From positions 1-38,942 of IMG/VR virus record IMGVR_UViG_3300032308_000091: 38,942 nucleotides of DNA, one strand, 5' to 3'. Both the position numbers and the translations under genes were made by a program. Source of the DNA: a virus. Under the pieces are notes generated by a model, which searched no databases, had not been told where the DNA came from, and worked only from the letters and a program-made list of their open reading frames with translations. Positions 1 to 38,942 of this stretch are shown here, in pieces (within the stretch, counting starts at the first letter, position 1; every line of letters begins with the position of its first letter).

Positions 1-123
1 TCAACTCTATACGCAACAATGCTTATGGAAGAGCGCATGATGCTTATGGCGCGCGGTACAGCATCAGGTTACTCAGGCGCACTTGCTCAGGTAACTAGCG
101 TTGTAACTGCTTCTCCAGTTGCA
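1..123. repeat. Exact 123-bp terminal overlap, copy 1
   Basis: These 123 bases are identical to the last 123 bases of the window. The repeat lies inside the capsid open reading frame and keeps its phase. This is how a circular or circularly permuted genome looks when an assembler leaves an overlap at the ends. It is not good evidence for physical terminal repeats, which rarely sit in the middle of a capsid gene. Confidence 0.95.
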
Positions 124-1029
124 GCAACAGGTCAAACTGCACTTGCTTCAGGCACTTACTATGTAGCGGTTACTGCTGACGCAGGTATCTCAGTCAATGG
201 TTTTGGTGAGTCAATTGCTTCTGCAATTGGAACTGAGACTGTTGTTTCTGGCGATGTTCTTGAAATCACATTCCCAGCAGTTACAGGCGCACTTGGTTAC
301 AACATTTATGTTGGAACCACGACTGGTCTTGCTAACTTGAAGTATCAGGGAACAGTAAGAGGTGCTTTAAAGGCAGTTATCAATGGTGCAAGCGCAACTT
401 CACTATTGGCTAACAACTTTGCATTCTCAACAACTGGCGCTGCTGCTTCACGTGCAACTGCTGATACATCTGCGTATGCAACAGGCTACGACGGCATTTT
501 GCCAACAGTGCTTGGACCAAACTCAGGTTTCAACAACGCAATCAACAGCACATTCTCAACATCTAACCCAGGTGTTGAGTATCAGACTGTATTTGCTAAC
601 TTGTACCAGAACGTTAAGGCTGATCCAGACGTTGTTCTAATGAACGGCAATGATCGTAAGCAACTATCAGATGCGATCAAGTCTGGCTCAACTGCTAACT
701 ATCGTTTGACGATTGATAACCCAGGAACATCTGGAACCACTTACGGATCTATCGTGACTGGTCTCCAGAACGAAGTAACAGGTAAGTCAGTTGACATCAT
801 GGTTCACCCATGGCTCAACCCAGGCGTATCACCTGTTCTATCGTTCACACTTCCAATCCCAGACACAGAGGTATCTGACGTATGGGCGAACTTCTTGGTA
901 CAGGACTACATGGGTATCCAGTGGCCAGTAACTCAGTTCGCATACGAATTCTCAACATATTTCCGTGGCACATTCTTCTGTACTGCTCCAGCATGGAACG
1001 GCGCAGTATCAGGAATTGTGTCTGCATAA
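1..1029 (+). CDS. Major capsid protein, C-terminal part (gene continues from the other end)
   Basis: This is the 3' part of the major capsid gene; its 5' part is at 38181-38942. Codon phase is preserved across the circular junction: base 1 is a first codon position and the 123-base overlap reads the same in both places. The joined protein is about 555 aa, long for an HK97-fold capsid. Around joined residues 244-360 there is a Ser/Thr/Ala/Val-rich stretch with the segment ITFPAVTGALGYNIYVGTTT, which looks like a fibronectin-III/Ig-type beta-sandwich. Capsid-like sequence resumes after it (YDGILPTVLGP and LMNGNDRKQLSDAI). I infer that a decoration-type domain is inserted in the capsid subunit. 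The capsid role rests on position between the prohead protease and connector genes, plus length and composition. Starts at 19 or later would be internal and are not real. Confidence 0.88.
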   Translation, partial: STLYATMLMEERMMLMARGTASGYSGALAQVTSVVTASPVAATGQTALASGTYYVAVTADAGISVNGFGESIASAIGTETVVSGDVLEITFPAVTGALGYNIYVGTTTGLANLKYQGTVRGALKAVINGASATSLLANNFAFSTTGAAASRATADTSAYATGYDGILPTVLGPNSGFNNAINSTFSTSNPGVEYQTVFANLYQNVKADPDVVLMNGNDRKQLSDAIKSGSTANYRLTIDNPGTSGTTYGSIVTGLQNEVTGKSVDIMVHPWLNPGVSPVLSFTLPIPDTEVSDVWANFLVQDYMGIQWPVTQFAYEFSTYFRGTFFCTAPAWNGAVSGIVSA

Positions 1030-1124
1030 TGTGTTTGGAATGCGGTTGTCACGCACCTGATCAGACTCACGGACGTGATGATGTATCAGTAGCAGTGATT
1101 GTTACACCTAGTACACAGGCATAA
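1029..1124 (+). CDS. Small Cys/His-rich protein, 31 aa
   Basis: The ATG overlaps the capsid stop codon (TAATG), which suggests translational coupling. The 31-residue product begins MCLECGCHAPDQTHG: a CxxCxCH cluster that could bind one metal ion, followed by a Val/Thr-rich tail. There is no strong ribosome-binding site of its own. It is too small for a family assignment. The overlap and the cysteine cluster, which recurs in other microproteins of this genome, make it more likely real than chance. Confidence 0.5.
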   Translation: MCLECGCHAPDQTHGRDDVSVAVIVTPSTQA

Positions 1125-1129
1125 GAGAA

Positions 1130-1159
1130 GGGGGCAGTGTTCGCAAGGACACTGTCCCC
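1130..1159 (+). terminator. Hairpin downstream of the capsid gene
   Basis: GGGGGCAGTGT (1130-1140) pairs with ACACTGTCCCC (1149-1159) over 11 positions with one G-T wobble and an 8-nt loop. The sequence after it (TAATCAAATT) has no T-run, so it is not a textbook intrinsic terminator. It may reduce read-through, protect the capsid mRNA 3' end, or be a processing site. Confidence 0.55.
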
Positions 1160-1181
1160 TAATCAAATTGAGAGGGCAAAC

Positions 1182-1457
1182 ATGGCAAGATTGGTAGCAC
1201 CTGACAAGGGTGTTAAAGAAACAGAAGTGAACGGGCGTTTATACAAGCCTGATCGTGGCGGGATCTATAACGTAGACAGCGCCAGTGCAGCAAGAGCAAT
1301 GAAGGCTGAAGGATACTTTGAGGCAGCATTAAATCCATACACCTCAAACGACAACGCACGTGGATTTACTTGCGTAGAATGTGGTTTTGGATCTTGGTTC
1401 AGATTGTGTTCGCGTTGCGGTCACACAAACGGAGAACCGCAAAGAGACGGGGAGTAA
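1182..1457 (+). CDS. Small protein with C-terminal zinc ribbon
   Basis: The product is 91 aa from the ATG preceded by GAGAGGG. An upstream ATG at 1137 would run through the hairpin and lacks a ribosome-binding site, so I reject it. The N-terminal half (VNGRLYKPDRGGIYNVDSAS) resembles short proteins that often sit just after phage capsid genes. The C-terminus has CVECG...CSRCGH, a four-cysteine ribbon ending close to the stop. It lies between the capsid and the first connector gene, so a head-associated or assembly role is possible. No specific function can be given. Confidence 0.75.
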   Translation: MARLVAPDKGVKETEVNGRLYKPDRGGIYNVDSASAARAMKAEGYFEAALNPYTSNDNARGFTCVECGFGSWFRLCSRCGHTNGEPQRDGE

Positions 1458-1458
1458 A

Positions 1459-2346
1459 ATGACAACAGGTATTACCCCTGATACGTTCATTGAACAGTCA
1501 TATTTGACAGTTGCAGAATTCAAGAACGCGCCTACCTCACTGGACATCAATAATCTAGTTGTTGGCGGTAATCAGGCTGCTCAGGACGCAGAATTGGCAA
1601 ACGTCATTTTGCGAGCATCGTCATACATGGACGAATACCTCAATCAGAACCTTGTTGCATCAAGAATTACAGAAACCCAGCGCGTAAGAATAAACACACA
1701 AGGCTATCTTGCATTGCACCCAAACAATAACCCAGTCATTGCGCTGGAGTCATTTATGTACGGGGGCGATCCCAACAGTATGCAGACTTTGCCAGATCCT
1801 TCATTAGCCTACTTTGAGCCTCAACAAATTTTGATCCCATTGGGTCAGATGTCTACCACCTACTCCAGCGCTGGTCCACTGGGCTTTGGGGGCTGGACAC
1901 CGCGCCAACAATTATTTACCAAGTACACATACGTTGCGGGATACGTCAATACAACTATTGCTACGGCTACCGCAACTCAGACTTCACTCACAGTCAGAAG
2001 CGGTTTGGGTATTGTGGCTGGACAGACATTGAGGATCTTTGACGGATCTTTGACCGAGACAGTGACAGTTGCTTCAACTTACACTTACGGATCTACCACT
2101 GTTCCTTTGACCTCAGCGCTGGTTTCTACGCACGCAGCGGGTGTAGCCATAGGCGACCTACCTAATGCGATAAAACAGGCTGCAATCCTGGTTACAACCG
2201 CTTTCTTGCGCATTAGAGGTGACAAGTCAAACACAATGAGCATTACCTCTCGCGCTCAGGGTAGTGAGATCACAGGCGAAGCAAGGTACGGCAATGATCT
2301 ACGCCTAGCGCTGGACATGGTGAACCTTTACCGCAGGATACGATAA
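1459..2346 (+). CDS. Head-tail connector (adaptor) protein
   Basis: The 295-aa product starts at an ATG with GGGGAG upstream. The N-terminal half (YLTVAEFKNAPTSLDINNL, then AELANVILRASSYMDEYLNQ) has the helical pattern of gp6/gp15-type head-tail adaptors that bind the portal ring. The C-terminus (AIKQAAILVTTAFLRIRGD and ALDMVNLYRRIR) closes the same helical bundle. A beta-rich middle (about 190-240) makes it longer than the usual 100-200 aa. Its place right after the capsid and before a tail-terminator-like gene fits. It shares its stop with the next start (TAATG). Confidence 0.75.
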   Translation: MTTGITPDTFIEQSYLTVAEFKNAPTSLDINNLVVGGNQAAQDAELANVILRASSYMDEYLNQNLVASRITETQRVRINTQGYLALHPNNNPVIALESFMYGGDPNSMQTLPDPSLAYFEPQQILIPLGQMSTTYSSAGPLGFGGWTPRQQLFTKYTYVAGYVNTTIATATATQTSLTVRSGLGIVAGQTLRIFDGSLTETVTVASTYTYGSTTVPLTSALVSTHAAGVAIGDLPNAIKQAAILVTTAFLRIRGDKSNTMSITSRAQGSEITGEARYGNDLRLALDMVNLYRRIR

Positions 2347-2834
2347 TGGCAGGGCGCACAGGGGTACGCGCGACGCTGTACACATTCTTATCCACGCCAC
2401 CAATCGCCACACTCAATCAGATCTTCACCTCATTTCCCAAGCGCATTGATTTCAACGTCAATACCACCCCAGGGGTCAGTTCGCGCGCTGCTGCAATCAT
2501 CTTTATTGCTGGCGAAAGAGAGAGCCGCATTGCTATCGGTGGTGCAACCAACGGCATCAAGCGGATTGATTACACAGTCATTCTTCAGATCTACCAGCAC
2601 TCATTTGTTCGCAACGCTGAAGATGCAATGACGGACTTTGACACGTTGATTGACAACATCAAAACACGTCTGCGCTCAGATCACCGATTTGGGGACACAA
2701 ATGGAACATTGGTTTGGCAAGGCGCAGAACCAGCGATCACAACGCGTTACGGCGAACCCTCAACGGCTGAAGAAGGCATGACGGAAACGTATGCTGAGGT
2801 AGAATTTGAAGTCACGGAAATGATCAACGCATAG
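2346..2834 (+). CDS. Tail terminator / tail completion-like protein
   Basis: The product is 162 aa. The central pattern (IDYTVILQIYQHSFVRNAEDAMTDFDTLIDNIKTRLRSD) with a C-terminal beta hairpin (TETYAEVEFEVTEMI) fits the alpha/beta fold of tail terminators (lambda gpU, SPP1 gp17 type), which cap the tail tube and join it to the head. The gene overlaps the connector stop by one base and precedes the tail-tube gene, the usual place for this function. The fold assignment is by pattern and position only. Confidence 0.65.
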   Translation: MAGRTGVRATLYTFLSTPPIATLNQIFTSFPKRIDFNVNTTPGVSSRAAAIIFIAGERESRIAIGGATNGIKRIDYTVILQIYQHSFVRNAEDAMTDFDTLIDNIKTRLRSDHRFGDTNGTLVWQGAEPAITTRYGEPSTAEEGMTETYAEVEFEVTEMINA

Positions 2835-2843
2835 GGAGAACAA

Positions 2844-3032
2844 ATGAAGTACAAGTACAATGGAACAGACTCACGCGTGTTCCCTACCTTGGGGATCATC
2901 GTGAAGCCAGGTGAAGAATTTGAAGCACCTGATAACTTAGACGTGCCTAATGTTGTACCAGCAGGCGCACACAAAGCAAATCCAGTACCACCAGCAACGT
3001 CTGCCGCGTCAGACACAACATTAGGAGAGTGA
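2844..3032 (+). CDS. Small hypothetical protein before the tail-tube gene
   Basis: This 62-aa product follows an AGGGAGAA ribosome-binding site. The N-terminus (YNGTDSRVFPTLGIIVKPGEEFEAPDNL) resembles small single-domain beta proteins found in phage head-tail regions. The C-terminal third is Pro/Ala/Ser-rich and probably disordered. It ends 4 nt before the tail-tube start. I do not recognise a function; a minor virion or connector role is inferred from position. Confidence 0.65.
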   Translation: MKYKYNGTDSRVFPTLGIIVKPGEEFEAPDNLDVPNVVPAGAHKANPVPPATSAASDTTLGE

Positions 3033-3036
3033 ATAA

Positions 3037-4023
3037 ATGGCAGTACAAAATAGCGTACGCAGTTTTATAGGTATCGCAAAAGAGACAACAAAGGGCACAC
3101 CAGTTGCACCAACTGATTATCTATTGGTAATGGGCGATAGCGTCAAGCCAGCAGACGTGATTGATCCTTTATACGATAAGGGACTACGTGGGTCTTTGGT
3201 AGACAGTTACAACTACATTCCTGGTCGCACACGCTCAACCTTTGATTTCAGTTCAGCAGGGTTTCCTGACGGCATTGGTTACGCGCTAACAGGTATCTTG
3301 GGCGCTTGCGCAACAACAGGCGCTTCAGCACCTTACACGCACACAATCTCATTGAAGAACAGCCTCACAGCAGCAGCAGACGCTCAGCCACTCTCATACA
3401 CAATCACTGATTTCTATGCAGCAGCGGTTCGCGCCTATCCTGGTTTGCAATTCACTGATTTCTCATTGAAGTTCAATGCTGACGGGTTGTTGGAGTACGA
3501 CGCAAAGACAACTGGATTTGCTTCAGCCTCAGCGGCAACACCGACACCTACTTTTAGCACAGTGCTTCCAACTCCAGTTTGGCGCGGTACTGTTTCAATC
3601 GGCGGTTCAACAGTGAGCAACACAGTGTCAGGTAACATTGACATGAAGCGTCCAGTCACACCTGTCTACGGCATCTCAAACACGCAAGATCCTTACTCAG
3701 TGTTTGTGGGCGCAGTGGAGACAACAGGCAAATTTACTTTTGCTATGGAAGATAACACCGAACTTACACGTTTCCTCAACAACACTCAGCCAGCAATCAC
3801 GTTGAACTGGCAACTGGGAACAGGTGCAACATTGACTCAGATCCAAGCAACAATCACAAAGGGTGCTTACACAGCAGCAGTGGTTGAGCGTGGACAAGAT
3901 TACGTACAAGTCTCCATTGACCTCAACGCACAGGGTAATACCACTGACGCTGGAGCAAGCGGTGGATTTGGAAACATCAAGTGGGTACTTCAGAACGCGA
4001 AAGCATCAGGTACTTACATTTAA
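3037..4023 (+). CDS. Major tail (tube) protein
   Basis: The 328-aa product begins MAVQNSVRSFIGIAKETTKG, typical of siphovirus tail-tube subunits (short helix, then 'GT-P' loop and beta barrel). It is rich in Thr, Ala, Gly and Ser. It stacks into hexameric rings around the tape measure. It lies upstream of the chaperone pair and tape measure, as in most siphoviruses. Its start has AGGAGAG at good spacing, as expected for a highly expressed gene. A strong two-tier hairpin follows the stop. Confidence 0.85.
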   Translation: MAVQNSVRSFIGIAKETTKGTPVAPTDYLLVMGDSVKPADVIDPLYDKGLRGSLVDSYNYIPGRTRSTFDFSSAGFPDGIGYALTGILGACATTGASAPYTHTISLKNSLTAAADAQPLSYTITDFYAAAVRAYPGLQFTDFSLKFNADGLLEYDAKTTGFASASAATPTPTFSTVLPTPVWRGTVSIGGSTVSNTVSGNIDMKRPVTPVYGISNTQDPYSVFVGAVETTGKFTFAMEDNTELTRFLNNTQPAITLNWQLGTGATLTQIQATITKGAYTAAVVERGQDYVQVSIDLNAQGNTTDAGASGGFGNIKWVLQNAKASGTYI

Positions 4024-4032
4024 TAGATCCAA

Positions 4033-4089
4033 GCATTGGGGTGGTCAGGTTGATTGCGAGTGCCTTCCCGCGATCCCGCACCCCAATGC
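4033..4089 (+). other. Two-tier stem-loop between tail-tube and chaperone genes
   Basis: The lower stem is a perfect 11 bp: GCATTGGGGTG (4033-4043) with CACCCCAATGC (4079-4089). The upper stem is GATTGCG (4052-4058) with CGCGATC (4069-4075), 7 bp with one wobble and a 10-nt loop. No T-run follows. It fills most of the 113-nt gap, which otherwise holds only the ribosome-binding site of the next gene. It could lower downstream expression relative to the tail tube, protect the upstream mRNA, or act as a weak terminator. Confidence 0.6.
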
Positions 4090-4136
4090 CCTATCTAGTA
4101 TGATTTCAGGAAGGCAAACAAACATGGAGGCAGGAA

Positions 4137-4493
4137 ATGGCAAAAAAAGTAACATTACCTTCTGGCGCAACAGTCAACTTCAAAGATCCTAACGCACTGC
4201 GCGTTAAGGATCGCAAGCGCGTTATGCGCGTGACAGATGAGGCTGAGGGCGGGGATCTATCTAAGGCTATGGCGCTGACAGATGCGTTATTGGCAATGCT
4301 GATTGAGGACTGGTCATTTGATTTGCTGATCCCGTCAGTTAAGGTAGACACACTGGGCGAACTCACAATGGAAGATTACGACTTTCTTGTTGAAGAAACA
4401 AAGGAAGCGCAAAAGTCACTGTTCCCAAAGTTGGGTAAAACAGATGAGACTGAGGCAGACCCAAAAGCCCTTACCGACAACTTGAACGCTTAA
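4137..4493 (+). CDS. Tail assembly chaperone, short form (gpG-like)
   Basis: This 118-aa protein lies between tail tube and tape measure, the fixed place of tail assembly chaperones. It begins MAKKVTLPSGATVNFKDPNAL and has a helical middle (LTDALLAMLIEDWSFDLLIP) and an acidic C-terminus. These proteins coat the tape measure and recruit tail-tube subunits. The ribosome-binding site is GGAGGCAGGAA. Near the end lies a canonical slippery heptamer, and an open frame without a start codon continues downstream; this identifies the gene more firmly than sequence alone. Confidence 0.82.
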   Translation: MAKKVTLPSGATVNFKDPNALRVKDRKRVMRVTDEAEGGDLSKAMALTDALLAMLIEDWSFDLLIPSVKVDTLGELTMEDYDFLVEETKEAQKSLFPKLGKTDETEADPKALTDNLNA

Positions 4494-4687
4494 AGTGGAT
4501 TGTCAAGGGTGGACAAAGGCACGATGACTTTGTTTATCCTGATGAGCAGTGGTACTACTTTCAATTTGCGGATCGGTTTGGTTGGACACCAGATCAAGTA
4601 GATGAGTTACCTGCTGGTACGGCTGATTGGCTCATTTCAATCGCTGCAATAGTAGAGAGCGCAAAAGCAGAAAGGGCAAGTGAGTAA
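4137..4687 (+). CDS. Tail assembly chaperone, frameshifted long form (gpG-T-like)
   Basis: A -1 frameshift at CCCAAAA (4460-4466) fuses the first 110 codons of the short form to a frame that runs to TAA at 4685-4687, giving about 183 aa. The extension reads ...LERLKWIVKGGQRHDDFVYP...FGWTPDQVDELPAGTADWLISIAAIVESAKAE. The sequence WTPDQVDELP is typical of the T-type chaperone domain. The downstream frame has no start codon or ribosome-binding site of its own, so it is only reachable by frameshifting. It ends on TAATG, coupled to the next gene. Confidence 0.82.
4460..4466 (+). promoter_or_regulatory. Programmed -1 ribosomal frameshift site
   Basis: C CCA AAA read in the zero frame fits X_XXY_YYZ with X=C, Y=A. 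It lies 25 nt before the zero-frame stop. After slippage the next codon is AGC, and the -1 frame stays open for 73 codons. This is the conserved tail-chaperone frameshift of siphoviruses; the efficiency cannot be read from the sequence. Confidence 0.85.
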
Positions 4688-5121
4688 TGGGTGCAGTAGT
4701 CATACGCAATCTTGCTGACGTGCTTGCGGGCTTAGAGGTTCAAGAGGACAGATTAGAGAACGCTGCACAAACTGCAATTGCCACTGCGGGTTTTGCGATC
4801 CAGCGCCAAGCGCAAATCAACGCCAACACAGGCACTCACAAAAGAGGCACACCACGTATCTCAGGGAGTGGACCTGGACCAAACGTAGTCACAGGCGCTT
4901 TGCGCAGATCTATACGCACTGATGTTAAATACGGATTTGGCAACTACGTTGCGGTTGTTGGCGCAAGCACCGAGTACGCAAGGGCAGTTGAATTAGGCTC
5001 ACCAAAATGGAAGAGTGGAGTAAAATACCCTTACCTAACGCCTGCTGCTATTCAACTGATCATGAACGGATCATTGAATAGGATCTTCACAGCAGCATTT
5101 CTTAAAGCAGTGAAGGGATAG
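4687..5121 (+). CDS. HK97 gp10-like minor head-tail/tail component
   Basis: The 144-aa product has the pattern of the HK97 gp10 family. An N-terminal helix (LAGLEVQEDRLENAAQTAIATAGFAIQRQAQ) is followed by VTGALRRSIRTDV, a beta segment (YVAVVGASTEYARAVELG), YPYLTPA and a C-terminal helix. Family members usually sit at the head-tail interface, earlier in the gene order. Here the gene lies between chaperones and tape measure, a less common but known position. The start overlaps the chaperone stop. Confidence 0.7.
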   Translation: MGAVVIRNLADVLAGLEVQEDRLENAAQTAIATAGFAIQRQAQINANTGTHKRGTPRISGSGPGPNVVTGALRRSIRTDVKYGFGNYVAVVGASTEYARAVELGSPKWKSGVKYPYLTPAAIQLIMNGSLNRIFTAAFLKAVKG

Positions 5122-5122
5122 C

Positions 5123-8011
5123 ATGAGCAACGCAATCCCGCCAATTATGGTGCAAATCGCCGCAGACGTATCTCAACTGAAGGCTGGTTTGGCTCAGGCT
5201 CAATCAAGCATCAAGGGCATGGATAGCACTGTTGCTACCGCCAATACTGGTATGCAAAACATGATTAGTTCTGCAAAGAAAATGGCAGCAACAGTCGGTG
5301 TTGCGTTTGCTGCAACTCAGGTTGTTCAATTTGGTAAAGATGTAATCATGGCTGCTTCAAGCATGGCTGAGTCTGTATCAAAAGTTAATGTTGTGTTTGG
5401 AGAAAACGCAGCAAGCGTAATGGAGTTTGGCGAAAAGTCTGCCAGTGCGTTAGGTATCGGATCTCAAAAAGCGTTAGAGGCAGCAGGAACATACGGCAAT
5501 CTATTTCAAGCGCTGGGTGTGGGACGACCTGCCGCAACAGAGATGTCTACAAGCCTGGTTCAACTAGCAGCAGACCTTGCATCATTTAACAACACATCTA
5601 TTGACGACGCGTTAAACGCATTGCGCTCAGGTTTGTCGGGCGAGACTGAGCCATTGAAACGATTTGGCGTGGCACTCAATGAAGTGACCTTGAAGAACAA
5701 AGCAATGGCTATGGGCTTTGGTGAAATCAAGGGTGTCATGGATCCAGCGATCAAGGCACAAGTTACTTATGCGTTGGTTATGGAACAGACTTCACTGGCG
5801 CAAGGCGACTACGCGCGAACTGCTGACGGCACTGCAAACACAATGAAATCTTTGGCAGCAGAGTTTGAAAACGCCAAGGTGGCTATTGGCGAGATCCTTA
5901 TGCCAGCGTTCAAGGCAATCCTTGCAGTGTTGAAATTGCTTGTGCCAGTTATTACGGCAATCACAAAATACTTCAAGGACAATGCAGACGCAATCAAAAT
6001 GCTTGCAATACTTGTTGCCGCTGGAACCGCAGCATTTCTAGTGTACAAAGGCGTAATGATTGCCACAGGTATAGTGACAGCAGTTTATACATCAATTGTC
6101 AAGGCGCAAGCAGCAGGTTTTACCATTGCTCAGTTAGCAGCATTCAACCTCAAAGTTGCTATCTTCTTACTCAACAATGCGATGCGAGCCAACCCTATTG
6201 GCTTGATCGTTACTGCGCTTGCTTTGCTTGCAGCAGGCTTTGTTTACGCTTGGAAAAAGTCTGAGACGTTCAGAAGCATTGTCATTAAAGGCGTTCAGAT
6301 GATCTTGGACGGGTTCTCCAAACTGGTTTCAGGTATTGGTAAATTTGCTGGATTGATCTCCAAAGTTCCAGGCATGGGCTGGGCAAAAGGAATTGCTGAC
6401 GGGGCGCAAAGCGCAGCAGACAAGATCGCAATCACAAGCAAAAACCTTTCTGACCTCAAATCAAACTTCAAAGGCATGGGCAACGTATCCATGACCACTG
6501 GCAGTGCTGGCGTGACTGGCGGTGCAACCACTAGTGCTACAACCACCACTACGACAAATGCTGCTGATGCCAAAAAGAAGGCTGAAGAAATTAAAAAAAC
6601 CTTGAAAGATGTTGCAAAAGTCTACAAGGACATGAACAAAGTCATTGCAGACTCACAAGAGAAGGTTGCTGAGGCGACCAAGAGACGCGATGAAGCAACG
6701 GCTGAAGCAAACAAGCGATACAGCGAGTCAGTGGCAAAATCCAAAAAACAATACGACGAGTCTATTGAGTCAGCAGATAAGGCATTGCTTGAACGTACAG
6801 CAAAGGCGTACGAACGCAACAAAGAGCAGTTAGACAACGCCAACAAAGAGTACGCCAAGCGCACAAAAGATCTTGAACAAAAACTGCAAGATAGTCTGAC
6901 CGACCTACGTGCAAAGGCTGCTGACAAGGCTGCTGATCTAACCAAGAAGGCTGCTGACAAACAACAAGACATTATTCAAAAGTCAGTAGATCGTCTGCGC
7001 AGTGCGTTTGCGTCCAAAACTGGATTTAACATTGCTGAGGCGTTTGGCGGGGGCAAATCAACAGAAGCCTTATTGTCGGATCTCAAAGCAAAGTTGAACG
7101 CAGCAAAGAACCTTGCCGAAAACGCAGCATTTCTGCAAGCCAATGGTTTCTCACAGACTTTCATTGAGCAAGTGGTGTCTGCTGGTCCAGAGGTAGGTAA
7201 CTCACTTGCTGAGTCAATTCTTAACTCATCTCCAGAGTCCATTGCAGAATTAAAAGCAACCTTTAATGACATGGAGAACACGTCTAACTACGGGCTGGAC
7301 GCGTTAGCCAAGTCAATGAACACTGGCGCAAATCTAGCAACACAAGAATTGCGCGATGCGTACAACCAAGTGGCAATAGATCTTCAGACATCTATTGCTG
7401 AGATCAATGAAGATCTAACCAAGGCGCTGGCTGAGGCAAACTCAGATTACAGCGACGCAATGGCTGAGGCAAAAACTAACCGAGATGAAAGATTTGCTGA
7501 AGCAGCAAAAGATCTTAAAGATGCGTTGGCTGAAGCAGACAAAGATTACAAAGAGTCTGTGGCTGAGGCAAAAAAGACTCTTGCTGAGGCGTTGGCTGAT
7601 GCTTCAAAGACTCTCACCGAGACTCTTGCTGACGTGCAGAAAACTTACAATGAGGCGCTAGATCGCATTGCCAAAGACACCCAAGAGCGCATTGACGATC
7701 TGAAAGAAAAGTTAAAAGAGTTAGCAGCAACCCTGACCGAGTTAGGCGCAAAGCAGGCTGCAATCAACGCATTAAAAAATGCGCCTGTTTACACGCCTGT
7801 CTTGCCCGCACCAGCACCTTTCACGCCAAGCGTCAATACAAATACCATTGCAGGGATCAACGCTGCGTCAGGTTTCAACCTCACGCAAAACATCTCTTAC
7901 CCAACAGCCAGCGCAACCGAGATCTCAGCGCAGACCCTTGCCGCAATTAAATTTGGCACATCAGGCGGTTATACTCCAAGTTACAAAACAGTGGGATCAA
8001 GGGATAGATAA
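5123..8011 (+). CDS. Tape measure protein
   Basis: At 962 aa this is the longest gene. It sets tail length and is ejected with the DNA. The N-terminus (VSQLKAGLAQAQSSIKGMDSTVATANTGM) is the usual tape-measure start. The middle (about 270-380) has hydrophobic segments (AIKMLAILVAAGTAAFLVYKG; NPIGLIVTALALLAAGFVYA) that are probable membrane-insertion helices. The rest is long Ala/Lys/Glu coiled coil with degenerate 11- and 7-residue periodicity, for example around 765-880. At about 0.15 nm per residue the tail would be roughly 140 nm. No peptidase or lysozyme domain is evident. Confidence 0.93.
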   Translation: MSNAIPPIMVQIAADVSQLKAGLAQAQSSIKGMDSTVATANTGMQNMISSAKKMAATVGVAFAATQVVQFGKDVIMAASSMAESVSKVNVVFGENAASVMEFGEKSASALGIGSQKALEAAGTYGNLFQALGVGRPAATEMSTSLVQLAADLASFNNTSIDDALNALRSGLSGETEPLKRFGVALNEVTLKNKAMAMGFGEIKGVMDPAIKAQVTYALVMEQTSLAQGDYARTADGTANTMKSLAAEFENAKVAIGEILMPAFKAILAVLKLLVPVITAITKYFKDNADAIKMLAILVAAGTAAFLVYKGVMIATGIVTAVYTSIVKAQAAGFTIAQLAAFNLKVAIFLLNNAMRANPIGLIVTALALLAAGFVYAWKKSETFRSIVIKGVQMILDGFSKLVSGIGKFAGLISKVPGMGWAKGIADGAQSAADKIAITSKNLSDLKSNFKGMGNVSMTTGSAGVTGGATTSATTTTTTNAADAKKKAEEIKKTLKDVAKVYKDMNKVIADSQEKVAEATKRRDEATAEANKRYSESVAKSKKQYDESIESADKALLERTAKAYERNKEQLDNANKEYAKRTKDLEQKLQDSLTDLRAKAADKAADLTKKAADKQQDIIQKSVDRLRSAFASKTGFNIAEAFGGGKSTEALLSDLKAKLNAAKNLAENAAFLQANGFSQTFIEQVVSAGPEVGNSLAESILNSSPESIAELKATFNDMENTSNYGLDALAKSMNTGANLATQELRDAYNQVAIDLQTSIAEINEDLTKALAEANSDYSDAMAEAKTNRDERFAEAAKDLKDALAEADKDYKESVAEAKKTLAEALADASKTLTETLADVQKTYNEALDRIAKDTQERIDDLKEKLKELAATLTELGAKQAAINALKNAPVYTPVLPAPAPFTPSVNTNTIAGINAASGFNLTQNISYPTASATEISAQTLAAIKFGTSGGYTPSYKTVGSRDR

Positions 8012-8865
8012 TGCCTGTTATCACGAATAGTTATTCATTTTCGTTCAATGGTTTGACCTTTGGTGGCGCTGGATCTCCCTATCAGATCTTGTCTGTGGAC
8101 GGCTTAGAAGGTCTGCCTGGGATTAGAAATCAAGACGACAATCGTGGATACGCTGACGGAATGTTCTCAGGGCGCGACTTTCTGGGTGGTCGCACAATTT
8201 CAATCACTTTTCAAACCTTTGGCGCGGGTGCAACCTCAGCGCAGACCAACTTCAACACAATTCAAGCCAAATTGCTGCCTCAAACTTCAGGCACAACACC
8301 GCTTTACTTTATCTTGCCACCTTCAGGGGAACAGTTTGTCAATGCACGTGTTCGAGTTTTGCGCACGTCGGTAGATCCAAATTACACCTACGGCATGATT
8401 ACATCTCAGGTTGAGTTTTTTTGCCCTGATCCAAATTATTATGACTCAACGCTGCAAACTGCTGCAATGGTCGTGTCTGATCCGCCAGGGCGCACCTACA
8501 ACCGCACATACAATATTGTCTACGGCTCAGGATCTTATGCAACTACTACAAATGTAGTAAATTCGGGTTGGGCTACGACTTACCCAACAATCACGCTTAA
8601 TGGACCAATCACCAACCCTACACTGGGTAATGTCACAACAGGTCAATACCTTAATTTGTCAGGCACTTTTGCCAACACGGACAGTCTGGTTATTGATTTA
8701 TACAATAAACTGATTACGCTCAACGGGGTGTCTGCTCGTAATTTACTTTCAAGTGGAACTTGGTTTAATGCACCGCCAGGCACTTCGCAGTATTATTTGA
8801 CAGGATCTTTTACCACTGTTGGGCTCACTGCGGCAACTGTCGCGTGGTACAACGCATACATTTAG
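8011..8865 (+). CDS. Distal tail protein (Dit-like)
   Basis: The 284-aa product follows the tape measure, where Dit proteins are found; these form the ring that joins tail tube and baseplate. The N-terminal half has the beta-barrel pattern (FSFNGLTFGG...SVDGLEGLPGIRNQDDNRGYADGMFSGRDFLGGRTISITF), with the glycine-rich GRDFLGGR typical of actinophage minor tail proteins. The segment QVEFFCPDPNYYDS ends the N-terminal domain, and a galectin-like C-terminal domain follows. The start overlaps the tape-measure stop. Confidence 0.78.
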   Translation: MPVITNSYSFSFNGLTFGGAGSPYQILSVDGLEGLPGIRNQDDNRGYADGMFSGRDFLGGRTISITFQTFGAGATSAQTNFNTIQAKLLPQTSGTTPLYFILPPSGEQFVNARVRVLRTSVDPNYTYGMITSQVEFFCPDPNYYDSTLQTAAMVVSDPPGRTYNRTYNIVYGSGSYATTTNVVNSGWATTYPTITLNGPITNPTLGNVTTGQYLNLSGTFANTDSLVIDLYNKLITLNGVSARNLLSSGTWFNAPPGTSQYYLTGSFTTVGLTAATVAWYNAYI

Positions 8866-8874
8866 GAGAGAGCA

Positions 8875-10026
8875 ATGGCATTACGCACACCACCGAGTTG
8901 GTTACAAAACGGATCCCACCCTGCCGAAAATGACCGCCTATCCATGCAAAGTATTATTGCCACAACAGGCATTATTGGCACATCTTCTTTGGCTGTCACT
9001 CAACCTGCGGCACCAGGACTGGCTGTTCAAGTTGCAGCAGGCTGGGGCGCTATTGTCGGTAATTATCAAGCGAATATGGGCGTGTACCAATTCTACAATG
9101 ACGCTGCAACGCAGTTATCTGTGACTACTGCCGATCCCACGAACCCTAGAATTGACCGCGTTGTTGTTACTGTCAATGACTCTTATTACACAGGCGCAAC
9201 CAACAACGTGACTTTTACTGTTGTTGCAGGTACGCCTGCTGGATCTCCAACTGCGCCAGCCACGCCAACAAACTCAATTTCACTTGCGACTATCGCTGTT
9301 GCTGCTGGTGCAACTTCAATTCTCAATGCAAACATTACCGACACTCGCGTTAGTGTGACTACAAATTTGCCTGTTGGAGATCTAACTGAAGTTGCTGCTG
9401 GAACAGGAATTACTGTCACAAGCGGCACTGGTCCAATCCCAAACGTTGCGCTAACAACGCCAGTTGCAGTAGCAAACGGCGGCACAGGTATTACATCATT
9501 TGGATCAGGCGTGGCAACGTTTCTTGGCACACCAACCTCAGCCAATCTTGCTGCTGCTTTAACTGATGAAACTGGATCAGGCGCAAATGTATTTGGAACT
9601 GCGCCAACAATTTCGGGCGGTATTTTGACTGACTCAATAGTTAAAGGCACAGAGGAAGATGTCAATGTTGTTGCTTCAGCCGCAACAGGCACAATCAACT
9701 TTGATGTATCTACTGCTTCAGTTTGGTATTACACCTCAAACGCTACCGCAAATCACACTCTCAACTTTAGGTACAGTTCAAGCGTATCTTTGAACACTGC
9801 TTTACCAGTGGGAGATGCGATCACGCTTGTATGGCTCAATACAAATGGTGCAACCGCGTACTATCCAAATGTAATTCAAATTGACGGCACTACTGTTACC
9901 CCAAAGGTGCCAGCAGCAATTGCGGCAGGAAATGCGACAGCCATTGATGCCTATGTATTCACAATCATCAAGACAGCAGCGACACCGACCTACACAGTTC
10001 TTGAGACACAGACGAAGTTTGCATAA
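8875..10026 (+). CDS. Minor tail protein / tail fibre with baseplate-attachment N-terminus
   Basis: The product is 383 aa. Residues 1-150 (TPPSWLQNGSHPAENDRLSMQSI, then NPRIDRVVVTVNDSYYTG) match the conserved N-terminal attachment domain of actinophage tail-tip proteins. Residues 165-240 carry fibre-type repeats (GTGITVTSGTGPIPNVALTT; VANGGTGITSFGSG). The C-terminal part is a beta-rich head. It probably takes part in receptor binding. A GGAGAG ribosome-binding site precedes it, and it is coupled to the next gene through TAATG. Confidence 0.75.
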   Translation: MALRTPPSWLQNGSHPAENDRLSMQSIIATTGIIGTSSLAVTQPAAPGLAVQVAAGWGAIVGNYQANMGVYQFYNDAATQLSVTTADPTNPRIDRVVVTVNDSYYTGATNNVTFTVVAGTPAGSPTAPATPTNSISLATIAVAAGATSILNANITDTRVSVTTNLPVGDLTEVAAGTGITVTSGTGPIPNVALTTPVAVANGGTGITSFGSGVATFLGTPTSANLAAALTDETGSGANVFGTAPTISGGILTDSIVKGTEEDVNVVASAATGTINFDVSTASVWYYTSNATANHTLNFRYSSSVSLNTALPVGDAITLVWLNTNGATAYYPNVIQIDGTTVTPKVPAAIAAGNATAIDAYVFTIIKTAATPTYTVLETQTKFA

Positions 10027-10613
10027 TGTCGCCAATTCTTCAAACACTCGCAAATTCATCTGCATACGGCTATCGCTCTTTTGGTGCAGCGGCAGGGCCA
10101 GCATTTGAGTCTATTGCTACTGCTACGAGTGCGGGTTCTTCTGCAACGCTAACTTTTAGTTCTATCCCAAGCACCTATTCATCATTGCAAATTAGATTTA
10201 TGTCAAAACCTGCTTCAAGCGGTGGTGCAATTAGGATGCAAATGAACGGAATTACTACTAACACTTATTGGTATCACTATCTAATTGGAGTAGGTACTGC
10301 CGCTGCTGCTGGAAGTTCAGGTGGAGCAACTAATGGAATTTTCGTAATGGATAATCTTACTGCACCAGTAACTGACATTTTTGGTGTTGGCATTATTGAC
10401 ATACACGACTATGCATCAACTACAAAGGTAAAAACTATTTGTGCTTTAAGTGGAACAAATGATAATACAAGTGGCAATGGTGATGAAATACAGTTATGGT
10501 CAGGTAAAAATGGAGCGACTACAGCAATTAGTAGTATTACCTTTGCAAACACTTCTGGGCAAAACTTTGCATCTGGAACAACCTTTGCACTATATGGAAT
10601 TAAGGGAGCGTAA
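10026..10613 (+). CDS. Tail-tip beta-sandwich protein, tandem paralogue A
   Basis: This is the first of three consecutive related genes (195 aa). Shared features with B and C: FESIATATSAGSSATLTFSS-type opening, SIPSTYSSLQIRF, a W-x-G/N-x(3)-AI-x-SI motif near the end, and the terminal motif ALYGIKGA. About 25 extra N-terminal residues (SPILQTLANSSAYGYRSFGAAAG) set it apart and may anchor it to the upstream fibre. The pattern suggests a jelly-roll type head domain. A receptor-binding or fibre-tip role is inferred from composition and location. Confidence 0.7.
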   Translation: MSPILQTLANSSAYGYRSFGAAAGPAFESIATATSAGSSATLTFSSIPSTYSSLQIRFMSKPASSGGAIRMQMNGITTNTYWYHYLIGVGTAAAAGSSGGATNGIFVMDNLTAPVTDIFGVGIIDIHDYASTTKVKTICALSGTNDNTSGNGDEIQLWSGKNGATTAISSITFANTSGQNFASGTTFALYGIKGA

Positions 10614-11138
10614 ATGCCAGCAACATACGAGCCAATCGCTACCACTACTTTAGGTACAGCAGCAGCCTCAATTACACTTTCTAGTATTCCTGCCACTTAT
10701 ACAGATTTGAGATTGCTATTTGTTGGATACTCAACTTTTACTTCTCTCAATACTGGTGCAATAAGACTGCGATTTAATTCAGATACTGGTGCAAATTACA
10801 GCGATACATACCTTTATGGTAATGGTGCGTCCGCGACTAGCAGTCTTGACACTAGTGCGACTTCAATTTATGCAGGTGCAATACCTGACAATGTTGCAGG
10901 AACAAGCATTGTAGGTATCATGACAGCAGATGTATTTTCTTACGCTGGCTCAACTTACAAGACTGTTTTGACTACCAGCTCATCTGATCTTAATACTGGA
11001 AACACATTGAGCACATTAACTAGAGCGGTAGGTCTATGGCGTAACACCGCTGCCATTACTTCTATAACAATTCTTGCGGGAGATCCAAACTTTAACATCG
11101 GCACAACCGCTACTCTGTATGGGATAAAAAATGCCTAG
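10614..11138 (+). CDS. Tail-tip beta-sandwich protein, tandem paralogue B
   Basis: The product is 174 aa, with the same architecture as A and C: YEPIATTTLGTAAASITLSS, SIPATYTDLRLLF, GLWRNTAAITSITI and the ending TLYGIKNA. It is closest to C over the N-terminal strands. The start follows AAGGGAG at the end of A, with no intergenic gap. Its end overlaps the start of C by 8 nt. It has lost the N-terminal extension of A, so B and C may be independent tip subunits or may form a heteromer. Confidence 0.7.
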   Translation: MPATYEPIATTTLGTAAASITLSSIPATYTDLRLLFVGYSTFTSLNTGAIRLRFNSDTGANYSDTYLYGNGASATSSLDTSATSIYAGAIPDNVAGTSIVGIMTADVFSYAGSTYKTVLTTSSSDLNTGNTLSTLTRAVGLWRNTAAITSITILAGDPNFNIGTTATLYGIKNA

Positions 11139-11649
11139 TACCTACACACTCATTTCATCCAATGTACTTAGCAGTTCTGCTGCATCTGTTACCTTCTCTG
11201 CTATTCCGAGTACTTATACAGATTTGGTGTTGAGGATTAGCGCAAGAGCAGATACCACAGGCCCTAAAAACTTGGGCTTTACTTTCAATACAGATACAAC
11301 GACTAACTATTCTCAAACCTATGTGCAAGGTGATGGAAGTGCTGCATCATCAGGTAGATTTGCCACGCAAGCAACTAACCGCGTTTTGAACGCAATCACT
11401 GGAACAGATTACACAAGTAATACTTATGGCAGTGTTGAGATTTATATACCAGATTATTTATCATCTGCAAATAAGCCTAACTCTGCTTTTGGCACTACAG
11501 AAAACAATTCAACAAGTTCAACAATTTCAGCAACCGCTAATCTATGGCGCGGCACAACTGCAATTAACCAAATTGTGTTGTTTTTAGGTGGCGGCGGAAA
11601 CTTCATTTCTACTTCATCTTTCTATCTATACGGCATCAAAAACTCATAA
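11131..11649 (+). CDS. Tail-tip beta-sandwich protein, tandem paralogue C
   Basis: The product is 172 aa: YTLISSNVLSSSAASVTFSA, AIPSTYTDLVLRI, NLWRGTTAINQIVLF and the ending YLYGIKNS. It shares N- and C-terminal motifs with A and B while the middle (about 45-130) diverges strongly, the pattern expected of surface loops under receptor or immune selection. The start lies inside the end of B. Confidence 0.7.
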   Translation: MPSTYTLISSNVLSSSAASVTFSAIPSTYTDLVLRISARADTTGPKNLGFTFNTDTTTNYSQTYVQGDGSAASSGRFATQATNRVLNAITGTDYTSNTYGSVEIYIPDYLSSANKPNSAFGTTENNSTSSTISATANLWRGTTAINQIVLFLGGGGNFISTSSFYLYGIKNS

Positions 11650-11658
11650 GGAGCAACA

Positions 11659-11892
11659 ATGACAACACCAACAGCAATCGAAATCAACTGCGAAACAGGC
11701 GAAGTCACAGAGCGCCCATTGACAGCCGAAGAGATCGCAGCCAATGAAGCGGCACAGGCAAAGGCAGAAGCAAACCGCCTAGCGGCAGAAGTAGAAGCAG
11801 AAGCGCTGGCTACATTGAAAGCAAGCGCCAAAGCAAAGTTAATTGCTGGCAAGCCACTTACGGCAGAAGAAGCGAACCTGCTGGTAATCTAG
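11659..11892 (+). CDS. Small coiled-coil protein of the tail region
   Basis: This 77-aa product follows an AAGGAG ribosome-binding site. It begins TPTAIEINCETGEVTERPLTAEEIAANEAAQAKAEA and continues as an Ala/Glu/Lys-rich helix. Such short proteins (often annotated only as phage tail-associated) are frequent next to fibre genes. The 'TGEVTERPLTAEE' opening is the recognisable part. A chaperone or small structural role is possible; no function can be assigned. Confidence 0.65.
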   Translation: MTTPTAIEINCETGEVTERPLTAEEIAANEAAQAKAEANRLAAEVEAEALATLKASAKAKLIAGKPLTAEEANLLVI

Positions 11893-11896
11893 CGGT

Positions 11897-13018
11897 ATGA
11901 CAACAACATACCGATACCTGTTTGCGGATCTACTTACCAATGTAATCATTGCTGAGTTACCGCTAACAGGCGTGTCTTTTGGATCTCAACTTAACCAAGC
12001 AGGCACGTTTCAAGGTCGCATACTTTTGTCGGGAATTGACACAGTAGGTTTTAACATAACCAATGCAACAATTCCTGGTAAATCTGCAGTGTACGTAGAT
12101 CGTGACGGGGTGTTGGTGTGGGGTGGAATTATTTGGTCACGCAGTTACCAATCTGCGGGGCAGGTGTTGTCGTTGCAGGCTAGAGAGTTTGAGTCATACT
12201 TTGAGAAACGTAGAATTACCTCAGATCAGATCTTTAACAACGTAGATCAACTGACAATCACGCAAAACTTGATTTCATTGGCTCAGGGTGTGGCTTACGG
12301 CAACATTGGGGTTCAAGTGGGTGTTGAGACATCTGGTGTGTTGGTGTCCAGGACTTACTATAATTACGAAAAGAAAACTTATTTTTCAGCATTGCAGGAT
12401 CTTTCACGCGCTGAAAACGGCTTTGACTTTAACATTGACGTAAGTTACGGCGGATCTGGTACGCCAAACAAAACGCTCAATTTGGGCTACCCGCGATTAG
12501 GCACTGTTTACTCAGCCACAGATCCTGAAGCAATATTGTTTGAGTTTCCCGCTGGCAACGTAGTGGAGTACGAATACCCAGAGGACGGGTCACTTGTGGC
12601 AAACACTTTGTACGCGCTGGGCGCTGGATCTAATGAAGGTAAATTGGAAGCCACATTTCAAGACACAACATTTTTGACAGACGGCTGGGCGTTGCTTGAA
12701 GAACAGGCTAACTATTCAGACGTAACTGATGCGACCTATCTTGCTCAGTTGGCTGAAGGTCAAGTCAATGCAGTGGCGTACCCGCCTACTGTTATCAGAG
12801 TTGTTGTGCCAGCCTACGTTAATCCAGTGTACGGATCTTATGCAATAGGCGACGACGCAAGATTACGTATCACAGATGAGCGTTTTCCTGCAACGGGCGT
12901 GGGCACGGCGGTTCAAGCAGGATTAGATGAGGTCTACCGCATTGTTGGCGTTGAGGTTCAACCTGGTGAAGATGGACCAGAGCGCGTAACATTGACCCTA
13001 ACTCAAACTACGAACTGA
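11897..13018 (+). CDS. Tail hub-like minor tail protein (Gp37/Tal-type)
   Basis: The product is 373 aa. The sequence YRYLFADLLTNVIIAELPLTGVSFGSQLNQAGTF, GILVWGG-type strand (DRDGVLVWGGIIW) and LSLQAREFESYFEKRRI follow the pattern of actinophage hub proteins, which form the beta-barrel ring under the distal tail protein. The C-terminus (DDARLRITDERFPA and GEDGPERVTLTL) is also typical. It lies after the fibre genes rather than directly after Dit, so the tip genes interrupt the usual order. No peptidase motif is seen. Confidence 0.72.
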   Translation: MTTTYRYLFADLLTNVIIAELPLTGVSFGSQLNQAGTFQGRILLSGIDTVGFNITNATIPGKSAVYVDRDGVLVWGGIIWSRSYQSAGQVLSLQAREFESYFEKRRITSDQIFNNVDQLTITQNLISLAQGVAYGNIGVQVGVETSGVLVSRTYYNYEKKTYFSALQDLSRAENGFDFNIDVSYGGSGTPNKTLNLGYPRLGTVYSATDPEAILFEFPAGNVVEYEYPEDGSLVANTLYALGAGSNEGKLEATFQDTTFLTDGWALLEEQANYSDVTDATYLAQLAEGQVNAVAYPPTVIRVVVPAYVNPVYGSYAIGDDARLRITDERFPATGVGTAVQAGLDEVYRIVGVEVQPGEDGPERVTLTLTQTTN

Positions 13019-13025
13019 GGCACTC

Positions 13026-13241
13026 ATGGCTTACATCAACCAACCGCCAGACCTACGCGTGTTGTTTTCGGATTTGGAACGGCGATTACGGCTGCTTGAA
13101 ACTGCAACACGCTTCACCTTTCCTAATGTAACATCAGATCCTATAAGCCCACGCAAGGGTGACGCTTGGTTGAACATAACAACCAATCAAGCAAAGATTG
13201 TGGACGCAAACGGAACTGTACGCATACTGACTTGGACATAA
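13026..13241 (+). CDS. Small tail-associated protein
   Basis: This 71-aa product opens with a short helix (LRVLFSDLERRLRLLETATRF) and continues with a beta segment (PRKGDAWLNITTNQAKIVDANGT) that looks like a small fibre or hub accessory domain. It follows the hub gene by 7 nt and precedes the lysis cassette by 1 nt. The helix could trimerise. A minor virion protein is likely; the exact role is unknown. Confidence 0.65.
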   Translation: MAYINQPPDLRVLFSDLERRLRLLETATRFTFPNVTSDPISPRKGDAWLNITTNQAKIVDANGTVRILTWT

Positions 13242-13242
13242 A

Positions 13243-13461
13243 ATGACTATTGAACAATGGATTGGGCTGAGCGTAGGCGTATCAACTTTGCTTGGCGCAG
13301 CAGCAATGGGCGTGAGGCATCTGGTTAAGTATTACCTTGCAGAATTAAAACCCAATTCAGGATCAAGCATGAGGGACGAACAAACACGTCAAGGTGAGTC
13401 AATCAAGCGTTTGGAGAATAGGGTTGATGAAATTTATCGCCTGTTGCTTAATCGCGCTTAG
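13243..13461 (+). CDS. Small membrane protein with coiled coil, holin- or spanin-like
   Basis: The product is 72 aa. Residues about 6-24 (WIGLSVGVSTLLGAAAMGV) form one membrane helix, followed by HLVKYYLAELKPNSGSS and a charged coiled coil ending VDEIYRLLL. It is the first gene of the lysis block. Its end overlaps a lipoprotein gene in another frame, which recalls the Rz/Rz1 layout, but it is short for an inner-membrane spanin. A holin or antiholin is the other reading. Confidence 0.6.
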   Translation: MTIEQWIGLSVGVSTLLGAAAMGVRHLVKYYLAELKPNSGSSMRDEQTRQGESIKRLENRVDEIYRLLLNRA

Positions 13462-13612
13462 CCTCACCAGTTGCGGGTATCAGGGATACATGCGCTACCC
13501 TTGTCAAGAATTTGAGAATTGGGAGAAAGCAGAATGCGTGCCACCTCAATGCGAAGCAATAGGTCAGTGCACAAAGGATCTCTTACCTGATGTGGAGACT
13601 CAAAGTGGCTAG
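13427..13612 (+). CDS. Small lipoprotein in the lysis cassette
   Basis: The 61-aa product starts at the ATG that gives a proper signal sequence: MKFIACCLIALSLTSCGYQG has a short basic N-region, a hydrophobic core and a lipobox LTSC, so Cys16 would be lipidated. A GTG start at 13394 would spoil the signal peptide. Four further cysteines follow (YPCQEF, AECVPPQC, GQC), which could form disulfides outside the cell. It overlaps the preceding gene by 35 nt in a different frame. Possible roles are an outer-leaflet lysis factor or superinfection exclusion. Confidence 0.68.
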   Translation: MKFIACCLIALSLTSCGYQGYMRYPCQEFENWEKAECVPPQCEAIGQCTKDLLPDVETQSG

Positions 13613-13883
13613 ACGTAAATTTACGCCTGAAGAATTGCACGCGCGCCTAATTGTTACAATCGGCATATTGTTGGCGGTGGTATTTGCTGGATCGGTATTC
13701 GCCATGCTGTACGCGCTGGTATTTGTGACTCAACCTATGGCGCAAGCGCCTAATGACGCTGCTTTCATAGATCTTGTATCAACCTTGTGCGTGTTTCTTA
13801 CTGGTACGCTATCAGGCATACTTTCTGCTAACGGATTGAAGTCCAAGCCAAAACCGATTGAAGAGAAGGAAGGCGACAAATGA
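13605..13883 (+). CDS. Two-helix membrane protein, probable holin
   Basis: From GTG (GGAG 8 nt upstream) the product is 92 aa; an ATG at 13590 would add five residues. A basic N-terminus (ARRKFTPEELHARL) is followed by two hydrophobic helices, about IVTIGILLAVVFAGSVFAM extended through VFVTQP, and FIDLVSTLCVFLTGTLSGIL. The tail is Lys/Glu-rich (KSKPKPIEEKEGDK). This topology fits a class II holin or a related phage membrane protein. It overlaps the endolysin start (ATGA), which supports a lysis role. Confidence 0.65.
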   Translation: MARRKFTPEELHARLIVTIGILLAVVFAGSVFAMLYALVFVTQPMAQAPNDAAFIDLVSTLCVFLTGTLSGILSANGLKSKPKPIEEKEGDK

Positions 13884-14332
13884 TTGTTATTGACGCAGCC
13901 AAAAATGAATTGAATTACCAAGAAACAGGCAACAACGATACAAAGTACGGCAAGTGGTATGGGCTGAACAATCAGCCATGGTGCGCAATGTTTGTGTCAT
14001 GGTGTTTCAAAGAGGCAAACCTGTCCCACCTGATTGCAGCGCAAACCAAAAAGGGATTTGCCTCATGCGACGCTGGGCTGAAGTGGTTTGCCAAAAAAGG
14101 CAAGATTGTCCCAGTAGGTCAGGCTCAACCAGGTGACATAGCATTTTTTCAATTTGACGCTGACGCGCAAGCAGATCACGTTGGCATCGTAGTCAAGAAT
14201 GACGGCAAAAAGTTCCTATGGTGCATTGAGGGCAATACTTCAGGCGACACTAAGGGATCTCAATCAAACGGGGACGGCGTGTACACAAAGAAACGCGCCT
14301 ATTCACTAATCATGGGCGTTGCACGTCCATAA
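13880..14332 (+). CDS. CHAP-domain endolysin
   Basis: This 150-aa protein is one CHAP (NlpC/P60-like cysteine amidase/endopeptidase) domain. The catalytic cysteine is in NQPWCAMFVSW (Cys35), the histidine in ADHVGIVV (His100), and the third residue in IEGNTSG (Glu117 or Asn119). PGDIAFF precedes the histidine as is usual. It cleaves peptidoglycan peptide bonds or the amide link at the end of infection. There is no cell-wall-binding domain and no signal peptide, so it would need a holin. It lies between two holin-like genes. Confidence 0.85.
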   Translation: MIVIDAAKNELNYQETGNNDTKYGKWYGLNNQPWCAMFVSWCFKEANLSHLIAAQTKKGFASCDAGLKWFAKKGKIVPVGQAQPGDIAFFQFDADAQADHVGIVVKNDGKKFLWCIEGNTSGDTKGSQSNGDGVYTKKRAYSLIMGVARP

Positions 14333-14342
14333 GGGGGAAACA

Positions 14343-14579
14343 ATGGAACAAAAGCACATTGACATGATCAAGTCTGCACTACGCCACTTTGCTATCACTG
14401 CTGGCGCGCTATACGCAGCAGGGGTGCAGGATCTTAGCGCACTCGCGTTTGCCACAGCAGCAGCGGTAGTTGGTCCAGCCATACGCGGCATTGACAAAAC
14501 TGATCCTGCGTTTGGCTTGATTGCTGACGCGGTAACTACAAAGATCAATAAATTGTCTAAGGCAACAAAAAAGAAGTAG
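14343..14579 (+). CDS. Holin-like membrane protein
   Basis: From the ATG with AGGGGGAA upstream the product is 78 aa; a GTG at 14319 inside the endolysin is less likely. Residues about 11-48 (ALRHFAITAGALYAAG, LSALAFATAAAVVGPAIRG) form two short hydrophobic helices, and the tail is basic (INKLSKATKKK). This matches small actinophage holins that follow the endolysin. It is the last gene before a strong terminator. Confidence 0.7.
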   Translation: MEQKHIDMIKSALRHFAITAGALYAAGVQDLSALAFATAAAVVGPAIRGIDKTDPAFGLIADAVTTKINKLSKATKKK

Positions 14580-14591
14580 CACAAATAGATC

Positions 14592-14631
14592 CAACCGCCA
14601 GCGTGTCTCATGTTGGCGGTTGTTTCTTTTT
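14592..14631 (+). terminator. Intrinsic terminator after the lysis cassette
   Basis: CAACCGCCA (14592-14600) pairs with TGGCGGTTG (14614-14622), 9 bp, with some further pairing into the loop. TTTCTTTTT follows at once (14623-14631). This is the clearest Rho-independent terminator in the window and marks the end of the late (structural and lysis) transcription unit. Confidence 0.9.
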
Positions 14632-14661
14632 GCGTTACGCTTTGATTGGAGGCAAACCCCT

Positions 14662-14886
14662 ATGACGCTTGCAGACCGATACAAACAAACCATTGTCAAT
14701 CAAATTTGCCCGTACATGCTGACAGTAAATTCAATGACCCCTGAAGATCAAAAAACCCTTGAAGAAATGTGGGCGCAAGGGATCTCGCAAAGGACAATAC
14801 TGCGCTGTTTGCGCGCTGAGGGATACAAGACAAGCAATGAAGCAATCTTGGCTCATAGAACAGGCACGTGTAAATGTCCAAAGTAA
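14662..14886 (+). CDS. Small helix-turn-helix-like protein
   Basis: The 74-aa product follows TGGAGG. The core (TLEEMWAQGISQRTILRCLRAEGYKTSNEAILAHR) looks like a helix-turn-helix, with GISQRTILRCLRAEG as the putative recognition helix. The end is CKCPK. It is the first gene after the late terminator, so it may be an early regulator or small DNA-binding protein. No family is recognised. Confidence 0.65.
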   Translation: MTLADRYKQTIVNQICPYMLTVNSMTPEDQKTLEEMWAQGISQRTILRCLRAEGYKTSNEAILAHRTGTCKCPK

Positions 14887-15128
14887 ATGAAGTGCTGAAC
14901 AACAGGCAGAGCGAATACGGATCTGCTCACATCAACTTTGCCCAAGTCGGTAGGGGCTGGGGCGCATTGCTAGGTATAGACGATATACCGGCATGGCAGG
15001 TTGCATTGATGATGGATTTCTTCAAGTCTGTGCGGTGTTCAGTGAACCCAGCGCATGAGGATAGTTGGATAGACAAACAGGGTTACACCGCGCACGGCTT
15101 AGAGATTGCGATGACAGATGAGCCTTGA
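14874..15128 (+). CDS. DUF6378-type phage protein
   Basis: The 84-aa product has the recognisable pattern EVLNNRQSEYGSAHINFAQVGRGWGALLG...PAWQVALMMDFFKSVRCSVNPAHEDSWIDKQGYTAHGLEI. This family is widespread in phages and has no established biochemical function. Helices with conserved Asp and Glu (HEDSWIDKQGY) recall all-alpha nucleotide-handling folds such as MazG, but that is speculative. The gene overlaps both neighbours by 11-13 nt. Confidence 0.75.
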   Translation: MSKVNEVLNNRQSEYGSAHINFAQVGRGWGALLGIDDIPAWQVALMMDFFKSVRCSVNPAHEDSWIDKQGYTAHGLEIAMTDEP

Positions 15129-16152
15129 AGATCAGTTAAAGAATTTGCCGCCTGAGATTGAAAGTGCCGACGTGAAAGAGTTGCGTCAAGCGCTCATGCG
15201 GTTGCAGAAACAGTTGCGTCAATCCAAAGAGCGCACCCAGGATCTAGTTGAAGCCTCACATCAAGCAGCCTATGACGCAATGCTGACAATGGGCAAGATT
15301 GAACCTGTTGCTACGCCTGTTCTCGATAAGCGCAAAGCAAAAGGTGAGGTGGCTTTGTGGCACATGACGGATTGGCAAGGCGCAAAGCGCACTACGTCAT
15401 ACAACAGTGAGATCATGCGCAAGCGTGTGTTGGAGTTTTGTGAAAAAGCAGTGCGCATTACCGAGATCCAAAGAGCAGATCACCCTGTCAAAGAGGTAAC
15501 AATCTGTTTTGGCGGGGACATGGTTGAGGGTTTATTTAACTTTCCTACCCAAGCATTTGAGGTAGATGCCACATTGTTTGAGCAATACGTCAATGTCTCC
15601 AGATTGTGCGTAGATGTTGTGCGGTATGCGTTGTCAAATTACGAGAAGGTCACAGTCATTGCTGAGTGGGGTAATCACGGGCGCATTGGATCCAAGCGCG
15701 ACAACGTGCCACGCTCAGATAACTTTGACAGAATGTGCTACGAACTTGCCCGTCAATTGCTTCAGGGGGAGAAACGGCTGACGTGGCAAGATTGTCCAGA
15801 GGATATTCAGCGCATTGAAATTGGCGCGTACAGAGCATTGCTTATTCACGGAGATGAGGTTGGCAGAAATGGATTTGCTTCACCAGGTGCAATCGTTCAA
15901 CACGCAAACAAGTGGCGCTCAGGATCTTACCCGTGGGACTTCAGAGATGTCTACATTGGTCACTATCACACGCACTCAGAGTGGGCAATGGCGAATGGTC
16001 AAGGTAGTGTCTACCAAACGGGTAGTACGGAAAGTGACAACAGGTACGCAGGCGTAATGCTCGCAGCAAGCGCGACACCTTCTCAGCGATTACATTTCAT
16101 TGACCCAATCAAGGGCAGAGTGACGGCGGTGTACAAAGTATGGCTGGATTGA
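15118..16152 (+). CDS. Calcineurin-like metallophosphoesterase
   Basis: The 344-aa product has the full set of metal-binding blocks: HMTDWQ (Asp85), GGDMVEG (Asp134), GNHGR (Asn186, His187), LLIHGDE (His244) and GHYHTH (His282, His284). An N-terminal coiled coil (about 15-45) is typical of actinophage versions. The domain is related to Mre11/SbcD-type nucleases, and a DNA end-processing or phosphatase role is possible. No SbcC-like ATPase is present in the window. Confidence 0.85.
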   Translation: MSLEDQLKNLPPEIESADVKELRQALMRLQKQLRQSKERTQDLVEASHQAAYDAMLTMGKIEPVATPVLDKRKAKGEVALWHMTDWQGAKRTTSYNSEIMRKRVLEFCEKAVRITEIQRADHPVKEVTICFGGDMVEGLFNFPTQAFEVDATLFEQYVNVSRLCVDVVRYALSNYEKVTVIAEWGNHGRIGSKRDNVPRSDNFDRMCYELARQLLQGEKRLTWQDCPEDIQRIEIGAYRALLIHGDEVGRNGFASPGAIVQHANKWRSGSYPWDFRDVYIGHYHTHSEWAMANGQGSVYQTGSTESDNRYAGVMLAASATPSQRLHFIDPIKGRVTAVYKVWLD

Positions 16153-16841
16153 GACCTGCAACATTGTTGTCGTCCAACAGTGAATTGCGACCTGACGGGA
16201 TCTATAACTGGAGCATACCTGCGCTTGCAGCAAAACTCAGCAACGGCACAAACATAAAGACCTGTCCCAATGCTGGCGCTTGCGCAACAGTTTGTTATGC
16301 GCGCAACGGCACATACAACTTCAGCAACGTTAAGGGACGGCATACGCGCAACCTTGAATACATACTTGAAGATCCGCAAGGCTGGTTTGCGCAAATGCTT
16401 GAAGAAGTGTCCAAGCCAAAAATGAAGGGCAAGCACGTACGTATTCACGATGCTGGTGATTTTTTTTCAGAGGACTACTTACAGATGTGGCTTAAACTGG
16501 CTAGGCTTGTTCCAGAGGTGACTTTCTACTGTTATACCAAAGAAGTGTCTATGTTCAAAAGAGTCTTGGCAGAGGGCTGTCCTAACAACTTTAAGTACCT
16601 ATTCAGTATGGGCGGTAAAGAGGATCACCTGATTGACAAAGAAAATGACCGACACGCTGAGGTGTTTCCTGATGACGCTGCAATACTGGACGCGGGATAC
16701 ATGAACCAATCAGACTCAGATTTGCTTGCGATTACCTTGCCAACAAACAAAGTAGGCATACCTCAAAACAACATACCGCAATTCAGAAAACGATTAGCGG
16801 GGCGAACCTTTGGTGAGTTGCAGATTGAGCGCGACTCTTAA
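16140..16841 (+). CDS. GP88-family phage protein with Cys cluster
   Basis: The product is 233 aa. CPNAGACATVCYARNGTYNF gives Cys42, Cys48 and Cys52, the signature of the actinophage gene-product-88 family. VRIHDAGDFFSEDYLQMW and VTFYCYTKE resemble the Gp37/Gp68 (DUF5131) phage family, which has a similar Cys-rich entry and a GDF-type loop. The three-cysteine cluster suggests an iron-sulfur centre or zinc site. The biochemical role is not known. It overlaps the metallophosphoesterase by 13 nt, so it is in the same operon. Confidence 0.7.
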   Translation: MAGLRPATLLSSNSELRPDGIYNWSIPALAAKLSNGTNIKTCPNAGACATVCYARNGTYNFSNVKGRHTRNLEYILEDPQGWFAQMLEEVSKPKMKGKHVRIHDAGDFFSEDYLQMWLKLARLVPEVTFYCYTKEVSMFKRVLAEGCPNNFKYLFSMGGKEDHLIDKENDRHAEVFPDDAAILDAGYMNQSDSDLLAITLPTNKVGIPQNNIPQFRKRLAGRTFGELQIERDS

Positions 16842-17065
16842 TCATCTTCTTCATCGTCCCCGTCGTAAATAAACGGATCTGTTGAGCGAATGTCCATGCC
16901 AACCTCTTTGCAATGATCTAACGCTGCTTTGAACAATTCAAGCACGCGGTTGCTTAGATCTGTCATTTGATCTGGATAGGAAGCCTCATGCTCAACCTCA
17001 ACAAATAACTGGTGCAGGCTGATAACGATCTTGCCGCTTGGCGGGGTATCGGGTGTTTTGGACAT
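16838..17065 (-). CDS. Probable minus-strand small acidic protein
   Basis: Read on the minus strand this gives 75 aa: SKTPDTPPSGKIVISLHQLFVEVEHEA, a helical middle (MTDLSNRVLELFKAALDHCKEVGMDI) and an acidic end (YDGDDEEDD). It fills the only long stretch without a plus-strand gene and converges with the GP88 gene by 4 bp. Composition is protein-like rather than shadow-like. A longer start at 17140 is possible and would add a CxxC. No ribosome-binding site is clear, so it may be leaderless. It would be the only minus-strand gene, possibly a regulator. Confidence 0.5.
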   Translation of the reverse strand: MSKTPDTPPSGKIVISLHQLFVEVEHEASYPDQMTDLSNRVLELFKAALDHCKEVGMDIRSTDPFIYDGDDEEDD

Positions 17066-17198
17066 ACCGATAGTTTGGCACTGGTTACAAAAAAAATCTC
17101 GCGACGCGCCAGGGGTCAATCCCCAAAAACTGTAATTCATGGGTCATACTTACGGGGACAGAGCAAAAACTGCTCCCAAACAGAAGGAAGGCAAGAAC
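17066..17198. promoter_or_regulatory. Divergent intergenic region, likely promoter(s)
   Basis: This 133-nt gap separates a leftward gene from the next rightward operon. It holds an A-run (ACAAAAAAAATC near 17085), a short GGGG-TCAAT-CCCC hairpin (about 17112-17124), an inverted GAGCA/TGCTC pair (about 17161-17176) and the GGAAGG ribosome-binding site of the next gene. I could not pick a convincing -35/-10 pair. A control region for both directions is inferred from layout. Confidence 0.4.
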
Positions 17199-17762
17199 AT
17201 GGCAGGTAAGTTTGATCTTGACGCGTATGAGACGGTAGAACTCAGATTACGCAGGCTATACGGCAAGTATCCAGAAGCCAGAGTAATGACAGATCTGGTA
17301 TTTCACGATGAACGTAGGTTTATCGTCAAGGCTGAGATCTATCTTGACCGCGACGACATGACCCCAGTAGCAACGGGATACGCTGAGGAAATCGTGGGTG
17401 CTTCACCCGTCAACCGCACCTCAGCCCTAGAAAATGGAGAGACCAGCGCAATAGGGCGCGCAATCAGTAATTCAGTGCTTTGCCTAGATGCTCCAGAGGG
17501 CAAGCGTCCAAGCAGATCTGAAATGGAAAAGGTTGAGCGATACAAGGCTGAACCGCGTATGCCTGCAACCAAAGAGAAGGTATGGACAGTTGCTGACGAG
17601 AAGCAAGCGTCATTGGCAATTCAATCTGCAAACCTCAGCGTGAGCGTTGATGAGTTAAAAGCGATTTGGGACGCCAACAAGGACATTGCAGACCTTGAAA
17701 TTGACGGCGTGACCTTGAAATCTAAGGTCAATCAAAAGAAGGCTGAGTTTGACAGTGAGTGA
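17199..17762 (+). CDS. ERF/Rad52-like single-strand annealing protein (putative)
   Basis: The 187-aa product starts at the ATG after GGAAGG; a start at 17139 lacks one. The central motif NRTSALENGETSAIGRAISNSV matches the ETSAxGRAL signature of phage annealing or ssDNA-handling proteins of the ERF type, and VFHDERRFIVKAEIYLD is the preceding strand pair. After about residue 120 the sequence is a helical tail. Neighbouring genes include a RecB/Cas4-like nuclease, SSB and RusA, which supports a recombination role. Assignment is by motif only. Confidence 0.6.
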   Translation: MAGKFDLDAYETVELRLRRLYGKYPEARVMTDLVFHDERRFIVKAEIYLDRDDMTPVATGYAEEIVGASPVNRTSALENGETSAIGRAISNSVLCLDAPEGKRPSRSEMEKVERYKAEPRMPATKEKVWTVADEKQASLAIQSANLSVSVDELKAIWDANKDIADLEIDGVTLKSKVNQKKAEFDSE

Positions 17763-18192
17763 CATCGAACTGCAACTGCCACTTACTCCATACGCAGGCT
17801 CAATGGGCTGGAACGGATCTGGTGCAACCAGCCTTAATCAATCTCAAACTCTCAATCACGTCAGGGCGCAGGGCGAACGTGGCTTGACATGGTTCGAGTT
17901 AGCAGAAATTATGAATTGGCATCACGGCACTGCATCAGGTCAATTATCGGTTTTGGACAAGGTGGGTTTGTTGCGTCGCCTGAAAGAAAAGCGCGGTAGA
18001 TCCTCAGTGTATGTTGTGGCGCAATACGTGAACGGCAGAGAGTTAGCCAAGCGCACACAACGCAAACTCACATTGGTCATAGATCTGGCTGAGGGTGTAG
18101 ACCGCCAAACAATCATTGACTATCTTAACTGCGTGGCTTTGTGCAAACTTGAAGAGGACAACAAAGAAGTGATTGGGTGGGTGTGGAAATGA
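17755..18192 (+). CDS. Winged-helix DNA-binding protein
   Basis: From GTG the product is 145 aa. Residues about 28-80 (QTLNHVRAQGERGLTWFELAEIMNWHHGTASGQLSVLDKVGLLRRLKEKRGRSSVYV) form a MarR-like winged helix: helix-turn-helix, then a basic wing. The remaining part (LTLVIDLAEGVDRQTIIDYL) is an alpha/beta tail. It probably regulates phage transcription or assists replication. It overlaps the previous gene by 8 nt. Confidence 0.65.
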   Translation: MSDIELQLPLTPYAGSMGWNGSGATSLNQSQTLNHVRAQGERGLTWFELAEIMNWHHGTASGQLSVLDKVGLLRRLKEKRGRSSVYVVAQYVNGRELAKRTQRKLTLVIDLAEGVDRQTIIDYLNCVALCKLEEDNKEVIGWVWK

Positions 18193-18386
18193 ACAAGATC
18201 GAATTGCTTGGAATGTTAGCAAAGGTCAATAAAGCGTTGGAAAGCAACGATTACGGACAGTTAGCGTTGGCGTTAGGCATGAGCAAGGCAATGGTGGAAG
18301 AAATGACACTGGAGGACATTTTTGGAGCAATGACAGTACGCATGGCAGATCTTAACCGAGAGTTAGAAAGGCTACTAAACAAATGA
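18189..18386 (+). CDS. Small helical protein
   Basis: The 65-aa product begins MNKIELLGMLAKVNKALESNDYGQLALALGMS and ends LNRELERLLNK. It is all-helical by appearance, with LALALGMSKAMVEEMTLEDIF suggesting a compact helical hairpin. The start overlaps the upstream stop (ATGA), so it is co-translated. No family is recognised. Confidence 0.6.
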   Translation: MNKIELLGMLAKVNKALESNDYGQLALALGMSKAMVEEMTLEDIFGAMTVRMADLNRELERLLNK

Positions 18387-18661
18387 GCAATCAAAAGAAA
18401 TTCAAAGCACCGCAAGGCTGGGTGACGGCGGTTCACGTCAACGCAATAGGCATAACTGAAACCGCTAAGCGCTTGAACATAGAACCGAGTGCATTAGCGC
18501 AAGCAATGGAAGAAACAGGGTTTCAAATGCTTCCTGATCCAATGGACATAAGCGCAGACACAGCAAAGGTATTGTTGATTGAAGAAAAGAAAACAAGATT
18601 GGAGGTAGTACCTGATGAGCCAAGTAGTGACACCGCAGATGATCGAACAACGACTGCGTGA
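18383..18661 (+). CDS. Small helix-turn-helix-like protein
   Basis: The 92-aa product contains VNAIGITETAKRLNIEPSALAQAMEETGF, which looks like a helix-turn-helix (ETAKRLNIEPSALAQAM), and then an acidic Ser/Asp/Thr-rich tail. The start is an ATGA overlap with the upstream stop. The last 47 nt overlap the next gene, whose own ribosome-binding site lies inside this one. Function unknown. Confidence 0.6.
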   Translation: MSNQKKFKAPQGWVTAVHVNAIGITETAKRLNIEPSALAQAMEETGFQMLPDPMDISADTAKVLLIEEKKTRLEVVPDEPSSDTADDRTTTA

Positions 18662-18974
18662 CCTATCCAAAGAGGTAGACCAATCGCACAAAGATCTTGC
18701 TGAAGCAGAGCAGTTGTATTTCACAACCAAAGCCAAGTATGAATTGGCGCTGGCTCATGGCAGACTATCGCTGGCTGGCAAGCAAGACATGAAACTAACT
18801 GTGTCAGATAAAGCAGACATGGCGTTGGTGTCGGCTGAGGACTTGCACATGAAAATGGCGACTGCTGAGGCAGTTGTGCGCGCTGCAAGATCTAACGCAT
18901 CACGCATACGCACCCAAGTGGACATTGCTAGATCAGTTGGCACATCAGTTAGAACAAGCATGGAGTTGTCATGA
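18615..18974 (+). CDS. Conserved actinophage coiled-coil protein
   Basis: The 119-aa product starts after a strong GGAGGTAG. It is almost wholly helical (QRLRDLSKEVDQSHKDLAEAEQLYFTTKAKYELALAHGRL) and ends NASRIRTQVDIARSVGTSVRTSMELS, a pattern I associate with hypothetical proteins common in actinophages near recombination genes. It probably forms an extended helical dimer. Role unknown. Confidence 0.68.
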   Translation: MSQVVTPQMIEQRLRDLSKEVDQSHKDLAEAEQLYFTTKAKYELALAHGRLSLAGKQDMKLTVSDKADMALVSAEDLHMKMATAEAVVRAARSNASRIRTQVDIARSVGTSVRTSMELS

Positions 18975-19099
18975 GTGCGCCATACGTTTTGGCTCAATGC
19001 GACACATGCGATCAGTTTGTTGAAAAGTTTTGTGATGTTGCAGGGCTTTGCAGAGATTGTTGTGACACTTGCCAAAAGATAGGAACAGATCATGAGTGA
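18971..19099 (+). CDS. Zinc-ribbon microprotein, 42 aa
   Basis: The ATGA overlap with the upstream stop sets the start. The sequence AQCDTCDQFVEKFCDVAGLCRDCCDTCQKIG has seven cysteines in 42 residues, enough for one or two zinc sites. It is one of several such tiny proteins in this genome. Function unknown; nucleic-acid binding or an adaptor role is possible. Confidence 0.6.
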   Translation: MSAPYVLAQCDTCDQFVEKFCDVAGLCRDCCDTCQKIGTDHE

Positions 19100-19235
19100 C
19101 GGATTTGAACAAACACCACTGGGGCAATCAGTATTTTTTGCCTACGTTGAGGCATACGCCAAGAAGCACAATATCACAAGAGATGAAGCGATTATTCAAC
19201 TGAGCAATGGAGACACTGATGATAGATCTGAATGA
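19092..19235 (+). CDS. Small hypothetical protein, 47 aa
   Basis: The start overlaps the end of the zinc-ribbon gene by 8 nt. The product (DGFEQTPLGQSVFFAYVEAYAKKHNITRDEAIIQLSNG) is mainly helical with a ribbon-helix-helix-like segment (ITRDEAIIQLS). Its end overlaps the nuclease gene. I see no firm homology. Confidence 0.5.
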   Translation: MSDGFEQTPLGQSVFFAYVEAYAKKHNITRDEAIIQLSNGDTDDRSE

Positions 19236-19890
19236 GATGCTTGTTAAATCGCTCAACGCGTTTGATGCAAGCAGGTCAAGATCTCAACAGGTTGAAGTTG
19301 GACCAAGCAGTATTGGTGGTTGTCGCAGGCGCGTGTATCACGAGTTAAAACAAACGCCAGAGACCAATCCGCACACTGAGTCACTTGCTGCAATCTTGGG
19401 GACGTTTATCCACACTGGGATTGAAAAGTCAATCAGGCGTGAAGATCCTTTTGGTGACAACTTTATTATTGAGGGTGAGTTCAAGTCTGGAGATCTCAAA
19501 GGTCACGTGGATCTATTTATCAAGGACATTGGGTTGGTAGTGGATTGGAAAACAACAAAGGTCAAATCACTGCGCTACTTCCCGTCACAACAACAACGCT
19601 GGCAAGTCCAAATTTACGGCTGGTTGCTTGAACAGAATGGTCACAAGGTCAATGAGGTTGCACTGGTCGCAATACCGCGTGACGGCGAAATGGCAGACAT
19701 ACGCGTTCACAAAGAGATTTACGACGCGCCAACAGCAGAAGCGGGGATCGCATGGTTAGAGCAGGTAAAGTCACTTGTTGCTAACAATGAGCCAGCGCCT
19801 GCGCCTGAAGAAACATTAAATTTCTGCGCCAAGTACTGCGTGTACTACGACCAGACAGGAGAAGTAGGTTGCCCAAGTACCACGAAGTAG
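19219..19890 (+). CDS. Cas4/RecB-like PD-(D/E)XK nuclease
   Basis: The product is 223 aa from the ATG with GGAG 6 nt upstream; an ATG at 19207 is the alternative. The nuclease core is visible: GTFIHTGIE (His66), GHVDLFI (Asp98), LVVDWKTTK (Asp109, Lys111) and QVQIYGWLL. Cys35 near the start and Cys203, Cys207 and Cys218 at the end match the split four-cysteine [4Fe-4S] cluster of Cas4 and AddB. It probably resects DNA ends 5' or 3' for annealing or recombination. There is no CRISPR array here. It overlaps the WhiB gene. Confidence 0.83.
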   Translation: MIDLNEMLVKSLNAFDASRSRSQQVEVGPSSIGGCRRRVYHELKQTPETNPHTESLAAILGTFIHTGIEKSIRREDPFGDNFIIEGEFKSGDLKGHVDLFIKDIGLVVDWKTTKVKSLRYFPSQQQRWQVQIYGWLLEQNGHKVNEVALVAIPRDGEMADIRVHKEIYDAPTAEAGIAWLEQVKSLVANNEPAPAPEETLNFCAKYCVYYDQTGEVGCPSTTK

Positions 19891-20243
19891 ATTGGCAACA
19901 GGCTGAGTGCTGGGGAATGTACACGGATCTGTTTTACCGCGTTGAAGAAGAGCGCAATGTTGATGCGTATTTCTACATCAATGCGGTGAGAGAGGTTTGC
20001 GCGCGTTGTCCTTTGTGGAAGCAGTGTTTCCAATACGCCTATGAGCATGAACGATTTGGGGTGTGGGGTGGAATGACATCATTGGAAAGAGCGTCATTTC
20101 ATCTACCCGACAAATACCCAGTGCAAAGGCAAAGGGCGCTTAGGTCATTATCCGAGTTTGGCATCACACTAGAAAACATTAGGAGTGCAATTGAGCATAC
20201 GCGTTATGTCGGAAGTTTGGCTGACCAAACTACCCCTGACTGA
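19869..20243 (+). CDS. whiB: WhiB-family transcription factor
   Basis: The 124-aa product has the Wbl signature: Cys14 (AECWG), Cys44, Cys47 and Cys53 (CARCPLWKQC) for a [4Fe-4S] cluster, then GVWGGMTSLER. Wbl proteins bind the principal sigma factor of actinobacteria and alter promoter choice, so this is the best host marker in the window. The start is TTG after GGAG; any later start would lose Cys14. The C-terminal extension (LSEFGITLENIRSAIEHTRYVG) looks like a helix-turn-helix. It overlaps both neighbours. Confidence 0.88.
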   Translation: MPKYHEVDWQQAECWGMYTDLFYRVEEERNVDAYFYINAVREVCARCPLWKQCFQYAYEHERFGVWGGMTSLERASFHLPDKYPVQRQRALRSLSEFGITLENIRSAIEHTRYVGSLADQTTPD

Positions 20244-20991
20244 GAAAATGGTTTTGCTTGTCATTGCAGATCACGCCAGCGACGACGGCACTGAGGCTTG
20301 GCCAAGTCAAGCCACGATAGCCAAGAAAGCCAGCGTGAGCATCAGGACAGTGCAGCGCTCAGTCAATTCATTGGTAACAAAAGGTTACATTTGGTTACAA
20401 AAGGGCGCTGGGGGATCTGCGACGTGCCGAGATGATCGCAGACCCCATAAATACACGATCAATTTGGCGACACTACGGGGCGACGCAACGACCACCCGCA
20501 AGCCACGGGGCGACGCTGACAACCTTGACGGGGCGACTCTTACGCCTGACACGGGGCGACTCTCGCGACCTATGAACCTTCCTTCTGAACCTTCCAAAGA
20601 AACACCCTTTGATTTGTTTTGGAAGGTGTATCCATTGAAAGTGGGAAAGGCATCAGCCAGAAAAGCCTGGGACAAGGCGGTTGAGGCTGAGGATCCCGAT
20701 TTGGTCATACTTGGCGCTTTGCAGTATGCCCAGGATCCTAACCGACACCCTTCATACACCGCGCACCCGTCTACTTGGTTGAACGCTGGACGCTGGGCAG
20801 ATGACCCGTTGCCACCGCGAGAGATGAGCCCTGACGAGAAGCGGGCATTGGAAGCCACTGAAGCCCGTCTGAGGGCTGAAAGGGAGAAGATCGATAATCA
20901 GGCTTGGTTTGCAGAACAAGAAGCCCAGAGAAGCAAGGCAGTGCCAATGCCTGAGTCAATCAAAAGATTACTGAGACAAAAGACCTTGTAA
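20191..20991 (+). CDS. Replication initiator-like helix-turn-helix protein
   Basis: From TTG (AGGAG 5 nt upstream) the product is 266 aa and begins SIRVMSEVW, a typical opening in actinophages. Residues about 10-75 (KMVLLVIADHASDDGTEAWPSQATIAKKASVSIRTVQRSVNSLVTKGYI) form a helix-turn-helix. Residues about 140-205 (FDLFWKVYPLKVGKASARKAWDKAV...HPSTWLNAGRW) match the FWxxYPxKxxKxxAxxxW module of phage replication proteins that recruit host helicase. The linker is Pro/Arg/Thr-rich. As no polymerase or helicase is encoded, this is the best initiator candidate. Confidence 0.75.
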   Translation: MSIRVMSEVWLTKLPLTEKMVLLVIADHASDDGTEAWPSQATIAKKASVSIRTVQRSVNSLVTKGYIWLQKGAGGSATCRDDRRPHKYTINLATLRGDATTTRKPRGDADNLDGATLTPDTGRLSRPMNLPSEPSKETPFDLFWKVYPLKVGKASARKAWDKAVEAEDPDLVILGALQYAQDPNRHPSYTAHPSTWLNAGRWADDPLPPREMSPDEKRALEATEARLRAEREKIDNQAWFAEQEAQRSKAVPMPESIKRLLRQKTL

Positions 20992-21028
20992 CCATTACAA
21001 TTTATGTAACCTAACAAGGGAGTGACAG

Positions 21029-21220
21029 TTGCCAAAAACAACAGTTGTTCAACCAATTCACCTGAACATGGGTGATCACATTGTAATCAATAACCAAGAA
21101 TTGACAGTGAAGTATGTGGACGTGCCTGATCGTATTGGCACTTGTGATTTGTATGTAACAGATCAGCAGGGACGCGACCAACATGCAATTGTTTCAGGGC
21201 TGGTTACAATAATCGTGTGA
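21029..21220 (+). CDS. Small beta-rich hypothetical protein
   Basis: The product is 63 aa from TTG with GGGAG upstream: PIHLNMGDHIVINNQELTVKYVDVPDRIGTCDLYVTDQQGRDQHAIVSGLVTIIV. It looks like a small SH3-like or OB-like barrel. Its end overlaps the RusA start (GTGA). It belongs to a replication/recombination cluster; function unknown. Confidence 0.6.
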   Translation: MPKTTVVQPIHLNMGDHIVINNQELTVKYVDVPDRIGTCDLYVTDQQGRDQHAIVSGLVTIIV

Positions 21221-21588
21221 TCCAATTCAGAGTTGACGGCAAACCTATACCGCAAGGTTCGATGTCTGCTGTCAATGGTCACATCTTCCATTCGCAAGGC
21301 TCAGCCCTAGCGACATGGCGCGCAAGCATTGCCATTGCAGCACGACACGCTGGCGCAAGACCTTCAATGCACCCTATCTCAATGACAATGGTGTTTATCT
21401 TTCAAAAACCAAAAACAGTTACAAGATCCGAGCCAACAGTACCGCCTGATTTGGATAAGTTGATACGCGCGGTATTAGACGGATTGACGGCGGTGGCGTA
21501 CAAAGATGACGCGCAAGTTACTGAAATCAGGGCTATTAAGATCTACGGCGAACGTCCAGGGGTTGAGATCCAAGTTGTTGAAAAGTAA
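21217..21588 (+). CDS. rusA: RusA-like Holliday junction resolvase
   Basis: The 123-aa product starts at GTG overlapping the upstream stop. The motif PPDLDKLIRAVLDGLTAVAYKDDAQVTEI is the RusA signature, with Asp78 and Asp80 and then Asp97/Asp98 as metal ligands. The N-terminus (FRVDGKPIPQGSMSAVNG) is also typical. RusA resolves four-way junctions formed in recombination-dependent replication, clearing DNA for packaging. It closes the operon; an A-rich control region follows. Confidence 0.88.
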   Translation: MIQFRVDGKPIPQGSMSAVNGHIFHSQGSALATWRASIAIAARHAGARPSMHPISMTMVFIFQKPKTVTRSEPTVPPDLDKLIRAVLDGLTAVAYKDDAQVTEIRAIKIYGERPGVEIQVVEK

Positions 21589-21729
21589 TTAAAAAAAAAT
21601 AAAAAAAATTTGGCGCGTCTCTCGACTTTTTTTGTTTTGTCCCAGAAGATTATCTTATTGAGACCAAATAGGTTTCTACTAAATCTAAGGGGCACAAAAT
21701 GTTAGATCAAAAAAAGACAGTAAATACAA
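21589..21729 (+). promoter_or_regulatory. Duplicated promoter/leader region, copy 1
   Basis: An A-rich tract is followed by TTGGCGCGTC, GACTTT, TTATTGAG and TCTACTAAATC, then a GGGG ribosome-binding site and ATGTTAGATCAAAAA. The second copy at 23033 aligns without gaps over 89 nt from TTGGCGCGTC to the ATG and continues about 30 nt into the coding region. TTGAGA (21658) and TAAATC (21680), 16 nt apart, are a possible -35/-10 pair, at the same place in both copies. The start of a separate operon is inferred. Confidence 0.65.
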
Positions 21730-21989
21730 CAAAAATTCAAGCGGGAGATCAACCTAACTTTGCAGATCCAAAACCAAACGTAGGTCAAGACGACTATTGC
21801 ATTCAGTGTGGACGTAAAGTTGGCGCTGACGCTTGGTTAGTTGAAATCATTGAAGGCGGTTTTATCAGACTTCAGGACGGATCTGAGTATGACAAAGCAA
21901 GCGATCCTGGATACATGGGTTGCTACGCGATTGGTAACGAGTGCGCTAAGAAGTTTGCACCAAACCTACTAATCAAAAGAGGGGCATAA
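21699..21989 (+). CDS. Zinc-ribbon protein, 96 aa
   Basis: The first ten residues (MLDQKKTVNT) are shared with the gene at 23149, as part of the duplicated leader. The rest has CIQCGRKVGADAWLVEII and, after GYMGCYAIGNECAKKF, two more cysteines, a four-Cys site. Similar proteins are common in actinophages without known function. It heads a run of small genes under the leader described above. Confidence 0.68.
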   Translation: MLDQKKTVNTTKIQAGDQPNFADPKPNVGQDDYCIQCGRKVGADAWLVEIIEGGFIRLQDGSEYDKASDPGYMGCYAIGNECAKKFAPNLLIKRGA

Positions 21990-21990
21990 C

Positions 21991-22134
21991 ATGACAAAGA
22001 ATTGCGAGAATTGCGGTGGCGTTGCCACTGTTTATGCAATGGACACTTGCGCAGGGGGCTGGGCTGGACGCTATTGCGACAGCCACATTCCAACAGGATT
22101 TCAAGTAACAGATCGATACACAGGGGGCGAATAA
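21991..22134 (+). CDS. Zinc-ribbon microprotein, 47 aa
   Basis: The product TKNCENCGGVATVYAMDTC...WAGRYCDSHIPTGF has a CxxC, two further cysteines and a histidine, consistent with a single zinc ribbon. AGAGGGG precedes the start. It is part of a chain of small genes spaced 1 nt apart. Function unknown. Confidence 0.6.
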   Translation: MTKNCENCGGVATVYAMDTCAGGWAGRYCDSHIPTGFQVTDRYTGGE

Positions 22135-22135
22135 C

Positions 22136-22348
22136 ATGAGCACACCAACAATTCCAGCAGATCTGCGTCAGGACATTTATTACTGCGGCTTGAACGATGA
22201 ATTACGCGGCACATACGATGCTATTCGCTACGCAAAACACGAGTTGTCTCACAATGACTTTGAAGAATTGTACAAGCGTGGATCGCGTCAGTATCAAATT
22301 GCAATTGGTTTAACAATTGAAGCAATCAACAAACAAGGAGGCAAATAA
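22136..22348 (+). CDS. Small helical hypothetical protein, 70 aa
   Basis: The start follows CAGGGGGCGAATAAC. The product (LRQDIYYCGLNDELRGTYDAIRYAKHELSHNDFEELYKRGSRQYQIAIGLTIEAINKQGGK) is helical with charged surfaces. It is one nucleotide from its neighbours, so co-expressed. No family is recognised. Confidence 0.6.
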   Translation: MSTPTIPADLRQDIYYCGLNDELRGTYDAIRYAKHELSHNDFEELYKRGSRQYQIAIGLTIEAINKQGGK

Positions 22349-22349
22349 C

Positions 22350-22766
22350 ATGGCAACAAGATCAATCATTGCGGTATGGGGTTCAGAAGGCTACGAGATC
22401 GAACCCAACATCAAAGTCACATCAACGCACGAATGGATTGGGCGTTACTGTCATTGGGACGGATACCCAGAACACATGATCCCTGCGTTGCAGGCAATCA
22501 TTGCGCAGTTTGGAGTGGCTGAGACCAAGCGCAGAATTATGTCTACATCATGGTCAAGCATTGGCGGTGTTGATGTTGTGGATCTTCAAATTGGCAAACT
22601 TAATCCTGAGCGTGATCCATTTCTAATTGCAGGCGGTGACGATTGGGGTACTGAGTACCGATACGTCATTACTGATAAGGGTTCAATCTTGGCGTACAAG
22701 TCAGACGGATCATTTATTGCTCAGGTTGAAGAAACAGACAAGTGGTTTGCAGAAAGTCCAGCATGA
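22350..22766 (+). CDS. Conserved phage protein of the 'HWDGYP' type
   Basis: The 138-aa product starts at the ATG after AAGGAGG (a strong site). ATRSIIAVWG...WIGRYCHWDGYPEHMIPALQAII matches a family widespread in phages and some bacteria, with a conserved His-Trp-Asp-Gly-Tyr-Pro core. The strong ribosome-binding site suggests high expression in early infection. Biochemical function is not established. Confidence 0.7.
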   Translation: MATRSIIAVWGSEGYEIEPNIKVTSTHEWIGRYCHWDGYPEHMIPALQAIIAQFGVAETKRRIMSTSWSSIGGVDVVDLQIGKLNPERDPFLIAGGDDWGTEYRYVITDKGSILAYKSDGSFIAQVEETDKWFAESPA

Positions 22767-23032
22767 AGTTAGATGAGACCGACTTTGAGTTATTGCACGT
22801 TACTTCAATGGCATGGGGCGTGGAGTGGATCTTGCAGCAGACGCGGTTCAACTGCAAGACACCATTGCGCTTTGATCACAAGTGGGCGTATTGGTTCAAG
22901 GATTACCCGTCATACCTTCTTGGGCGTGAGTTCTTAGACGGGATCAAAACCGATTATCAAGAGTTGATTGATGAGGCTACGGGTGACTTTGTATTGATAA
23001 CTAACTACACCTCATTGACATGGCAACGTTAA
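22763..23032 (+). CDS. Hypothetical protein, 89 aa
   Basis: The start overlaps the upstream stop (ATGA). The product (FELLHVTSMAWGVEWILQQTRFNCKTPLRFDHKWAYWFKDYPSYLLG) is rich in Trp, Phe and Tyr, so compactly folded. It is the last gene before the second leader copy. No homology is recognised. Confidence 0.55.
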   Translation: MKLDETDFELLHVTSMAWGVEWILQQTRFNCKTPLRFDHKWAYWFKDYPSYLLGREFLDGIKTDYQELIDEATGDFVLITNYTSLTWQR

Positions 23033-23179
23033 AAAAAATAAAAAAAAATTAAAAAAAGTTTGGCGCGTCGGTAGACTTTCTGTAATTTATAGGTCATGAT
23101 TTCTTTATTGAGTTCAGAGCGGACTCTACTAGATCGAAAGGCAAACAAATGTTAGATCAAAAAGAGACAGTAAATACAA
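23033..23179 (+). promoter_or_regulatory. Duplicated promoter/leader region, copy 2
   Basis: A longer A-tract (23031-23057) leads into TTGGCGCGTC (23060), GACTTT, TTATTGAG (23105) and TCTACTAGATC, then AAAGG and ATGTTAGATCAAAAA. Distances to the ATG equal those of copy 1. TTGAGT (23108) and TAGATC (23130) are the matching -35/-10 candidates. The A-tract may act as an UP element or bend the DNA. Identity outside the conserved blocks is low, so the duplication is old or the blocks are under selection. Confidence 0.65.
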
Positions 23180-23301
23180 GCGAATTTGCTACACGCAAGC
23201 CTTGGAGCAACGACGCGTTTCAATCACTTTGCGAAATGTACCAAACAGGCAAAATTACTTTGGATCAGTTTTGCGCGTTGATTGAAGGGGGTGCTTGCTA
23301 A
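23149..23301 (+). CDS. Small protein with duplicated N-terminus, 50 aa
   Basis: It opens MLDQKETVNT, nearly the same as the gene at 21699, and then diverges: ATRKPWSNDAFQSLCEMYQTGKITLDQFCALIEGGAC. This second part looks like a short helical hairpin. The gene is the first under the second leader copy. The shared start may be needed for translation or be a relic of duplication. The stop overlaps the next start (TAATG). Confidence 0.58.
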   Translation: MLDQKETVNTSEFATRKPWSNDAFQSLCEMYQTGKITLDQFCALIEGGAC

Positions 23302-23459
23302 TGAGCAACAAAGTATTTATTTGCGCTGGTTGCAACAAAACTGAAGATGTGTTGGCAATGTTCCCCAACAACCTTTGCTTAGTGTGCTACGCAATGACAC
23401 CTGAAGCCAATGCGCCAATGACGGCGCGCCAGTTGTCTCAGATGTGGGGTGGCAAATGA
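23301..23459 (+). CDS. Zinc-ribbon microprotein, 52 aa
   Basis: SNKVFICAGCNKTEDVLAMFPNN is followed by LCLVCYAMTPEANAPMTARQLSQ, giving CxxC-x15-CxxC, a plain zinc ribbon with a helical tail. AAGGGGG lies upstream. The start overlaps the previous stop, and the end overlaps the next start. Function unknown. Confidence 0.6.
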   Translation: MSNKVFICAGCNKTEDVLAMFPNNLCLVCYAMTPEANAPMTARQLSQMWGGK

Positions 23460-23575
23460 ACGATCTATGCCCAAAGTGCAATACACAAATGCACACAAAT
23501 ACGATCATAAGCGCAAAGCCTTGGAAGCGCTATCAAGAATGTCCAAAGTGCAATTACAAGACAGGGGCAAAGTAA
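23456..23575 (+). CDS. Zinc-ribbon microprotein, 39 aa
   Basis: The product is NDLCPKCNTQMHTNTIIS...RYQECPKCNYKTGAK: two CPKCN knuckles 22 residues apart, as in rubredoxin-type or transcription-factor ribbons. It has an ATGA overlap upstream and a TAATG overlap downstream. It is too short for family assignment. Confidence 0.6.
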   Translation: MNDLCPKCNTQMHTNTIISAKPWKRYQECPKCNYKTGAK

Positions 23576-23739
23576 TGATTACCAAGCGTGGCAAGCGCGT
23601 ACGCGCAGTAGCAATTCTTGTTGGATTGTGGTTGTTGTGGCAGATTGCAACAAACGTGTGGTGGGTTGGCATTGGCGCGCCAACAGCAGACTTTCTTGGC
23701 TGGTGCTTTGACGGCATGACCGAATGCGTGGTGTTGTAA
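23575..23739 (+). CDS. Single-pass membrane microprotein, 54 aa
   Basis: A basic start (ITKRGKRVR) is followed by one strongly hydrophobic helix (AVAILVGLWLLWQIATNVWW) and a C-terminal GWCFDGMTECVVL with two cysteines. The topology would put the C-terminus outside. GGGG precedes the start. Membrane-located early phage proteins can block superinfection or alter host physiology; here this is only a possibility. Confidence 0.58.
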   Translation: MITKRGKRVRAVAILVGLWLLWQIATNVWWVGIGAPTADFLGWCFDGMTECVVL

Positions 23740-23933
23740 TGACCAAGTTCAGAGTTGAGATCCAGATTGACATTGAGACAGAATTGACGCAATACATTGG
23801 ACGCGAGACAACCACAAGCAAGTCATTGTTGGTTGGTTTGGCTAAAGATCAGATTTGGCGTGATGTCAATGACGCAGTACGTCTGTACGGGATAGAAGGT
23901 CACGTAATCAACGTGGCAAAGGTTCAATCATGA
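23739..23933 (+). CDS. Small alpha/beta hypothetical protein, 64 aa
   Basis: The start is the TAATG overlap. The product (TKFRVEIQIDIETELTQYIGRETTTSKSLLVGLAKDQIWRDVNDAVRLYGIEGHVINVAKVQS) has a beta-alpha-beta pattern. It overlaps the next gene through ATGA. No family is recognised. Confidence 0.55.
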   Translation: MTKFRVEIQIDIETELTQYIGRETTTSKSLLVGLAKDQIWRDVNDAVRLYGIEGHVINVAKVQS

Positions 23934-24079
23934 TTGCCTGTGAGATGTGCGGGAAGGACTCACGCATACTTTGGCATCGCTGGTACAAGTATGACAATGG
24001 TGAGCAAGTGCGCTCACAGATCTGCGCAAAGTGCGTAGATGTGCATGACATGAGTTTGAGAGGGCAGACAAATGGTTGA
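23930..24079 (+). CDS. Zinc-ribbon microprotein, 49 aa
   Basis: The product IACEMCGKDSRILWHRWYKYDNGEQ is followed by ICAKCVDVHDMSL, that is CxxC-x(about 24)-CxxC with basic and aromatic residues between, a form that could bind nucleic acid. The ATGA overlap sets the start. Function unknown. Confidence 0.58.
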   Translation: MIACEMCGKDSRILWHRWYKYDNGEQVRSQICAKCVDVHDMSLRGQTNG

Positions 24080-24176
24080 TTTATGCGAGATCTGCGAAAG
24101 CAATGAGAAGGAACACGCATTGGGCAAGTGGTGCTCATCGTGCAAAGACGATTTCAAGGGGAGTGACAATGACTGA
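24072..24176 (+). CDS. Zinc-ribbon microprotein, 34 aa
   Basis: GAGAGGG precedes the ATG. The sequence VDLCEICESNEKEHALGKWCSSCKDDF has two CxxC knuckles. At 34 residues it is near the lower limit for a zinc ribbon. It overlaps both neighbours by about 8 nt, in the style of the whole run. Confidence 0.55.
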   Translation: MVDLCEICESNEKEHALGKWCSSCKDDFKGSDND

Positions 24177-24417
24177 ATACAATGGTTGGAAGAACCGCCA
24201 GACATGGAACGTGGCTTTGTGGCTGGGATCTGATGAGAGTTTATACAGGGCTGCTTGCAGATTTATGGAGATCAATCCAAAACAAAAGCGCCCATACGCG
24301 CAATTTATTGTTAGCGAAGGTTTGGAAAGTGATCGCACAGGCGACAACATCAAGTGGCTGGGATCTCGTTTGGATTACAAGGCATTAGACGACATGATGA
24401 GAGAGTTGGTGGCGTAA
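24169..24417 (+). CDS. Conserved phage protein of the 'NGWKNRQTWNV' type
   Basis: The 82-aa product starts at the ATG after AGGGGAG. NGWKNRQTWNVALWLGSDESLYRAA matches a small phage family (DUF7249-like) found in many unrelated phages. No biochemical function is known. The stop and the next start overlap (TAATG). Confidence 0.68.
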   Translation: MTEYNGWKNRQTWNVALWLGSDESLYRAACRFMEINPKQKRPYAQFIVSEGLESDRTGDNIKWLGSRLDYKALDDMMRELVA

Positions 24418-24785
24418 TGGAATACGAATACACAGTGAACAAGATCGTGACACAAGGCAACAAAGATTTCAACACTGATGATGAGGCAAGGTTGTATGCA
24501 GCAAGGATTAAAAACATCTATCAGGCTGAAGATCCAAGCAATGAATACTGGTTTGAATACAAGGTTGCAGGGATTGAGCCTGACCAGTTTTTATTACAAA
24601 TTGTTACAGACGGATCTACGACATGGAGCAAGCAATACGACAATGCGCTGGACGCAGTAAAGGCGTATGAGCGCGTAACAGATTACGGATTTGCCAAGTA
24701 TGAGCGTGAAGCGGTGCTGGTTGAGCCAAATGGCAAGGTTCACAACAAGGTGTTTCAAGTTCCATACGGCGTTGCAATAGCGTAA
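24417..24785 (+). CDS. Hypothetical alpha/beta protein, 122 aa
   Basis: The start overlaps the previous stop. The product (EYEYTVNKIVTQGNKDFNTDDEARLYAARIKNIY...YGFAKYEREAVLVEPNGKVHNKVFQVPYG) alternates strands and helices. It is the last gene of the microprotein operon. I see no homology. Confidence 0.58.
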   Translation: MEYEYTVNKIVTQGNKDFNTDDEARLYAARIKNIYQAEDPSNEYWFEYKVAGIEPDQFLLQIVTDGSTTWSKQYDNALDAVKAYERVTDYGFAKYEREAVLVEPNGKVHNKVFQVPYGVAIA

Positions 24786-24822
24786 AATAATCATTGTCCG
24801 AAAGCAACCGAAAGGGGAAAAC

Positions 24823-24882
24823 ATGGACATCATCAGAGGTGCATTCAAGATCCAAGTCTGCGATTGGGGCAGAAGGGCTTAG
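24823..24882 (+). CDS. Possible 19-aa leader ORF before the lytic transglycosylase
   Basis: This ATG has the only good ribosome-binding site in the area (AAAGGGG, 7 nt upstream), yet the frame stops after 19 codons and differs from the frame of the transglycosylase by one base. It may be a translated leader that feeds the downstream start, or a zero-frame start for a +1 frameshift at GGC-AGA-AGG-GCT-TAG. An assembly error of one base would also explain it. Confidence 0.35.
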   Translation: MDIIRGAFKIQVCDWGRRA

Positions 24883-25288
24883 CACGAAGTTCACAACACG
24901 AAGCCTTGTAGCAGCCGTATTTGCGGTAGGTGTCGTGTTTGCTTCCCCAATTCACGCTCAGGCTCCAACAGACTTTGTATCCAAGTTAGCGCCTAAGCAA
25001 TACGCGCAACACAAAGTCAATGCAATTTGGGGCAACACCAAGCAATTCAAATGTTTGGCGGTATTGTGGGGCAAAGAGTCAGCGTGGAACCCCAAAGCCT
25101 TCAACCCAATCAAGGTCAATGGGCGCAATGCGGGCGGCATACCCCAGATCCTGGGTTTATCCCCAAATCTGCACCCACATGTGCAAATTGATCGTGGACT
25201 CAAATACATTATGCACAGGTACGACACGCCATGCCACGCATGGGCGTTTTGGCAAGCAAGAGCAGCGAAAGGGACAGGGTGGTATTGA
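24839..25288 (+). CDS. Secreted lytic transglycosylase-like protein
   Basis: The product is about 149 aa if started at GTG; a TTG at 24794 is the longest option, and neither has a good ribosome-binding site. A Sec signal is clear: TKFTTRSLVAAVFAVGVVFASPIHAQA with cleavage after AQA. The domain has CLAVLWGKESAWNPKAFNP (catalytic Glu in KES), NAGGIPQILG and a C-terminal YDTPCHAWAFWQ...GTGWY. This matches actinobacterial SLT-like proteins related to aggregation-promoting factors. It lies far from the lysis genes, so it may remodel the wall early or be a host-derived addition. Confidence 0.72.
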   Translation: MHSRSKSAIGAEGLSTKFTTRSLVAAVFAVGVVFASPIHAQAPTDFVSKLAPKQYAQHKVNAIWGNTKQFKCLAVLWGKESAWNPKAFNPIKVNGRNAGGIPQILGLSPNLHPHVQIDRGLKYIMHRYDTPCHAWAFWQARAAKGTGWY

Positions 25289-25422
25289 TGACACGCGAGT
25301 ACATAACAAAAGCGCACTATCCTGAGTACATTACGCAAGCGTCACCTTTTGGACTACCTTTGCGAGTAGACATACCAAGCGTAGATCCTGCTGAGTGGGA
25401 AGATGATGACGATGACGATTAA
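25288..25422 (+). CDS. Small acidic-tailed protein, 44 aa
   Basis: The start overlaps the transglycosylase stop. TREYITKAHYPEYITQASPFGLPLRVDIPSVDPAEWED ends in a run of aspartates that overlaps the HNH start. No function can be assigned. It could be a small host-interaction protein. Confidence 0.52.
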   Translation: MTREYITKAHYPEYITQASPFGLPLRVDIPSVDPAEWEDDDDDD

Positions 25423-25771
25423 CGCAAAGATAGTTGCATTGGTGGAGCAACGCGCGAAAGGCTATTGTGAGGTGTGCGGCAAACCCGAACACGCCACAAT
25501 GGCGTTGCACCACCGCAAACTGAAGTCACGCGGGGGCAAGGACAGTGCAGCAAACTTGATCCGCGTTCATCACTCATGCCACAACATGAGCACTGGCAGT
25601 ATTCACGCAAACCCCGCTTGGGCTGAGGATCAGGGATACATGGTTGCGTCATGGCAAGAGCCTCATGAAGTGCCTATGCGCACCCCAGACGGCGGAATTG
25701 TTTTATTACAAAATGAAGGTACAATAATTACATTAGAGGGGGGCAATCATGGACATCACGATCAAGGGTAA
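25403..25771 (+). CDS. HNH endonuclease
   Basis: The product is 122 aa or a few residues shorter (ATGs at 25403, 25406 and 25412). CEVCGKPEHATMALHHRKLKSRGGKDSAANLIRVHHSCHN holds the zinc knuckle (CxxC...CHN) and the HH-N-H catalytic core. Stand-alone HNH nucleases often assist terminase cleavage, but those genes usually sit next to the terminase. Here the neighbour is SSB, so a recombination or homing-like role is also possible. The C-terminal part (about 75-120) is outside the core. Confidence 0.8.
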   Translation: MMTMTINAKIVALVEQRAKGYCEVCGKPEHATMALHHRKLKSRGGKDSAANLIRVHHSCHNMSTGSIHANPAWAEDQGYMVASWQEPHEVPMRTPDGGIVLLQNEGTIITLEGGNHGHHDQG

Positions 25772-26108
25772 TCTGGGGACGGATCCAGAACTGAAGTTTA
25801 CTAAAAACAACAAGGCATACGTCAGTTTCAGTTTGGCTTACACGCCACGCGTGAAGCAGGGTGAAGTGTGGATTGACGGCGAAACAATTTGGTTCAGAGC
25901 AGTGCAATGGGGCGAAAAGTCTGAATTGCTTGTAGATAATTTCCGTAAGGGCGACACTGTCTTGATACAGGGATCATGGAAGCCAAGCACCTACAACACC
26001 AAAGAGGGCGCTGAAAAGTCAGGCTTGGAGTTGAACGTGGCTGAGATCGGTAAAGTGTTCAAGGCTGGCGCTCGCACACCTAAACAGACTGAAGAAGCGC
26101 CATGGTAG
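25749..26108 (+). CDS. ssb: Single-stranded DNA-binding protein
   Basis: The 119-aa product has the OB-fold pattern of SSB: ITIKGNLGTDPELKFTKNNKAYVSFSLAY, ETIWFRAVQWGEKSELLVDNFRKGDTVLIQGSWKPSTY and a short C-terminus ending EEAPW, a reduced form of the acidic tip that recruits partners. AGAGGGGGG precedes the ATG. It shares an operon with the modification genes downstream. Confidence 0.88.
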   Translation: MDITIKGNLGTDPELKFTKNNKAYVSFSLAYTPRVKQGEVWIDGETIWFRAVQWGEKSELLVDNFRKGDTVLIQGSWKPSTYNTKEGAEKSGLELNVAEIGKVFKAGARTPKQTEEAPW

Positions 26109-26317
26109 ATCCAGGGTGGATGTCTGCTGCTGAGGTTTCAGAGCGTTTGAACATTACGCTCAACCACCTGCGTCAGTTGCAGTACCGCAAGCAGTTAGTG
26201 TGGAAAAGCAAGCAAGGCAAGTCTGTGTTTTATTTGGAAGATGACGTGACAGCCTACGGCGATGCCAGAAGGGTCAAGCATGAAATTAAACAAGCCAAGA
26301 GTGCAAGAAGCGCTTAA
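26102..26317 (+). CDS. Small MerR/excisionase-like helix-turn-helix protein
   Basis: The 71-aa product has WMSAAEVSERLNITLNHLRQLQYRKQLVWKSKQGKSVFYLEDDVTAY, the winged-helix pattern of excisionase or MerR-type DNA-binding proteins. It overlaps the SSB stop by 7 nt. No integrase is present, so an excisionase role is unlikely; it is more likely a regulator or replication accessory. Confidence 0.68.
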   Translation: MVDPGWMSAAEVSERLNITLNHLRQLQYRKQLVWKSKQGKSVFYLEDDVTAYGDARRVKHEIKQAKSARSA

Positions 26318-26456
26318 CCTGTTTGCAGACTCACTGCGTATGCGCGGCAAAGAGGATCTTGCGTTTATGATTGAGAATTACGACGTGTTGCTTAAAGAGG
26401 AATGGCAAGCAGAGCAACCTGAGACAAAGAAGCGCGCACCCCGTAATAAATTGTAG
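26280..26456 (+). CDS. Small helical protein, 58 aa
   Basis: The start follows AGAAGGG inside the end of the preceding gene. KLNKPRVQEALNLFADSLRMRGKEDLAFMIENYDVLLKEEWQ is a helical hairpin, with a basic tail (KKRAPRNKL). No family is recognised. Confidence 0.58.
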   Translation: MKLNKPRVQEALNLFADSLRMRGKEDLAFMIENYDVLLKEEWQAEQPETKKRAPRNKL

Positions 26457-26465
26457 TATCTGCGT

Positions 26466-26660
26466 ATGTTGATCATTGAGCAGGACATAACCATTGCCGA
26501 GATAGATGAGGCGATTGCCCACGTCAGAAAGATGCTCAAAACAGATGAGTACGGCAACCGCATGGATTGGCGCAAGCGCGAACTATTGAGTGCCAGCATT
26601 GATGATCTACTTGACGCAAGATTACAGATGAGCGTAGAGTATGCCAATGGAGATAATTAA
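26466..26660 (+). CDS. Small coiled-coil protein, 64 aa
   Basis: The product (LIIEQDITIAEIDEAIAHVRKMLKTDEYGNRMDWRKRELLSASIDDLLDARLQM) is two helices with a turn, a common form of small phage proteins. Its end overlaps the ParB-like gene by 14-20 nt, so the two are probably co-translated. Function unknown. Confidence 0.58.
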   Translation: MLIIEQDITIAEIDEAIAHVRKMLKTDEYGNRMDWRKRELLSASIDDLLDARLQMSVEYANGDN

Positions 26661-27318
26661 GGCACAAGTATCAGAGTTGAACGAATACGCTAAAAACCCG
26701 CGCAAGGGCAACGTGGATCTTATTGCTGAGTCATTGTCTAAGTACGGACAATACAAGCCAATCACGGTGAACAAAACCAATAACGAAATCCTTGCAGGCA
26801 ATCACACCTACCGAGCAGCAAAGCAATTAGGCTGGGACACGATTGACATTGTTTACGTAGACGTAGACAACGTGACAGCAGCAAAGATTGTTGCAATAGA
26901 CAACAGAGCATCAGACATGGGTGAATACGACAACAAGGTGCTGGCTGAATTGCTAGATAGCATGAACAACCTTGAAGGATCTGGGTACACGTTTGACGAG
27001 TACGATGACCTGAAGGCTGAGATCCAGGAAGCAGATTTGCCAAGCCTAGAACACAAAACACTTTTTGCCGCACTCGAAATCGGAGAAAGCGGTCAATCAG
27101 GGACGCAATTCATACCTACGCTGAGCGATTACGCAGAGCGATACACCAACAAAGCAACACGTATGCTCATGCTGGACTATCACAACGACATCTACGTTTG
27201 GATTGTTGAAGCGTTGATTGAGTATCGCACGGCAAACGGATTGGTAAGTAATGGAGAAGCAATACTGAAGTTGGTTGAGGAAGCAGTGGAGAGGAAATGC
27301 CCGTATGAACTTATCTGA
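26641..27318 (+). CDS. ParB/Srx-fold protein (ParB-like nuclease domain)
   Basis: The 225-aa product (an ATG two codons later is equally possible) has NPRKGNVDLIAESLSKYGQYKPITVNKTNNEILAGNHTYRAAKQLGW, the ParB N-terminal signature with GNHTYRA, then IAIDNRASDMGEYD, the usual continuation of this phage family. The ParB fold binds CTP or ATP and appears in nucleases and in sequence-loading proteins. ParB-domain genes are known companions of phage base-modification genes. Here the stop overlaps the dioxygenase start by 14 nt, so the two are translationally linked. The C-terminal part (about 130-225) is not recognised. Confidence 0.82.
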   Translation: MPMEIIKAQVSELNEYAKNPRKGNVDLIAESLSKYGQYKPITVNKTNNEILAGNHTYRAAKQLGWDTIDIVYVDVDNVTAAKIVAIDNRASDMGEYDNKVLAELLDSMNNLEGSGYTFDEYDDLKAEIQEADLPSLEHKTLFAALEIGESGQSGTQFIPTLSDYAERYTNKATRMLMLDYHNDIYVWIVEALIEYRTANGLVSNGEAILKLVEEAVERKCPYELI

Positions 27319-28186
27319 GTTACCCGTACACAAGATCAAGCGCGTTATGTCGTCTGAAGATGCAACCGCACTGGTAGGTACTGTTGTTCCTGATTACGAA
27401 CCAACCTGCACTGAAGCAGGGATTTGGGTTGATGAGGATACTGACGAGATTGTTTTTGTCTACTTTCCAATGGAAGAAGAAGTAGAAATGCTGCGCGCGT
27501 CTGTATTAAAGATTAACTACGGCACAACAATTCGCCAATCAACAGGCTTGAAGAACCAATCACGTACATTTGGCATGGCACCACGCAAGATCTTTCAGAA
27601 GCGCGAGAGTTGCAGAGCAACCTCATTGGCGCATGAACAACCAAATGAACACGCAGTGTTGATTGCGTTTGCGGAGAAGTTTGCGCAGATGTACAAAGAG
27701 TTTGCGCCTGAATTGTATGAGGCAGATCGCAAAGCATTGGCTGACAACAACGTGGCTGACGAGTGGAGAATGACAGATGACGCGTTGTGGACATCTGGAG
27801 TAGTCAATAAAGCCTCAACATTGCCTTATCATCGTGACGGGTTCAACTTTGCCACTTGGTCTGCAATGCCTGTGATCCGCAGAAAGATGAAGGGCGGATA
27901 CCTGACGCTACCTGAATACAATTTCACTTGTTCTTGTCGTGACGGCTGGGTAACTTTTTTTGCAGGATACAAATACGTTCACGGCGTAACACCTATGACA
28001 CCCAGCGCTGAGGACTCATACCGCTATTCAATCGTGTATTACGCACTACGCGGCATGAAAGATTGTTTTACATTTGCAGTTGAAACAGCCAAAGCGCGCG
28101 AAAGCAGGACAGCACGTGAGGACAACATGGCAAGAGCGCTGAAAGGCGAGATACCTATGCCTGTTTTGGGTGGCAAGGGTAAGTGA
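27305..28186 (+). CDS. TET/JBP-like 2-oxoglutarate/Fe(II) DNA dioxygenase
   Basis: The 293-aa product starts at the ATG after GGAGAGG; a TTG 30 nt upstream is less likely. It has the double-stranded beta-helix motif set: LPYHRDGFN (His176, Asp178), GGYLTLPEY, GWVTFFAGYKYVHGV (His226) and SYRYSIVYYAL (Arg240, binding 2-oxoglutarate). NKASTLPYHRD, GGxLxLPEY and SRTFG are typical of phage TET/JBP proteins. These enzymes hydroxylate the 5-methyl group of thymine or 5-methylcytosine in DNA. With no cytosine methyltransferase in the genome and thymidine-pathway enzymes downstream, thymine is the likelier substrate. It overlaps the next gene (GTGA). Confidence 0.85.
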   Translation: MNLSELPVHKIKRVMSSEDATALVGTVVPDYEPTCTEAGIWVDEDTDEIVFVYFPMEEEVEMLRASVLKINYGTTIRQSTGLKNQSRTFGMAPRKIFQKRESCRATSLAHEQPNEHAVLIAFAEKFAQMYKEFAPELYEADRKALADNNVADEWRMTDDALWTSGVVNKASTLPYHRDGFNFATWSAMPVIRRKMKGGYLTLPEYNFTCSCRDGWVTFFAGYKYVHGVTPMTPSAEDSYRYSIVYYALRGMKDCFTFAVETAKARESRTAREDNMARALKGEIPMPVLGGKGK

Positions 28187-29067
28187 GCCTTTGGGCTGAT
28201 TACGCATTGTTCCACGAAGCGCAGACTCAATCGCGTGACATGGATCCAACGTACCCAGTGTTGGAGTGGTTTGCTGACTCAATGGATCGCGAAAGCGGTT
28301 TGTGGCTGACATTTTTGTTTGTAGGTTATTACCACATGGGATCAGCGCTCAAAGCCTTCAGCCTGTATCCAACACCGACTGTTCCAGATGAAGCAACCTT
28401 GAAATTGCCTATTGCTCAACCACGCAGATCGCACAGAGCAACATTACGATTTGCACAACACCTTGACTCACTGTGCGCCAAAGTAGATCAACACGGCGGA
28501 TTGGGTGCATGGTTGGACGCTGCAACCACCTCACAAGATCCGATTGAGAATTGGAAAACGCTCAACAATGAATTGACGACAGTGTTTGGCAACGGGCGCT
28601 GGGCGGCATACAAAACAGCAGAGATCTTGATGAAGTCTCACCAATTCAATCTTGCAGCGCCAGACATGGGTAACGCTAATTCAAGTGGACCACGCAAGGG
28701 ACTGGGGCTGTTCTTTCCTGGTCTGCCGCAAGGTAATTCACCCGCCGAGATTGCGCGATTAGATGAGTTGAGCCTAAAGGTAGTTGAACATCTCACGGGC
28801 AAAACCTCACAAGTGAGCATTGAGACGGCTGAAACCTCATTGTGCGATTTCTACGCAATGAACAAAGGGCGCTACTATGTCGGCATTGACATTGATGAAA
28901 TGCAAGAACAGTTGTTGCGTGTCCCGTCGGATCTAACTGACATGGCGTTCAAGGCACGATACGAAACACTGCCTCATGCCTATCTTGGCGAACTAAACGG
29001 CTGGGAAGGCATTGACAAAAACCGCAAATCAATTTACCGCGATACAAAACAGATTGCCTTGCGATGA
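28183..29067 (+). CDS. Amino acid:DNA transferase (aGPT-PPlase family)
   Basis: The 294-aa product starts at GTG after GGCAAGG. GNGRWAAYKTAEIL (136-149), a helical DNA-glycosylase-like core, and SLCDFYAMNKGRYYVGIDID (219-238) match the alpha-glutamyl/putrescinyl-thymine pyrophosphorylase family. Known members displace pyrophosphate from 5-pyrophosphomethyl-dU in DNA with an amino acid (glycine in phage M6, serine in ViI). The amino acid used here cannot be read from sequence. It is flanked by the dioxygenase and a flavoenzyme, with ATGA/GTGA overlaps on both sides, so the enzymes are made together. Confidence 0.85.
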   Translation: MSLWADYALFHEAQTQSRDMDPTYPVLEWFADSMDRESGLWLTFLFVGYYHMGSALKAFSLYPTPTVPDEATLKLPIAQPRRSHRATLRFAQHLDSLCAKVDQHGGLGAWLDAATTSQDPIENWKTLNNELTTVFGNGRWAAYKTAEILMKSHQFNLAAPDMGNANSSGPRKGLGLFFPGLPQGNSPAEIARLDELSLKVVEHLTGKTSQVSIETAETSLCDFYAMNKGRYYVGIDIDEMQEQLLRVPSDLTDMAFKARYETLPHAYLGELNGWEGIDKNRKSIYRDTKQIALR

Positions 29068-29876
29068 AACTCATTGTCATAGGCGCTGGCATTGCAGGAT
29101 CTTCAACAACACGCATTGCACGCAGTAAAGGCTGGGACGTGACGTTGATTGACCACGCACCAGAGCAGTCTGCGTCCAGATCTGCGTTGGCAACAATACG
29201 TCCAACGTGGTTTGACAAAACTGAGCGTGATGACCTTGAAAGATCATGGGACTGGTACAGTCAGTGGGGTGCAGCAGGATCAAGAGAAGCCTACGTATCA
29301 AATTGGCGCGACAGATCCGTGAAGAAACAAAACGATTGGTGGCTGGTAGATCCGATTACGCCATTGGTTGCACCAGATACGATTGAGCGCGTAGTAGGTA
29401 TTTATCCAAACTACGTCACAACTGACTCAGGACAAATCATTGAGGCTGACGCTATCTTGAATTGCACAGGCGCATACGGGGCGGATCTCGCGCATGACGT
29501 GACGATGTTTGCGGGTGTCACCTGGATCTCGCGCAACGCTGAATTAGACTATTCACCTTATCGTGTCCATCATTTAAGACCATACAAATCACTCTCAGCA
29601 GCACAAATCAACGGCGTGACGCGTGTTGGATCTTCAATTGCTGCAACGGCTGACAAGGCAATAGATGACGCAAAAGAAATGCTGATGACGGCGATTGCAT
29701 TGGGTATTGTCAAGCAAGGCGATTGGGAGATGTCGTTAGGCTGGAGAGCAAAGGGTAAGGGCGGCATACCGATTTATCCAGAGTTAGGTGAGCGCAATGC
29801 GTATTTCTCAGGGTTAGCCAGAAGTGGATACGGGTTGTCTCCAGCAATTGCAGAAAAGTGGATTGACAGTTTATAG
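29064..29876 (+). CDS. FAD-dependent DAO-fold enzyme (hypermodification lyase-like)
   Basis: The 270-aa product has the Rossmann motif MKLIVIGAGIAGSSTTRIAR (GxGxxG at 7-12) with Asp30 at the end of strand 2, ILNCTGAYGADL and a C-terminal GLARSGYGLSPAIAEKWI, as in D-amino-acid/glycine oxidases. It is about 100 aa shorter than most of these, which fits DNA-linked substrates. In phage M6 a flavin-dependent lyase converts the glycine adduct to 5-aminomethyl-dU, and this gene occupies the matching place. A different oxidation of the added amino acid is possible. Confidence 0.8.
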   Translation: MKLIVIGAGIAGSSTTRIARSKGWDVTLIDHAPEQSASRSALATIRPTWFDKTERDDLERSWDWYSQWGAAGSREAYVSNWRDRSVKKQNDWWLVDPITPLVAPDTIERVVGIYPNYVTTDSGQIIEADAILNCTGAYGADLAHDVTMFAGVTWISRNAELDYSPYRVHHLRPYKSLSAAQINGVTRVGSSIAATADKAIDDAKEMLMTAIALGIVKQGDWEMSLGWRAKGKGGIPIYPELGERNAYFSGLARSGYGLSPAIAEKWIDSL

Positions 29877-29900
29877 TTACTAGATTACAAAGGGGGCAAA

Positions 29901-30431
29901 ATGATTATCTACGTGATAGGCGCGCCAGGATCGGGCAAAACAACTCTCACTGAAGCATTTACACAAGATTGGAAAGACCACGCCAAACATGAACAACCAA
30001 TCAAATTCAGAACCCACCATACCCCGCATGGCGACGCACTCTCACTTGGCTGGCTCAGACCAGCATTTGGCGGAACAGACACGCTTGGCAATACGGCGAT
30101 ACTTGCGATTGAACCATGGCTACCTCAAATCGCCAAAGACTATTCAATCATCTATGGAGAAGGCGACAGACTAGCCAACACGCGTTTCTTTGATTTGTGC
30201 AAGGGCATTGGGCAGTTTCACTTGTTCTATCTCAACACTGATCCAGCGTTATGCGCTGAGCGTCGCGCACAAAGATCTTTATTGACAGGCAAGACACAAA
30301 ACCCTACTTGGGTCAAAGGCAGAGAGACTAAGCACCGCAACCTTGCAATGACTCACAAAGCCTTTGAGATCCCGTCAGGGCTAACACCTACCGCTGGCGC
30401 AGATCTCATGCGTAATGTAATCTTTTCCTGA
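29901..30431 (+). CDS. P-loop 5-hydroxymethyl-dU DNA kinase
   Basis: The 176-aa product has Walker A GAPGSGKTT (7-15), FGGTDTLGN (56-63), IIYGEGDRLANTRFF (83-97) and WVKGRETKHRNL (137-148), the last three being signatures of the phage hydroxymethyluracil DNA kinase family. It phosphorylates (and probably pyrophosphorylates) the 5-hydroxymethyl group in DNA, giving the leaving group for the amino acid transferase. The usual extra helical domain is absent, so this is the P-loop domain only. AAGGGGG precedes the start, and the small terminase gene follows. Confidence 0.86.
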   Translation: MIIYVIGAPGSGKTTLTEAFTQDWKDHAKHEQPIKFRTHHTPHGDALSLGWLRPAFGGTDTLGNTAILAIEPWLPQIAKDYSIIYGEGDRLANTRFFDLCKGIGQFHLFYLNTDPALCAERRAQRSLLTGKTQNPTWVKGRETKHRNLAMTHKAFEIPSGLTPTAGADLMRNVIFS

Positions 30432-30447
30432 TGAATAGGAAACGTAC

Positions 30448-30930
30448 GTGAGAAAAACACCTTCACCAGAACAGATAGACAAAGAGAAGCGGGTGCTTGA
30501 ATTAAAGCGCTCAGGGGCTACTTGGGACGCTATTGCTGAGGTTGTGGGCTATGCAAACGGATCAGGCGCGTTCAAGGCATACCAAAGAGCAATGGTGCGC
30601 ACGTTGCAGCAACCAGCAACTGAACTCAGAGATGCTGAGATAGATCGCCTAGACCGACTACAAAGGGCGTATTGGTTTGAGGCGATTGGAGACAGGGATA
30701 ACCCGCCTGTTCACAAATCAGCAGAGATTGTTTTGAAGATTATCGACAGGCGCGCAAAGTTACTTGGGCTAGACGCACCAACCAAGATCCAAGCAGAGGT
30801 GGTTTCGTATGACGCAAGCGGAATTGAAGCAGACATTGAACGCATCGCCTATAACCTCAGAGGAATGGATCAGGGCAGCACGTTGGCGCTGGAAGCAGGA
30901 ACAAGCACGGAAGGAACAATTACCACCTGA
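30448..30930 (+). CDS. terS: Terminase small subunit
   Basis: The 160-aa product starts at GTG after AGGAAA. SPEQIDKEKRVLELKRSGATWDAIAEVVGYANGSGAFKAYQRAM is a helix-turn-helix for pac/cos recognition, followed by LRDAEIDRLDRLQRAYWFEAIG and HKSAEIVLKIIDRRAKLLGLDAP, the typical oligomerisation helices. The last 122 nt overlap the large subunit in another frame, an unusually long overlap. Confidence 0.82.
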   Translation: MRKTPSPEQIDKEKRVLELKRSGATWDAIAEVVGYANGSGAFKAYQRAMVRTLQQPATELRDAEIDRLDRLQRAYWFEAIGDRDNPPVHKSAEIVLKIIDRRAKLLGLDAPTKIQAEVVSYDASGIEADIERIAYNLRGMDQGSTLALEAGTSTEGTITT

Positions 30931-32179
30931 AGGTGATTGGAACATTTGGTTGTACATGGCTGGACGCGGTGCAGGTAAGACACGCACGGCAGCAGAGTGG
31001 CTTGCTTGGGAAGCAGTAAGCCAACCCAACACGCGCTGGGCGATAGTTGCACCAACATACGGTGACGCAAGAGATACCTGCGTTGAGGGTGAGTCAGGGG
31101 TGCTGACTATCTTGCGACGATACAAAGCGCTGAAGGATTGGAACAGATCACTTGGCGAGATCCTTTTGACCAACGGATCGCAAATCAAACTCTTCTCAGC
31201 AGACAAGCCTGATCGTTTTCGTGGTCCACAGCATCACGGCGCATGGTGTGACGAGTTAGCAGCGTACAGATACTCAGATGCTTGGGATCAGTTGCAGTTT
31301 GGTATGCGATTGGGAGATAAACCGCGCATTGTTGTCACCACGACACCTAGACCTACCGCGCTGATTAGATTACTAGCAGGGCGCAATGACGGATCAGTAA
31401 CAATCACTCGTGGATCTACTTTTGACAATGCTGCCAACCTTGCACCTTCAGCCTTACTTGAATTGGAAGCCAGATACGCGGGAACACGCTTGGGACGGCA
31501 AGAGTTGTTTGGGGAGATCCTGGACGACGTTGAGGGCGCATTGTGGACTAGGGGACTTATTGAGCGCAACAGGTTGCAGAAAGCACCAGCAATGTCACGG
31601 ATAGTTGTGTCTATCGATCCAGCAGTGACCAATACCAAAGATAGTGACGAGACAGGCATCATTGTTCTAGGATCTGACGCGCAAGGGCATGGATACGTGT
31701 TGGGTGATTACTCTTTCAAGGGATCTCCACTTGATTGGGCAAGCAAGGCTGTGTCGGTATTTGATGAGTGGAAAGCAGACTCAATCCTGGTTGAAGTCAA
31801 TCAGGGCGGTGACATGGTAAGTGCGGTGTTGAAGCAGATCCGATTAGGTCTGCCAATCCGAGAAGTGCGAGCGCACGTGGGTAAAAGATTACGCGCTGAA
31901 CCCGTTGCAGCAATGTATGAGCAGGGACGTATTCACCACATTGGAGAGTTTGCCAAATTAGAGGATCAGATGACTGTGTGGACACCTGACGACCCAGACT
32001 CACCAGATCGAATTGACGCAATGGTGCAGGGCTTTGCAGACCTGTTGGGGACGCAGAACATTGCTAACTACTTCAACGCCATTGCTAACTTTTGCCCAAA
32101 CTGCAACCTGCCTAACCCTAAATCTTCAGCAATGTGTTTGAAGTGTGGAAGCGCTATCATTACACCAGCCGTAGGTTAA
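30809..32179 (+). CDS. terL: Terminase large subunit with C-terminal zinc ribbon
   Basis: The 456-aa product starts at an ATG with AGAGGTGG upstream. Walker A is GRGAGKT (52-58), Walker B ends in Asp148-Glu149 (GAWCDELAAYRY), and the RNase H-fold nuclease has Asp270 (VSIDPA), Glu329 (ILVEVNQGGD) and Asp403 (DRIDAMV). It pumps and cuts DNA during packaging. Residues 429-446 (CPNCNLPNPKSSAMCLKCG) form a zinc ribbon not present in most large terminases. The modification operon lies directly upstream, so DNA may be modified before packaging. Confidence 0.93.
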   Translation: MTQAELKQTLNASPITSEEWIRAARWRWKQEQARKEQLPPEGDWNIWLYMAGRGAGKTRTAAEWLAWEAVSQPNTRWAIVAPTYGDARDTCVEGESGVLTILRRYKALKDWNRSLGEILLTNGSQIKLFSADKPDRFRGPQHHGAWCDELAAYRYSDAWDQLQFGMRLGDKPRIVVTTTPRPTALIRLLAGRNDGSVTITRGSTFDNAANLAPSALLELEARYAGTRLGRQELFGEILDDVEGALWTRGLIERNRLQKAPAMSRIVVSIDPAVTNTKDSDETGIIVLGSDAQGHGYVLGDYSFKGSPLDWASKAVSVFDEWKADSILVEVNQGGDMVSAVLKQIRLGLPIREVRAHVGKRLRAEPVAAMYEQGRIHHIGEFAKLEDQMTVWTPDDPDSPDRIDAMVQGFADLLGTQNIANYFNAIANFCPNCNLPNPKSSAMCLKCGSAIITPAVG

Positions 32180-32204
32180 GGGCAAACAATTTAAGGGGAT
32201 ACAC

Positions 32205-34025
32205 GTGGGTCTATTGGATCGTATCGCACAACAAATCGCATCACAGATTGAAAAGCGCGCACTGCCAGCAGGTGCAGTAACAATGACCGAGCAAGATATG
32301 CGCAACGGATCTATTGGACAGTCATACGGCAACAACGCACCGCTATCGCGTGAAACATTTGTGCCTGTGGCGTTTGGTCCAGGTGTGCCGATTACTCCAG
32401 GTGCTATCAACCCATTGCGCGACGACGGACGACCAGACCCGCGCAGATACGAATTTCAAGTTGCACAAAACATCAACATCACTGAAACACGTCTCATACC
32501 TTTCAAGACTTTACGAGCAGCAGCAGATCAGATCGACATTCTGCGACGCTGTGTTGAAGTAAGCAAAAGCAAACTTGTTGGATTGGATTGGGACATTGTC
32601 CTGGCAAACGACGCATCAGAAAAGATTGTCGCTGCTTCAGGTGGAGATCACGTCAGAGCAATGGCGAAAGCGCGTGAACAATTTACCGACGAGATCAACC
32701 GCATACGTGAGTTCTGGGAGAACCCAGACCGCAGCAATGGTTTGACATTCTCAGATTGGTTGATGATTGCAGCAGAAGAGATCTTGGTCATTGACGCATT
32801 AGCAGTATGGCCACAAAAGAGTGTTGGTGGAGATCTTTACGGGTTTCAGATCCTAGACGGCTCAACTATCAAGCCAATGTTGGACGATAGAGGTATGCGA
32901 CCAGCGCCACCAAACGTTGCTTTCCAACAGATCTTGTACGGATTTCCACGCGCTGAATTTACTGCAAACGACGATGACCCAAAGGCTGACGGCGAATTTA
33001 CTTGCGACGATTTGGCGTACATGGTTCGCAACAGACGCGCAATCAGCACATACGGCTATTCACCAGTTGAGCGAGCATTGCCGCTGGCTGACATTTACCT
33101 ACGCAGACAACAATGGATCAGGTCTGAATACACTGACGGCGTAATCCCTGACTTGATGTTCACTACAACAGCAGACTGGGGTAACAATCCAGACTTGTTG
33201 AGAGCGTACGAGAACATTCTCAATGACGATCTAGCGGGACAAACAGAGCAGCGCAAACGCGCACGACTATTGCCAACAGGTCTAGTGCCAGTAACCAATG
33301 ACGGCTATGGCGAGAAATTTAAAGACACGCTTGACGATTACTTGATCACATCTATTTGCGGACACTTTGGAGTGCAGCCTGCTGAAATTGGATTTGCACC
33401 AAAGGGCGGTTTGGGCGGTGCAGGGTTTGAGGAAGGGCGCGCTGGCAACGCTGAGGCGCTAGGTATTCAACCACTGGCTAACTGGATCAGCAAAATGCTT
33501 ACCAACCTTTCGTACACTTACTTGGGTATGCCGCGTGAATTAGAGTTCAGGTTGATGACAAGCAAGCGCATGGACAATGAAGAAAATGCGCGTAAGAACC
33601 AGATTGAGATCACATCAGGCGGTAAGACAATCAATGAACGTAGATCTGAAATGGGATTGCCTTTACTAGACACTCCACAAGCAGATATGCCAATCCTTGT
33701 TAGCGGTGCGGGTATGTTCTTGTTCAGCCCTGACGGATTGATCAACGCTGCTCAACTCACAACAGCCCCAGCGCTGGAAGGATCTGAAGCAACAGCAGTT
33801 GAAGAGCCTGAAGCACCTGAAGAAGCCATTGAAGAAGAAACGCCAGTGACGATTGAGACTGTCAAAGAGGTGCAAGCCTTTATGAAATGGGCAAAGAAAG
33901 GCGACAGGGGCAGGGACTTTGAATTTAAGACTATTGACCCTATTGTGGCTGAGGCGTTGAACCAATGCGTGTATGACGGGGACTTGGATACTGCCAAAGC
34001 CTTAGCGAAAGCGTATTTGGCATGA
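32205..34025 (+). CDS. Portal protein
   Basis: The 606-aa product starts at GTG after AAGGGGAT. The sequence RAAADQIDILRRCVEVSKSKLVGLDWDIV, YSPVERALPLADIYLRRQQWIRSEYTDGVIPD and FGVQPAEIGFAP is typical of HK97-type portals of actinophages. It forms the dodecameric ring at the portal vertex, docking the terminase and then the adaptor. Residues about 500-560 are an acidic, probably disordered linker (ATAVEEPEAPEEAIEEETP), followed by a short C-terminal domain (VQAFMKWAKKGDRGRDFEF) that is unusual for a portal. Confidence 0.9.
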   Translation: MGLLDRIAQQIASQIEKRALPAGAVTMTEQDMRNGSIGQSYGNNAPLSRETFVPVAFGPGVPITPGAINPLRDDGRPDPRRYEFQVAQNINITETRLIPFKTLRAAADQIDILRRCVEVSKSKLVGLDWDIVLANDASEKIVAASGGDHVRAMAKAREQFTDEINRIREFWENPDRSNGLTFSDWLMIAAEEILVIDALAVWPQKSVGGDLYGFQILDGSTIKPMLDDRGMRPAPPNVAFQQILYGFPRAEFTANDDDPKADGEFTCDDLAYMVRNRRAISTYGYSPVERALPLADIYLRRQQWIRSEYTDGVIPDLMFTTTADWGNNPDLLRAYENILNDDLAGQTEQRKRARLLPTGLVPVTNDGYGEKFKDTLDDYLITSICGHFGVQPAEIGFAPKGGLGGAGFEEGRAGNAEALGIQPLANWISKMLTNLSYTYLGMPRELEFRLMTSKRMDNEENARKNQIEITSGGKTINERRSEMGLPLLDTPQADMPILVSGAGMFLFSPDGLINAAQLTTAPALEGSEATAVEEPEAPEEAIEEETPVTIETVKEVQAFMKWAKKGDRGRDFEFKTIDPIVAEALNQCVYDGDLDTAKALAKAYLA

Positions 34026-35659
34026 GGTTAGGCGCACACAAGGCTGATGTGCGCATAGCAGCAAACAACGCGCGTAAGATCCAAGCAGCACTGCGCCAGG
34101 GTGTAGACGCAAAACGGGTCATTGCTGCTTATCGCAAGACTCAACCTGCCGAGTCAAAAAACCCTACGCAAGACCGCGCACGGGCAAGATCCTGGGCAAT
34201 GCTCAACATGAGAATTAACAATGAGCCTTTGCTGGAGATCCTGCAACGCACTTGGGCAGACGGGTTTGTGCTGGGACAGGCTTACGGCGATGACGAGATC
34301 AAGCGCGCACGTGAGGCAAAGAAGGCTGACACCAATGACTACATTGATTGGGATAACTGGAGACCAGGTGACGCTGCAACGGCAACATTATTGCGACCAC
34401 CCAAAGCATTTCAAGAGTTACTAGGCAGAGCAAGAGTCACAATCAAGGATCTTGACCAGACAGGCTACGACAGAGTTGGCACTGCGCTGGCTGACAGTAT
34501 TGCTCAGGGACTATCTGACACGCGAGCAGCCAGACTTATCAATGACGCGATTGGCAACCCTGCGCGAGCGCTATCTATTGCTATCACCGAGACTAACCGC
34601 GCAATGTCGTTTGGTGCAATCAGCCGATACCAAGCAGCCAACCTTGAACAAATGGAGTGGGCTGTCTCAGATCCTTGTCCTGAGTGTGCAATCAACAGCG
34701 GTGCGGTAGTGAACATTGGCTCAACTTTCCCGTCAGGGGCAAATCAGCCACCTGCTCACCCACATTGTCGTTGCGCACTACTACCTGTCATTCCTGAGTT
34801 TGAACCAAACTCAAACGGCGTGGTAACTGTTGAACCGCCTAAGCCTGATGTTGCGCCAAAACTTACTGTCATGGAGAAGTTGGAACAAGAGTATGCGCAC
34901 AGACCTGGCGAGTGGAGCAGACCGCAACAAGGGCAAAAAGCAGTTGAAGCCTTAGAGGAACAACGACGCAAGCAAAGCAATATTCGCGAAGGCAAGCGCT
35001 GGACAGACAAGGGTTGGGCAAATAACGAGCGCAGCGCATACCAACTTGAAGCAGATCGCCTGGCTGCAATGGGTCACGTTGTTTATACCAACGGCTGGAC
35101 AACAGTGCTAGTCAAGGAAACAGACTTTTTGAAGATGCCAGCAGGTATTGACGCGTTGCTTGATGCTATTGACGCCAACATGGCTCAATTCCCGTTGAAG
35201 TTTTTAACAGTGCGAGTCAGCGATGAAGGTTTGGACATAATCTACAAAGATATGCCAGCAGAAAGACGCAGACGAGTTCGCGCTGCTGCAAATCGTGGAA
35301 GCCTGTTTGGATCCAAAATGTACGTTAGACCAAGATCAGTCAGCACCAGCCAATTAGATCCAAAGAGCAACGGCACTTGGCACAGTGCTGTTCCTGCTAG
35401 CACCACTGAAGTTGAGTATTACATCACCCACGAATGGGGTCACTTGCGCGAAAAGTTGGCTGGCACGTTTGAGATTGACAGAGCCAATGAAGTCATTGAC
35501 GCGCTTGTTGAGAGAAATGGCAAAGCCTTCCTGAGTGAATACGGCAAAACCAGTGCTGCTGAAGCGTATGCTGAGTCTTGGGCTGACTGGGTATTGAACA
35601 AAGGTATAACCGATAACCCAATTACGAATGCAATGGCGAAGGAGTTTGGTTGGACATGA
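34022..35659 (+). CDS. MuF-like head protein fused to a zinc-peptidase-like domain
   Basis: The product is 545 aa. The N-terminal 260 residues end in the MuF motif (DPCPECAINSGAVVNIG, then PPAHPHCRCALLP; Cys219, Cys222, Cys249, Cys251). MuF proteins join the procapsid near the portal and often carry C-terminal effector domains. Residues about 300-545 form such a domain: HEWGH (470-474) is an HExxH zinc site, and AAEAYAESWADWV offers Glu514 or Glu518 as third ligand. This looks like a gluzincin or lethal-factor-like peptidase. It could be ejected into the host or process head proteins. Confidence 0.8.
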   Translation: MRLGAHKADVRIAANNARKIQAALRQGVDAKRVIAAYRKTQPAESKNPTQDRARARSWAMLNMRINNEPLLEILQRTWADGFVLGQAYGDDEIKRAREAKKADTNDYIDWDNWRPGDAATATLLRPPKAFQELLGRARVTIKDLDQTGYDRVGTALADSIAQGLSDTRAARLINDAIGNPARALSIAITETNRAMSFGAISRYQAANLEQMEWAVSDPCPECAINSGAVVNIGSTFPSGANQPPAHPHCRCALLPVIPEFEPNSNGVVTVEPPKPDVAPKLTVMEKLEQEYAHRPGEWSRPQQGQKAVEALEEQRRKQSNIREGKRWTDKGWANNERSAYQLEADRLAAMGHVVYTNGWTTVLVKETDFLKMPAGIDALLDAIDANMAQFPLKFLTVRVSDEGLDIIYKDMPAERRRRVRAAANRGSLFGSKMYVRPRSVSTSQLDPKSNGTWHSAVPASTTEVEYYITHEWGHLREKLAGTFEIDRANEVIDALVERNGKAFLSEYGKTSAAEAYAESWADWVLNKGITDNPITNAMAKEFGWT

Positions 35660-35853
35660 GTGACAAATTCTATGACGCGCTGGTAGATTACAAAGATGTG
35701 CCTGACAATGAAGTGTTGTATGACGCTGCTTGCGGATTGCAGTATGGAATAGATGAGGCGATCAGGCGCGGTATTTATCCTGAGTCTGCTAAAGTTACGA
35801 AGAGCCTTGAAGAAGCATTGGCTGATGTTCAATTAGAGTGGATTGAGGAATAA
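35656..35853 (+). CDS. Small acidic helical protein
   Basis: The 65-aa product starts at an ATGA overlap with the MuF stop; a TTG two codons upstream is the alternative. SDKFYDALVDYKDVPDNEVLYDAACGLQYGIDEAIRRGIYPESAKVTKSLEEALADVQ is acidic and helical. By position directly after a MuF-effector gene it could be an accessory or immunity-like partner, but nothing in the sequence proves it. Confidence 0.58.
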   Translation: MSDKFYDALVDYKDVPDNEVLYDAACGLQYGIDEAIRRGIYPESAKVTKSLEEALADVQLEWIEE

Positions 35854-35854
35854 C

Positions 35855-36136
35855 ATGGCATTCAAACACATCAACGCAAGCACGCAAACAGTGGTTACAA
35901 TCTTGCATCAAGTAGATAGCAACGCACGACCAAACACCCCAATTAACGTTCACAACGGACACAGTGCATCAATCTTTGTTGGTGACGCAACTATTGCTAC
36001 ATCAGGTGCAACAATTGGTCGCACCATTGCCGCTGGTGCCAATCAGGTGCTTTACGCAAGTGCTGGTGACGTTATTTACGGGATCTCAGCAGCAGCCTCA
36101 GCGACAGGCGCGGTTGTTCTAACGTATTCAGCATAA
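35855..36136 (+). CDS. Small beta-rich virion-type protein
   Basis: The 93-aa product starts at the ATG after TGAGGAATAAC. It is Ala/Thr/Gly/Val-rich (STQTVVTILHQ, HSASIFVGDATIATSGATIGRTIAAGANQVLYASAGDVIYGISAAASATGAVVLTYSA), like capsid decoration or fibre subunits with a small beta barrel. It lies between the MuF and protease genes, in the head module. A decoration protein is my best guess. Confidence 0.6.
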   Translation: MAFKHINASTQTVVTILHQVDSNARPNTPINVHNGHSASIFVGDATIATSGATIGRTIAAGANQVLYASAGDVIYGISAAASATGAVVLTYSA

Positions 36137-36138
36137 TC

Positions 36139-38154
36139 ATGGCTGACAGTTTTGTACCACCTGCTGAAGTTCGATCTAACGCCAAACGTGGTTTGGAACT
36201 CAGAGACAAATACAATCGTGGCGGGACAGAAGTAGGGGTTGCGCGCGCAAGAGATCTTTCTAATGGTTCAGGGCTATCATTGGACACAATCAAACGCATG
36301 AATTCATTTTTTGCGCGTCACGAAGTGGACAAGCAGGGTGAAGGCTGGGGCAAAGACAGCGCAGGATACATAGCATGGTTGCTATGGGGCGGTGATGCTG
36401 GTTGGGCTTGGGCAAAGAGAATTATCAGAGAAAACGAAAACAGGGAGAAATCATCAATGTCTAATCTAACAACAGCATTCTTTGGGATTGAAAAAGCAGA
36501 TCGCAATGCAGACGGGACAATGACTGTTTACGGCAAGGCGACAGATGACAGCATTGACATTGATCAACAGATCTGTGACGGGGATTGGCTTGACCGCGCA
36601 ATGCCTCACTGGTTCAAGTCTGGCGGCAACATCAGAGAGCAGCACAGTAACATTGCAGCAGGCGTAGCAACAGACTACGAAGCCAAGGCAGACGGACATT
36701 ACATTTCTGCACTCGTGGTAGATCCAGTTTCAGTCAAAAAAGTTGAGACAGGCGTGCTCAAAGGTTTCAGCATTGGGATCAAGAACCCGCGCGTGACACG
36801 CGACAAGTCAGCAGCAAACGGGCGTATTGTGGACGGACAAATTGTTGAGGTCAGCCTGGTGGATCGTCCAGCCAACCCTAACTGCCAGTTGGTATTGGCT
36901 AAGTCTGCATCAGGCGACGACACTGTTATTCAGGTTGAGGATCTAATTGAGATTACAAAGAAAGAAAAAGAGCCTGATTACGAGAGCGTGCTGCAAGGTG
37001 GCGAGCGCTCAGAGCCAGCAGACAAGGATCTATACAACCAAGTTAAGAATGAAGCCAAAGAGTTGTTTGACGTCTACCCTTCAGCGTATGCCAATGCTTG
37101 GGTTGTTCGTGAATACAAGAAGCGTGGCGGAAAATACAAGCGCAAGGTAAAGAAATCGTTACAATTAGATCAGATCGAATTGGAGATTGACATGACCTCA
37201 GCAATTGAATTGGTAACAGCATCAAAGTCATTTGCTGGCGCAGACATTTTGAAGTTTGATCAGAAAACTTACGACACTGCTCGCACCGCGCTAGCAGAGT
37301 TGATTGCTATTGAAGCCAAAGAAATGTCTGATAGTGGACACAATGAAGAATACTCATTGCAGTGTTTGCTATCGGCTGTCCATCACCTCTTTGCTTGGTA
37401 CGAAGGGGAGAAAGCAGAAGGGGAAGTAATGGAAGAGGTACTTGAAATGGCGATTAAGCCTGAAGATAAAGAAACAATGAAAGAAATGAAGCCTATGAAG
37501 GGCGAAACAAAGAGCGAATTCAAAGCGCGCTGCAAAGAAGCGGGTATGAAGGAAGATGACATTGACGCAATGTACGACAAGTACATGAACGCTGAGAAGT
37601 CTGCTTACAAAGAGATGAAGCCAATGAAGGGTGAGTCACTCAAAGAGTTTAAGGCACGTTGCAAGGAAGCGGGAATGTCAGACAAGGAAGCAGATGATTG
37701 CTTCAAGACTTACATGAGCGCTGAAGAAGATGCAGAAAAGTCCACAGAGGCAGATGAAGTTGTCCCAGAGACACCTGAAGCAACTGAGGAAGTAACACCA
37801 GATAATTCTGCTGACGATAAGCCAGCAGATCTTGACGCCATAGTAGAGCAAGTGGTTGAGAGCGCAACAAAAGCACTCAAATCAGAGATTGCTTCACTGA
37901 TTGCCGCAAAAGAGGCAGCAGAAGTGAAAGCAGTGGGGTTGGAGACTGAGTTAGCACAAGCCAAATCTCTCGCAGTGGCGGGTGGACCAAAGAGAACAGC
38001 ACAACCATTGGGTGGAACATCCAATGATTTACTGCTCAAAGCAGCCACCTACAAAGCGAAAGCAAATGCAGCAACAGACCCAGATCTTGCTAAGGGATAC
38101 AAGGCGCTTGCGGATAAGTATTACGCAGAAGCCGCAACAACCCTGAACAAGTAA
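36139..38154 (+). CDS. Prohead protease / scaffold multidomain protein
   Basis: The 671-aa product joins several parts. Residues 1-100 are a conserved phage head domain (GGTEVGVARARDLSNG, RHEVDK, AWLLWGGDAGWAWA). Residues about 107-255 are an S78-type prohead protease: REQH (His169), GFSIG (Ser211), IVEVSLVDRP. Residues about 295-340 (LFDVYPSAYANAWVVREYKKRGGKYK) are a DUF5872-like module. Two 43-residue repeats (448-490, 491-533) begin KEMKPMKGE. The end is a coiled-coil, scaffold-like tail. An internal ATG at 36457 with AGGGAG upstream would yield a shorter form starting at the protease. The capsid gene follows. Confidence 0.82.
   Translation: MADSFVPPAEVRSNAKRGLELRDKYNRGGTEVGVARARDLSNGSGLSLDTIKRMNSFFARHEVDKQGEGWGKDSAGYIAWLLWGGDAGWAWAKRIIRENENREKSSMSNLTTAFFGIEKADRNADGTMTVYGKATDDSIDIDQQICDGDWLDRAMPHWFKSGGNIREQHSNIAAGVATDYEAKADGHYISALVVDPVSVKKVETGVLKGFSIGIKNPRVTRDKSAANGRIVDGQIVEVSLVDRPANPNCQLVLAKSASGDDTVIQVEDLIEITKKEKEPDYESVLQGGERSEPADKDLYNQVKNEAKELFDVYPSAYANAWVVREYKKRGGKYKRKVKKSLQLDQIELEIDMTSAIELVTASKSFAGADILKFDQKTYDTARTALAELIAIEAKEMSDSGHNEEYSLQCLLSAVHHLFAWYEGEKAEGEVMEEVLEMAIKPEDKETMKEMKPMKGETKSEFKARCKEAGMKEDDIDAMYDKYMNAEKSAYKEMKPMKGESLKEFKARCKEAGMSDKEADDCFKTYMSAEEDAEKSTEADEVVPETPEATEEVTPDNSADDKPADLDAIVEQVVESATKALKSEIASLIAAKEAAEVKAVGLETELAQAKSLAVAGGPKRTAQPLGGTSNDLLLKAATYKAKANAATDPDLAKGYKALADKYYAEAATTLNK
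36442..36459 (+). promoter_or_regulatory. Internal ribosome-binding site and start in the protease gene
   Basis: AGGGAGAAA lies 9 nt before an in-frame ATG (36457), exactly at the border between the N-terminal head domain and the protease domain. The rest of the N-terminal domain shows no comparable site. A second product of 565 aa is likely in addition to the full-length protein. Confidence 0.6.
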
Positions 38155-38180
38155 TTAACCCAACCGAAAGGAACCACAAC

Positions 38181-38942
38181 ATGGCTGAAATGCCTAGAGC
38201 AAAAGATCTGTTTGACGGATCTTCTCCTGTTGAGGCTGCTGAACGTATGGATCAATACACTGCCGAATTAGGCAAGTCATTGAACAACGCTTCATCTGTC
38301 CCAGGACAAGCACCAGCACCAGACGCGACATCACAGTTAGAAATGCTTGCAGCAAGCAAGTCACTCTCACCTGATGCAGCAGCAGGACTTCAGAATGCAT
38401 TGGCAGCACAACGCCTAGCAATGCAGGATATTCAGAAGGACATCACACTTACATCTCCACTCTCAACCTCATTCGCAGCGTTTGACTTGGAAGCACCTTC
38501 AAAGTTGCTTACACCACGTCCAACACCTTTGCGTAATCGTATTCCACGTAAGAAGGGCGTAGGTACTTCACACCGCGTCAAGCGTATTCTTGGATACACA
38601 GGTACAGGAACTGGTGGAGTTGGAAACACATGGCCAGGTATCACAGAAAGCACAACAACAACATTTGGCGCGATCAACTTTGAGCGTGGTCCAAAGATTT
38701 CTTATGCTGCTGACGATTTGATCCTGCCTTACAACTCATACTCACTATCTGATGCAGTGTCATTTGACGCTAATTTCTCAGGTCTTGGGTATCAGGATCT
38801 ACGCCAGTTATCATCAACCTCAACTCTATACGCAACAATGCTTATGGAAGAGCGCATGATGCTTATGGCGCGCGGTACAGCATCAGGTTACTCAGGCGCA
38901 CTTGCTCAGGTAACTAGCGTTGTAACTGCTTCTCCAGTTGCA
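38181..38942 (+). CDS. Major capsid protein, N-terminal part (gene continues at base 1)
   Basis: The ATG follows GAAAGGAA, and the frame is open to the last base of the window (254 codons), continuing at base 1 in the same phase. The N-terminal 70 residues (VPGQAPAPDATSQLEMLAASKSLSPDAAAGLQNALAAQRLAMQDIQKD) are helical and may be a scaffold-like delta domain removed on maturation. The following ITLTSPLSTSFAAFDLEAPSKLLTPRPTPLRNRIPRKKGVG looks like the N-arm of an HK97-fold capsid protein. It lies directly after the prohead protease, as usual. Confidence 0.88.
   Translation, partial: MAEMPRAKDLFDGSSPVEAAERMDQYTAELGKSLNNASSVPGQAPAPDATSQLEMLAASKSLSPDAAAGLQNALAAQRLAMQDIQKDITLTSPLSTSFAAFDLEAPSKLLTPRPTPLRNRIPRKKGVGTSHRVKRILGYTGTGTGGVGNTWPGITESTTTTFGAINFERGPKISYAADDLILPYNSYSLSDAVSFDANFSGLGYQDLRQLSSTSTLYATMLMEERMMLMARGTASGYSGALAQVTSVVTASPVA
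38820..38942. repeat. Exact 123-bp terminal overlap, copy 2
   Basis: This copy is identical to bases 1-123. Joining the ends here restores one uninterrupted capsid gene, which strongly supports a circular assembly. Confidence 0.95.

Follow-up and report, generated by a model that had tools for sequence, protein, structure and literature searches.

To our knowledge, every phage thymidine hypermodification that has been studied by experiment begins with 5-hydroxymethyl-dUTP that is produced in the nucleotide pool. In the Pseudomonas phages M6 and PaMx11 a thymidylate-synthase-type enzyme serves as the dUMP hydroxymethylase, and it is established that in phages of the M6 and PaMx11 types the kinase, the transferase and the lyase act in this order (partly PMC6449724). 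The glycinylthymidine/5-aminomethyl-dU pathway of PaMx11 consists of the transferase gp46, the flavin lyase gp47 and the kinase gp49 (compare Wen et al. 2024 NAR, cited in PMC11946847), and kinase and amino acid:DNA transferase chemistry on 5-hydroxymethyl-dU (5-hmdU) has been described for M6 and Salmonella phage ViI (PMC6449724). M6 and PaMx11 each encode a thymidylate-synthase-type enzyme and a DNA polymerase, and in PaMx11 the genes for an ADDT (amino acid:DNA transferase), a flavoenzyme, an acetyltransferase, a kinase, a helical protein and a thymidylate synthase are neighbours. The PaMx11 pathway is represented in the PDB by entries 8z2m, 8z2o and 8z79, and in line with their titles we take PaMx11 to make 5-hmdU derivatives. 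TET/JBP enzymes also occur within phage hypermodification clusters, where they are found together with C5-methyltransferases; the phage TETs characterised by Burke et al. (2021) reportedly oxidise 5mC. In the kinetoplastid JBP/base J system, a TET/JBP enzyme is proposed to hydroxylate thymine after replication, and a thymidine hypermodification system has already been proposed for Rhodococcus phage Tonitrus (PMC11955845).

The locus described here lies in a 38,942-nt stretch of viral DNA that was analysed as a whole (the window), and it shares features with each of these systems. It has the ADDT-flavoenzyme-kinase core in common with PaMx11, with a TET gene in place of the PaMx11 synthase gene, whereas PaMx11 additionally has a thymidylate-synthase-type precursor enzyme, its own DNA polymerase, an acetyltransferase and a helical partner of the kinase. 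The kinase and transferase chemistry would be shared with M6 and ViI, which, unlike the virus in the route proposed below, are believed to build 5-hmdUTP into their DNA as it is replicated; genes for PLP and radical SAM enzymes are present in the M6 cluster, in which a DAO was not seen, whereas the window has one. A TET/JBP gene within a hypermodification cluster likewise recalls the phage 5mC-TET systems, but the C5-methyltransferase that accompanies those systems is missing from the window. As for base J, neither a J-binding domain nor a glycosyltransferase was present among the Pfam matches of the operon, although apparent glycosyltransferases take the place of the amino cassette in some relatives of the window. 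Tonitrus shares ParB, TET, ADDT and kinase genes with the window; in Tonitrus they lie at the start of the genome, and their order is different.

A conserved five-gene operon beside the terminase genes

The window derives from a small actinobacterial virus and contains a candidate hypermodification gene set (Table 1). Its first and last 123 bases are identical, and a single PHROG profile, phrog_13692, spans gene pieces at both ends; the window is therefore most likely a complete genome, circular or circularly permuted, of 38,819 bp. Other genes encode exonucleases, a replication initiator, RusA, HNH and SSB proteins, and a DNA-level search against phages returned only short and weak matches.

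Table 1. Genes of the operon and the adjoining terminase genes, with positions in the window
Feature	Position	Strand	Basis
ParB-like protein, 225 aa	26641..27318	+	Pfam ParB_N 1.1e-7 (over cut-off); phrog_723 6e-49
TET/JBP 2OG-Fe(II) dioxygenase, 293 aa	27305..28186	+	Tet_JBP profile, catalytic residues, fold
Amino acid:DNA transferase (ADDT), 294 aa	28183..29067	+	ADDT profile
Short DAO-fold flavoenzyme, 270 aa	29064..29876	+	DAO profile, AF2 model
P-loop kinase, 176 aa	29901..30431	+	Ploopntkinase3 profile, GAPGSGKT Walker A
Small terminase-like protein	30448..30930	+	Adjoins TerL; phrog_645 1.4e-27; downstream boundary
Terminase large subunit (TerL)	30809..32179	+	Terminase_6N 8e-28, Terminase_6C

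A previous inspection of the letters and open reading frames (the sequence-only reading) had described an operon of four consecutive genes, from the dioxygenase to the kinase. All four open reading frames are intact, in the order and on the strand described; the TET, ADDT and DAO genes are joined by successive 4-nt overlaps, as had been read, and the kinase gene starts 24 nt past the DAO gene. The operon, however, begins one gene earlier than had been supposed: the ParB-like gene overlaps the TET gene by 14 nt and is the first of five genes that run into the terminase genes. As a guess, the ParB-like protein might have a part in targeting or tethering to DNA, and this constant partner is a candidate for bringing the kinase to DNA. 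The small terminase-like protein gave no match in the Pfam search, and its gene occupies the same position in relatives.

The relatives comprised isolate loci and related viral contigs that the ADDT and TET proteins had retrieved, and gene order was counted in loci with enough sequence. Of 76 loci, 75 have the ParB gene immediately upstream of TET; in 59 of 60, TerL comes after TET at a distance of no more than 4.8 kb. Median dN/dS between the window and its relatives was 0.067 for TET, 0.075 for ADDT, 0.15 for DAO and 0.13 for the kinase, and ranged from 0.06 to 0.15 across all five operon genes. Every part of the operon is thus under purifying selection, and the operon is real, conserved and well delimited, with an association of its genes beyond chance.

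Protein families and the predicted pathway

Profile searches assigned the four enzymes to Tet_JBP, ADDT, DAO and Ploopntkinase3, all above the Pfam cut-offs and in agreement with the sequence-only reading. Tet_JBP was the sole Pfam match of the first protein (46.1 bits against a cut-off of 34.9), which places it inside TET/JBP as had been expected, and the residues H176-R-D178, H226 and R240 are invariant among 103 homologues. In a Foldseek search of the PDB with its AlphaFold2 model (mean pLDDT 75), the 26 best matches were all of the TET family (CcTet, NgTet1, CMD1 and TET2), with Z scores of 15.8 to TET2 and 15.6 to NgTet1. The protein is therefore a TET/JBP dioxygenase, with a TET-type double-stranded beta-helix fold in the model. 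The label "queuine tRNA-ribosyltransferase", attached to phrog_6059 and to many GenBank records, is ruled out by the Pfam match, the catalytic residues and the TET/JBP fold.

The transferase matched ADDT (PF18724) with 67 bits (cut-off 26.2). A profile of the ADDT group found two solved transferases in the PDB, 25qc (6.5e-15) and 8z2m ("Glycinyltransferase"; 9.5e-8), and hhalign of the window ADDT with PaMx11 gp46 gave 96%; 13 residues are invariant even when the PaMx11 and M6 proteins are added. On these matches, the donor is predicted to be most likely glycine, which would be placed on phosphomethyl-dU.

The flavoenzyme matched DAO with 55.4 bits (cut-off 27.9). A single-sequence phmmer search of the PDB returned no match for this protein, whereas the profile and the model both did: hmmsearch with the profile reached PaMx11 gp47 at 6.6e-5, and the AF2 model (pLDDT 91) had the same protein (8z79, titled "5-N-alpha-glycinylthymidine FAD-dependent lyase") as its first-ranked Foldseek match in the PDB, with a Z score of 25.4 and 2.8 A over 259 residues. 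Structure prediction, which had been suggested as a check, thus led the two models to the TET family and to gp47, respectively. CmiS2, glycine oxidase and MnmC rank below gp47, but CmiS2 does so by only about 1.4 Z, and the fold ranking alone is therefore no proof of the reaction. Fourteen DAO residues remain invariant when PaMx11-type lyases (PaMx11, Epa5) are added. We propose that the flavoenzyme may be an N-alpha-glycinylthymidine lyase, a proposal that draws on both profile and model.

The kinase, which had been read as a hydroxymethyluracil kinase, is indeed a P-loop kinase, but it matched Ploopntkinase3 (PF18751; 83.6 bits against a cut-off of 27) and not the HMUDK profile (PF18748), which M6 gp54 matches. 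The helical partner HMUDK_hel (PF18723), present in M6 and PaMx11, is also absent from the window and from 22 other TET-bearing records. The profile of the window kinase aligned with PaMx11 gp49 in hhalign at 91.8% over 96 columns, and a homologue in Gordonia phage Wooper is annotated "DNA kinase, 5-hmU DNA kinase". Judged by these profiles, the window kinase falls in a sister family of HMUDK, and it is proposed to be a 5-hydroxymethyl-dU DNA kinase. The label "terminase small subunit" (phrog_800) for this protein was rejected; it is a P-loop kinase, and a separate gene adjoins TerL.

The gene content, gene order, conservation, family membership and fold matches, all direct observations, point to post-replicative thymine hypermodification by a TET-initiated route to aminomethylated thymine, a prediction to which we give a probability of about 0.77. 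In this route, the phage would be replicated by a polymerase that it apparently does not encode, yielding DNA with ordinary thymine, and the TET/JBP enzyme would make 5-hmdU from selected thymines by hydroxylation. Next, the P-loop kinase would phosphorylate the hydroxymethyl group to give phosphomethyl-dU, the ADDT would exchange the phosphate for an amino acid, most likely glycine, to give N-alpha-glycinylthymidine, and the flavoenzyme would remove glyoxylate to leave 5-aminomethyl-dU. The last compound is the predicted end product because no acetyltransferase was seen in the operon, and the likely purpose of the modification would be resistance to host restriction.

The alternative that survives best, although we consider it rather unlikely, is the same pathway with another amino acid or end product, in which the substrate of the flavoenzyme is not glycinylthymidine or the product stays an aminoacyl-thymine. 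The window ADDT and DAO each share only about 20% identity with their PaMx11 counterparts, so that amino-acid specificity could differ; just 14 invariant residues connect the DAO set with the PaMx11-type lyases, and some relatives have cassettes that lack DAO, or that include a PLP enzyme or an Asp/Arg hydroxylase. Against this, the fold that the DAO protein matches best is that of the glycinylthymidine lyase, above glycine oxidase and MnmC.

Thymine in finished DNA as the predicted substrate

The sequence-only reading had also suggested that the dioxygenase supplies 5-hmdU in place of a nucleotide-pool enzyme, and the gene inventory supports this suggestion. A ThyA-type thymidylate synthase was found in none of 61 TET-bearing records, whereas M6 and PaMx11 both have one, and ThyX was found in none of 22. 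The window itself has no ThyA-type synthase, no ThyX and no family A or B DNA polymerase (PolA/PolB), as would be needed for a pool route of the M6/ViI type; without PolA/PolB, use of a modified nucleotide pool is not expected. From this context and from the pocket residues considered below, the window TET is predicted to act on thymine in DNA.

It is improbable, by comparison, that the TET enzyme acts on 5mC supplied by the host or by a missed methyltransferase, with the kinase, transferase and flavoenzyme then decorating 5-hydroxymethylcytosine. Phage TETs characterised to date do act on 5mC (summarised in PMC12730594), and 6 of 61 related records contain a C5-methyltransferase, separated from the operon by a few kb or more; in two of these (L072 and L089) an ADDT+DAO operon is a few kb away. 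No C5-cytosine methyltransferase, however, was found in the window or in any of 10 complete isolate genomes, which leaves no phage-made 5mC for TET; given the six records, this argument is strong for the window and not absolute for the clade. The downstream enzymes are, moreover, homologous to those that act on hydroxymethyl-dU and glycinylthymidine. The pocket points weakly in the same direction: counted from the catalytic Arg, an invariant Leu among the 103 homologues takes the place of what we assume to be the base-contacting His of TET2/NgTet1. The residue five positions after the catalytic His, N181 in the window and Asp in some other phage TETs, gave no clear separation between thymine and 5mC specificity, as only 3 of 50 Asp-type TETs are accompanied by a C5-methyltransferase; TET2 presumably also has Asn at this position.

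That the enzymes modify RNA, such as tRNA uridines, is very improbable. MnmC, which converts cmnm5U to nm5U on tRNA, is among the structural matches of the flavoenzyme (Z 20.8), and the proposed last step of the operon mirrors this tRNA chemistry, but PaMx11 gp47 has the higher Z score, the operon abuts terminase genes in nearly all loci counted, and members of the TET, ADDT and 5-hmU kinase families modify DNA where they have been tested. A decayed or non-functional operon is the least probable of all, given the low dN/dS of each gene, the intact catalytic residues and the conserved order.

Relatives, exchanged cassettes and implications

The sequence-only reading knew of no characterised phage with this exact gene set. 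The TET-initiated variant is partly anticipated in the literature by the system proposed for Tonitrus (PMC11955845), and the set itself is already present in sequenced isolates. Mycobacterium phage Phelemich has the exact order ParB-TET-ADDT-DAO-kinase-TerL, Mycobacterium phage Reprobate has TET, ADDT and DAO matches at the same positions as Phelemich, and Microbacterium phages Kozie and MO526 have TET-ADDT-DAO-kinase-TerL. Gordonia phage Wooper and Tonitrus carry TET, ADDT, a kinase and another protein, which in Tonitrus (L027 3761-4642) is not matched by the DAO profile. Matches in sequenced bacteria were limited to two genomes. One is an Actinomycetota MAG contig; the other is a Corynebacterium contig that carries ParB-TET-ADDT-kinase-terminase genes and resembles a prophage.

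The TET clade of the window comprises more than 250 viral contigs and more than 80 phage records. In some relatives, the cassette between TET and the terminase consists of ADDT+DAO+kinase, ADDT+kinase, a longer ADDT+PLP-type enzyme+kinase, or the kinase alone; for ADDT+kinase cassettes without DAO, an aminoacyl-thymine product would be expected. Other relatives have glycosyltransferase-like proteins and no kinase between TET and the terminase. These proteins (308, 315-326 and 235-252 aa) were called by eye and have no Pfam match; the firmest glycosyl case is Arthrobacter phage Klevey, in which an annotated glycosyltransferase and a deacetylase follow TET. Changes of cassette were counted on a maximum-likelihood tree of 62 TET proteins and compared with shuffled labels. 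The cassette type changed at least 23 times (shuffled mean 38.9, minimum 32), and the distinction between amino and glycosyl types at least 6 times (shuffled mean 12.9, minimum 9). The changes are fewer than with shuffled labels, yet many, and the cassette label is therefore partly inherited and often exchanged: TET is constant across relatives, and the downstream cassette is swapped. It is, in our estimation, an even bet whether the TETs of this clade as a whole are thymine dioxygenases that produce 5-hmdU in finished DNA and feed a swappable aminating or glycosylating cassette.

If the post-replicative reading of the operon is right, the pathway starts from ordinary thymine already in DNA, and it would therefore be workable in a small phage without a polymerase of its own and could be site-selective. 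The operon would then represent a different entry into a known type of viral DNA armour; Mycobacterium smegmatis and Microbacterium are hosts of cultured phages that carry this set of genes. The operon is also relevant to whether bacterial viruses contain a relative of the thymine activity of kinetoplastid JBP (base J); if the reading of the clade also holds, a base-J-like pathway and a counterpart of kinetoplastid JBP would exist in actinobacterial phages.

Window record and database names

The window record is probably a complete genome, circular or permuted, since its 123-bp ends are identical (1-123 and 38820-38942). In GenBank phage records matching its TET dioxygenase (27305-28186), the label "queuine tRNA-ribosyltransferase" is a widespread mis-annotation, and matches to its kinase (29901-30431) are widely mislabelled "terminase small subunit" or "adenylate kinase"; PHROG labels are probably the source of these wrong names.

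Cassettes downstream of TET

In six relatives (L060, L062, L066, L069, L071 and L102), the kinase is absent and the TET-terminase interval encodes a 308-aa glycosyltransferase-like protein, possibly for base-J-like glycosylation. A 148-aa HAD-like protein usually accompanies it. Where an Asp/Arg beta-hydroxylase-like protein lies in the ADDT cassette, it might hydroxylate the amino acid once attached. Five loci (L032, L033, L034, L091 and L104) carry TET and the kinase alone, and searches of the Nigel, KayaCho and MementoMori genomes gave no ADDT match. The end product of such kinase-only loci might be phosphomethyl-dU, or else some other partner might be at work.

Features of the relatives compared with the window operon
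Locus	Feature	Coordinates	Remark
L204, Corynebacterium genome contig	ParB-TET-ADDT-kinase-terminase	7172-12037	
L062	Kinase-free cassette with the 308-aa protein	4765-6134	Glycosyltransferase by appearance; no Pfam match
L076; L090; L096; L087	Two further glycosyltransferase-like cassette types, 3' of TET	6507-7454; 1526-2506; 5607-6587; 3820-5285	
L119, Arthrobacter phage Klevey	TET, then glycosyltransferase and glucosaminyl deacetylase	3917-6442	Glycosyltransferase annotated as such
L029 (LilMcDreamy); L106	ADDT cassette including an Asp/Arg beta-hydroxylase-like protein	2656-3759; 5178-6263	
L116, Caulobacter phage Cr30	Distant TET close to strong ADDT	7329-8657 and 10355-11584	ADDT 179 bits

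Wider occurrence

The Corynebacterium locus is apparently a prophage. In Cr30, where no C5-methyltransferase was found, TET and ADDT possibly represent a pairing of independent origin.
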